DNA from: Mya arenaria
Taxonomy: Eukaryota > Mollusca > Bivalvia > Myida > Myidae
DNA length: 64,000 nt
Direction: 5' to 3'
NCBI RefSeq assembly: GCF_026914265.1
Contig: NC_069126.1
Span: 77,317,232 to 77,381,231, forward strand
Shown here: piece by piece, positions 1 to 64,000 of the stretch
Numbering within the stretch: the first letter of the stretch is position 1
Layout of the letters: each line of letters starts with the position of its first letter
The notes under the pieces: generated by a model
Told to the model about the DNA's origin: nothing
The model's database searches: none
What the model saw: only the letters and a program-made list of their open reading frames with translations
Program-made: the position numbers and the translations under genes

Positions 1-214
1 ATTGATAAATAACAAGTGTCAGATTTTAGAAACATGAACTAGTTGAAACCACAAGTAAACTATTGTCTAAGTGTTCCACAGCTGTAATGCAATTATTTAT
101 TGTTATAGCTATTTTGATGTTTGCGAGGTGATAGCACATGTGTGTCTTTTGTTCAATGTCGTTTTTGCCCCACTTTGGTGTCTCTAAACAGGTTTATATG
201 TATATATATTTTAG

Positions 215-1306
215 CTCCACACGCTCACGTTATTGATGACGTCATTCCGAAGGATTTCCGGGACCTTCTCAACCTCAATCTCATTTCGTATTACACAATG
301 TGCAAGGTGCTTGCTTCATTAAGACCGGTAGATGTAGCAGTATCAGTAGCAGTAGCTGTAGTAATAACAGAAGCAGTAGCAGTAACCGTAATATTACTCT
401 CAATGGAGTTGTACGCGTTACGTTGAAATTCAAAACTTGGCATTATTCATTATTTTGGCTATTTTGGCTAAGTACAATAAAGGAGTTTCGGTACTCGATG
501 GTGGAGAGGATACAAACCTCATCTTTTAGATCAAGCTGAAATGAGTGGGTATTAAATGCATCTACTTGTGTAATTGATCTGCATTTCACCATTGTCTTGG
601 AACAACATCGTCTTCTTATCGACGAATGTGGTATCCGAAGTTGTCTGTCTAGTAGTAGCATGCAGTTAAGGATATGCGTTAGGAAGTTTCTCTTTTGTTT
701 CTATAATAAAATACAACGTTATGTACGATTTTTTGATTAACATCAGGTAAACATCTACATATGACTTTTGATTGTTGTAACGCTGTGTGCATCTCGTCAA
801 TAAGGCCTTGAACCTTTTGCCTTTAAACAGAATTATTTCAAGGTTTGGCTACTGGGATTGACTTTGTAGTTTACAATGTAGTATCTTGTTGTTTCAGTTC
901 AGTCTTCCTCATCTCCGTAAGAGCAAGGGTAACATTGTGAACATATCCAGCATTGGGTCATCTTCCGCTGCCCGCGGCATGAGCATGTACTGTGCAACAA
1001 AGGTAGATGATTTTGAATGGCAATACATGTAGACAAATTATGAAACTTTAAGGTCTTATCAGAATAGTGTTGACAGCCACAGTGTAAGATCTTCTGCAGA
1101 TGCCCGCAACATGGAAATGTGATGTGCAACAAAAGTAAATTATTTTCAACGGCAACAGACACACAGAAGTACACGGAAAATTCTTGATCTTACTCGAAGA
1201 ATATCATTATCTTAAATATATTTTACTTTCAGAACATATTGACCCGGTACTTCATAGTTTGGCCGAAGAAACACCCATGCCTGGTCATATGTTTGCTTGG
1301 CCTTAA
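215..1306 (+). CDS. Candidate last three exons of an unrecognised upstream gene
   Basis: Three segments join in one frame: 215-306 (acceptor TTTTAG, weak donor GTGCTT), 898-928 (acceptor TTTCAG, donor GTAACA) and 1233-1306 (acceptor TTTCAG) ending at TAA 1304-1306. Phases agree across both joins. The peptide reads about 64 residues, including HVIDDVIPKDFRDLLN, then FSLPHLRKSK, then EHIDPVLHSLAEETPMPGH, ending in MFAWP. An AATAAA polyadenylation signal lies at 1712-1717, giving a plausible 3' UTR of about 400 bases. I do not recognise the family. The first exon is the weakest call because its donor is poor and it runs into a GTAGCAGTA-type simple repeat. The gene would begin upstream of the window. 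The alternative is chance open frame. Confidence 0.33.
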
Positions 1307-2375
1307 AGGATCTGAGGATTTATTACAAACTGTGTTGGTTCTTTACCTACGACTTAGTCAGGGTCTGAATGTCTTTCAACAATCATGTATGCTTCAACCT
1401 GCTTACCAGAAGCTATTGGTTCATGGAATACTCAAACAAAGAATTTTCTTTTGATTTTTGGATCTTCCAAAATCAGTCCAGTCAAATCAGGCCATGCACG
1501 AGTTAGGGATCAATCAAATCAATGTGCATTGGAAATATTTCCCCAGACTTCTCGCATTCTTTTGACAAAGAGAGAGACTTGGATGAGGGTTGTTGTTGTT
1601 TAGATTGTGTTGCCTCTGTTGCTTTTGGTCGGATCGTAACAATATATAAACGTACCCTACGTTGTTTAATATTGGTCATTTGTTATTGTTAAATATGTAC
1701 TCTTACTCCCAAATAAAATTTATCACAATTAATAATATTGTTTAAATATTCAAAAACAAGGGGAATAATTGTCTAAAACAATGGTTTTTATGAAGGCTAC
1801 GGAGTTTGATATGAAAGAAATGGGCATTAAACACGTTATTTCTACCCGATGAGACTAAAGTAGACCGCTGTAAATATTTTAGCATTTACCAATCATTTAA
1901 TATTTTTGCGCTTTTTGATATTTAATACACGGTTACAATCTTGTTATCAGTAATAAATAGTTTCCATATATGCATTATTTAGTATGTAGTTGAAGATTTA
2001 TCAGTAAAAATTGATGTTTCTTATACATGTGTATTTATTGATTGTAAATATGAGGGTCGCTTTCCCTTAATACCATTCTATAACCTCCTATCCTATAGAA
2101 AACAACAAAATCAATACTTTTCAATGGTATTATTTTGGAAGTCTCAGTGAAGCGATTTGAGAAACCGAATACTACTTACAGCATGAACTTGCAACATGAG
2201 CAAAGTATGTCTTATTAACAACATACCTGACAAAAATGGAGCTTACAGACGTGGTCGACTGGCCGAGAAAAAACTGAGATAAAACCCTCCTTCTAGGGAA
2301 AACTCAGAAACCTCTGCCCGTTTGTCATCCAGATCTACAGGATATGTCTCGTACCACTAGATGTCGGGCCTCATC
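1307..2375. other. 3' UTR candidate and then featureless AT-rich DNA
   Basis: To about 1730 this can be the 3' UTR of the preceding candidate gene, ending after AATAAA at 1712. From there to 2375 I see no open frame, RNA gene or clear repeat. Confidence 0.3.
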
Positions 2376-2499
2376 ACACATAAGCTCATTTACAATTAGG
2401 TATAAAATGTATATCATTTATATGATTCATGTCACGTACACATAAGCTCCTTTACAATTAGGTATAAAATGCATATCATTTATATGATTCATGTCACGT
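2376..2499. repeat. 62-bp direct tandem duplication
   Basis: Two nearly identical 62-bp units, 2376-2437 and 2438-2499. Each runs from ACACATAAGCTC through TATAAAATG to ATTCATGTCACGT. Few mismatches suggest a recent event. Confidence 0.85.
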
Positions 2500-2634
2500 A
2501 CTATATCAAAATATACAATTGTCAATTACAACGCTATGCATACAAGTGAGAACAAAAAGATCATTCATGTTTCAGAATGGAGAATATGTCTAAATGAATC
2601 TTGGATAGAATATTGTTAACGTTAAAGCTGGTGC

Positions 2635-3110
2635 TAGATGGCGATGAGAGTTGTGTGCTATTGATTGATGTCAAAACACAGTTTAAATCAATCCGACACT
2701 GCTTTTATAGCTGGCAATAATCAATTAATTCGACAGTAATATTACAACTGTCGATGACAGTCTACAATTACTCAAACTCTGCTCATATAGCTTTTAATGA
2801 ACATTTACAATTAATCAAACACTGATATTATAGCTGGAAAAGAAAAGTTTCAATCAATCCGATCCCGCTATTATAACTGGCAATGAACATTTTCAATAAA
2901 TTCGACACTAATTTTACAGCTGTCAATGAACATCTACAATTACACAACCATTGCTCAAACAGCTGTCAATAAACAGTTTCCATCAATCCGACAATAAAAT
3001 TACAGCTGCCAATAAAAAGTTGTCAGTTTTATCAATTTGACACAGCTAAGACTGATATAGATAAACAGTTTAAATCAATACAAACCTGAAATTATAGTTG
3101 TTCTTCCAAA
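2635..3110. repeat. Degenerate 43-bp-type minisatellite, short array
   Basis: About ten degenerate units built from 'aatcaatccgacactg', 'attatagctg' and 'tcaatgaacag'. The segment just before it ('gttaaagctggtgctag') and the units match the longer array at 10190-11350. Both arrays therefore belong to a duplicated block that also includes the first exons of the Ig receptor. This copy is the more diverged one. Confidence 0.75.
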
Positions 3111-3332
3111 TCATCACATTTTAGTTTATTGTTTACCCATGGCAAATAAATGGTTGTATTAGGCCTGAAGCTAAGGGAAAACTCATCATAATTTTCTCAT
3201 TTGTTTTTCACGTAGAGTCGATATCAGCACATACACATTCATTTGAAAGTATCAAGATATCATCATTCTATGTTATTTTAAAAGTCGATTTAGGGACATA
3301 CATACCCAACCACGCCCACGTCGAACAAAATG

Positions 3333-3368
3333 CACACACACACACGCACACACACACACACACACACT
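3333..3368. repeat. (CA)n microsatellite
   Basis: A run of CA dinucleotides with one CG interruption. Confidence 0.95.
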
Positions 3369-3842
3369 TACTTTACTTATATTATGTATTTGTACGCCTG
3401 TTTTTATAAGCGTGTTTGCACAATCTTTTATAGTTAGAATACAATCAAATACTGTTTAATGTGAATAAATAAGCAATTATGCAACTATATATGTATTTGT
3501 TTTAAATTCTATGACGGAACTCTTTTAATTATACGCACTGGAATCGGACAATGTGACGTATTTGTGACAGTTATATACAATAATGATAAGACGAAGAAGT
3601 GTGGAATATATTGAGCCCTTTGGTTAGAACATTAGGGTACAATTTTTACTAACCCGCACAATCAAATGCCAAGCCTACGTGATTCATAGCAAGCTCCTGT
3701 TTTCAAAGAACAAGCACAGGATGTGAAAGTAGTAAACTTCCGTAAAGTTTAAGTAAGCAAAGCTACTGTACATATATAATTAAAGTTAATGATAATAACA
3801 TATGTAAAATAGTTCTATTTAAGCAATGATTGTGCGTAGAAA

Positions 3843-4400
3843 ATGGACGCCAGCGTTTACGTTTTATTATGTTGCGTTGATAAGACTTTTAATTTTATAT
3901 AGAAACGTGTTACCTTTGATGATTTTCTTATATCTTCTTTCACTTTATATTCGTAACTGTATATTAACTAAACGAGATAACATTTTCCTTCCAAGCCAAA
4001 CTTATTAAAATATTAATATAAAGATATGCATTCGAGGTTGCTACTATTATTTTCTTTGGGCTTAATAATCTCAGGCGATATCGTAGAATGGATGCTTAAT
4101 GATGTTGGGATTGCCGATATCCAGATTTTTAGCAAACGAAATATTTATACAGTTTTTATTTTCTATATTTTTATCTTTTCTTATTGCAGTATTCGTTGGA
4201 GATGCATCCGTCTCATGTCCGGCATTGGCAATTATGAAGCTTACGTGTGTGGACAGAAACTTCGCCACGAATTGAATCCCGCGTCATCGAAAAATCTCAA
4301 ACATTGTCTGGAAGTTGACATGAGACTTTGACGACACAAGAGTACACACAGTAAAAGGCATTTTAAGGACATTTTCTAAAAAATGTTTAGGATTTGCCAT
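3843..4400 (+). pseudogene. Broken copy of exons 1-2 of the Ig/ITIM receptor
   Basis: ATGGACGCCAGCGTTTACG at 3843 mirrors the signal-peptide exon of the intact gene at 12812 (ATGGACGCCAAATTTTACG). The splice donor is changed from GTAAGC to ATAAGA, so exon 1 cannot splice normally. The exon-2 copy begins after TTGCAG at 4190 with TATTCGTTGGAGATGCATCC, matching 13191 onward. It shares 'gaca-ttgtctggaag' and 'acacagtaaaaggcat' but has lost the reading frame: TGA follows shortly after, and the copy fades out near 4400. The upstream DNA (3400-3840) also matches 12340-12811, including 'gattcatagcaagc' and 'aacttccgt'. It is a decayed tandem paralogue or partial duplicate. No later Ig exon is visible in it. 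Confidence 0.8.
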
Positions 4401-4849
4401 GCTTTCATGCTATATTTTTCTCTCTCGAACATACGCATTCCTACACACAGGGTACAGAAGGTAAAAGATTCAGCTCTCTATAAGCTTATCAAATAATGAT
4501 CACACTGAGCCAATTTCTGACCACTGTGCGCATGAGTGTACGGCATAAGATCACAATATCAAGAACATGATTATATGATAAAAAAAATCCTAATAAGCTT
4601 TGTCTTACTTTCCCGTTCTTAAAATATATATGTACTTCTCGTAAATATTGATTCGAAAAAAACGATCTTACCAGACAACTGTTGATAAAGCATATGCATT
4701 ATGTGACTAAAAATAACGATGCTAATAGTGGACGAGTGCTCGATAGACGAAATAGTAGGGAAAATGTTTTGATTGATGTCGTACGGTATGAAAGCTTTTT
4801 GAACAGGACGAAGGCTCGAATAATTGTAACCCAGACACGTTTGAACTTG

Positions 4850-5560
4850 AAGGGCCAACGAAAAGCTACCCCACATGACGATTATCTTAACATTTCTATA
4901 TGGCTTTTAGATAAGAAAGAAGTAATATTGACACATATTTTACGCAATATTCAAATTGAAAGTTAAAACCTTAGTTTTAAATCGTCGTACGCAATGTGTG
5001 GAAGAATATTTGGATGCCAAACCAAACCCTGAAAAAAATCATGTAAAAGTTGAAAGGCTTCGTCGGTTAGAATCCATCCGTAAACGTGGCCCAGCGAGAC
5101 ACATTTTGTTGACATACTCATTTCATTTTCACTTTTTAGCAAACATGAGCATGGTGACCGTTATAACGTGACTGTTTCCATGACATTACGTAATCGCTAA
5201 ATATCTTCAAAGTATACGCATGATATGACTTATAGCAGAGATCATTTGAATGCGAATGAGCGTATTCATGTCGCGAATTTACAGAACTAAACAAAGTTTA
5301 CAAATCAAACAGAGTAAAGTGTGAGGATGGGTGCACATAAACTGGTTTGAAATTCAGTAAACTCGTGCTCTAGTGAACTCGTGCTTTTTAACCATGAATG
5401 GACATTCCATAATTTACTGTTTGTCAGTTTGTAAGTATTTTTGTGTCTTTTCGGGTCCTAAAACATTGTTTATACTGATATTGTACGTGTTTGTCTTGTT
5501 GGACTTTGTCTTGTAGTTTTTCACCATAGTATTGCGAATTTAATATAAAAAATACCTACA
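4850..5560. repeat. Segmental duplication, copy A
   Basis: Matches 8590-9350 over several blocks: 'catgacgattatct', 'attcaaattga-agttaa', 'gtgga-gcc-a-ccaaaccctg' and 'ttttgttgacatactc'. It lies just downstream of the receptor pseudogene. The middle of each block is partly open (for example a short plus-strand frame around 4956-5171), but neither copy keeps a shared frame. I do not call it coding. Confidence 0.7.
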
Positions 5561-6000
5561 AATAAATAACAATAACAGCAAATAAAAACAGAAACTCTTT
5601 GAAGAATTATTACCTTTGACAAATAAAATCATTTCTACTCAGTAGGAATCAAACAACTTTATTGCTTATCATCCGATTTACTAATGCAGCCGACATAAAT
5701 TAAACCCGAATGTTAGTGCAACTAATGATATAAATGAATCAAAGACCTTTTTCTACTTACTTTTTAAAAGAAATGAATTCGTACGACAATATATTTGATT
5801 CTAAATATGAATCAATGTTATAAATATGAAGTAATTACTTCAATACTACAACACATTGTCCTAATGACAGCTTAGCAAATAAGTATTAAAATATCTTAAA
5901 AAGTGATATTTTCTAGTGTGTTGAACCATTGAAAACTTATAAAATGTGCATAATAAAGCTATTGCAATTATGGTAAATAAAAAATGCTATTTTCAAGACT
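5561..6000. other. AT-rich DNA with no recognised feature
   Basis: No supported gene, RNA or mobile element is visible. Confidence 0.4.
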
Positions 6001-6002
6001 GC

Positions 6003-6295
6003 CAAATCAAACAAGGCTATTTTAAGTACTGCAAAGCCAAACAATGCTATTTTCAGGGTCTTGTCCAGCAATGATTTGTTCAAAACTGCCAAGCCAAGCA
6101 AAGCTATTCTTAGGGCTGCCAAGCCAAACAAAGCTATTATCAGGGCTCCCAAGCCAAACAAAGCTATTCTCAGGGCTGCCAGGCCAAAAAATGCTATTCT
6201 CAGCGCTGCCAAGTCAAACAAAGCTATTCTCAGGGCTGCCAAGCCAAACAAAACTATAATCAGGGCTGCAAAGCCAAACAGAACTATTGTCAGGG
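6003..6295. repeat. 30-bp minisatellite
   Basis: About ten units of 'aagccaaacaaagctattct' followed by 'cagggctgcc'. Because the unit is a multiple of three, it stays open in several frames on both strands. For example, KPNKAILRAA-type repeats read on the plus strand and GLAALRIALF-type repeats on the minus strand. No splice sites, signal peptide or flanking coding sequence were found, so the open frames are best read as a by-product of the repeat. Confidence 0.9.
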
Positions 6296-6309
6296 CAAGA
6301 ATATAACTT

Positions 6310-8580
6310 AATATTCATTTTCGTAATCAAACGGATACAAATTGCTCAAAATAGATATTTATACAAACGTTTAGAACAATTAAATATTTGAGTACGTCGT
6401 TGGTAAAACGCCATTAACGAACTGAATAATGAATAAAGAATATATAAATTTCTTTTATACATTCACATTTTTAACTAACGTTCATGCAGACAAAATCCCA
6501 AACGGTGAAATATGACTTACAACTGCGTTTAAAGCCAGCGTTACTACACTTTATTGATCAACTATTACGTATTTGCGGAGATAGACAGACAATTGCGATA
6601 TCAATACCAGACAATTGAAGACAATATATGCCAGAATTCGCTCAATATCTACCAAACACGGTCAATATCAACAAAACTCGCCTAAAATGAGTTTCCTCCG
6701 TTTTGATTGGCTACAAAATTCGCCTAATATAGGATTTGAGAAATGAGCCATTTGCATTGGCTGTCGAAACTCGCTTAATATGAAAAATATGCTCGAAATT
6801 ATTTTTAAAGGTAGCAATTTTGTTTTCCGTTTTCCGACTGTTTTGAAATTTTTGCGCTTCGTATAATTTTATTTGGAATACTTGAATCTATTGAATGATT
6901 GCACCACTTTGTATAGTTCGATATAACAGTTGTATTTAACCCGTTGGTGGAATTTACGACTATTATCATTTTGTACGCCGACAAAATGGACGACGAAGGT
7001 GAAACATTTGACGTTTGGCAAACGATTTGCAAAATTCAGACGAAAAGACATTGTAATGTTCATGGAATCATGTAGTCCGGAGCCCGGAAAATAATCATTT
7101 CTGTTTTAGTGAATTTTATAGAGAATTTGATTTTCGCTTTATCGCTATGACTTATTTATGATGAATTCGTGTATTTAATACTAATGTTATGGTTTTAGTA
7201 TTAAATGTCTAAATTTAGCTAGTAAATGATTAATTAATACGAATAAGTTGTATTCTTAATAGTTTTCTACTTTTTCGTAAGTTTGATAAACTTGACACCC
7301 CTACTCTGTAACATTAGTTATATATAATGGTTTCACCCATAGGATTTGTTAAAATGAACCATTCCATTCTGGTCACGTGATGTTAGGATATATAAGAAGC
7401 GAAAGGCATAGAAATAGGTAGTTCGTGTCTCGACGCCGATGTGAGAACATCAAGTTAAAAATATATAGGGAAGCTTTGAAGTATCTTTTTGTACTGTTTA
7501 GGGCGGGTTCTGAACTATTGGAGGCTAGGAGAATTTAAGTGAAGCATTGCGCTTCAGCTTCTAGTTTCCAGGTTCGGACATCCGTGGGGTTTCTTTTTGG
7601 CCTCTTAGTAAGCCTGGATCATTGCGATACAGACGGAACAGGGTCAATGGTTTGATTCCCCGTAAAGGCTATACATTTAGGACTGTGGGTTTCGCTGATA
7701 TATTGTGATTAGTTTATAAGCGTTTTGTATGCTGGTCCTGTTTGAAGTTATAGCATAGTTGTTGTATTGTTTCTGTTTGTTCGTTCTTGCTTTTGGGATA
7801 ATTGAACGTTGATTCTTGAACCATACCAATTATTTCTAATCATTCGGTTTTGTAAGCAATCATTGTCAATCACGTGTATATAATATTAATTTCATACTTA
7901 ATTTTTGGGACAATGCAGTCCGAGAATAGGTTTATAGTTTAATTTAAGGTAGCGTGTCCGAGCTAGTTAGGGAAGAAACGTTACAACATGTTTCCTTACA
8001 ATGTACAGTGCTTTCGGGCTCAGGCAAATACAGCTAACGTCGGACAAATAACTAGGCCAATATGAAATCACCTAATTAATAACACTATAATCATAACTTG
8101 AAATGTTCTGCATTTTTAACAGCATTGCTTCAAATCCTTCTAGTTCAATTCAGAAATGATTTAATTTCATTTTTAATACTTATCTTTATAAGTTGACCGT
8201 ATGGCTACAAATACGGTTGATGTTGACTGGTGGTATTATACCAGAAAACCACAACATGCGGGGGAACACCATCGGGACCGCGGGACTTGAATAGGCAGTG
8301 ACGTCAAAGAAGAACAACTGCCACGAGGTGATACAGTTTGACCAGCTAATGTGTTCACAGCAACATTTGGGAACCGCGGAATCCGTGTAGCCCCGACCTC
8401 GTGGTTTCGCATCTTTCTCCGACGTGTTTCTCACAAAATATAATTTAAAAAAGTGTCACAAAATAATTTGTTAATAGTTTAACAACGGAACACTTACTTT
8501 CTAAGTAAAACTAGATACACTTGATATAAAATGGCGAACATAAATTCCTATAATTCTTAATCAAATAACAGTAATCTTAT
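6310..8580. other. Unassigned intergenic region, possible old LTR-like segment
   Basis: No supported gene. At 7390-7440 a 'tatataagaag' box, followed by 'gtagttcgtgtctcgac', resembles a retroelement or Pol II start region. I could not find paired LTR ends or a primer-binding site. At 7652 'ggtttgattcccc' resembles a tRNA B box, but no matching A box is clear. Confidence 0.25.
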
Positions 8581-8589
8581 TGAATGGAT

Positions 8590-9350
8590 TTAGAGAAAAG
8601 GTACCTCACATGCTACATGACGATTATCTAAACATTACCAAATGGCTAGTAGATAAGAGATTGAAGAGATATTGACACATACGAACGTATTATTCAAATT
8701 GATAGTTAACCCAAGTTTTTTCTTTATCATTTAAACTTATCCTTTTTGTTCTTTCTACTTTTTAGAATTGCACCTGTGACAATACGTACGCCGTTGGTGG
8801 AAGATTATGTGGATGCCCAGCCAAACCCTGGAGATGTCATGCAAATGTTGAAAAGCAGCATGGTTAGTTAGATCCCCTCGTTAGACGTTGTAACTTAAAG
8901 AATTGTTTTGTTGACATACTCGTTTCATGTACATTTTTTGCTAACATGAACATGGTACATGGTAACTCTGGCTACTTGAATGTGTCCATTGCTGCAGAAC
9001 GCTATTTATATATCAAACCTCACTGAAATAGTCATCTCGCGAAATCACAGAACTTAACAAGGCTTATGAAACAAGATGTTGAGACTAGTGTAAGGTTGTG
9101 TGCACATAAACTGGTTTACACCCATGTGAACTCAACTCCTAGTAAATTCGTGCTTCACTGACCGTCCAAGGCTTTAATTCCTTTACTGTTAAAATTATTC
9201 TGAAGCATATGTGGTCGTTTCTATGTTTTTTCATCCAGTGATTTTCCGAGCCCTTTCATTGTGCATCTAAACAATTTTATACGCATATTGTTTTGACTGC
9301 TGGACTTTTCTCTGTAGTTTCAATTGTATTATTGTAAAACCTATATATTG
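8590..9350. repeat. Segmental duplication, copy B
   Basis: Second copy of the block at 4850-5560, in the same orientation about 3.7 kb away. It lies upstream of the 43-bp array and the intact receptor. The order array / exons 1-2 / this block in copy A, and this block / array / exons 1-2 in the downstream copies, fits tandem duplication of a unit of several kb. Confidence 0.7.
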
Positions 9351-9466
9351 TAATTAAATAGTCCATTGTCTCAAATTCAAACACCAGGCATTAGTGAGTA
9401 TGGGAAATTGTAATTATATAGCCTATAGTCTCAAATTCAAATCCCAGGCATTAGTGAGTATTGGAC
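9347..9466. repeat. 60-bp direct tandem duplication
   Basis: Two units (9347-9406 and 9407-9466) sharing 'attgtaatta', 'gtctcaaattcaaa' and 'ccaggcattagtgagtat'. Confidence 0.85.
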
Positions 9467-10189
9467 TTGTGCATGGGACGCATTTGTAGTTAGAGTTACT
9501 CCCTTTCGCAAACAGTGAACAGTTTCTGTCAAACTCGTACTGCTTTTTTCAAACTTTGATGGTCGAACGGTTTAAGAAAGTATCGATATGAATGTTCTAA
9601 TTCTCGGACAATTTAATAGAGTGTACTGGAACAAGCCTTACAGCCTTAGCCTTAACGACGATGACCACCTTTTAAGACACAAGGATCAAGACCACACATA
9701 CATTATACCAGAGTCGTTCAACGTTATAATGCACAAAAACACAAATTACATCAATTAAATAAAACATGTCGTTATCATTTACACTGATCTCGCACCTTTA
9801 TTTCTTTGCAGCTAATTGACCGTCTAGGCGAGCCACGAGAGATCGGACTGGCATTTCTCTACCTTGCTGTAGACGCTACTTTCACCACAGGCTTTGAGCT
9901 CAATTGTACATATCCAACAGGAGAAAAACAATAAATCCTAATTAGTAAAGAGAACAAAAACCAGGATACTGCCATGAACTTCTATAAGATAGATTAAACA
10001 ATAAAGGGATATGAGACAAATTGCAACATCAACAAAATAACGGTTGTGTGTCATGGAACTATTTGAGCCAACAATAGTGTAATGATATCCATGCATTTAT
10101 GTGTCAAAAAAAGTCAATTTCGTCTTACGGTAGAATCGAATATGTGTATATTACTCTTGGAATAGCATATCGTCAACGTTAAAGCTGGT

Positions 10190-11350
10190 GCTAGGTTGCG
10201 ATGACAGTGTTGCACTATTTATTGATGTCAAAAACAGTTTCAATCGATCCGACACTGCTATTATAGGTGTCAATGAACAGTTTCAGTCAATCCGACATTT
10301 CTATTATAACTGTCAATGAACAGTTACAGTCAATCCGACACTGCTATTATAACTGTCAATGAACAGTTTCAGTCAATCCGACACTGCTATTATAACTGTC
10401 AATGAACAGTTTCAGTCAATCGGACACTGCTATTATAACTGTCAATGAACAGTTTCAGTCAATCTGACACTGTTATTATAACTGTCAATGAAAAGTTACA
10501 GTCAATACGACACTGCTATTATAACTGTCAATGAACAGTTTCAGTCAATCGGACACTGCTATTATAACTGTCAATGAACAGTTTCAGTCAATCCCACATT
10601 GTTAACATAACTGTCAATGAACATTTTCAGTCACTTCGCCACTGCTAATAAACTGCAAATGTTAACTTTCAGTTTTAGTCAATTCTACTTTGCTATTATT
10701 GCTGTCAATGAACAGTTTCAATCAATCCGACTTTGCTATTATAGCTGTCAATTAACAGTTTCAGTCAAAACCACTTTGCTATACAAGATGTCAATGAACA
10801 TTTTCAGTCAAAACCACTTTGCTATTCTAGATGTCAATGAACAGTAGCTATACTAGATGTCAATGAACAGTTTCAGTCAAACCACTTTGCTATACTAGAT
10901 GTCAATGAACAGTTTCAGTCAAACCACTTTTCTATACTACATGCCAATGAACAGTTTCAGTCAAAACCACTTTGCTATACTAGATGTCAATGAACAGTTT
11001 CAGTCAAACCACTTTGCTATACTAGATGTCAATGAACAGTTTCAGTCTATCCGACTCTGCTACTATAGCTGTCAATGAACAGTTTCAGTCATTCCGATAT
11101 TGCTACAATAGCTGTAAATGGCCAGTTTCAGTCAACCTGACTTTGCTATACTAGATGTCAATGAACAGTTTCAGTCTATCTGACTTTGCAATACTAGATG
11201 TCAATGAACAGTTTCAGTCTATCCGACTTTGCTATACTTGATGTCAATAAACAGTTTCAGTCTATTCGACTTTGCTATACTGGATGTCAATTAACAGTTT
11301 CAGTCTATCTGACTCTGCTACTATAGCTGTAAATGGTCAGTTTCAGTCAA
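10190..11350. repeat. 43-bp minisatellite array
   Basis: About 26 units with the core 'tgtcaatgaacagtttcagt' followed by 'caatccgacactgctattata'. Variants fall in blocks. The first half carries 'ctgctattataactg'. The second half carries 'ctttgctatactagatg'. This implies expansion from local sub-units. It lies 1.4 kb upstream of the first exon of the Ig/ITIM receptor. A shorter, older version sits upstream of the receptor pseudogene. Confidence 0.93.
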
Positions 11351-11512
11351 TCCGATACTGTTATAATACCTTTCGATAAAAAGAAGCAAGCAATCCGAGA
11401 CAGCTCTAATAGTTTTGCATCAAAATAATACGATTTCCAGTTTATACCAATTTTCGTGTCCATATGACGAAAGATCCTCAAATTTATATCCGGAAACAGA
11501 TTTTCTATTTAG

Positions 11513-11742
11513 TGTAACGGTCCGCTGTAGGCGGCGGATGTGCGTTCATAGTATAACATTCCGTTATATACGGAAGTACGTTCAGAACGTATGTTTACTT
11601 AGTTGGTAATATGCAAATTAGCAAAGCCCGGGCTCTGTGTGGATCGAAAATGTAGTGTATGTAAAGACCAGCGGACCCCTTCAGGGTCGAGCAAGCTTTT
11701 ATCTGAAGGGATCTGTTGCTGTTTGTGACGTCGCACGTTACA
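11513..11742. mobile_element. Solo-LTR-like insertion (230 bp)
   Basis: Begins TGTAACG and ends CGTTACA, an inverted TG...CA terminus as in LTRs. It is flanked by TTAG on both sides (11509-11512 and 11743-11746), which fits a 4-bp target duplication. The empty site can be read at 41708-41720, where the same host repeat has no insertion. Family not identified. No internal retroelement genes are present, so it would be a solo LTR or a small non-autonomous element. Confidence 0.65.
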
Positions 11743-11819
11743 TTAGTAATGGTTAGTGTTTGAAAATTAGACTCTATATGCTATCGGTAATCGAATCGGA
11801 CCAAGCATTTCCATTTACT

Positions 11820-11991
11820 GATTGTGCTGTTTTGTTTGTAATTGTGCTGTTTGTAGAGTTTTGTGCTGTTCTATGTTTCTTGTTTGTGAATTTGTGTTCT
11901 ATGTCTTTGGCGTTTGCCCATTGCCACTAAACCGGGTTTATGTTTAAACTTTTTGCTACTGAGCATGTTTCTGTAGCTTTTTGCATATATA
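11820..11991. mobile_element. 172-bp insertion with 5-bp target duplication
   Basis: TTACT flanks both ends (11815-11819 and 11992-11996). The undisrupted host sequence occurs at 41780-41800. The body contains 'tgccactaaaccgggtttat' and three GTGCTGTT motifs. Its 3' side (on the plus strand) ends in ATATATA. Family unknown. A short non-LTR or SINE-like element is possible. Confidence 0.6.
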
Positions 11992-12811
11992 TTACTATCG
12001 GACAATAATCGAAAATTTCTAATATGAGTAAGGTTACACAATGCCAAATTATCCGCGCACACACACTTTTAAATACTTAAGTGTTAATGGAACTCTAAGG
12101 AATGCCTTTTCAAAGTTTTATTTTTTTACAATTGCTTACATATATTTACATATTATATTAAGGTAAGTGAACACGTTTGTCCAAAACTTAATAACGGTCG
12201 ATGTTCTAGAAAGTTAGTACAACTATTCGTCAATGAACGTACTTAAATGTTGCGGATAGTTTTTTTTTTATAATAATACTATTATTCGTATTATTTTCAG
12301 CTCCCGTAACCGGTCACGTTCGTTTTAGCGCTAACGTTTATTTTATTTATTTCTACGGCTTGATTTTATACTTCTGTAAGCACAATTTCCTTTCCTGTAA
12401 ATTAACAAAACAATCATATACGTTTAAATGTGAATAAATAAGCAATTGTATATGTATTTGTTTTAAGTTTTATGACAAAACTCTTTTAATTATGACGTAC
12501 AAGAATGGGTAAATTTGACGTATTTCTGAAAATTTAATAAAATTATGAATAAAAGAAAAGTGGGTCTTTGGTGAGTTATAAGTTAACAATATCTATTAAA
12601 ATCCATATAAACAAACGCCAAGCCTTCGTGATTCATAGCAAGCAACTGTTGTTGTTTTTTAAGAACAATGACAGAATGTGAAAGTACTTAACTTCCGTGA
12701 AGGCTAAGTTTAAATAAATTAGTAAGCATTTGTACTGTACATATATTGGTGAAGATAATGATAAAAACATATGTAAAATAGTTATATTCAAGTAATTAAT
12801 GTGCGTACAAA

Positions 12812-15800
12812 ATGGACGCCAAATTTTACGCTCTTTGTTGCCTTGGTAAGCACTTTAGATTTATATATTTAAATGTTACCTTTGATGATTTTCTTAAATC
12901 TCATCTCGTATTTCTATCCCTTCATATTCTTAACTGTATATTTATATGTAGTGCATGAGATAATATTTCCCATCTAAGCCCAATATATTTTAAGATAATC
13001 ATAGATATGTGTTTGACTTTGCTTCTTTAATTTTCTTTGGTTTAAATAGTCCCAATCGATATCGTGAAATGGATGCTTAATGACTCTCTTATTGAAGACT
13101 GTCCAGCCGATATCAAATTTTTAGCAAACAAAATATTTATACTATGTTGTTTGTTTATTAATATTATTTTTTTAACTTTTCTAATTGTAGTGTTCGTTGG
13201 AGATGCATCCGGCTCGTGTGGGTCATTGACACTTATGAAGCCTACTTTTGTGGACAGAAACATCACCTTGAAATTTGTCCCTCGTCATCAATGGATCTTA
13301 AACATTGTCTGGAAGTATACTAATGAGTGGGACGTAACAAGTGAACACACAGTAAAAGGCATCGAGGAACATTTTCTACAAAATCTTGGCAATGGGCCAA
13401 ACTATCAAACTATGATGTTCTTTGCGGATAAATCTCGCAATAATTCAAAATTGCATGTTAAATGTAGCGATAAAAACGGCAAATCTTCAACAAACACTGT
13501 GAAGCTATACTTACATGGTATGTCTAGATATGTATATTACTTTTAGTATATAAGTATGCTTATTGGTAATTTTAAACGTGTAAATATATAATTGCATCGT
13601 ATTTAAAGTACAATGATGTTAATAGGCGTAGGTCAAGGATTCCTCATAAGCCTTCTGTCTTTATTTATGAAACTCTGCATCTAAAGTGAAGAAATAGTAA
13701 AGGATACCTTGAAATATCTGTAATTTCAGAAATCAGGCCCGAGTGTGGCAATCTGGTGCTACTTTCCCCGGAACTAAAATATGGAACAAATGTTGAAATA
13801 GCTTATTACCCTTCTGACTTTATATTGGCCAAAGAGAACCCTTCGAACAATGAACGTACATGGTTGAAATGGCCTGCACAGCCCGTGCGACATGGCCTTT
13901 ATGAAGAGAAGAAAATATCTGACTATTTGTACACTTTAACCATCTACAATTTTATGGAGAATAAAGCTGGACCTTACGGTTTGAAATGTGGACATAGATT
14001 TTTATCTCAAACAAACTGGTTGGACATACAAGTGACAGGTAAGTCTCGATTATTTTTGTTCTTTAAGACTGAGCGATCACATTGTGCGTACTTACTTAAC
14101 AAGCACTTTATTCATGTTTTAAGATAAGCAGCTTATTGGACCCATACGGGATGGTTGTGTTTACGGCAATGCAGACACTACCATTTATTGCAACACAAGT
14201 CGTACGAGAGGAAAACCTCGTGTGACGTTTTCCATTGGAAGCAAAGTAGTTACAATGTTAAAGAACGAAACGAATTCAGGGGTATATACAGTTGTACTAG
14301 ACTCAAACACTTGGAGGAACCATGACGGCGATGTTATAACATGCAACGTCTCTGACGATGATTACGTACACGACCTGAATAGTTCAGCTAAATTGTGTTA
14401 CATGGGTAATTGCACTTTTTTCCTCCAAGAATATAACTGCGTATTAAAACATATGTGCTTAAAGCATTACTACATATAAGTTATTTCTAAATAACGTCAT
14501 TTCTAACGTTAACTGTCTAGTTCACATGTGATACTTTTTCACATATATGGTGTTTGGGTCAATACGCTCTAAGCACTAAAATTCAGTGTTAGTTCGCGTG
14601 CAAATTGTCTATAGAAAATGTATTTAGTAGTCTGCGACCATTAGTCGTCTCTGTACGTTGTGGTATGAATGGATCAACTGTTGTTGTCTATCATTAGAGA
14701 AAGGCTCGAACCCTATTTTGGTCATGCCAGAATACATCTACGATGAAAATACGACAGTTAGTTGCGATGTGTCAAATGTACGACCGCCAGCGGTGATTGA
14801 AATATTGGTAGACAACCAAGCCATTGATGCTATTCAAAAAGATTTATTGAACGAAACGTCAAAAACTTACACCAGTAAAGCTTCTATATTGAAGATAGAC
14901 AAGAATTGGAATGGGAAGGAAATGTGTTGTCGTCGAAAAGCTACAATTTACGAAAATATGGAACTCACCTGTAAAACATTAAACATAAAGTGTAAGTTTA
15001 TGTAAGCTGTATAATTCCAATAATAACGTTCATCGTGCATTTGGACCTTTACATATTTTCCTATCCATAACTATTTATTCAGTTGCTCTACATTTCTGTT
15101 GTTAGATTCGCCGACTGAACTGATTATGACCTTTACCTTAGCTTCATCTAACGTTACTAAACAGTCAATTGACGTTACTTGTTTTACGATGGAATCCAAT
15201 CCTCCTTGCGGTGTGAATTTGTCGACCAATACCACACAGTTGGTGAAAGAGTCCTCAATGTTTTGGACAGAAAATACGGCTAGTGGATTCAAGAGCTATA
15301 TTAAAGCTACTTTTTCGGCCGAAATGATGATTGGCAGAGGAATAATCAATTGTTTTACAACTTGTGACAAAAACTTGTCAAATTTGAAATCTAACTTTAC
15401 AATAAATCTTCCAAGTAAGTTACGCAACTTTACAACTTAGATTATTTTGAAAGGTTTGAATACCTTAACGTTTGTTCTTACCTATATTGTAGCACAAAAA
15501 CATAATGTTGCTAATAAGATATTCTCATATGTTTTTGTCGATATATTTGTAATGATCTTCATCCATTCCGTCATGGCAATTTTTTATTATTTCCATCCAT
15601 AATGTAGAGAATGGTGCAACGTATTTTGATTGTACAAATGGCGAAACAGATTTTCAGAAAGGTAATTCTGGGAATGATACAAGTAGAAGTGGTATATGCA
15701 CCGAGACGAATAACCCGTAAAATATAACTGATTCGACCGACGACGGAATAACTAAATGCGAATGAGCAAATGTTACGTAATTCCATTCACAAACATTAAA

Positions 15801-18800
15801 ATATATTGGAACCATTGCGCCTCATAATCATTAATCCTAATGTTGAAACTTCTTCCACTTAAATCATCCCTTCAGTTGACATTGATAGCATTTTAGATTG
15901 CAGTTACAATAAACATTCATTCAATGTTTAGATGGCCAAGGTATGGTGAAGGAACTGAATGTTTTGGAAGGAAGTAACGTATCGTTCAAATGCAAATATA
16001 ACCATGGCAACCCTCCGCATGAATCATCAGTGGTATGGACAAGAGCCTCGAACAACCTACGTTGGGAGAACTGTTCTCTTGAAATCACGTCTGTTCAGAG
16101 GTCTGATGAAGACTTTTATACATGTACATTCACAAGTAAAATGGTAGTATCTGAAGAGATTCATTTGAATGGAAGCATTTGCGGAACGCTGCGTTTACAT
16201 GTGTGCTGTAAGTGTATAACTTAGGAAAGAGCAATTCTTTGCATAAATTTCTGCAAACCAATGATTGAAGATTGCTGACAATAATCAGATCGTAGATTTC
16301 CATATTTCCGTTCGAAAATTAATGTTTTATGGCTTAAACCGTTTCTAACGGTTCAAGGAAAATGTATTAAATATCATTTTTGAACTTTAATATAAAAATC
16401 TGCAATCTATTTTTTTGTTAGCAGTCTTATATAACTGGTTTTCATGGAGTTTCGCAAAAAAATATGCTCGTTCCAAGACAATAAATAAAGAAGTTGTCAA
16501 AACGTTCAATCTGTGAGAGTGCAGCTTTAAAGCTAATAATGTAAAGCAGCATAGTTGATGTGAATACTTTGTTTTCATACATACTACGTGTTCTTTCATT
16601 CTTTATCATCGAAATAACAGCAGATGGCATTTCTATTTTTCAAAAGTTTTTTAAGCTGAATTTCCGAACATTTGCTTCCATACATACCATAAGACGAAAA
16701 TAAAGATCCGAACATAAATTCATCCTTATAGCATCTATTCAAAATATTTTCTTCTTCTTTTATCTTTGTCTGACTTTGTAATACGAATTTGCCGGGAAAC
16801 TCACACACTAATTGACCGATAAATTAAAATACCGCACCATACGTCAAACGTGATGTCCCCGACGATGCGTGGTCTTCACCCCCATCTTGTAAACGACCTG
16901 TCTATGAATGTTTATTATATGTTTGCACTGGAAAACGCGAAAAAAAACAAAATTATAAGGAAACTATTGGAAAACTATTTCTTCACGAGCCAGCATAGTG
17001 ACGACAGTTTACACCATCAGCAATCAAAACTTGGCGTGAGGTGTGTCCCATGGGTAGTAAAGGGTTATTTAAAGAGGGGTAATTTGTACATTGAATTATA
17101 AAAAAAAACGTAAATCTCCAAAAACAAGCAAAAAGAGACAGAAAAGTTGTTGATTTCAGTGTTTTATCATATTTTGTTTCACCGAGATCATAAAAAAAAA
17201 CATTTTTTAATATGTATTCTATAAATATAATAATAATAAAATACGATCTTATACTAAAATCAACAGATATCCTCTATGTTTTCGTCCGAAATGTGATCAC
17301 TTCAGATTTATGATAAGTATCATATTATAGAATAATAACAGAAAAGTAATAATCGTTAATAAACATTAATGCATTTTCAGACAAATCAACGGTTAAAGAC
17401 TTTGCTGTTATAGGCTCGGAGTACACAAATAGTGTTACCAAAGCCGAAAACGACACAGCAGTACTAGTGTGTGTGGTTGATAGTAACTCTAATGCTGAAA
17501 TAACCATCGCTAAAGCCGACGAAATACTGGAAGTGGAAAATAATGGAAGCAATCTGACGCACACTACAACTAGTTTGTCATGCTTAGATACCGGTCTCTA
17601 CTCGTGTACGAGTGCAAACAGATACAACCGCGATCACCCGTCAAAAGACATACTTGAATTGCTTGTTACCTGTAAGATTACATTGTTGTATAGTGTGTAA
17701 AATTTATTTCTGAATGCTCTAAAAAACTCAGTATATATGACTTAATGATTCTTCAAAATATACGACTTCTAAGCAAATACAGGGCGTTTACAGTGTTGCT
17801 CCTTCAGTTACTGCCTTAATCAATTCCAGACTGCATTCGTCATACTTTGGATGTCATTTGTGCTTGCGCTGATCTATCTATCAAAATATATATATATATT
17901 GAAAAAAAAACATCACCAATAGCATGTATTCCAATCATGAACACCAAGCAATCCGGTCTTCTTCCATTCTTTAGGTTCGGTCAGACGCCCGTACGATGGG
18001 AATGTGAAGCTCATTTTTTATAGTCCATTAAATGAAAATGTGACGTTATCGTTCACTGCTTATGCATACCCTATACCTTTACCATGGCAATTTGTTTGGG
18101 AAAAATGCGTTGGAAACGAGAATTGCACGGAAGTTACTGCAAATTTGTCCAAATATGTCATTTCGACCATCGGACTGTCGACTTCACTTATTATTACTCA
18201 AGTAAATGAAAAGGACTATGGACCATACCAGTTAACAATTTGGAATGGTATTGGTAGAGAATTAACGGAACGATTTCAATTAAAGAAAGGTAGTAAGCCG
18301 TTTCACAGCGTTTTTTTTTTTTACATGAATACATGGTTATTAAGATGATGCGTTCATCGCTTTTATTACTGACGGCATCCAAGGATAGTTGCGACCGTAA
18401 AGCTAAGGTCTAATTTGATGTGCTTGTAATTAATGTATTTGTATATTTTTGACATTTCAGAAATAAGACATTCCACTTTAACTATTGGTGCTTCTGTCGG
18501 AGGAAGTATCATTGCTATGGTTATTGGATCTGTTCTTCTTGTATATTGCATTCGGCGAAAGGTTTCTCTCAGCAACGTGTGTGGCACCTGTGGTTTTCGT
18601 AATAAAAGTAAGTATAAATCTGCATCTTGTTATGTTGATTACATTGAGCTCATTTTTAGTATTCATGAATTGTGCTATATCAACTTTACTCCTTTAACTC
18701 CGACTAATACATATTTAAAAGGCGTCTACCTTCAGTTCGTTCACCAGTGGTTGGTGGTAGTACTCGTTAGTATATCATCAGTAAAAAAGAAGCCCGTATA

Positions 18801-19871
18801 ATGTTTGTAAAACCATTTACTGCAATATAGCTTGTTTATATTTCAGATTCCAATTCGAGAGCAAAAGAGGTGGACATGTGAGTTTGTTTCTTCTGTTGTT
18901 ATAATGTTGGTACGTGTTAGAATATTTTTGGACTAGAAACTACATTTGAAGTAAGTTACATAAGTTATTTGCAGCACTCTGCCATTACAGATTGTACCAT
19001 TTGGTAGTCCTCTGTATGTTTAATAGATGTTTTGCATATAAGTCGTTTATTACTTCACAGGTACTTGACTTGCGTGCATCATTCAAGGCCAGTTACGGAC
19101 GTAAGCCACTATCAGAGCATAAAGGATATATTGGGTAAATATTTTAATATTTATATTTACCATCATTTTAATATATTGGGTAAATATTGATATATTTCAT
19201 TATGATAGTTGACCTAGGAAGAGGGACGAACCAACATAGAAACGATGAAATATATATCAAAATGTATCTTATGTATATCTTGGCGAATGTTTTCTAAAGC
19301 TTTTCTTCCGTAATGTGTTTATGTACTAATATTTATGAAATATTCACAGAAGTGGAAACTCGTACGGATGACGAAAATGTCGGCGCACCGCAACCATTAC
19401 CCTACCAATCGCTACGTACGTGAATTAGTTATATTTACAATGCAACATAATAATTATATACTATTTTAACTATTATCTAAAAATTCGTTATAAAACCATT
19501 CTTCATGTGCATACTAGTATCTCTTTTCATATAACTTTCGTTTGTTAGAAACTTAAAAGGATCACACTTCATACTTTATGATAATTAATGTAATTGACCT
19601 CTTATTTCCAGAGCAAGTAAATGTCGGGTACGTACTTCCTTATACATTAGATATCATCTACATGCATTTTGTTTTCAATTCACCAATTTTATTATCCACA
19701 AATATGCTATGGTCAGGTCGATTGGCAATATAGTGATGGTGCTTGAAAACTCTTATGTTCAGCTACCAGGCGTGCCTGTAGTTTTCATTTTCTTATGGTG
19801 ATCAAATAAATTTGAATCAATCTTTCAGGGAAACAATTGAATACGATGACTTACGGGAGAATCCATTTTAA
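12812..19871 (+). CDS. Transmembrane receptor with eight Ig-like exons and three ITIMs
   Basis: Exons: 12812-12845, 13191-13517, 13730-14038, 14124-14405, 14698-14991, 15106-15414, 15932-16207, 17381-17671, 17975-18289, 18461-18607, 18847-18877, 19061-19134, 19350-19415, 19612-19627, 19829-19871. They join in one frame to 937 residues plus TAA. Residues 1-19 are a signal peptide (MDAKFYALCCLVFVGDASG). Exons 2-9 (residues 12-812) each hold one Ig-like domain, and every boundary from exon 1 to exon 10 is phase 1. Typical F-strand motifs include DEDFYTC (exon 7), DTGLYSC (exon 8) and DYGPYQL (exon 9, without Cys). N-X-S/T sites are many. Exon 10 has the membrane helix (about 818-843) followed by IRRK. 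The tail carries SHYQSI (Tyr889), LPYQSL (Tyr915) and IEYDDL (Tyr929), all matching [SIVL]xYxx[ILV]. By family knowledge these recruit SHP-type phosphatases, so an inhibitory immune or adhesion receptor is inferred. The splice model is mine. Ligand and orthologue are unknown. Confidence 0.85.
15608..15661 (+). other. Possible 54-bp cassette mini-exon or Ig-exon remnant
   Basis: Lies in the intron between receptor exons 6 and 7. It has acceptor TGTAG at 15603-15607 and donor GTAATT from 15662, and is 54 nt, a multiple of three. Inserted between the phase-1 neighbours it reads KNGATYFDCTNGETDFQK without stop. The frame also stays open into the following intron until a stop near 15718. It could be an alternative exon or the stump of a ninth Ig exon. 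No transcript evidence is available here. Confidence 0.3.
16208..17380 (+). other. Longest receptor intron, between Ig exons 7 and 8
   Basis: A 1.17-kb intron with small unsupported open frames (for example 16850-17101, plus) and poly-A stretches. No acceptor/donor pair encloses a recognisable Ig domain, so I see no hidden exon. Confidence 0.4.
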
Positions 19872-20637
19872 TAGAACAAACAGATGGATGAATGCATTTA
19901 AAAGCAGGAAAAATTATCGAATGGAACAATGAAATACCACTTTCATTTCCCTGACAAATCTCAATAAGGATCGGAAATACATAACAAATACGTAATTTCA
20001 CAAGAAAATGCATTCATAATAGTATTAATCATTCCCTTAATCAGTTAGATTAAGACTTTCACAGAATATACGAAAACAATAATGATTTATTGATAAAGGA
20101 ACGTATAAACTGGTAATATGGTCATGGTCGTCATGCCTTGTAACAAGACTGCTCAAGTTATTATAACAAGCCACTCATATAATCCAGAACACTATTAAAG
20201 TAAAGATAATATTAGAAGTAATAGTTACATGACCTAAAGTAAATTCTTAATGATTAAGAATGGGCGGAGTGAGCGCTGCGAAAAATCCAACGTAGGTATT
20301 GTGTATAAGATGTGTGACAGTAGGCGGATCTTTAAATACCCGCGAAAGTGAAATTCTTTATGATTTAAGTCTATTACTGAATGAGTGTCCATCTGCATTT
20401 TCATTTGCTGAAAATGAAGGTTTTATTTTTTATATTTAAGCTATTGTTGCTATGGGGCCTGTCAGGCTATATACGCGGTAAACCGTATGACCGATAAGTT
20501 GGAAAATACAAATGTGTACAGTTTAGGTTATGATGTCCATTAAGACTACTCTTAGTTATTCATTAGTGTATGAGTTCCATACATAAAGTGTGTAGTCTTG
20601 TTTTGCTCATTTCCGTTCATAACATGTATGACAGACA
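19872..20637 (+). other. Receptor 3' UTR and flank
   Basis: Sequence after the TAA stop. No strong AATAAA is seen close by, and AT-rich stretches follow. No further exon or gene is recognised before the LINE tail at about 20640. Confidence 0.35.
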
Positions 20638-23600
20638 GACAGATCATTTATTTACCAGAAGATCATAGACCCATGTGGCCGAATATCATACAAAAATGAC
20701 GACAAGTACAAAACATGTGTAAATAGTCATACATATGTATGACCTTTCGTGCACTACAGACAACATTTAACATACCAAAACATACAATAACCACAATTTT
20801 AACAATACAATTACTGGTATATATGTGATCATATTTTATATGCATATACATATACATAAACACCCACACATACATATACACATATAACACACACACATAC
20901 TTATGTTGGATATAATGCAACATTTCTAAGTTCGAAAGCCTTGTATATAAACATACTCAGATTTTTTAAAATAGTTTCATTTTCTGTATTGATCAACGCA
21001 ATTAATTTGTACATACTAGGATGTTGTCTATAATACCTAGGTATAAATAGCATTCGTAGTTCATTAAATAATGTGCACTCTAGTAGAAAATGGTATTCAT
21101 CTTCTAATAAGGAACAAACAGTGCATTTACGTTCATTTAGGGGCGTTGATTGCGGTCTATTCCATCGTCCCGTTTCAATGCTTAATCTATGTGAGGATAG
21201 CCGCAATTTGGACACCGACATTCTAAATTTAGTAATATTTAAAATGTTGAGATATGGTTGAAATCTAAATTCTGACACATTTTTGTAAAACCTAGCCCTA
21301 CTGGACATGTCTAATCTACTTTGCCAATCTTGAATAAAAGTATCTTTTAACCTTTGTTTAACAAGACACAAAAATATCTTAACAATTCCAATTTCTTGAT
21401 AAAACCAGGCATCATATAAGCCTAAACTACAAAGTAGGTCTTTTGTGAGTGAACACCAATTTGGTTTGTTTGGATGCTGTTCCATATCTGCTTTCAGCAT
21501 GTTATAAACCTTTTTATAATATTTACTTTCATTACTATGTAATAGTTTCACCCAGTATTTAATTATACTCATGTATCTTATTGTCTTAAAGCTAAGCCTC
21601 CCTAACTCTCCATATATGAAGTCATTTTGTGTCGTCTTTTTTACACCGAGAAGACGTTTACAGAATTGTAAATGAACTCGTTCAACTTGATTGCCTTGAG
21701 CAAATCCCCAAACTTCCCCAGCATAATTTAAAATAGGCGCAACAAGTTTGTCAAATAAATCAAGTCTATGTTTAACTGATATGCTAGTAAATTTATAAAG
21801 ATATTTGTTCATTTGAAATATCGCTTTAAGTGCTTGACCCGCTAATGTTGTTTGCGCATCAGAAAACGATCCTCCATTGCTAAACACAATGCCAAGGTAC
21901 GGAAACTTGTTTGTAATTTCTATTTCAACATTGTTGTAATAAAACTTCATATCCCCCCTTAATCGTCCACCCTTATGAAATATCATAATTTTAGTTTTAT
22001 TAGTATTAACTACGAGTTTCCATCTATTACAATATTCAAACAAAGCATCTAAGCTTAACTGTAGTTCATTTTCGGAATTTGCAAATAATACTATATCATC
22101 AGCATATAAAATCAGAAATATTTTAAACATATTAACATCTATGCCATCTAGGCCTTTGTGTATAAAAACATCTTCTAAATCATTTAAAAACATAGAAAAT
22201 AGGAAGGGCGACAAACTTTCGCCTTGCCGTACACCTAACCTACAGTCAAAGCCTTCTCCTAATAAATTATTATGTTTAACTTTCGATTTGACATTATCAT
22301 ACATTGATTTAACTATATTTAATATTTTACCTCTAATTCCAAGTTGAATTAGTTTGTACCAAAGATTATCTCTTACAATATAATCAAAAGCTTTTGTGTA
22401 GTCTATAAAAGCACAATATAAACGTTTACCTTGGTTTAACATATGATTAATAATACCATGTAATACAAAAATGTTGTCAACAGTTCCCATATTTGACCTG
22501 AAACCTGCCTGTGCTTCGATATACACATTGTATAGTTCTGCCCAATCAGTCAACTTATTGTTTAATATCCGCGTAAATAATTTACCAATGGTGCTCAACA
22601 ATGTTATCCCTCGATAATCATTTTCATCATTAACATTTCCCTTTTTATGTAATGGTACAATAAAACCCTCAGACCATGTCTTTGGGAAATATCCAATATC
22701 AAACAACTTATTAAAAAGTGTAAGTAGATGCGGTAACAATACAGACTTTCCATGGATGAAAAATTCATTTATATGCATATCTGGTCCACCACTGTTATTT
22801 GTGTTTAATTGTGCAATAGCCTTTATCAAACAATTAGAAGTTATCGGTGTATTTAATTCATTTAACATAACATCGAATTCATTCTTCTCATATCTATCTA
22901 TGAAATCAACAACATCCTCATCGATAGAGAAAAAAGGGTCATCGGGGTTATTTACCGTTTTAAAATACCGTTCAAACGTGTCTAAAGATATATTGGTGGC
23001 TTGTATATTAGCACAGCCTTTTAACATATTCCAATATAACTTTGCATTTTTAAACCGCGATTCATTTAACTTTTTTGTTTGCATTTTATCACAAGAAAGC
23101 TTATTTCTACGAATGCACATTTTATAGCGAGATCTCGCATTTACCATATTTAATCTATTTTCTTCGGAGTTGTAATGTCTAAAAGTATTTAATGTGCTAT
23201 AAAATAGTCTCCTATTCTCATAGCAATCTTCATTGAACCAAGGCTGGTCATTGCTAGAGCTATATTCAAAACGATTTGTGTCCGACTGAATAAAACATTT
23301 ACGCATAAATGGTTGTGCCGAATTATGTATAATAGCAGAAAACTCAGAAATACAAGAGTCCAAATCTTGGGCTGTTGTAGCATTTTTTATCCTAATATTA
23401 CAAGATTGTAAATCATCAAATGTATCTTGACATGATAAATTTTGCATAAAAACATCTTTTTTACTACTATCCCACACGTATTTACCTTTAACGCTACTAC
23501 GACTACTCTCATTACATGTTACATCTGCTGTATGTTTACTAAAAGACAATGCAAAATTAACAGCACAATGGTCTGATAATATGTTTGGTGAATCAACAAC

Positions 23601-24122
23601 AAAACTAGAAACATGCTCAAATAAATTTTGTGTAGTTAAAACATAATCTACAACACTTGACCCTCGACAACCAACATGTGTATAATTGCCCACTTTATCT
23701 CTATCAAAACGACCGTTTAAGATACGTAATCCGGTTTGTTTACACAAATCTAATAGCATTAATCCGTAATTATTTATCCTGCCTTTATCCTTCGAACATC
23801 GCGCAATAGGTACATCAGTTATATAGTTATCGGGTAAAAAATCATTTATATGTGTATAATTATCATCTGTAACATAATCTGGGTAATCCGACGTGTGTGC
23901 ATTCAAGTCTCCACAAAGCACAAAATAAAAGTTTGAATTATTTGATTCAATATCGGTTATATGGGAAAGTAACCTATCAAAAGTATGTCTTTCAATTAAA
24001 CTTTGTCTACTACTATTTTCCGGTACAACATACGATAAACAGAAATACAAATCATTATCTAACCCCAAGGTCGAACCATTAATTTTAATACATAATGTAT
24101 GTGTTTGTATATGTATGTATAA
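20638..24122 (-). mobile_element. 5'-truncated non-LTR retrotransposon (LINE)
   Basis: On the minus strand the element runs from a truncation near 24122, where the frame meets a stop beside a TG/TA-rich stretch, to a 3' tail at 20638-20660. The tail reads AATAAATGATC followed by (TGTC)n. The protein-coding part is intact, and a 3' UTR of about 260 bases is rich in TATG repeats. Terminal short tandem repeats are typical of the CR1/L2/Jockey supergroup. The exact clade is not resolved. It sits 0.8 kb downstream of the receptor gene, in opposite orientation. Confidence 0.88.
20901..24068 (-). CDS. LINE ORF2: endonuclease-reverse transcriptase (N-terminus missing)
   Basis: A single uninterrupted frame of 1055 residues. 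Residues 1-180 are the C-terminal half of an exonuclease-endonuclease-phosphatase domain, with CGDLNAH near 53-59 and the catalytic-type SDH near 165-167. The reverse transcriptase spans about 465-720, with FIDYTKAFD (554-562), GVRQGESLSP (612-621) and the active site YADD (655-658). A C-terminal zinc-knuckle-like CTVC...H...C lies at 982-998. The frame stays open upstream to about 24122 without a start, and the first half of the endonuclease is absent. The element is therefore dead on arrival for endonuclease function, but its lack of stops suggests recent insertion. The listed start is only the first possible start codon in the truncated frame. Confidence 0.9.
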   Translation of the reverse strand: MGLDNDLYFCLSYVVPENSSRQSLIERHTFDRLLSHITDIESNNSNFYFVLCGDLNAHTSDYPDYVTDDNYTHINDFLPDNYITDVPIARCSKDKGRINNYGLMLLDLCKQTGLRILNGRFDRDKVGNYTHVGCRGSSVVDYVLTTQNLFEHVSSFVVDSPNILSDHCAVNFALSFSKHTADVTCNESSRSSVKGKYVWDSSKKDVFMQNLSCQDTFDDLQSCNIRIKNATTAQDLDSCISEFSAIIHNSAQPFMRKCFIQSDTNRFEYSSSNDQPWFNEDCYENRRLFYSTLNTFRHYNSEENRLNMVNARSRYKMCIRRNKLSCDKMQTKKLNESRFKNAKLYWNMLKGCANIQATNISLDTFERYFKTVNNPDDPFFSIDEDVVDFIDRYEKNEFDVMLNELNTPITSNCLIKAIAQLNTNNSGGPDMHINEFFIHGKSVLLPHLLTLFNKLFDIGYFPKTWSEGFIVPLHKKGNVNDENDYRGITLLSTIGKLFTRILNNKLTDWAELYNVYIEAQAGFRSNMGTVDNIFVLHGIINHMLNQGKRLYCAFIDYTKAFDYIVRDNLWYKLIQLGIRGKILNIVKSMYDNVKSKVKHNNLLGEGFDCRLGVRQGESLSPFLFSMFLNDLEDVFIHKGLDGIDVNMFKIFLILYADDIVLFANSENELQLSLDALFEYCNRWKLVVNTNKTKIMIFHKGGRLRGDMKFYYNNVEIEITNKFPYLGIVFSNGGSFSDAQTTLAGQALKAIFQMNKYLYKFTSISVKHRLDLFDKLVAPILNYAGEVWGFAQGNQVERVHLQFCKRLLGVKKTTQNDFIYGELGRLSFKTIRYMSIIKYWVKLLHSNESKYYKKVYNMLKADMEQHPNKPNWCSLTKDLLCSLGLYDAWFYQEIGIVKIFLCLVKQRLKDTFIQDWQSRLDMSSRARFYKNVSEFRFQPYLNILNITKFRMSVSKLRLSSHRLSIETGRWNRPQSTPLNERKCTVCSLLEDEYHFLLECTLFNELRMLFIPRYYRQHPSMYKLIALINTENETILKNLSMFIYKAFELRNVALYPT

Positions 24123-24124
24123 TT

Positions 24125-25330
24125 ATTTTTTATTGATCTTACTGCGAAATTTTGTGTCGTCTAGTTTTGCATGATAAAAATAGCATTTACTGCCTAAGTT
24201 TTGTCACCATACCTAACAACATTCTTTCAAGCTTGTTTTCATAAAAGAAAATGTTTTCATAACTGTATTAGTTTGTTCACTTAAACAGTTATTAAACTTC
24301 TTTATCGATTGAAAAGGCCAGAGGTTCGCTTCTGGTGCTCTATTGGTGCTTGTTTATGTATTATTCTGTATGTGCAGCATATTAGTCACTGTAAATGAAT
24401 ATTTTTCTTTCTCGTATAATTATTGATCACATTTATGTTTTGAGTCAATCAATGCACCGGCGGATCCAGGAATTGACGTTAGAAAGGGCAATATTTAGGC
24501 GCGTAAACTTTTAATTTGCGCCCATCGCTCTGACCCGAAAATTATTTTGTTTAAAGTGTATTCAGGGTTTGCTGTAAAAATATTGACACTTTATAGTCCG
24601 AAGTGGTGCATTTGGGGTATAGTTTTTACTTTTGTTCTCCTTTGTGGAAATTAAAAGCAAACGTGGACGATTTTTGATCAGCTGGATCAGCTAGTGCAAT
24701 TTAACTGAGGTTAAGTGTATGTATTAATTAAGCTTTTGTATTAAAAATATGAACTTTGTAATATTTAATCAAGTGACAAAGATACAACAAACATATATCA
24801 ACAATGCATATAAGCTCTTGTTTGGGTTATTTTATCTTCATTCATTTATGTTGTCTTTCCTAAAACTTGTTTCATACCTGTATTCATGTTTGTGAACAAT
24901 AAATTTACTTTATACTCCTATGCCTTTCAATGGATACCTTGTTAATCCACTTAATATCTAAACTCATTTCCTTGTGTTATTAAAGTTCTTGCTCCATCAA
25001 GCTGGTCCTTATAGAAAGAAATGACGGAGGTATTGCCATAGTCATTACAACAGTGTGGTTTTAGAAACTCAATATATATGCAAGGGTCATAAGTCGGGCT
25101 GCAATATTTTTCGTTGTTCCTCTTTTTTCAGCTTTGAATGAACTGACGAGCGTTTGTGTCTGCTCCCTATCGTTTTGTTTGATGCAGAACACATTCAGGG
25201 CGTTCATTATACAAGCTTCAAAGTGTATTTGTAAACGCAACAATGCCTTTCGCTATTTACAATGCAAACATATTAATTGTATATATATATGAATTCTAAA
25301 TATTGTACTAGCTGCAAATGTACGGTAAGT
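24125..25330. other. AT-rich intergenic DNA
   Basis: No supported coding exon, RNA gene or transposon end is visible. Confidence 0.4.
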
Positions 25331-25339
25331 TAGACTTGC

Positions 25340-25740
25340 CATCCACTAGGCTTCAGAAGGGTTTCCGGACGCGGAATTTGCGAAATCGGAACGTTTCGGT
25401 TGTCTTCGCGATGTTCTGATACCATTCCATCGTGTCATTCCTTTATACGTCTCGGAAATCTTCTCGGCACTTCGGGCCAAATCGAGATCGAAAAAACTTC
25501 GGCATCCAAATTTTAAAAGTTTGAACATTTGGACGCCGAATGTTTTTTTGGGGGGGACGGCTTTGGGGTCTTCGGCAAATCATCTGCAAACATTCAGGAC
25601 GTTCAGTCACCCATTGTCTTTCCTCGGCATCTTCGGAAAGCCAAAATCTTTTAGCTATCTGAAATGGTCCCAAAAGGAAGCTCACTCGATGCCGAATTCT
25701 CACCGAAGACGACGAGTGGAATAGTCCTGTTTCGCGTGAA
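25340..25740. other. GC-richer island of unknown origin
   Basis: Base composition changes abruptly, with repeated CTTCGG / CCGAAG motifs on both strands. Similar composition returns at 26990-27245, on the far side of the Harbinger pseudogene. The two could be non-coding flanks of one decayed transposon, but I could not pair terminal inverted repeats. The overlapping open frames here have no recognisable product. Confidence 0.3.
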
Positions 25741-25984
25741 CACGCTTATATAAATTAGCTGATGATGTAATGACCACGTTAGGATATTTATACCTTTAGA
25801 AACTAAATAATTGAAAAAACATGAAACATGAACTTTATCAAATTATTAACAATGTAATCATATGATATTAAACACATTCAAACATTTTTTACACAAGTAA
25901 TGTAACGATATCAAACCGAACTACTGAACATATTGAAAACAATGACACATTAAATATAATCCAGTCCATGTTTCTCGTCCTAAC

Positions 25985-26830
25985 TACTAACTATCTACTC
26001 CACCATTATGTCTTGCTATGGCACCGATCCATTATTGTTGACCAAGTAGAACCTAAGGTGTTCCCGCTGGCGCTTGCCGGCAGCAGCGTCGATGTTTCCT
26101 CTTCCAGCTTCTCGATCAACCTCATGGAAGTGGATTCCTGTCTTCCAGGCTCCAGGCACCAAGTCGTGAATGTTATCCTCAGCATCAACTGGCCAAAGTC
26201 AAGTGCTGGATACTGCATGCATATACAGGCATTGACGATGTTTCGAATTACCCCTGAACGTTGAAGCATGGCGTTAGAAAGCAATTACACCGAGCAGAAA
26301 GAATGACAAGCGCATCTTCTACTATACTTCTAGCCTGGAGAGCCTGTAGTTGAAGATCCTCTGGCTATGGTTAAAGTTGTATCGGTTTTATGGCTTCATA
26401 AGGTTGATACTCATCAGAAAGGGCGTCATCTCCTACGATAAAGTAGGGCATTTCACTGCAATCATTGGTAATTGGCGAAGGTGGTGGCAAACCAATAGAA
26501 TTGTCGTCCAGTCATTCCTTCAATTAAGAATTATTTCAGATCTGGCAGTCTGTCATGAAGCCCATGCCCGAATGGTCACACCAAATAAACTTACAGTTTG
26601 CATCGATAAACACCAGAAGAACGGTGCTAGAGAAGCACTTGTAACTGTGATACAATTTCTCCATTTCCACTTAATGCCATCGAGGACACCAAGAGAATTG
26701 GGCATGTTTCACATTGTCTCAAATTGCGCGGCCACTTCACGCCAGGCTTCTGGATGTCATCGACCTCAGCGTCATCGTAAACTTTCAGCCAGCAGGGAGG
26801 GCAATACGGAACCTATGGTCCTTTGACTGA
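25985..26830 (-). pseudogene. PIF/Harbinger transposase remnant
   Basis: Read on the minus strand, fragments in shifting frames give the expected order of a Harbinger DDE transposase. First is WREVAAQFET followed by NMPNSLGVLDGI, where the first catalytic D lies. Then comes PYFIVGDDA with FLMSINLMKP in the next frame (the second D region). Then QARSIVEDALVILSARCN and MLQRSGVIRNIVNACI, ending near YPALD. Several frameshifts and stops separate them, so it is inactive. The matching family traits are the 'VGDDA...LMKP' block and the '(I/V)VE.A.GIL..R' block. A 306-bp MITE with a 3-bp TAA duplication, the Harbinger target type, lies 0.7 kb away at 27559-27864. Confidence 0.75.
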
Positions 26831-27558
26831 ATGCAAGGTAAAGGTCTCTAACATCCATAGTGTCCCACTAGCAACTGATAACAAAATAGGAGTTCAGCAT
26901 CGTTTATATAGCCCGACTCTCAAATCGGCAACAGTTAAGCATTCTATTGCTAAAGATTCGGCAACTCTTCACCATGTTCTGCAATGTAACCGCAACAATT
27001 ATGCACGATCGGGGAACATTCGGGAGAAAATTCCGTAACTGTCGGCGTTCTTCCGCGTCGCTATCGGCTGCTTCGGATAGGTTTCGTCGTTAATACCACG
27101 ACCTTTCGTATAACATGCGAATACAAGCCGAACGAGCACGATGGGAAAGGTTCGCCCAATTATTGATGAATGATCTCGAAAGGTTCTCAAAACTATCAAA
27201 ATGTTATCGGCAACACTTCCGCAAATCATCAGGGCTGTAGTGCACGGCATATTTTACCGAAATATTGGATAGGTTGACCGCTACAGTGATTCCTCTATCT
27301 ATAACACAGTTTAAACTATGTTATGTTTGTATGTTTGTTTGTTTGTTTAATTATTGTTGTTGTTGTTTTTGCAACATCCCATATTTACAACGGTCACCGC
27401 GTTAACAGTCACAATAAAACCTGAGATATTTAAACAAGTACTTCAAGTCTCATTCGTGTAGGTAGCAAGTGGGCACGGCACCAGGTTTCAAATAATGTAT
27501 GCACGATTTAAAAATCCGCATGTTGTTTGTGTATTATCTTTGTATTAAGAGCAACTAA

Positions 27559-27864
27559 TGCACCAGTCATTTGAAACCACGCCCCCCTCCAGGTCCGGGG
27601 AATAGCCGGGACTTTGACTTTCGGTCCAGCCAACCCCGGGTAAAATCCCAGCCCTGCGAGGACGAACTGATGGTTAAACCCCGGCCAAATGCCCCGCACC
27701 CCAGAGACTCTATATAAGGCCCAATCTCGGCTTAATTTGGCGCTATGACAAAACCACCGCGGTCACCCGGCCCTGCGCGGCCACCTGGAACGTAAAAACA
27801 CGGCCCTTTTCACCGGCTATCCCCGGTATACCCCCGGGGGCCGTGGTTACAATTGACTAGTGCA
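27559..27864. mobile_element. PIF/Harbinger-type MITE, copy 1 (306 bp)
   Basis: Terminal inverted repeats TGCACCAGTC and GACTAGTGCA are flanked by TAA on both sides (27556-27558 and 27865-27867). The GC-rich interior shares 'ggtccggggaatag', 'tttcggtccagcca' and 'taaaatcccagccctgcg' with the copy at 40036-40299. The TWA-type 3-bp duplication fits PIF/Harbinger. Confidence 0.85.
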
Positions 27865-27869
27865 TAACT

Positions 27870-29181
27870 GTATGACTCGTGATCCGTGAGCAGAAGAAAC
27901 AAAAAGATATGATACATAAGATATTTCATCAGAGATATTTTAGATAATCAAATAATGCTTATCCACTGAAGTTCAAACAACATGCTTTTCATGTATATAA
28001 AATCGTGTTATCATATTTAAGAAATACCAAGGTCCTCAAAGGCGTTCGCCTCGGTGACATTTTTTTTTAATTCTAGCGAATTTACTACATTAGGAACGAT
28101 ATATTCAAAGAAACAAAAAAAACACAAGCAGCTCATAGAAATGGTCTTAACGCCCGAAAACACATTTAACTACGTGTTTGCTTAAAGTATATTACTGATT
28201 TTAATTTCTGTTTTGTATAACTTTAGATATTAAAGGACAGCGATTTTTATACAAATTATACGTGTAATGATTTAATAAGGACTATTCTGAACTTGAAAAT
28301 ACAAATAAGTTATTCTCTGCAATTGTTATGAAATTTAGTCAAAACACTAGTCTGCATGTTTTAACATGGACGACATAGGCCCGCCCGTCCAAAAGCCCAT
28401 CCGGTTACGCGTAATCTTTTGTTGAAAAATCCGGCTTAAGATGGCATTTCATTTCTTTCTGTGTTTTAGGTGAACGCGCGGTAATACAAAAACACTGAGG
28501 TCTCAAGAGGAATTGCACCACCATATTTCAACACGTTGAATGACGTACACGATCTCTGTTGCAGATTTAATAAAAAAAATCCAAAAACATGTTTGTTTCA
28601 GTGAAATATCGCAATATATTTCACCGAATTAATATTTCAAGTGTGAAATATTTACTTTTCGTCTTCACGAAGATTGTATTGTATGCTTAAAAGGGATAAA
28701 ATTGTAGTGATAATGTCAAATTGTATTCAAAACGTCATTTCAGAAGTCGTTGAAAGTGTGAGAGCCAAGAGAGCGCTGACGTGAAAGCAGGCTAAGATTT
28801 CAAAACAGTGAATAATATCAAAAAGTTAAATACCACTTTTATTTTACTGATATAGTGTATAAACCACGGCAGTCGTATAATACATAACCATGTTCACAAG
28901 AACTTCAATCACTATACTATGCATCATTCTATCAATCAATTAGCTTAAGAGTTTTATAAAATATAACCTAATAATTGATAAAGGATCAGATAAAAATATA
29001 TAATGACATTGACAATAAATAAGTAGCCGCAAGTTTTCAATAAAATACTTAATATTTTAAAAGTTAGCATGCTAAATATGCAATATAAGTGTCTAGGAAG
29101 ATTATAATGTTGGCTCCACTTTCCTTCTCCCTTGTTCAAGGCACATTTATATCATGGAACTATCCATATAGAAGTTATATA
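27870..29181. other. Intergenic; probable 3' flank of the His-rich gene
   Basis: No recognised gene. The part close to 29181 is downstream of the minus-strand stop and would include the 3' UTR of the His-rich gene. Confidence 0.35.
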
Positions 29182-32100
29182 TTATTCATCAATTACAAAG
29201 TCATTGTCCATCCCATCCTTGTCAGTTGGCTCCCTCCACTCTTCAGTGACGGCATCATCTTCATCATTATCTACCGGTACGTCACAGTTGTCCCCTGACA
29301 TTCCCTGGTCTAAACATGGGATGCGGAAACATCCGTATTCGATTGACCCATTCACGTGTTTACCCTGGAAAATAGACATGATTAAATCTGAAAATATACG
29401 TCTTCTATATTCAATATTAAAAACATATTATCCCTAAAACTAATTTGCTTTTTATTATTCAAGCAACAACGTACGGAGAAAAACGGACAGAGAACAGTAG
29501 AGCAACAGCACAGTTTTTATTTGATAAAAAAGTGTTGCACATAGTTACATATCTTAGAAACTGAAACCAGACGACAAATATGGTAAAAATGTTCTCAAAC
29601 TTTGAAGATACTCTACATGTTCTATATAATAATTAATAACGGTGCCAGAAAGGGTAAGGTGTGAGGAGATCGTACGTTGATGAGTGCGTTTCCAAGGAGA
29701 CGCGTGCACATTCTGCGACCTCTGACATTGTAGATCTGAAAACACAGGGACTTGTCTTTCCCGAGCCCGGGCACAGGCGTGCAGACGTTCGTTCTGTTTA
29801 TCACTGGAATAGAAATATAGTAAGTTTCTATTAGTATACAACTGTATTTGCACCAACACGCCAAAAGATGGCAGAAATAGCTTACTATATGAATCAGATA
29901 CAAACAGTTCCAATTAAATTGTCCGATCAACTCAAACGATCTGTAGCTAGGTATAATCAAACAAAACAGTGACTATTGTCTTTTGTTTAGGCACAACTGG
30001 TGTAAAGCAGATACAAGTATAGTAGCTGAACTATTGCTTATTGTTCGAAGGGACAACTTTGAAACCCTTCGTAGTTAAGAAAAAAATCACAAACAAAGTC
30101 AACGCAAGACTGCACATTTCAGTGAACATCAATTTAATACTTTGGGTGTCCATATTGGGTTTGATCATATGTTTTGTGACCGTTTGTGTCCGTCTTGGAA
30201 TGTCTATGACGCATTGAACCACTTAACAGGTTCGTCGTCAGTTGTTTGACTACTGGGGTTTTACTATAGTCTTTTTTATTTGCTTCTTGATAATCAAAAT
30301 ACTAAAGCTTTAGTGCATGTAAAAGTTATTTTGCTCTTGCTAGACGTCCTAAAAGTTGCAAAACTTCTGTTGTCTCATAGGTTAAAAAATCCACCGTGTC
30401 ATGAACCATGGTCGTCCCTGTCCTGTGAATATGGTCGTTCCTGTCACGTGACCATGGTCGTCCCAGTCATGTGACCATGGTCGTCCCTGCAATGTGACCG
30501 TGGTCGTCCCAGTCATGTGACCATGGTCGTCCATGTCAAGTAACAAAGGTCGTCCAAGTCATGTGACTATGGTCGTCCCTGCCATGAACCATGGTCGTCC
30601 CTGCCAAGTGAATATGGTCGTCCCAGTCATGTGACCATGGTCGTAGCTGTCATGTGACTATGGTCGTCCCTGTCATGTGACCATGGTCGTCCCTGTTATG
30701 AACAATCGTCGCCCCTGTCATGTTACCATGGTTGTCTCTGTCATGTGACAATGGTCGTCCAAGTCATGTGACCATAGTCGTCCCTGTTGTGAACCATGGT
30801 CGTCCCTGTTATGTGAATATGGTCGTCCCTGTCATGTGACCATGGTCGTCCCAGTCATGTGACCATGGCCGTCCCTGCCATGTGACCATGGTCGTCCCAG
30901 TCATGTGACCATGGTCGTCCCTGTCATAAACCAAGGTCGTCCCTGTCAAGTGAATATGGTCGTCCCTGTAATGTGACCATGGTCGTAGCTGTCATGTGAC
31001 TATGGTCGTCCCTGTCATGTGACCATGGTCGTCCCTGTCATGAACCATGGTCGTCCAAGTCATGTGACCATGGTCGTCCCTGTTGTGAACCATGGTCGTC
31101 CCTGTTATGTGAACATGGTCGTCCCTGTAATGTGACCATGGTCGTCCCAGTCATGTGACCATGGCCGTCCCTGCCATGTGACCATGGTCGTCCCAGTCAT
31201 GTGACCATGGTCGTCCCTGTCATAAACCATGGTCGTCCCTGTCATGAACCATGGTCGTCCTTTTCATGTGACTATGGTCGTTCATGGCATGTGACCATGG
31301 TCGTACCTGTCATGTGACTATGGTCGTCCCTGTCATGTGACCATGGTCTTCCCAGTCATGTGACCATGATCGTCCCTGTCATATGACTATGGTCGTCCCG
31401 TTTCTCTGTAGGTTCTATTTCATTATGAGCATTGCTTTTGAATTTAAAGGATTTCTTAAGACAAGACAATATGTTTAAGTTGATTGTGACATGTTTGTTG
31501 TGATAAAAAATATCACTACCAAATCGTGCGCTGAAGGAAACCATCACTTACATCTCATTTGGTGGTAGTACGTCCGATACCCGTTGATGGTTAAGCCAAT
31601 AAGATACTCCCGTCCTCTCTTGTACTCGACTGTTCCACAAGCTGTAATCCAGCAACAGTATAAAGCAAAATGTCACGCTCAGAGGAACAATGTTAAAGTG
31701 AAAATAATATTGTAATAACTGGTGAAAGTGCAAATGTTTAAGGTTATGTAGCTCCGGGTTTCGCTACGCTACAAACACGGTAAATCGTAAGGCCGGTATA
31801 TCGAAATGATAAGTAATTATGTCTATCTAAACTAGTTCTCCCTTATTATCTTTGAAATTAATTTCCTAGTTAGGTACAGGTAAATGGATATTAATGGACT
31901 TTATTTTCAAACAAGTCATACAAGAAAGATATCAGAATAAGCCATCCAAGAAAGATACTATACTAGTACATGTATGAACAAAATACCTTGCAGCTTGAAC
32001 GTCTTGTTCACTTTCAGGGTTGTTCCGAGACAGGAGGTACAGCTGTTGTGTATGCACTGGGTCCATGGTTTCATCGTTTCAATCTTTGGACATTTGTGGT

Positions 32101-34472
32101 GGTGGTGGTGGTGGTGGTGGTGATGATGATGGTGGTGGTGGTGATGGTGGTGGTGGTGGTGGTGGTGATGATGATGATGGTGGTGGTGGTGGTGGTGGTG
32201 GTGGTGGTGGTGGTGGTGGTGATGATGATGGTGGTGGTGGTGGTGGTGGTGATGGTGGTGGTGGTGGTGGTGGTGGTGGTGGTGGTGGTGGTGATGGTGG
32301 TGGTGGTGGTGATGGTGGTGGTGGTGGTGGTGGTGGTGGTGACAGTGTCGGCGATGATGATGGTAGTGTCGGTGGTGATGGTGGTGGCATTCCAAATCAT
32401 CGCGTTGCTGATCTTAAATAATAAATAAAAAAGCAAATTTAAATAGACGTGTTTTCTTGTCAACAGAACAGCGTATGTCCGAGCCTTAGAAATATCAATA
32501 TATAGATCCAGTTCAATCGAAAAGATAGAATAAAAATCACATGCATCGCCTATACCTTTGCAAGCAAGATTGGCTTCTGCATACGCCTCTGCCTCTGTTT
32601 CAAGGTATTGCATATACGCTGTGTCATTGGCAAAACCATAACTATCAAAGTCCAATGGGCTGTCATTCTCAGAGTCTATTTCATCACCGATCGCTTCATC
32701 TTCTGATTCTCCGTAGTGATAATCGTACGTGTAGTCCTTGTCGGAATATTCTTTCGGTGCAGATTCCTCAACATCATAACTGTGATCGCCTTCATTGTTG
32801 TCTTCCATATTTTCATGGTCATCTCCTATAGTTGTTCCTTCAGAGCTCTCTGTCATCAAATCCGCTGCTTCATCAGACGCTGTATACTCGCCAACTAGCG
32901 TTTCTTCAGGTATATCTTTATCATTATTTGCTCCATCTGCTGGGTTTCTTTGATCTTAAAAGAAGGAGTTTATAATACTACATTGGAAATAGCAAGGATA
33001 AGCTCAGGAGCCAATCAAACATAGTATGTGTTCAGTGGCACGATGATAAAACACTCAATTGTAAAGCTACAGTTATTACTGACATATCTTTATTAATTAA
33101 AAACTATCATGACATTTTATCATTTTCTCAAGGAAACAATGGCTATGTAAATGTATAACTAACACCAGTTTCTAAATTCCATTTAATCAATTATCATTGT
33201 CGTTCAGAAATGTACATATTGATGTTCTTTTGCACAATACATTTTAATATGATAAATTTGAACAAGAAAAATGGCTCTATCGATATACTTTTGCAGATGC
33301 TTGTAATCGATATATTGTTGTTTTTCAGCAACAAATTTAAACACTGGACACTAATGGGACAGCAAAGACCAATACCAATTACTATAGGTGTCGCTTTGCG
33401 AGGTTTTAAACATGAACACTCACCCTGCCTTGCTTTGCGAGAATACCACCAACCTAGGCCTTCTGGTGTTGCTTTGACTTTGTCCGCGTCTTGTCTCGTC
33501 TCACTCTCTGTTAAAACAGGAAAGCAACAATCAAATCTGCAGCCTATGTGTTTACGAACATTTCAAATCCACTCGAGAAATTTAGAAATCTGAATAAATA
33601 ACAAAATCCATCCGTCAAACAATCTTAAGAGACTAATATACCCGTGCTTAATGAAATCTTTTGTGCATCATGATGTGGATGTAGGAGTGGCTGGTCGTCA
33701 ACTTCATGTGAAGCCGCTTCCCCACTGACCCATTTCAGATCTCCATTGCTTTCTGTAAAACAGGTTTTAGAGATGTTAAATGTTGAATAAGTTTTTACCA
33801 TATCAGTACAGCATGTAAATTCAATAATAGAATGATCATATCAACAATACGCTGTGGAAGAGAGATCATTCATAAGTTGTCGCTGTTAGGCTGGATCTCT
33901 TAATTGGTAAGACTAACATTGCCCCCCCCCCCCCCCCCCCCCTCATATAAATATAAACATTAAAATAAATCAGCAATTCAATATCTAAGATGGCAAGGCG
34001 TGACAAGAAATAAGCTTATTTAGCATAGATGAAACATTAAGTCAAATGATAATTAAAAATATCGAGTGTGTGTTTTTTTCTTCTGTATCTGATGTACCGT
34101 ATTTTGTATTGATTTTGCTGTTGTATACATATTAATAAAAAAAACCTTACATTATCAACGCCTGCAAATCGCCCTAACCCTCATTAATACGTCATTTACA
34201 CCTAAAATGCATATTTTGCTGATCCTGAAGAACCAGACAACGAATAATAACATCACAGATAAAGAACACACACGATGTAAGCAAATATTTAAAATTAACA
34301 AAAAAACACACAATCGAATATATACTGTATTATATTTAAGACAATTTATCTAGATGTTAGGCAAAGAATATCTGCACTTACCAGAATCCGCCTGAGCCGG
34401 AAGACAAACAACTTCCCACGGTAGCGCAACAGCCAGCAGGCACACTGCCAACACCTCTCTACACGCCCGCAT
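29182..34472 (-). CDS. Secreted acidic protein with an 82-residue polyhistidine tract
   Basis: Minus-strand exons, in order: 34472-34382, 33752-33642, 33507-33424, 32954-32556, 32412-31987, 31641-31552, 29803-29676, 29364-29182. All have GT/AG borders and join to 503 residues plus TAA. Residues 1-24 form a signal peptide (MRACREVLAVCLLAVALPWE then VVCL). Residues 96-228 are acidic and Tyr-rich (for example DKDYTYDYHYGESEDEAIGD). Residues 238-251 are His/Arg-rich, and 253-334 are 82 consecutive His (CAC/CAT). A cysteine-rich C-terminal half follows (KCPKIETMKPWTQCIHNSC; ACGTVEYKRGREYLIGLTI; several more Cys), ending in an acidic tail. CGTVEYKRGREYLIGL weakly recalls the CGxxxxxxxEYLIAG stretch of TIMP/netrin-like domains, which is tentative. 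An extracellular metal- or mineral-binding role is inferred, as for His-rich and acidic molluscan plasma or mantle proteins. No homologue is recognised. Confidence 0.8.
30395..31402. repeat. 23-bp minisatellite in an intron of the His-rich gene
   Basis: About 44 units of 'catgtgaccatggtcgtccc' plus 'tgt' or 'agt', with shorter variants such as 'catgaaccatggtcgtccct'. It sits wholly in the intron between exons 31641-31552 and 29803-29676. Each unit contains the palindrome CCATGG. Higher-order repetition of several units is visible, for example similar blocks near 30800 and 31090. Confidence 0.95.
32096..32341 (-). repeat. Coding (CAC/CAT)n trinucleotide tract
   Basis: On the plus strand, 246 bp of GTG and ATG triplets (82 triplets, about 14 of them ATG). 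It lies inside exon 5 of the His-rich gene and encodes an unbroken His run. Synonymous CAT interruptions are scattered as singles and as groups of three or four. Non-synonymous changes occur only outside the tract. This suggests selection on the amino-acid run rather than simple slippage, though slippage length variation is expected. Confidence 0.95.
33921..33942. repeat. Poly(C) run of 22
   Basis: 22 uninterrupted C within the first intron of the His-rich gene (poly-G in the sense direction). Length may be uncertain because of sequencing slippage. Confidence 0.9.
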
Positions 34473-34494
34473 CGTGCGTACACACAGAACGAGT

Positions 34495-34560
34495 TCAAGG
34501 AGATGATTGACTTTCGCGAAAATGTTTAGACTTATATTTGTACAGTATTGACGTCACCAA
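34495..34560 (-). promoter_or_regulatory. Putative core promoter of the His-rich gene: CRE plus TATA
   Basis: Reading on the minus strand towards the ATG at 34472, a perfect palindromic cAMP response element TGACGTCA lies at 34549-34556. A TATA-like AAATATAAG lies at 34539-34531, about 60 bases before the ATG. A start near 34500 would leave a short 5' UTR of about 30 bases. The arrangement is what a Pol II core promoter should look like, but transcription start was not tested. If a 5' non-coding exon exists upstream, this call would be wrong. Confidence 0.5.
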
Positions 34561-35435
34561 ATAAAGGCACAGATGATCGGACAAGAGATTGCTTGGAACA
34601 CTTTAATCAGATTGATTTTAATTATGATTGGCATCTATGATATAGGTACATTATTCAAATGCAGAAGTATGAAGATGTGAGTTGTTCAGTACGTTCGACT
34701 TGCGGCCGGTGGTTCCCATTGTGTAAGCCTTAACTCCACCTTTTGCTGCACGGTGTTCAAGGAGGTGTGAAGGGGTACACTGGATTCAAGAAGAAACTCA
34801 CCACTTGGCATAACACGGCGCAAAGACTCTCAAAGCAGCTTAATAGTATATGTCACGACAGATATGGGTAGAAATTAAAGGGGTATTCGATACGAAACGG
34901 GGTGGGCTCAGGGTAACAACATTCTGCGCCATCTGCAACATAAAATCTATGCTATCATGACAATCGTTTAATTTTCTCCGCTACAATTTCGCTGTCATTT
35001 AACATGTGCCTTTATAATTGATAAAATCATGTCTGTATAGTTACAGATTGACTCGTATCCGAACGAATAAGATTTCAAGATTGCACATTGACAATGGTAG
35101 AAGATAGCATCTGCGTCCTTAACGAAGATCCTGGTTCCTAGCCTTCGAACGGATGACAATAATGATATTGTGATAACATATAATTGATTGATTAAATTTA
35201 GCAGCTTATCTTAACCACTTAGTTTTACTTAAATGTATCTAGTGGGTCGATTGGTTAGATAATACTTAAAGGAAAGTAATGGACAATAAGTAGTTGAGTT
35301 CATTTAATAAACCGAAACCATAGGGGTCAGTATCTATCAGGACTGCCTTAATATTTGTTTTGTATTACTAGTATGTATATATATTTTACATTTCAATCAT
35401 CCCTGATCGATTCCACCGATAATGTACCACATACA
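34561..35435. other. Upstream flank of the His-rich gene
   Basis: No coding exon or repeat recognised. Confidence 0.4.
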
Positions 35436-35694
35436 AACTGGCTCCGGATTTTCAAACTTAATCATAAAAATTATAATACCGGATATGTAAAAAAATGTTG
35501 AAAAATATTTTTTTTAAATATGCACTTTGTTAGTATATTATACAGTACAAAGTGCATATATATATATATATAAAAAAATATTTTTCAATTTTTATTTACA
35601 TATTCGGTATTATAATTTTGAATAAAGAATTATAAGAACTTTTTTTTATTTTTTTTAAAAAAATGATTGAGTTTGAAAATCCGGTGCCAGTGCA
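35436..35694. mobile_element. Hairpin MITE (about 259 bp)
   Basis: The two halves are reverse complements over most of their length. 'actggctccggattttcaaa' on the left pairs with 'tttgaaaatccggtgccagt' on the right, and 'tataataccggatatg' pairs with 'catattcggtattata' further in. The centre is an AT-rich loop with TATATATA. ACATACA flanks both sides (35429-35435 and 35695-35701), a 7-bp target duplication. Superfamily unresolved. Confidence 0.75.
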
Positions 35695-36224
35695 ACATAC
35701 ATACCGCATTTGTCTATATGAAATTGATTTAATTTAATTAAAAAACAACAAGAAGACATGTATCGTATTCCTTTGGTGAATATGGAGAGAACCGCTTGGG
35801 TAAGGCAGTAAAATGAAATTTACGTTAGAAGGGAGGATTGGGCAACTTTGGTCCAGAAACCCGAAAACGTAGATGGTGTAAATGTTGTAAGAGGCGTTAT
35901 ATGTTAAATACTTTGAAACAGATTATAGTAGCTTATTATTTATCCTACAAAATTCTCCTATTAGCCAAGCAGTCTGTTAGCAGGGATTTCGAACTATTTT
36001 TCTAATGGGGTGCTTAAAACGTACATTTTTATGGGACAGATGCAAATAAATGCTGACCTTGTGTTCAATGGACCTCTTAAACAGACGAGGAGGAAGACGT
36101 TGCATATTTGCTACTGTGGATTGGTGACGGAGGTTTGGGTTGCCGCTCGTACATAGACATAAGTTTACACTCATCTACGTTTACAACGATTGAGAAACAA
36201 GCTATTACAATTTATATCAATCAC

Positions 36225-36375
36225 TCTGCGCGAGAGTGTGGTTCTGTGTTGTAGGGGGAACCGGTGTACCAGGAGTAAAGCCACTTGGTGACCACAAACC
36301 AAACTCACATGCGCTCAGACCGGGAATAGAACCTGGACAGCTTGGTGAGAAGCGAGTGCGACAACCATCAAGACA
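36225..36375 (-). mobile_element. tRNA-derived SINE fragment
   Basis: On the minus strand it starts with a tRNA-like part having 'tccaggttctattcccgg' (B-box-like). A body with 'ggctttactcctggtacacc', 'ggttccccctacaacaca' and 'ccacactctcgcgc' follows. This body resembles the conserved central domain seen in many marine-invertebrate SINEs ('gggttttctccgggtactcc...'). The A box is degenerate. The assignment is from memory of the domain pattern and was not searched. Confidence 0.55.
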
Positions 36376-36640
36376 TTGATCAATAAGGAGGCACAGCAGC
36401 TTAACATGCACTTTGACAAATTTCAGACTCATGTTCAGGAAAAACTGTTCGTTACCTACAGGTTCAACAACGATATTCAAAGAGCAAACTCGGCTGATTC
36501 TTATGTCATCCGACTGAGAATGGTAGCAAAATACTGTACGTTCTCAGATTCTAAACAAGACAACCTCATAAGTGACAGAGTCTTATTGGAGCAGATTCAA
36601 GCTAAATGCGTGAGAAGCTAATCAACGAAGCTAATTAGAC
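36376..36640 (+). pseudogene. LTR-retrotransposon gag fragment (Gypsy-like)
   Basis: The plus-strand frame has TYRFNNDIQRANSADSYVIR, then LRMVAKYC, then LISDRVLLEQIQAKCVR, the pattern of a retrotransposon gag capsid region. A frameshift near 36613 moves the next expected motif, REKLINEAN, into another frame, where a stop follows. No protease, reverse transcriptase or LTR was found next to it. The piece is short and dead. Confidence 0.6.
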
Positions 36641-37325
36641 AAAGCAATGGCTATTGAGAGGAGCACTGACACTAGCTGACGACCAAAGATACGTAATTCG
36701 AGTATTTAAAGAATTCGATTTTGGGATAACGTTATGGTTAGTCAGAGGTAGGGTTATTTTTGAATCCCCTCCATCATTTAAATAATGCGAAAACATTTCC
36801 CATATAACCAACCTAAACTTAACGAAACAAACGTGCACAATCAAAGCAAATGTATCTAATAACACATACAAATGAACGTTTCGGGGAAACGTCGACCCAA
36901 ACCGAAATCTCGATTCTAGGGGGATACATGTTGAAACTGTGGATTCGGGTATGGATCATATACGCAAAAGGCCTGCCCAGCATAAGGAAAAACGTACCAT
37001 CGTTGTGGTTATCAACCATTTTAAAAAGCTCTGCAGTTCCGTTCAAAGGGTGAATGGCATTGCCAAAAAGACTTGACGTGGCATCGATATGGTACACGAT
37101 TTTTCATTGAGGAGCCTCTTGAAGAAAGTCGTAGAGAACATCTGGGATTGCAATCTCACACCCGTCTTAGCATCCGTCCGATAAAGTCATAAAATAAGCG
37201 TCCAACAGCCTCTCTTCTCGATAAAAGATGTATGTCAGTTAGAAAGAGTTATATGCCATACTGTTGGCAGACAGGTCAAAGTACATTGTGATCAAAAACC
37301 GATTGGATTAATCATGAAAAAACCT
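36641..37325. other. Unassigned DNA
   Basis: No motif recognised. It may be further eroded retroelement sequence after the gag piece. Confidence 0.25.
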
Positions 37326-37334
37326 CTACCTGCA

Positions 37335-37670
37335 CATTCGGAACTCCTCGGCCATTTTTTCAAAAACAACCTCGGATGTATTTGAACGGTTTACATACTC
37401 AAAAAGAGGTACGTTTAAGTCCGCTGCAAGTAGATCGCGTAGTAATTTTATTTAGCAGTTAAACTTTATGTCTTTACTCTTGGAAATCTTAATTATGTTT
37501 TCAATAATCCACTTCACTGGTAATCAATTAAAACTTAGATCAATTAATACAACTCTAAAACACTAAATTTAATTAACGATATAATTAAAAAAAAATACGA
37601 ACTACTTCAACTGATGTACCGGCATACATCCGAGGTTGTTTTTGAAAAAATGGCCGAGGAGTTCCGAATG
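37335..37670. mobile_element. MITE with 47-bp perfect inverted repeats and 9-bp target duplication
   Basis: The arms 37335-37381 and 37624-37670 are exact reverse complements over 47 bp (outer end CATTCGGAACTCCTCGG). CTACCTGCA occurs on both sides (37326-37334 and 37671-37679), a 9-bp target duplication. Long inverted repeats and a 9-bp duplication fit Mutator-like elements. No transposase lies inside the 336-bp element. Perfect arms suggest recent movement. Confidence 0.88.
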
Positions 37671-37679
37671 CTACCTGCA

Positions 37680-38569
37680 GCATCTACAGTAACAGTATGA
37701 CAAAACCGTTCTTCAGCGGAAAAGACGTACCGGTAAGTGACTGTTTGTCTCTTCAGTCAATCTCAGACAAATATCCTTTTGTCTCAGAAGATCGTTTTGT
37801 TTAAGCTCACACCACCAGGCAGCACCTGTTTGTTACTGTCAGGCGTCTTGAAATTGTCAAAAATGAAACAATACTGATTCACAAATGCATTGTCTGAAAA
37901 ATACTATACTCCAATGATGGCTAGACAGCAGACATTCTGGAACCATCGTGGATTTGTGAATAATCTGATTCAGTGGTCAGATATAGAGATCATCTCGAAA
38001 GTGCACACTGGCGAAAGATCATTTAACCAGCCATGCATGTCTAAAATCATCAGCATTTGGTTTACTTCCATATTTGTCTAACAAACCACGACGCAAATCC
38101 AATAGAGCCAATGATGACAACTGAAATAGCAGACAGGCCATACCAAAACACTGGTACCGATCTACTTCAATTCTATGCCAAAGATTACTTTTTGATAATT
38201 AGAGTCGATAATTATCAAGCACACAAACACATTCTGTAGTACAAATGGAGCTCGGTCACTGTCTATATGAATTTCCTTATCATAAATATGAAAAATACTT
38301 TATGAATAAAGTTGTCTACATGTAGTTCAACGCATGCTGTTTTTTAACTAAGATATTGAATTTATGGTGGGCATAACACAACTACAATTACACAAAACAC
38401 CCATGGCAGTTGCACCCACGCTTAATGGTACGGCTGCGATCCCCATCATCTCCACACAGGCCATTTGTTTTGTTTTTAGAAATAAATAAACGCTTCGTAT
38501 GACTGTAATGCACATGATAAACACAAAACACCGTAATTGAGATGAAACCAATTTTCAACTGTTTTTCTA
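37680..38569. other. Unassigned DNA
   Basis: Only short unsupported open frames. Nothing recognised. Confidence 0.3.
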
Positions 38570-39347
38570 TTTTTAGTAACATATACCTTGACCTTAAGTC
38601 TGGAGGTCCCAGGCGTAATCCCATGAATGTTCTTCAGTTACTCTTCCTACATACCAAGTTTGGTTACAATATGTCAATCATGACTAAGGTTCTAAAGTTT
38701 CACCAATTGTTTGTTTTTTTAGTAACAGCGAACTTGACTTTGAACCAATGGCAATCCCGTGAAATGTTTTCATAAACTCATCTTATGTACCAAATTTAAT
38801 CACAATATGTCAACCATAACTTAAGGTATTCAGTATCAACCATTTTTCTTTTTAGAAACAGTGACCTTGACCTGAGGGGCCTAAACGCGGCCCCATGAAA
38901 GGTCTTCATAAACTCTTCCTATATACCAAATTTGGTCGCAATAGGTCAACCCTTACTAAAGCTATTCAATACCAACCGTTTTCCTATTTGTAGTAATATT
39001 GACCTTGACCTGAGGGGCCTAAACGCGGCCCCATGAAAGGTCTTCATAAAATATTCCTATATACCAAATTTGGTCGCAATAGGTCAACCCTTACTAAAGC
39101 TATTCAGTACCAATTGTTTTCCTATTTGTAGTAACATTGACCTTGACCTGAGGGGCCTAAAAGCGGCCCCATGAAAGGTCTTCATAAAATATTCCTATAT
39201 ACCAAATTTGGTCGCAATAGGTCAACCCTTACTAAAGCTACTCAGTACCAACTATTTTCCTGTTTGTAGTAACATTGACCTTGACTTTGACCCTTGGGGC
39301 CCCAAACGCAATCCCATGAAATGTTTTCGTAAACTCATCCTATATAC

Positions 39348-40608
39348 TAAAGATGCAAACGAATATGCGAATATTCGATCAAACGTTTCGATATTTGGTA
39401 GTTGAAAAAATAGAATAATAAACCTTTTGCCCACAACTCTGTTGTTGTGTATAAGGTTCGTTGTCTTGTTCTTAAGACGTTTGACCCATACTGCCAGAGG
39501 TGTGAATATTATGACAAAACACTAAACACGAGTCATATGTCATTTAGGGACATCGGCGGGAACCATAAAAAATCCCCTTTAAAATAACTTGCTATATAAC
39601 AAGTGGCATAAAAAATCAGTTATTTTCAATAAATTTAAATGCCTTTGTCAATTAGGTATTTACAGAATCGGCCTTCATACCAATATTTTGTCTTAGCGGC
39701 AAATTAAGGTGTGCAGCATTGCTTAAAACGCCGTCATGATATGAATGACATATGCTACAATAATGACGTAGTTTCATAATTATACATATGTGCTTTAAAC
39801 TGTTTCCATGTTTCGATACAATGTTCGTGCTTTGAGATGTAACTGTATAGTATAGCGTTTTATGATATATTTATTCTATTGATGTACAATAGAAGAATCA
39901 AATTCCACATATGTTTTCGATTTATTACTTGACTAGTTCCCGAATAGGTTTGGTTTTTCCATAGTTATATATAGTAAAGGTCATTCCCAGAACGAGGCTG
40001 CTAGTCCTACGGAAAGACCCTCCATTGCCGCATAATGCACCAGTCAATTGTAACCACGCCCCCAGGTCCGGGGAATAGCGGGGACGTTGGCTTTCGGTCC
40101 AGCCAAGTCCGGGTAAAATCCCAGCCCTGCGGGGACGAACTGCTGGTAAAATCCCCGCCAAACGCCCCCCCCCCCCGCACTCCAGGGACCCTTGACCTGT
40201 AAGGCGGGGACACCTGAAAGGTAATAACACGGCCCATTTCCCCGGCTATAGCCGGTATACCCCCGGACCTGGGGGTCGTGGTTACAATTGACTGGTGCAT
40301 AACGCCATTTTGGCAAGGAATCCAAGTTCACATTATTTACAAATGTGAAGGCAGTGGAATTTAAATTAAATGGTTTTGTTTTTTAATTGTTCACAATGTA
40401 TTACTTTTTGTCTTTTTGAAAATGGGGAAATTCAGGGTACTGGCTACGAATTAAAATGCCCCGTCTATTACGTTAGCGAATGCTAATAATAGTTTACTAC
40501 ATGAACGACTTTTAAAAGATGTATTTTAGTAATCGAATATTCGGTAATTCCTTCGATCGAATATTGCAATATTCAATTACTCTATTTTGCCATTCGTTTG
40601 CATCCCTA
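39348..40608. mobile_element. Non-autonomous hAT element (1261 bp)
   Basis: Ends TAAAGATGCAAACGAAT on the left and the inverted ATTCGTTTGCATCCCTA on the right. CTATATAC is duplicated on both sides (39340-39347 and 40609-40616) and belongs to the satellite unit. The 8-bp duplication and TAGGGATGCAAACG-type end fit hAT. No transposase remains. It carries a younger MITE at 40036-40299. Confidence 0.88.
40036..40299. mobile_element. PIF/Harbinger-type MITE, copy 2 (264 bp), nested in hAT
   Basis: Inverted termini TGCACCAGTCAATTGTAACC and its reverse complement are flanked by TAA (40033-40035 and 40300-40302). It is the same family as 27559-27864 but shorter inside, and contains a run of about a dozen C. 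It must be younger than the surrounding hAT, which in turn is younger than the satellite. Confidence 0.88.
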
Positions 40609-41718
40609 CTATATACCAAGTTTGGTCAAAATATGTCTACCACAACTAAAGTCATTCAATACCAAAATTTTCTTTTTTAGAAACAGTGATCTTGACCTTA
40701 ACCCTAGGGCCCAAATGCAATCCCATAAGGTCTCTATAAACCTTCATATATACCAAGTTCGGTCACAAAATGTCAACCCTTACTGAAGTTATTCAATACC
40801 AACCGTTTTCCTATTTTTTAGTTACATTGGCCTTGACTTTGACCCTAGGGGCCCCATACGCAATCTCATGAAATGTTAACATATTCTTATCCTACATTCC
40901 AAGTTTGGTCAAAATATGTCTACCACAACCAAAGTTATTCTGTACCAATCATTTTTCTTTTTATAAACAGTGATATTGACCTTAACTCTAGGGCCAAAAT
41001 GCAATCCAATGAAAGGCCTCCATTAACTCTTCCTGTATACCAAGTTTGGTCGCAAAACATCCACCCTTACTAAAGTTATTCAGTTTACATATTTTAAGTA
41101 GCAGTGATCTTGCAAACCTCTGAACGGTATTCATTAACTATATACGAAGTTTTGTCACTTAAAGCCAAACCTAACTAAAAATCGATTCCGAAGGTGTGTT
41201 TGACGCTGCCCACCAAGGTTGTATTTGGATAATGAATACATGATGATCATCAATGCTGCTAAGGTGCTGCGACACCTAGTTGTAAACATTGGCATTGACC
41301 TTCACCAAAACGGTGCCCGAAAAATCCAAAGTGAGCTCTCCACATGTTCTATACACCGAGTTCGGTGTCCATATCTTAAACAAAATTGTAGTTATTCGCT
41401 GGAAACGACATTTTGATATTTAGTAACGGTGACCTTGACCTTTGACGAATCGGTCGCAAAAGCAATACAAAACGACCTTTCCATTCGTTCTCACTATACA
41501 CCGAGTTTGATTTTCATTTGTTGACAGAAACTGTAGTTATTTGCCAGAAACTACATTAATACATTCAGTAACAGAGATCTTGACGTTTGACGGTACGGAC
41601 CTTAAAGCTTTCCCAATTAAGTTATCCACATTTTCAAAATATACACCAATTTTCGTGTCCATATTATGAACGATCCTCAAATGTATCGCCGGAAACCAAT
41701 TTACTATTTAGTAACGGT

Positions 41719-42591
41719 TAGTGTTTAAAAATCGGACTCCATTTGCTATCGATAATCGAATCGGACCAAGCACTTCGATTTACTATCGGACAATAATCGA
41801 AAGTTCATAATATGAGTAAGGAATACATTCTTTATACACAATATCAGCATGATCATTTAAATGGTTAAATCTGGAATCAGTACGTGTGATGCTATAGTCA
41901 TGCTTTTGGCAACGGTAAGTAAATTTCCATAACCTTTTTCTGTCTTTAATAATTTAACGAAAAACATAAGAACACAACACATATTTAATAATTGCACATC
42001 AATTGCAAAATGATACACACCGCATCAAGTAAGTAACTGAGCATTTTATCCATGTAAAAGCATATTAAATATTTGTGAACCAGCTAAACATTCAATAACC
42101 TGTTATATTGAACATTTCATTAGAATATTTTAATTTCATAAAATTTTCACAAAAAAGTAAATAGGTTAATTATAAACGATACCAAATAAGTTTTCAAAAA
42201 CAGAATGCATCGAGCCAGGATTCCCTGTATTTGCAGGTAAGACTGGGCCCACTACACCACAGAGGCAGGTTATTGAAGGTGGTTTCATGAAATATATAAA
42301 CAATTACAATTTTGTGATTTGGGGAGAGATTGTAAGTTGTTCAGCAAAAGTGTTTACATTCACCGCATTTCTGTAAGAGAGTGACATCTCCTGTTAAAAT
42401 GAACTCAACGAGAATTTACCGGAAAGAAAGATTGACATTTATTCAACTTTGACCACAAAACAAACAAAAATTACGTAGTTACCGGAAGTAACATTAGCGA
42501 CATCGATTTTGGACAACCACAATCGATTGTTGCCGACATAGCATTGTCAGCGACGATTTATCGATTGTTCTCGATAATCGTTTCATCACTA
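41719..42591. mobile_element. Second non-autonomous hAT element (873 bp)
   Basis: Left end TAGTGTTTAAAAATCG and right end CGTTTCATCACTA are imperfect inverted repeats. GTAACGGT is duplicated exactly (41711-41718 and 42592-42599) and is part of the satellite unit. No transposase. The left 100 bases also occur at 11754-12030 next to the same target sequence, so the loaded satellite was copied to another place. Confidence 0.8.
42208..42275 (-). other. tRNA-like sequence inside the hAT element
   Basis: On the minus strand 'cctctgtggtgtagtggg' contains TGGTGTAGTGG, a perfect match to the Pol III A box. It is followed about 40 bases later by 'ctggctcgatgc', a weak B box. The acceptor stem does not pair well. 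A degraded tRNA or SINE head is more likely than a working tRNA gene. Confidence 0.35.
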
Positions 42592-43130
42592 GTAACGGTG
42601 ACCTTGACCTCTACTGTGTCCTACTATATACCATATTTGGAGCTCTCCACATGTTTTAATATACACTGCGTTTGGTGTCCGTATGATGAACAAAACTGTA
42701 AACCAAAGTGAGCTCTCCACAACGAGTTAGGTGTCAATATGATGTAGGTAAATGTAGTTATTTGCAGGAAACAAAATTTCTATTTAGTAACGGTGACCTT
42801 GACCTTTAACAGAACGGGCCCAGAAGCAATCCCAATTGAGCTCTTCGAATTGTTGTTACAATATAATACGTTTGGTGTCCATATGTTGAACAAAACTGTA
42901 GATATTCGCTGGAAACGAAATATTCATACTTAGTTACGGTGACCTTGACGTTCCACGGAACGGACTGAAAATCAATTTTCTCTCCGCATACTCTTCATTA
43001 ACCACACGTTTGGTGTCCATATGATGAAAGAAATTGTAGTTATCCGCTGGAAAAAACACACTTTTATTTAGTAACGGTGAACTTCACCTTTTGAAGGAAC
43101 ACTTGTGATAAGACGCTTATCAAAACGGTG

Positions 43131-45800
43131 TAATTCGTTCCTCAGAATAGTGAATACTTAGTAATACCTCATTATTTTCAACTTTTCTTTAACTATTTTG
43201 TAAAGAAACTATTTCTATGTCTGACAATAGATAAAACACTCAAATAAATCATGCTCTATAAAAAAAATTATAAGTCAGACGGCTATTACGAAAATCAACA
43301 AAATTATTCACTTCAATTTCAATGTTATTGGTCGCCAGTCAGACGAAGCGATTATTTCCCTTTGTCAAGTCAAAGCTCAGAAATCGCTACTAGTTCATAC
43401 GCATACCTCTCATAAGTTCAACAATAACAATCACAAGTCCCAAGTATAGCGCTTAACGCAAGTTTACAGACAACTCGAGTATGCCTTTCTTATAGCCTTA
43501 TGTATAGTTACTCCCCTTGTTATCATTTACACTACAATTATTTATATAACAGCATAATGCTACAATAACTACTAAAGTAGGAAAACACTAGGCGAGTACC
43601 CACCTGATATGTTTTTCAACATTTCTCCTTAATTGTCGCTTATTTCAATCACTTACTACAACTATGATTCGCATGTAAAGCTATTCAGCCCCATCTTTGG
43701 TCTTCCATCAGAATTTGTCTTGTATTCTATTCGTACAACAAAACAAAAGCTTCCACAGAAATATGATATACATATACATATTTATCCCCCCGTTCAGGTC
43801 TTGTCAGATGGATACACATACATATTTACCATTTCAAGTCAGTTAAACCTATCATATATTGATGTGGTGTTTGAACATGTGTCGCCCATCAAGTGCAGTT
43901 TGGGCTACCTTGTGTCTCTATACCTTGTGTCTCTATACCTTGTGTGTCTATACAGGGTCGAGTATTTTACTACTGGGCTTGTCCCTGTAGTTTCCATTGT
44001 ATTATTCAACACAATTCCATCAACAGAAACAATGTTGGGACAACTATTAAAATACAATCAAGTTTTGAATTTTGGCTGCATTGACAAGTGTCACGTTAAT
44101 CTTTGGGCTGACAGAATATGTCTGACAATCCAATGTTGCTTTTCCAATAACATTTATTTGGTTTAACTGAATGTCTAGAGCGCCAAACATTGTCAAATCG
44201 TAATCAGTATCAATTTTAATGTAAAGATGAAGGTTCAAGATCGTAGGATCAAGCCTTCTGAATATATTCACTGGAGACTGTCAACATCCATCTACTGACC
44301 CCTATTAAATCGTTAGGTTTCATCCACTGACCATGACCAATGTCTAAGTTTGAGGACTCTATCACAAGTCATTAAAAAGTTACAGATAGGGTAACTTTGT
44401 TGTAAAGGGCACCATGACCTTGACCTACTGACCTCAAAATCAGTTATATTGTTACCATAGCCAGTGTAAACACAGAGATCAAAAACTTAAAAAAGTCATT
44501 AAGGGCAATGAAATATGACCTTGGCATGTTATAAACTTAAATTAAAAGAAAACTAGACAAATCTGAAATGATATTATTTATTTATCATTTTATTAAAGCA
44601 ATAATCAATAGATTGTTGCATTAGAATTAAGATATAGAGAATCGACACAGCGACTTTAAATATAACTTCAGGCTATACTATACAACATAATGATAGAATA
44701 TAACAACATACACAGCGTCAGGCATAGCGGCCTCACTCTTTACAAATATCTAGAAAAAACTCTCAGAATTAGGAGACTTAACAAAGATATGACCTTAACA
44801 AAAGTCAGTAACAACAACAATAAAAGATATAAACTGGAAAATCCTGTTATTTTTAACATGCACACACTTAAATAATAGTATAAGAAATGACTCATTCAGA
44901 CTATTCGTTTCTTGATAAATAACTCGTAAAAAACTATAATAACGAAATTGCTAATGTACTTGTATATAACTTCTTGGCTCAAAAATGTCAACAAAGAAGA
45001 AAAGTCAAACTGGAATAACTATTGCACATTATTCAGAAAGGGGAATAACCAGTGATTATTCAAACATTGATAATTTATTTGACTGCTTTTTCAATAGAAT
45101 TTAGCAAATATAGCACAAGTATGTGAGTGGTAAACACGCAAAGTAATATATGAACCTTTACCACATGTAGATTCGACGGACTTTCTCCATTTCGTAAATT
45201 TAAAACATGCAAGCAAAAATTCCCATATCCAATTTATTAAACAAATATACGAATATCTGTAGTTAGTTCTGAATATATATGTAGTCAATAAACATTAACA
45301 CAAGATTTTCATTTAAAAATTTATGTATTTAGAATCTATAGCTTTAACTCTCATTTATGAAGTAATCTTAGTATTGGAAGTACTGCAAGATTTATGAATT
45401 AAATAACCAATCATAATAACCAAATATTAAAGTTAATACATACAAAATTTGTTGAACTTTTGTAAATGTTAAAAAGCTTTTCATATTTCTACATAATTCA
45501 ATACATAATTCTAGGACTATTTTCCACTTGACGCTCAGTGTTTTCTACCAAGGGATGAACCCCTAAATAAGATTCACTTTCAAAATCTTTCCCCTAACAA
45601 TGACTTAAGGTAGTATGTACAGTTGAACACAATCACAGAAATGTTGTAATGGTGAGTATATAAGCTGTGTTTACACAGTGTTTGTCTACATGTGTACACA
45701 TATGTTTCATGTGTCACCATGTGATTACACAGCGTATGTTTGAACATTGGTGCTTTAATTTTCATGTAAACCAGGAACAGAAATGAAGACATGATGCACC
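43131..45800. other. Intergenic DNA with scattered satellite pieces
   Basis: Contains a small triplication of 'ctataccttgtgtgt' near 43910-43955 and a further 'atgaccttgacctactgacc' piece at 44412. No supported gene is seen. Confidence 0.35.
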
Positions 45801-45809
45801 AATGTGCTG

Positions 45810-46030
45810 CTGATGTTAACATACACATACATGTATTTACACATACATGTATATACACATGTACACATATGTAAACGTATACATACATGTACACATACAT
45901 GTATATACATGTACACATATGTAAACATGAACACACATATAAAACATGTGCACATATATACATGTTTATGTAAATGTACACACATAACATACATGTTTAT
46001 TTAAATATGTATATATATATATGTATTTTT
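45810..46030. repeat. ACATGTATAC-type simple-sequence region
   Basis: Imperfect alternation of ACATACATGT, ATATACAC and GTAAAC over about 220 bases, ending in ATATATAT. Confidence 0.85.
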
Positions 46031-47659
46031 ATATATAAACATGTATAAACAATGCGCACATTTTATAGGAACAATGCGCGCATGATGAATAAAGCACTAT
46101 GTCTAACAATCCCTGATTGCAGGGAAACAATTGTGTAAATATATATATATATATATAACAAAATACAGTCATACAATGGTCATATCTAGGTCAAGGTCAT
46201 TGAAATACTAAACATTTTATATCAAAATGTGGAACCTTAAACAGCCAACACATTTTTCAAGTTTGGGTTAATGTTGAATGAACCTACCAAAGTTTGTTCA
46301 ATGATTGATTCTTATATTTGCAGACATCTTCTTAGTAAATTTTATTCCAAAAGCAATGTTTTTGATAAAACAGTTTCAATGTATCTTTATATTTAGTAAT
46401 AAAGGCAATATACATATAAGTAAACATTAAAGACTTCATTCTGTACATAGTAAAGTAACGGTAACTGGTATTAGTGGTTTAGAAATCATCATGCTGTGAC
46501 CTTGACCTCAGGTATTTCCATCTTGTTCAGTACATATTGCAACAAAGAAAACTTCTATACATTTCTATACACATATCCTATCTACACATACATATTTACT
46601 GTATATACAGACATATTCCTATATACAAATATCAATGTAAGAAAATCACCACAGCTGTACTTTGCCTTGTGCCACACAATGAGAGACCAGAACAGTTTTG
46701 TGATAAGTAGGAGTCAATCATGAGGAGAAAACGAATACCGTCGATCAGTTCTTTTATCTAATGTCACTAACAACTTTTTCAAATCTCGAAATGCTTTTTA
46801 TGGCCATCATAAGAATCTGTTCAAGCAGTTATCAAGTAGTGGATCACACATAGCGGGGAAAAAAGTATCTCTTTTCATCGAAACAGAGGAGCATTACCGA
46901 CCAGATGGCCATGACAAAAAATAAAACATTTCCTAATTATAAACAGTACAGAGATGACATATTCAGTTTGTTAAACGGGTGCAGAAAAAATGTTTTGCAG
47001 AAAATTTCCACAAAAAACCATAAAGCAGAAATACAGACTAGCACAGGAAAGATCAGGTACAAGTAGAAAACAAACAACAAGAAAATGGCACAATGTCACA
47101 AAATCACAATTTTGGAGGATGAAAAAACAGGGACATGTTTTGTTTCACTAGCTTCATAGCCAATTATGCAGTAACTTTAGTTGTTTCTCCTCGTGGAAAT
47201 AAAAAAGTGTGTTGTACAATTTGTTTTCTCCCGTTAAAGTGTAGAAGTATTTTAACTTCAATTGTTTCTCATATGAAACATCATCATACCGGACAATATA
47301 AACAACGGTGGTGAGTTACAATTCCATTCTAGCTATAAAATGGCAAATGCTAGGCTATATATAAGTGTATAGAAAAATGAAAAATAATTAGTATCTGCCC
47401 TTTAAATATTTTGGAAAACATATGTAGCATATACTCTGTTCTACATAATAACTTGTTTATAATCTTTTATACATTAGACCACTTTACACTACTCGTCTAA
47501 CCCATTATAGCCAGATAAAGATATGTTTGTCTTTCAAATCCACACAGAGGATGTTTCTTTCATCTTCTTCGTTTCCTTTCTCTTAAGCAATACTGCTGAT
47601 TCTACAGTGTAGATTCATACATGTATTTCTAACATTGTCCAATTATTAACTAGTTTTCT
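46031..47659 (-). other. Probable 3' UTR and flank of the RhoGEF gene
   Basis: Lies directly downstream of the minus-strand stop at 47660. No other coding signal. The polyadenylation site is not settled. Confidence 0.35.
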
Positions 47660-50600
47660 TCAGACCGGTTCACTCTTATCATTTACACTATTAACACTAG
47701 CATCAGTTTGTATTTGATCACCAGAATCTTGCGCTTGTTTATCTGTCACATCTTTTTCATTATTATTTGAATGCAGTTCACTGCTAGTTGATTCATTTTC
47801 CTCATCATTTGTACTCGCCATCTGTCCACACTGATCCTTTTCACTTTTATCCACATTATCACCTATACTAGATTCATTAATTTCACTATTCTGCCCTTTA
47901 CTAGTTCCACCTGGGTCTTCTCCAATGTTATCAGTCTGTTCAGCTGCGGGGTCATCACCACTATTGTCTTCGGCATCATGATACACCTCCCCACTATCTC
48001 TCTTACTACCATCACCATCAACACTATCCCCCTCTGTCCCCTCTGGCTCTCCTGTAAGTCTATCTAGCACAGCTTCATCACTGTTTCCACTCTCTGCCGT
48101 TCCTGCATTCACTGTGTCAGTTCCACTATCACCTTCAGTATCATCCTCATCTTCAGCCTTTCCTTCATCAATTTCCGCATCTACATCTTGTTCCGACTCA
48201 GTTTCTTCATCATCTTCATGATCATCATCATCATCATTTAGATCACTTTCTGGGCCTTGAATTTCAACAACTGGTGTGTCCAAATCTTCCAGATGGTCTT
48301 CATCAGGAGGTTCAACCTCATGAAGAGCCTCATCTAGTTGCTCAGCATCATCATATTTGTACACCTCAGCCCCCGCATTTTCCTCATAGTCTATCTCGGT
48401 GTCATCCACTAAACTATCTGACCCTCCAGGAGGTGTTTCATTTAGGGGCCCTGTCTCTTCTGGATCTATTGGAAGACCAGGCATGTTGTCTTCTGCAACT
48501 TCTGCAATTAGAATGAACAAATTTCAAGACTTACTATATCATTAGTTTCTTGATGGACATAAACATGACATGACTTATACACAAACTCTATAAATATATC
48601 AAAATACAAAACACAATCAAAGAAGTTTGTCCCTTTGGATGAATAAGTCCCAATACAAAATACAATTTTATAAGATTGATATGGGGATATCATTAAAAGA
48701 AATCATAATAAATAATATTTAAATCATATCATTATTAATTATTAATATTAATAGTTTTCATGTTTATATAATAATTAATATAACTTAAATTAAAATTTAA
48801 TCAATAATTGACAAAATAAGGCTCGAATCATGATAAATTATTGGTTATTTAGAGATTAAATACAGTTTTGTACTTAACAGAATCTAACATGATTTTTAAT
48901 CATGAACCAATTGTGTGCTTCACACTTATTTACGCATCTGATTATGATTAAAGGAGGTATAATTTGTACTGGAGGGCGTAAGAATTACCTACATGTATAT
49001 GTGATGTGATTTCTCATTTGGGCTTTATCACTTAAAAACTGTCATGTTAATGACATTGGAGTTCACATACCAACAATGATCGGGTCCTCCGCCTGTTCGC
49101 TGTCTGTCTTGCTGTCCTCCGACTCTGACACCGTGGATGCCTCAGACACGAGACTGGCGGGCCTCTCAGCTTTTTCTCCACTGCCTGTGACGGCCGCTAC
49201 ACTGATCCCCACGAGGCTTGCATCCCCACCCTCCTGCTGGGCCTCCATCTGGATCTTCTGTATCCGACGGAGACGGTTTAACTCCTCCTGTGCAAACTTC
49301 AACTCCCGTCTCAATCTATCACGCTCCTCATTCTGACTGTTGACTGCAGCCTGTGGAACAAAAGGGGTTAAGTTAATTATATGAAGTTGTTGAGTGCAAC
49401 TGTAACTTGTATAATGGAAAATACTGGACAATTAAATGTCAACTTCAGGGTGAAAAATCAACAAAGCTTGCATATTACATAAATAATGATTTTTAAGTTA
49501 CTTTATCTATTATCAAAACTGAAAAATGAAAGTAAGAAAGTTTTGTGACATTTTATAAGAACATATGTTGCATGTTGGTCACAAAACATAATTTATAGCA
49601 TAGAAATGTTTAAAACTTGCACGGCTGAAACAGAGGTTTTGTGTCATAATACAACCATGCTGCTGAGCTACTGCATGTACAACTCTACATTGGATTTTGC
49701 ATTACTACGTTTGAAAATATATCTATAATCCTATCAAGACAGTATGCCAGTTATCTAGACCTAAAGGTTAAATGTTTTCATTCACAAACTATGAACCAGT
49801 TTATACTTCTTCATATCATTTAAATATTACAAGTCATAATTTCAACAATAACGACAATCCAAGGGTACACTTGCCCATTATTTCTAATTAAAGACTACTT
49901 TATGTGAACTTTTCTATTGGTCATTGCCACCATACACACAGTGCACACTGAACACATGCATGTAGTCACTAGAACATGAAACATACTGTCATTCACAGAA
50001 CAGTGCAAACGGATTAAAGAAAATCAAATCACTTCACTTACCAAAATTTTAGAGAACTTTCAATAATTTGCAAAACTTGAGCTGATAAAGAACTTAGATA
50101 AGATAACTCTCAACTTGCAGTTACTCATTCTTGGAAAAAATCTGAATAAGAACCTATATTTTTATGCTGATTGTGATTTTGGCCAAAAAACTAAACAGAT
50201 AATTCACATCAATGGCGTACATGGGAGTATTTATCCACACACACATCTGCATCTAAATTCCATTAAACAAATAGCAATTTTCATGTTAAGCTTCATTTAT
50301 TTCCAATATAAATATGATTATAAACACAAAAGTTTATATATATACACTTTTATTTCTTTTATATTTGCTATACTGCAAAGCTGTGATTTACTGTATGTAT
50401 ACATTTAAATGCAATTAATGTTTTAATGTTTTGCAGACATAGCTTTTTATTTCTTTAATATTTGCTACACTTTAAAGCTGTAATTTACTGTAATTTGTAT
50501 ACATTTAAACGCAATTAGTGTTTTGCAGATGTAGCTTTTCAATCTCAAAATACAAAAAATAACTACAGCATTTTCATAAACATAAGTGTACATAGATGGA

Positions 50601-53600
50601 TGTCTGATTTGTGAAGCAGTTCGAATTGCATTGTGATAACTCTACCACAGTAGCTATTTAAATGTTCACAAAAATACTGAATACCAATTTTTGAAACATG
50701 CAAAATTGTTTGATTTTTTTTAACCACGTTCTATAAGCAAAGCAAATCAGTAATAATTGTGTTTGTTTGCATTATTCGAACAGTTTTTTTTACATGGTGC
50801 ATTTTAATTTTTCACAATCAGCCAAATTTCCACAACATGCAAAACATAAATCTAAATGGCCGCCACAGAAATGATTGAGAAACATGAAACTGAATAGCTA
50901 CCATGACAGGGTGTGACAAAGAATAACATAACAATGGGGCTGACAGTCTAGAATATATCTCCATGTCTGTATAATCAAAAATGTGTACAGTTTTGGACAA
51001 AGAGTGGCAAGAACTATAGCTACAAAATTCATATGACATTATACCAACAGAAGAAAAAGCAGGAATTTCTTGACAATACTATTCAACAAGAAGATACAGA
51101 AAGATTAAGAAAAAAATATTTGGTAATAATTTCCTTTTTGCTTCTCAAGACAAAAACTGCATGTTTTTCAAAAAAAAATAATAATAATTGAATTTCCTCA
51201 ATGGTCTTTAAGAAATTATCAATAAGCCACTCTGTCCAGAAACTGACAAGTCTCTTTTTGGTAACAATAAGCAGTATAAGATTCTGTTTTAGTCTGATAT
51301 GTTCCTCAGTGTGCCAGTTCCCATACATGTATGTCCTGTTATCACGTTAGTATAACAGTTGTGTGGTGACAGCCTTTCAACATGGATCTTAACAATTGGC
51401 TCTAGCCTTCTATTCACCAACCAAACTTCACATCCATAGTTTATTAACTCTCTAAAGCAAAGCATATAATTTATGCCCAAAACACAAAACTTTCTGACTA
51501 AAATAAATACTTTAAAGCCAAAACATGTTCTACTTCTATGATTGAAGCAAACATTTTACATCAATCTTTATTTTGTTTTGTTTGAATAGAGAACCATTGA
51601 TAAGCAATAGCAATTTATTTACATGAGTTTTGACTACCTAACAACTAGCCAGTCATACTTGCATGTTACGGGTTGGTGACTACAGGGCTACAGATTTAGC
51701 AAGGCAGAGCTGTGTTAATTAATAAACATGTACTGCTGTCTGCAAAGATGCTGCCCCTCCAGTCATAGAGACATTTAGTAGCTGATAAGCCTCCTAATTT
51801 TATATATTTAAACAAATACTTACAAATGTTTTGTTTTTTTAATTAATCAATTTTGAATGGCCTAAGTTTAATTCATCCAATCTAGCATTAGGCAGAAAAG
51901 AAGCAATTTAGCTGACATACAAGATGGAAATATCAGGTTAAGTGAAGAGAGATTTCATTTGATTGGTAACAAAGAAATATGTTCCAATTAGGACTGAATG
52001 ACTGGAGAGTGTTTAGTTTTAGTTGCCTAGCAACGGTTGCCCTGACCTGAGACATTGATGCTGACATGGGATTGGCTGTTGCTCGAGTTTGTGCCTGACA
52101 AATGAAACACAAAAATAACATTAACGGTACGGAGACCACATGGACATGAACATTCCTCTAGATGCTGGCTGAAAGATGATGACGCACACGGAAAATGAGG
52201 TCTGAAATAGTGGAATGAATGTTCTAACAACTTCTGAAACACAAATTTACAGTTACAAATGTACAACAATGGGACAACATTTGAAATAGGATGACATGGT
52301 AGCTACTGGCTTCTCTAAAACTCCGCAAGAATATTTGCATTTCTTCCGTAAGTCTATTTGATGGGTAATTATGTAAAAACCTAATTTCTGTACTCCCGAA
52401 TTCTTACAATTTTGGCCCAGTTTGCCAAGAACAGATTTCTGTATCAAGGCTTGTATTCTACCATAAACTGGGTACAGGAATATTTCACTGATTTGGCATA
52501 AAAAATGTCCTTACAAAACACCATTAACAAAATTGGAATTGAAAGAGATTTGTTTAAACTCCAGATAGTTCTAAATTTCTTTAAAGGACCATCATAAATA
52601 CATGTATCATACTTTGCCAGGCTGATTTTTTTCTTGCTGAAAATACCATCTTAACAGCATCACTTTCCAAACCATGAATACAATAATTAACGAAACAAAT
52701 ATAGTGTTTTCTACAGGCCTAAAAGTGAACAGTGAAAGCGATGGTGATCAGCTACTTCAGGCACCAACACGTTTAAAAAGCCGGTAATGCATCTCAACAT
52801 CCACCAGGCTAATCAAGTCCTACACCGGCTCAGCTTGATTTGTACTCTCAAATTAATCGATTAAAATATTTTAAAAACGAAACAGACCTGTATTTTAGTA
52901 ACCTTTTAAGCAAAGTCAGGTCCTATAAATTTTCATCAAGCTATGCCTTGTAAAAAGACATGATATCGTCAATAATTATCTAACATACACTAAAATTGAA
53001 AACTTAAAGGGTGAACAACTTTTCACAACACCAGGATTTAGTTTTTGGAATCACCAACTATAATGAAAACCATCGAAATATAAACAAAATACAGGGGTGG
53101 TATTTCATTAACACCTTTGAAAACTTAAAAATCAAAGAAAAAAAGTTAAAAATGTAGAACAGAAATAACGGACATAATTTCATTCAGAGAATCAAGTCAC
53201 TGAAGCATGACAAGATCTGAGTAAAGAAGCATAATGAATACCACCCCAGTGTACACTAAGCCTGGAGTACCTGAGTACCCTGCTACTCACCAGTAGGTTT
53301 GTGAGTATCTGGTTCATGCGGTTGGCCATGTCCCGAAGTTTGTCCATGGGAATGGGCAACGTTAGGTCTTCTACAGACTCGATCCTCTCGCCAGCTGTAA
53401 ACAATCACGTTACAGTTCTTCACAAGACACTCAATATGTATCTTATAACTGCACAATACCATGTTTTCTATTCATGTGGAATAAAAAAGGGGGACCATGT
53501 TTTATTTCTGAACAAGCAGTAATATCATTGACCATAAAAATCTGTATTCCTGGCTCATTTCTCGCCAATGTTACTCTTCAAACATGATGTGCATCCCTAA

Positions 53601-56600
53601 AACCCTCAAAGTTAACTGACTTTTTATGGATTAACCTTTTGTTAATTACTTGAATATTAGGGAACCCAATTTTTTACCAGGAACCTCCGGATGGTAAACA
53701 GGAAGATTGTCAAACCTTAGGATGGAAATTTCATGGGGAAACCTGTTGCTTATCTTTCAAAATATCATCATCCTTTTCTAATAAAGATAAGCAGCTAAAT
53801 GTCCATGCAGTTTCTATTGGTTGTCATTGTCACATCAAATCATGCTTTGTTTATGTCAACAGACATGATCGTTTAGTATTCACTTGTTAGTTCATGCAGT
53901 CAACAATTTCTGAAACGTTATACATATGGAATGTCAATATCAAAGCCACTTTCCTTCTTTCATTACCTTTGGGCATTAAAGTCATAACCTGTGATGTTTT
54001 ACACCTATATCTTCATTCCATCAATACATAATATAAATATTTTTGTGTTATTAGGAGCAGTAGACAGTGATTTAAGCCACATACATTCTGTGACGGCGAG
54101 TGGGGTAGGTGAGTCCTTCATGAGGTCAAAAATCTCCGTGGTCTGGTGCTGGCATGCCGCTATCAGGTCGTTGGGCTCCCCTTCTCCCTCCTCAACCACA
54201 TCCTATAGGGGTGTACAGGAAAGGGTTTTAATAATGAAAAAATGCTGTTAACTGAGCAATGTAAGAAATTTGGTTGATCTAAAACTGAATGAATTTTTTT
54301 GTGAGCATGGAAGAGCAGTCAAATTTAGCACAAGCCTGCAAGCTGTGCACTGGTAAATCACTTTCCAGGCTGATTCAAATTCTGAGTTTTAGCAGAGCTT
54401 GTTGATTTGATTCCAAGCATTAGTGTACGAATGATCATCAAAGAGTATAATTTCTATGACAAATGAAATTTCCAAATTTCAGAACAAGATCACTGGAAAC
54501 AAATGCCAGTGCTCTTCCCCTTTTCTCCGAAACAAGTGGCACTCAACAATAAGTTTAGGCAGAATGAAAAAACTTGCTGCAAATAAGCATACTGTCATTG
54601 AATATGGGTGTACCAAGTTCCAATTAAACAACTCAAAAAACTGTTCAATATTATGGCCAACATACATCACCACCAAAACCTGCACACAGGATTTAAAAAC
54701 TTTTTTTTAAAATTAGGCTATTAAATCTAAGTGTGTCTTCAAATAATTAAAGGTAACACTGGAATCCTTTGGTAAACCTTACAAACTGTTCAAAACAATG
54801 CATGTGACCCACCTGCACCTTGTTGGCTACTTCTGTTTGGGGAATGTTGAGGATTTCCGCTATCAGCCCCTGTCTCTCCTCCAGCACCATGGCCAGGTTC
54901 TCATCATTCTGTCGCAGCTTCTCTGTAACCATGGCAACCACTTACAGACACATGCAGGACAGCTACACAAGGGGGCACAGTCAGGATTCAATGAGTGCTT
55001 CATGTTACTATTTAGTTTTATAGACATGTTCCTGGCAAAAAGGCATTGTACATAGTAACAAAATAATTCTGCTTAAAGAGAATTTAAAAAAAACAAAAAA
55101 ACAATCTCTCTACAAGTTTCTATAGCAAGAGTTGTAGACAACAATTGAGTTATCTCATTATTCAAAATCATTGCATCATCCACTGATTGCCTGGTAACCG
55201 GTTGCCTGGTAACCTAGCAGGGTGATGGTCATAACAACAGTAACAGTTCAAGAGACCCCATGCTTGTGCTCAATATTGCCCAACAATTTTATTTTCAGAT
55301 TGCTAAGCATGTTTGGGCAAGCTGCTTTTTACTGTTGTATTTTGTGGGGATTCTTCGGCCAAATTTTGAAGAATTAAAAAGTTGGTAATTTAAGGAAAGG
55401 GGGATTTGGGGAAAGAAGATGAAGCTGAACTGTAACAATGAAAAACAATTAGTTTGATTTCATTTCGTAGACTTTATACTAGAATTAGGCAATATTGGAA
55501 GTTTGGAAATGCGTCCAAAATAACCGGGAAATAATAGAAAGCAAGAAGCAAAATGAAATAAATATTAAAAGCAAAATATAATGATCCTGATTACTGTTGA
55601 GATGAACACAAAATATAACTTGAACAGCTTGCCCTTGCAACATATAAGTAACATGGAATTTACAGTGAGCCATTATGATTAGTGACAGGTAGGGTGCAGT
55701 TTGGGGTTTACACATACAATGGACAGGGCTCAAAATACTCCAACATAAAAACAACCAAACCTCAACTCAAGCTAACATTTTACACACAAATCATGATGGT
55801 ACAGAATGCCAGGCAGGTGTCTTTTTTAAACTGATGGCCTAATGTAAGACTGTCGTCACAATCTCAGTTTGTATACGAAAAGTCTGAACAGTGTAACATT
55901 AAGCAAACAATTCGGATAAAGGTAGAAATGTAACAGACAAATGAAGCAACCTTACAAAAGCGTTACCTGGCATAGTGTATTCATCATTTGAAAACTATTG
56001 TTTGCGAACAAGAGAGGGTGGGGGAAGAATGTCATGTTAGTATTTGGCACGAGCTAGAGGACTGCACTCATGCCGCTCTACTAGCTGCTTATCTTTTATC
56101 TTTTCTCAGAATTGTGAATTGTATCTGTTTGTATTTTTCATCTGGATGTTCTTTATGATTTGGATTGAAGGTATCGTATGATATTAAGCCTTGATTGCCG
56201 ACTTCACAAAAATAAACTAAAGTGGTATTTTACGGGGAAAATTCAGCAAGATTTTGTAGCAATGAAAAGAAGGTCATTAAAGTGTGTGGTACATAAGTGA
56301 CCATGTACCTTGGCATACGTTCCTTGAGTATAAAACCCCCAGAAAATCTTTACCCTACTCGTTATTTTTTGTCAAGTTATCAACTTAAGAGTACTTTTTC
56401 TATGCAAAAAAGGAACAAGAGCTGGACTTTTGAACTATTTTTGCAAACACTCAAAGTAATTATATCCGCAGTTGTTCAGAGACTTGTTTTCCTCAATAAG
56501 ATTTGAACAATATAATGTTACACAAAAGTAACTTCTCTACTCCAGTTTTCAACAGGTGACTGAGGTGATAACCAAATCGCTCACAGCAAAACAGTTGTAA

Positions 56601-59600
56601 CTGACAGTATTTCCATAGCAAGATACTACTGTGTTGCCATGAGACTCCTGAAATATTTGTGTACCGAGAGGTGTGATGACTTGAACAGCGGTGTTAATGT
56701 CGGGGGCGTTGAATGTGATGTCCTCAGGGTGGACGATGTTGTCCGCGTCAAGGTCCTGGATCTCACCCCTTTCCTCCTGGGCACTGCAATACACACATTC
56801 ACAATTAAAGTTATGTAATCATTTGTAGACAACTAATTATCAAAAGCCTTTATCTGCTTAGCTTGAACTCGTTAATTGTGAAGAGAACTTTGAACAGATA
56901 TAGATAAAGGCCTAGCCTTCTTTATGGGTGGAATGTATACATGCAGAAGTCCACAATGAGAATGTGTGTGGAATGTGTTCACAGTGCGACTTGCATGAAC
57001 AACCGGTCATCAACATAATTCCTCCGATAAGCGTCTATTCTTTATGTATATTACAAAATTGACAGTCAAGGATCATTAACACTATTTTCTAAATTAGTTT
57101 TGAACACTACATTGCATTCTCATTTAAAACACTCAAACAAAAGCAATACATTATCAAAGCTTAGTTTCTATTCTTCATGCAATCCACTTAATTGTAATAA
57201 GACTCACACCTACATTTTATTACAATATTACAGAAAAAAGTACACAAGGGAGGTTACTCACACTTGGCTTTCTACAATAGTCTCTGTTGGAGTTGTCTGT
57301 TCCTGCACAGGGGCTTTATTCTTGTTGATCTCCGCACGCTTTTGGGCTTCTGATGCTTGAGTGATATACTTTGTCCATCTGTTTGTTAAGAAATATTCTG
57401 TTAGCTAGTTTTGAATGGCAAAGCCTAAACATTCTGCCATATTATATTAACAAGATACTTTTTTTAACTTTAAAGATGCACAATACAGATGGTGCAAAAT
57501 TATTGTCTTTATTTTTAATGCATTATTGTGTTAACCTCATTTGACTTTAATGATAACAACCAAAAAATCATAAATAAGCAATATTTTGGGCTTTTAACCA
57601 TGAAATTTGTGGCCACTTAGCTTAAAAAAAAATTGTTATCAAGGCTAATATTTTTTTATCTGATCATTCAAGTCAATTTATTTTGCATCAAACTACATGT
57701 ATGTTGTACCCCTTAAAATGCTTGGGTAATATGTAGTGTATCCATCTGTCAGTGGAAATATGAACATGTTGCTTCCCTTACCACCCATAACAATTATAGG
57801 AACAGAGACATTTGGACAAAAACAATAACATACCAGGGTTGTTCAGGAGGTTTGTGGAATTTTAACATAATATGAACCGAGTTGTTGAAAATGATTGAAA
57901 GATATAAATGAAGTTTAATGCAATCCACATTAATAATATAAGAATGGTGTATTTCATATCAAGCTTCATGATCATCTAGATTTCTGGAATCCATGATGAC
58001 AAATGAGTGTAATAGACACAAGTTATTGTCTCAACATTTGCAAAATAAAGTAATTCTACAGTATAAAAGCACCATAATTTGACAGGTTGATTTGACGCTG
58101 TTATATGTGACACAAGCGTCTTGTCTTGGCATTAATGATCACATCCTACAAATTTGGAAACTTTGTCTAAAGCAGCAACTAGTAAAAATCTTGTTCCCAA
58201 AACTTTGTTTTTTTATGTGATTTGTGGCCAGCTTGGACCCTTGTTTCTAGCCACTTTGTTGGATAGCATATATCATGTTTACAAGTTTGGCCTAGAATGT
58301 GGAATGGGAGGGAAGGGGTTTTTCACTTCTTAAGGGGCTGGGTTGTGCTTGAATCAGACCGTCATGTGCTAAAGTTGAATAGCAAAATAGGCCATCCTTA
58401 AAAAATTGTTTGAAGTGTCCTGACAAACTCTTTGAAAATGCCCACACTAAAATCTGTTTGACCACTGAAGTAATCACAAATGGTGGCATGAACAGGGTCA
58501 CTAATTAACTTTGAATGGTTAAAAAGCTTCTTTAGGTGGTCCATGTGCGAAGAAGGTACGTAGAAGGTGAGAAGTACCATCCTCAGGTGAGATGTATGTT
58601 TGAGGGCTTTACTAATAATGTAACATTAATTGAAGCTTTCAGAAAGAAAACCCATATATATATAAAATTATTGACATAAGAATAAAATCATTGTGAAAAC
58701 TTACATTCTCTGCTCCTCCGCTGTGCCTGCCAACAGCTTGTAGATCTGTGGTCCTGCTTTAGAAGTGTTCACCACAAAGAATGCTTTTTTATCCGTAGCG
58801 TCATTCCTAGCTAACACATTGTTCAACCATAAGAGTGGGCTGTGTTTTTTAGCTTCAGTTCGACCCGCTACGAGCTGGGTATTTTGTAATTTTAACACTA
58901 GTCTGTCTTCCTGTTTTTGTAAGATCACCATGGCCTTTTCCAACAACACTAAATGCACTTCGATCTGTTTTCTGTTGTTTATATTCCATATTAAAGGTCC
59001 ATCATGTACAAGGTTATGTGATCTAATATCCAACTCCTGAAAAATAAGAAAATATTATACATAAATTTCAGTTAAAATAGCTAGGTTCTAAATGCTCATG
59101 GTTCAACAATAACATTATTTTGCAGACAAAATCCAATGTTTTTGGAAGTTTTTTATTTTCTACTAGACAAACTTTCCTATAAAACATATATAATCAACTA
59201 ACACTTTAGCTTACAGTTAGAAGCTTTTCAGGTAATTGTATTTTGAAAAGCAAAATATAGAAATACATATTGATTTTATTAAATGTATTTCCAATTTCAG
59301 TAGATAAGTATATAGTATGTATTGACTATGTCTTAATAACAAAGGCAAACCTAAATCCAAAACAACTTATAACATATACACTTGTTACAACATTCACTAA
59401 TTTAACACATCTACCCCACTCATATAACGTACCCTAAGTTCATCAGCCTCCGAAGAGTTATCGATGGACTTCTTGTCAATACGTCGATGAAGCTCCACCA
59501 GTCGCTGCCGATTCTCGCAGACTTTGACCTCCTGATTTACATGTGTGAGGATTCGCTTGCTGCACTTTAGCGATAACTCGAGGTTACGATACTCATCTGT

Positions 59601-62600
59601 GTTGGCTGTGGAAGAAGAAATATGTTCAAATTTTAAAAGCGATGCATGAAAACGCAATCACTCACGTCTTTTTATGCTTTTGCTTTATTTTTGCTTCATT
59701 TTTATTATCATGGAAAATATGATGAATTTTTAAAGTAGTTATTTGCAAATAATCATTTACATGTTATTTTGCGCTTTAAATAACTGTTTTTAAACAAAAA
59801 CATGAAGTTTTTAAACAAAAACATGAAGCACCTTTCTTCAGTAAAAACATCATATTTACAGAAGGTTGTAGGTATCCTTACGTGAAGTATATTTCATGAG
59901 GTTCTCGATGAGGAGTGGGTATTTAGTGAGACGCATAAACTGTTTGGGAATGATGTCTCTCAGGGCCAGTCGCTGACACAGAGGGTTGTTCTCAGCATCC
60001 TGTGATACAAGGGGAACCAAACAAGTTAACAACACACAGTTTCAAGAGTAGAGCTTTCTTTGTGATAATGAACTAATTCATTTTTTGATTATTGAAAGTA
60101 GTATATAAATGATGAACAGAAGACAGACTAAAAAGATACAGTGCTTTGAAATGATTCCTTACTCAAGCAACTGCTTAATGACTGTACCCTGGCTCTAATT
60201 TCTCGAAACTCCTTAAGTCCCTTATAACAGGATTAAGCTAAGCTCACTATTTTTGTTTTTCAATAATTTGCGTATTATTTACTTCTTTAAGAGTTTTTAT
60301 ACTTTAAATAGAACTAATCTTTATGATAATCACAATAAACCATTTTTCATACATCAAATTTCAGTTTTGATATGTATGTTGGCTAATTGAGAAAGCTACT
60401 TACCGGTAAGCCTATTAAGAAGTTTCAAGAAATTGGAGCCTCATGTCTAAATAATCAACACTTGATCAAAGCAAGACAAAAGGAATAGTTGCACGTACAT
60501 AATGGCAAAACCACAATTTTTTTTTAGACAAGATAAACTCATTCAAACTCACGGCTAGTAGTTGAGCTGTTTTGGTTTCCTTGCGGAGGCGTAGCTTGAG
60601 TTGTTCGAGCATGTGTGACTGGTTACGACAGAACACCGCACACCCGTGCTTGAAGTTCTCGCCCTCATGATTATCAAACTATAAAAAAACACATATATCA
60701 AAGCATTGACTTTACCTAGATTTCTCATTCATACAAACACCAGTGTACAGCAGTCACATGACCCAGCTCATGCTGGGGTCTGTTTGAGTAGGAGTAGGAG
60801 GGTTTCCTGCCCAAAGCAGTGTGAAGAAGCCAAGGCTCCTTTTGACATTGTTTCCAAAGCTATTCATATCCATTTCATGGAACTTCCTTGTGTTTTTGAT
60901 GCAAGGGTCTCAGCAAAAATGTAAATAGATTGAACTCAAAAGATCTCAATCCCAATTTTAAGATTAATCCTGACCTTAAGAACCCCTGTACAAAACAACA
61001 GAATCAGGCAAAACACAAAATAGTGGCACCATTTTGAACTCTACCGTTCCATAGCTGCTTTCCAGTTATCTTCATCTAAGCAATAGGCATATACTGGTTC
61101 ATGCTAAGCGCTAAACAAGAGCAAGTGGTGGCAAAGCTTATCTGTTATCTTTTAGGCCAAATGAGGGACTTAAATTGGCAACTATTAAATCCAAAGTTAA
61201 GGGTCTTACGAAACAAGTGCATATTGTCAATGGCAATGTGAATACTAAGTTCAATGTAAATAGCTTGAAAGGTCTTTCAGCTATATCCAAGGCTAGATAA
61301 CTTGCAAGACTATGTCACCAAGGCCATCAGTGATCCATTTACAAACAGAAAATTTCCTCATTACTTGGATTCAAACTTACTGAATAGTACATGTAGGTCA
61401 TGACAGTAAGATGTAAAATGTAGAAGGTTTCATTACTGTGAAATCATTAATGTTCGTGGGGCATTAATGTTCGTGGTTTTCGTGGGTAGGGTGATCCACA
61501 AATTTAAGATCCCACGAAATATAGACCCTTAATTCACTTTTTCAACTGCCATGTTATGTTCATACTAGTTTATTCGTTACAGAGGCCGCAGTATACAACG
61601 TTTATACCTGCCTCACTGTATATTTTACTATTATTGCTTTGTTAATATATTATATCAGCCTTTAACAAATAATAAACCAAATCAATTAAATGTGTTTTTA
61701 TGAACCAAATGACAGAAGCAGGTGTTTAAACGTGTGCTGTTAATGAAAATCTTCAGGTTTACTAGATGTGCGTGATGAGTGTAGTACTCGATTTTTTTAT
61801 TTAATGAAATTATTAATCGATTACATTGGAGGTTAATGAGCACCAAAAATAAAAAAACAAGAATTCAAGTACCCACGAAATTGTATTTTTTCGGCAAACC
61901 ACGAAATTTCATGCCAACAAATATAAATGATTTCACAGTATATTATTTATTCTTTCTTTATAAGAATTTATATAACTAGCAGTTCTAAGCAAACTACCGG
62001 TAGTTACAAATACAGCTTAACTTTTAATGTGAATCAGAAAATCTCAAGGGTCATTCAAGTAGCTACAAGTCAAAATTACCCTTTGTAAAAGGAGATCTCC
62101 TACTGCTGTGACTACAGACTTTTCCTTGCGCCGTTCCTTCATAGATTTGTTAAGGGCACCTGTATTAAATATAAGCAAAACAGTTAAAGGTTGTACAGGG
62201 ACACTAAATTGGTATTAAGTTCTGGAAGTAATAGTTATTATTCAGCATTGAATATTCATGGGGATTTCCAGTATAACAAACCAAATCTTATCATTTTTTT
62301 TAATTTAATAGATTTTAACATTATACAACAGCTGTATTTCTAGTACTACTAATATCATGAAACCTGATTTGAGATTTTTTTATCAAGTTACATTAAACGC
62401 ACAGAAATATTTCATGATTTATTTGAACCACATGGTACAACCTGCTTTAAGGGGAAAAAAACAACAGAATATACAAGTTCGGAATAAAGTGTAATGTATG
62501 TATTCAACCAACCAAACTCGGGTATGAAACTGCAGGTACTCACCATGAAGTTGAATCATGGTTTCCAAGTTAGGAAATAGACTCTTAGTGAATTCTAGAC

Positions 62601-62690
62601 TAATGGATTGCTCATGTTTCATAGGCTGATAGAACAGCTTGTCCAGAATCTTCAGATTACGAACATGGCACTTCTCCGTGTAAAACAGCT
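47660..62690 (-). CDS. ARHGEF12: ARHGEF11/12-type Rho guanine nucleotide exchange factor, C-terminal part
   Basis: Fourteen minus-strand exons join in frame to 904 residues plus TGA: 62690-62544, 62159-62080, 60678-60553, 59999-59882, 59605-59433, 59036-58705, 57378-57262, 56783-56665, 54922-54813, 54202-54085, 53394-53291, 52094-52047, 49350-49071, 48501-47660. Numbering from the first visible residue, the DH domain covers about 1-190. It opens ELFYTEKCHVRNLKILDKLF and contains LRDIIPKQFMRLTKYPLLIE. The PH domain covers about 216-335 (GPLIWNINN; VILQKQEDRLVLKL; AFFVVNTSKAGPQIYKLL; RIWTKYI) and closely follows the PDZ-RhoGEF/LARG pattern. Helical or coiled-coil parts follow (EERDRLRRELKFAQEELNRL near 538-557), then a 280-residue acidic Asp/Glu/Ser tail. 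These proteins activate RhoA downstream of G-alpha12/13. The PDZ and RGS-like exons must lie beyond the window. The 48-nt exon at 52094-52047 is the least certain. Confidence 0.9.
61436..61938. mobile_element. Tc1/mariner-type MITE (503 bp) in a RhoGEF intron
   Basis: Inverted termini CTGTGAAATCATT and AATGATTTCACAG are flanked by TA on both sides. 'gttcgtggggcatt' and 'acccacgaaattg' lie inside the arms. No transposase. Confidence 0.7.
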
Positions 62691-62743
62691 CTGAAATAAG
62701 TTGAAGAATGGTTTTGAATAGCATCCATCAAATTTTTCAATTA

Positions 62744-63083
62744 GGTCTAAAAAAAAAATATGTCTGTTTCGGGTAACCCGACCCTAACTATAAAAATGCG
62801 CCGACCCTAACTATTTTTTTCCGTTTCTGAGCAAAAAAAATATTCGTTAGGGAATAGAGAGTTAAGAAGGGCGGATAAATGCAGATTTTAATCAGAATTA
62901 TTGTTTATATGATAAAACAAAGTCAGGCAATGACAGTAATGTAGGAAAGACTGCCATGTGCAAGAAAACACTCTGAACTTACGACAGATTTTGAAAAAAA
63001 ATTAAAAAAATTCCCTACCTACCGGTACCTACCTAGAAATTTTGGGAAGGTTACCCTAAACAAACAATTATTTTTTTTAGGCC
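62744..63083. mobile_element. MITE with GGYCTAAAAAAA ends (340 bp)
   Basis: The left arm GGTCTAAAAAAAAA...CGGGTAACCC pairs with the right arm GGTTACCCTAAAC...TTTTTTTAGGCC. TTA flanks both ends (62741-62743 and 63084-63086). The 3-bp TWA-type duplication suggests PIF/Harbinger. It lies just upstream of the first visible DH exon, in the intron. Confidence 0.7.
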
Positions 63084-63201
63084 TTAGAAGTAGCTTTAGG
63101 TCACATTTATACAATCGCCTGACTAAAAGTAAAGATTCTTGTATCTTGTAATAGTGATGATATCCCCAGTAAGATAAGTGCTCCATACAATCTAATACAT
63201 A

Positions 63202-63892
63202 CAGTTGAACACCGTTAATCCGAAATCGTAGGGACCCAACAGGTTATTTCGGAATAGCGATGTGTTCGATAAATAATTTTCAAAAAATGACAGCATTCCC
63301 GAATTATAGATGACGTGAAATACTAAGTCGTGAAGATTGCAATGTCGGTTACACGCTACCAATACGGTAGCATTCGGTTTGAGAGGTCTTTCATATACGA
63401 AAATATTTGTTTATTTTTTCGGAACACGTATTGTTCAGTAGCGGGTCTAGTGAGCAATGCGGCAATCAAATCTGATGAGATAGACATTTTCGAATGATAT
63501 TCAGGTTGTGCATGTAAGCTTATTTATACTCGCACTTGGGCCTTGCCCATTCAGAGAGTGTTATTGTTAGTCATTCAGGTTCTTTTAACCAGTGTATACA
63601 CACTACACCACCCAAATGAATCGCTCATTTTCTGACATCAATGTTTGTAACATATGCGTGCTCAATGTCATTCTTTTAACAAGCGCTAATTGTGCTCCAA
63701 TGTCACCTCAAGCCGATGCCCAAGTGCATTCGAAGTAAGGTGTGAAAAACCTTGACATGATCCAGTTTGAAATAAAAATTGATAAATAAATGTGAAATAC
63801 CCAATCAGGACTATAATTTTTACTTCGAAATAGCGATTATTTCGGACTATCCAATTCGGATAAACAGTGTTCAGAATAGCGGTGTTCATTTG
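63202..63892. mobile_element. Pogo/Tigger-like element (691 bp), non-autonomous
   Basis: Inverted termini CAGTTGAACACCG and CGGTGTTCATTTG are flanked by TA. Subterminal 'atccgaaat', 'atttcgga' and 'aattcgga' repeats match the 'CAG-TTGAA...CCGTTAATCCGAA' style of Tigger/pogo elements. No transposase frame survives. Confidence 0.7.
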
Positions 63893-64000
63893 TATTTAAT
63901 ACGGTTGTTTGAAGTTACCCATCCCCAGACTGGCCTTTATAATATACATTGTAGATGAACATGTATGAATATTACCAAGGCTGGGGCTTTATTCAATTAC
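63893..64000. other. Window edge, RhoGEF intron
   Basis: No further RhoGEF exon ending in phase 1 could be recognised here. Confidence 0.3.

Follow-up and report, generated by a model that had tools for sequence, protein, structure and literature searches.

An unbroken run of 82 histidines in a predicted secreted DUF4773 protein of the clam Mya arenaria

The gene on the minus strand at positions 34472 to 29182 of the window (the whole 64,000-nucleotide stretch of Mya arenaria DNA that was analysed) contains a long CAC/CAT triplet array in one of its exons, which raises the question of whether this array is translated as polyhistidine in a secreted protein and, if so, what such a run would do. 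The gene was resolved into 8 exons encoding 503 residues, with GT-AG borders at 7 of 7 introns, and its features are as follows.

34382 to 34472, minus strand: exon 1, start codon and signal-peptide-like segment, residues 1-30
33642 to 33752, minus strand: exon 2, residues 31-67, AG/GT borders, phase 1
33424 to 33507, minus strand: exon 3, residues 68-95, with RXXR motif R91-K-A-R94 just before its end
32556 to 32954, minus strand: exon 4, acidic, Tyr-rich linker, residues 96-228
31987 to 32412, minus strand: exon 5, the His exon, residues 229-370, with the 82-His tract and the start of DUF4773
32096 to 32387, minus strand: CAC/CAT triplet array of 97 units with the pure 82-codon His run inside (Tandem Repeats Finder)
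31552 to 31641, minus strand: exon 6, residues 371-400, DUF4773
29676 to 29803, minus strand: exon 7, residues 401-443, DUF4773
29182 to 29364, minus strand: exon 8, residues 444-503, end of DUF4773, acidic tail and stop codon

Exon 5 has AG and GT borders and is in phase 1 at both ends, and these features and the codon count confirmed the 82 consecutive His residues (residues 253-334; 68 CAC and 14 CAT codons) that had been read in a first-pass annotation of the sequence. The His/Arg stretch that it had placed ahead of the run is also present (HHHHHRHYHHHRRHC, immediately N-terminal of the run), as are the signal-peptide-like start, the 133-residue acidic, Tyr-rich exon and the Cys-rich end. 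The hydrophobic N-terminal segment begins at residue 7 (mean Kyte-Doolittle value of 3.25 over 11 residues), and the RXXR motif is a possible furin-type site. The linker encoded by exon 4 includes 42 D/E against 5 K/R and 11 Tyr (pI 4.05), and D/E make up 15 of the 33 residues of the acidic tail. Eleven Cys residues lie C-terminal to the His run; Cys252 adjoins the start of the run and Cys336 is two residues beyond its end. As exon 5 is 426 bases long, skipping of the whole exon would be in frame, and the frame-keeping alternative sites within it are one GT directly 5' of the tract and one AG further on.

The region from residue 335 to 503 matched the Pfam domain DUF4773 (PF15998) with 29.7 bits, above the curated cut-off of 27, and the Cys-rich C-terminal half is assigned to this family on its profile match; the full-length protein, including the His run, scored 26.6 bits, slightly below the cut-off. 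The score of 29.7 bits obtained with the exon 5 part as read decreased to 15.6 in the single wrong frame that was scored and to 13.2 when this part was removed, and no match was found in any of six control sequences (one reversed and five Cys-fixed shuffles). The NCBI protein MAR_021926 is identical to the last 162 residues (residues 342-503). The DUF4773 homology downstream in exon 5 fixes the frame of the exon as His, with further support from this public protein, in agreement with the earlier reading.

Scanned against Pfam at E up to 10, the complete sequence gave only DUF4773 and one weak unrelated match (PAT1). Single-sequence searches, also at E up to 10, found no homologue of the C-terminal part among 64 candidates and none of the His exon among 10, and a profile search gave 9 matches among 885 candidates, including the gene's own public model. 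Of these matches, P0002 has a DUF4773 score of 29.8 bits, and P0009, one of the other eight, has no Pfam match. Hydrophobic N termini were seen in P0001, P0003, P0007 and P0008. P0001 of Mya (MAR_017690) and P0007 of Dreissena (LOC127853004) share with the clam protein a hydrophobic N terminus, an acidic linker (21 of 71 residues D/E in P0001), a CxxxxCxxC start and DUF4773. The architecture, which had gone unrecognised in the first pass, is to this extent familiar, as the Cys-rich half is DUF4773 and the N terminus and linker are shared with relatives; the His run stands apart, as all eight relatives, including the four that extend over the linker, lack it.

The clam protein also differs from its relatives in carrying six additional Cys residues. 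Eight Cys align with loci L001 and L002, and the last four of these also with L003-L005, where the exons begin inside the domain; the additional six lie outside both these eight and the signal segment, and two of them flank the His run. A search of solved structures by sequence gave no credible match, and none of 635 Foldseek matches reached E up to 0.001. An NTR/TIMP-like fold had been the first impression from the C-terminal sequence, and no NTR fold was among the 50 Foldseek matches listed. Members of the DUF4773 family have been reported in macrophage-like haemocytes of oyster, in the skin mucus of octopus and in the pleuropodia of locust; the single such gene described in blood cells of the oyster is a marker of the macrophage-like cluster and not of the copper-storing small granule cells. 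None of these results singles out shell, byssus or extrapallial fluid as the site of the protein, and the interpretation offered in the first pass is partly supported overall.

The favoured reading, given a probability of about 0.55, is that the gene encodes a secreted DUF4773-family protein and that its linker, having taken in an expanded microsatellite, binds Zn/Cu and protons extracellularly. A CAC/CAT microsatellite in a coding exon would have expanded to produce the 82-His run where the acidic linker meets the DUF4773 domain, and the protein would be secreted and possibly cleaved after RKAR94. Four disulfides formed by the eight Cys shared with relatives would hold the domain, and a bond between Cys252 and Cys336 could turn the run into a closed loop. 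Metal binding by the run is likely on chemical grounds. At pH 7.5-8, the His residues would be mostly neutral and could bind several Zn/Cu/Cd/Ni ions, and below about pH 6.2 they would be strongly positive and could bind acidic segments within the molecule or on others. For residues 95-503, the net charge computed on the assumption that the His pKa is 6.0 rises from about -37 at pH 8 to +58 at pH 5, changing sign at pH 6-6.5. The protein would most likely serve to take up metal ions and protons at high capacity outside the cell, whether in plasma, mucus or matrix.

The alternative that survives best, though it is considered rather unlikely, is that the tract is translated yet is merely an expansion that a disordered linker tolerates and that selection has given no role, and that DUF4773 and the acidic linker do the work. 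This was examined using 29 CAC-array loci, which correspond to the clusters formed by the first 100 listed of 1650 overlapping matches (27 on C1 and 2 on C2) and were taken irrespective of coding status. Pure CAY runs of 40-60 units were found in 6 of the 29 and pure YAC runs of 43-73 units in 4, and none had a pure CAY or YAC run of at least 81 units. The longer pure run was CAY at 18 loci, YAC at 8 and neither at 3, where the longest run of a locus may belong to an array other than the CAC core. At the DNA level, the 82-unit tract belongs to a common class of array and is long for that class. Because pure two-letter triplet arrays are common in the Mya arenaria genome, the tract may be tolerated and unused, and its purity is uninformative on selection; the frequent C/T triplet arrays among the 29 loci rule out purity as proof of selection, and purity is no sign of function either. 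The absence of the run from the eight relatives also fits a tolerated expansion.

A second copy of the gene (copy B) is intact and located 72 Mb away on the same chromosome in the opposite orientation. It encodes 81 His with a reshuffled CAC/CAT pattern. The exon 1 segment is identical in the two copies and exon 4 differs at 1 of 399 nucleotides. With exon 5 set aside, the exons show 7 differences in 1086 sites, compared with 39 of 2763 in introns with the minisatellite excluded (Fisher p 0.049). Nine codons outside the tract have changed, 4 of them nonsynonymously, where a fraction of 0.75 was assumed as the expectation (binomial p 0.049). Both tests of selection are marginal. Exon 5 differs at 20 of 423 aligned sites with a further 3 gap columns, which, set against the intron figure, indicates fast turnover of the tract, as would be expected of a tolerated expansion. 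However, the run is unbroken and almost equal in length (82 and 81) in both copies despite the shifted CAT positions, though this is one comparison, and 82 His would chelate metal with or without selection. Blocks with 94-99% identity to the copy B region span most of the window from 14054 to 64000, and the best matches listed for the part upstream of 14054 are minisatellite at ~80%. Copy B may be a mere allele placed twice.

A more elaborate version of the favoured reading is put forward tentatively, as it is doubtful: a His run among the longest uninterrupted ones known in natural proteins, possibly closed into a loop by Cys252-Cys336, would act as a high-capacity extracellular buffer for metal and protons, pH or metal would switch the chain with its opposed acidic part between soluble and condensed states, and the length would be held at about 81-82 despite turnover of the DNA.

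An improbable alternative is that the His run in the clam protein is a structural or pH-switched element, in which His would bind metal between molecules and also bind acidic segments, giving a gel, granule or matrix; His-rich domains have been proposed to act in this way in other invertebrate materials. One chain does carry both acidic segments and the His run, with the charge reversal computed above, but the reported DUF4773 sites in oyster, octopus and locust do not suggest a structural material.

The clam protein was also compared with known His-rich systems. The Mytilus plasma protein HRG/HIP carries a C1q domain, which was absent from the clam protein in the full-length Pfam scan at E up to 10. 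The clam protein further differs from HRG/HIP/EP in having a single unbroken His run next to DUF4773. Like the clam protein as predicted, the Mytilus edulis protein is bivalve, secreted and His-rich, and it was reported as a metal binder and carrier (PMC6530089). Phosphoprotein particles rich in Asp, phosphoserine and His have been reported in the plasma of Mya arenaria itself and are likewise His-rich and acidic (PMC6530089). Identity of the clam protein with this phosphoprotein was ruled out by its composition (Asp 8.7%, Ser 4.6%), in which neither residue is extremely abundant.

The poly-His-poly-Gly peptides of Atheris venom are short, contain Gly runs and lack DUF4773. They are natural poly-His, as in the clam protein, and reportedly disturb the zinc of a metalloproteinase (PMC12108757). 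Human poly-His proteins such as DYRK1A also have CAC/CAT-encoded His homopolymers, and in a 2009 survey the longest human run is 15 His and 15 of 22 nuclear poly-His proteins are housed in nuclear speckles (PMC2644819). The clam run is far above this length; if made, it would give a sediment-living clam a natural His tract over fivefold longer than the longest human one in that survey.

Traces of a paralogue, consisting of apparently broken exon 7- and exon 8-like pieces, were found at locus L028, ~30 kb before the window start, and no run of at least 6 CAY units was present there or at L067-L069.

The public model MAR_021926 starts at Met342, eight residues beyond the tract, and lacks the signal peptide, acidic exon and His run; that it is right, with the transcript beginning in exon 5 or the tract lying in the 5' untranslated region and the DUF4773 part of 162 residues as the sole product, is very improbable, as this short form has no signal peptide, whereas four relatives have hydrophobic N termini, and exons 1-4 are phase-compatible and almost unaltered in copy B. 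Splicing of exon 4 to the only AG that separates the tract from Met342 would cause a frameshift. The truncation can be explained by the masking of repeats described for the Mya arenaria annotation pipeline (PMC10663159). The start of the public model right after the tract suggests how a coding homopolymer can be hidden by repeat masking.

The gene carrying the run of 82 consecutive histidines (H82) was read from the minus strand as eight exons, and the joined exons encode 503 residues with no internal stop. All seven introns have GT-AG ends.

34472–29182, minus strand: H82 gene, from start codon to end of stop codon
32412–31987, minus strand: exon 5, residues 229–370

Residues 253–334 are encoded by 68 CAC and 14 CAT codons, the latter in seven separate groups, and are preceded by the sequence HHHHHRHYHHHRRHC. 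Exon 4 encodes 133 residues with 42 D/E, 5 K/R and 11 Tyr, eleven Cys residues were found downstream of the tract, and the C-terminal 33 residues are again acidic. The first-pass annotation had described an unbroken run of 82 His, an acidic, Tyr-rich exon and a Cys-rich C-terminal half, and its sequence description of the gene was correct at every point checked.

The array contains no stop codon in any of the three minus-strand frames, so openness is no proof of the His frame. At the level of sequence, the frame of exon 5 is fixed by three results: a match to DUF4773 (Pfam PF15998), identity to a public protein and the positions of AG dinucleotides. Residues 335–503 scored 29.7 bits against DUF4773 (cut-off 27), and the full-length protein scored 26.6 bits, slightly below the cut-off. 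The score fell to 13.2 without the exon 5 part and to 15.6 when this part was read in one of the two wrong frames, indicating that the match requires exon 5 in the His frame; no DUF4773 match was obtained with the reversed sequence or with five shuffles in which Cys was fixed. Residues 342–503 have the same sequence as MAR_021926, an NCBI entry for a Mya arenaria protein. The sole AG between the tract and Met342 would shift the frame if spliced to exon 4, and the in-frame AGs of exon 5 are at exon positions 402 and 426, the latter being the last two bases of the exon. The domain score and the identity thus bear out the earlier assignment of the CAC/CAT run to the His frame. Counting against inclusion of the tract, exon 5 could be skipped entirely without a frame shift, and a candidate GT two bases upstream of the tract would form an in-frame junction with exon 6.

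MAR_021926 starts at Met342, separated from the tract by seven codons, and the public model therefore includes none of the signal peptide, the acidic exon or the His tract. The reference genome (1.22 Gb, 17 chromosomes) is described as annotated using MAKER with repeats masked (PMC10663159). We infer that masking shortened the model.

The H82 protein is probably secreted, and cleavage may occur after R91-K-A-R94 at the end of exon 3, which we take to be a possible cleavage motif. Near seawater-like pH, His residues are mostly neutral ligands, and from established chemistry 82 adjoining His would be predicted to bind Zn, Cu, Ni or Cd ions in large numbers. Assuming a His pKa of 6.0, residues 95–503 have a computed charge of -37 at pH 8, zero between pH 6 and 6.5 and +58 at pH 5, a reversal by which acid would push the His run onto the acidic segments. 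The best reading is that the protein is a predicted extracellular sink for metal and protons; a gel set by pH or metal is a close variant of it.

A serious rival is that the run is a tolerated expansion with no role. All changes within the tract are silent in the His frame, hence an apparent signal from purity. Purity was rejected as informative because long pure two-letter triplet runs were common in 29 CAC-array loci (the clusters among the first 100 of 1650 overlapping genome matches, coding and non-coding undistinguished). The longer pure run was CAY (CAC/CAT) in 18, YAC (CAC/TAC) in 8 and neither in 3; pure CAY runs of 40–60 units were present in 6 of 29 and the longest pure YAC run was 73 units, and H82 exceeds them all. 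Long two-letter C/T triplet arrays, whether CAY or YAC, were thus common at these sampled loci. Human CAY runs are reported to reach 154 units when non-coding, and protein His runs to end at 15 (PMC2644819). Together with the array control, this makes H82 a long member of a common microsatellite class inside a coding exon.

A genome search located a second copy of the whole gene at C5:5438762–5444050, on the opposite strand of the same chromosome and 72 Mb from the window gene, with intact exons encoding 502 residues and 81 His. The C/T pattern of its tract is largely unlike that of the window copy, yet all codons are His. Outside exon 5, 7 of 1086 exon sites differ versus 39 of 2763 intron sites with the minisatellite left out (Fisher p 0.049), and exon 5 differs at 20 of 423 sites plus 3 gap columns, pointing to mild constraint on the gene with exon 5 changing fastest. 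Codon differences outside the tract were 5 synonymous and 4 nonsynonymous. This copy may stem from duplication, or may be one allele that was placed twice. Most of window 14054–64000 recurs, inverted, at C5:5.41–5.456 Mb in blocks of 94–99% identity; for the part preceding 14054, minisatellite of about 80% made up the best of the listed matches. The 23-base minisatellite (about 44 copies; 30397–31399, between exons 6 and 7) differs between the copies at 2 of 1003 sites, far below exon 5.

A DUF4773 profile search recovered nine proteins, one of them MAR_021926. The first-pass annotation had proposed an orthologue check of the His run, and no two adjacent His were found in the other eight (from Mya, Dreissena and Asterias among other sources), four of which cover the linker (Mya MAR_017690, Dreissena LOC127853004, P0003 and P0008). 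One of the eight, P0009, had no Pfam match. CAY runs of at least four units were absent from six DUF4773 places on another chromosome (3.2–3.3-kb loci). MAR_017690 displays the family plan: a hydrophobic N terminus is followed by a linker rich in acidic residues (21 of 71 are D/E), then by CxxxxCxxC and DUF4773. Eight Cys of the H82 DUF4773 domain align with those of genome locus L001, and Cys 227, 237, 252, 336, 460 and 470 lie outside these eight and the signal segment. Cys252 immediately precedes the run and Cys336 follows it after one Lys; a disulfide joining them is a guess.

Mussel histidine-rich glycoprotein (HRG) has a C1q domain. Bivalve plasma is reported to contain His-rich metal-binding proteins, and Mya a phosphoprotein rich in His, Asp and phosphoserine (PMC6530089). 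The H82 protein was rejected as one of the former as its domain content differs, and as the latter on composition. A literature search for Mya and histidine, which left most subscription journals uncovered, found no title or abstract opening naming it. DUF4773 is among the top ten markers of macrophage-like cluster 1 in oyster haemocytes, copper storage being placed in other cells, the small and big granule cells (PMC12064177), and was reported in octopus skin mucus (PMC11431876) and locust pleuropodia (PMC6966819); the passages on it in these three articles name no function.

Further features were identified in the window.

20901–24122, minus strand: open LINE-type reverse transcriptase and endonuclease frame, within stretch 20631–24094
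13046–18801, plus strand: immunoglobulin-domain frames, probably one gene
47660–62727, minus strand: RhoGEF exons (DH 62419–62727, PH_16 58701–59054)

The LINE stretch is missing from the second copy, which makes a recent or polymorphic insertion probable. The very acidic stretch 47660–48523 is perhaps part of the RhoGEF. Frames similar to the immunoglobulin-domain ones recur ~30 kb before the window (locus L028, 502–2995), beside apparently broken pieces resembling exons 7 and 8 of the H82 gene.
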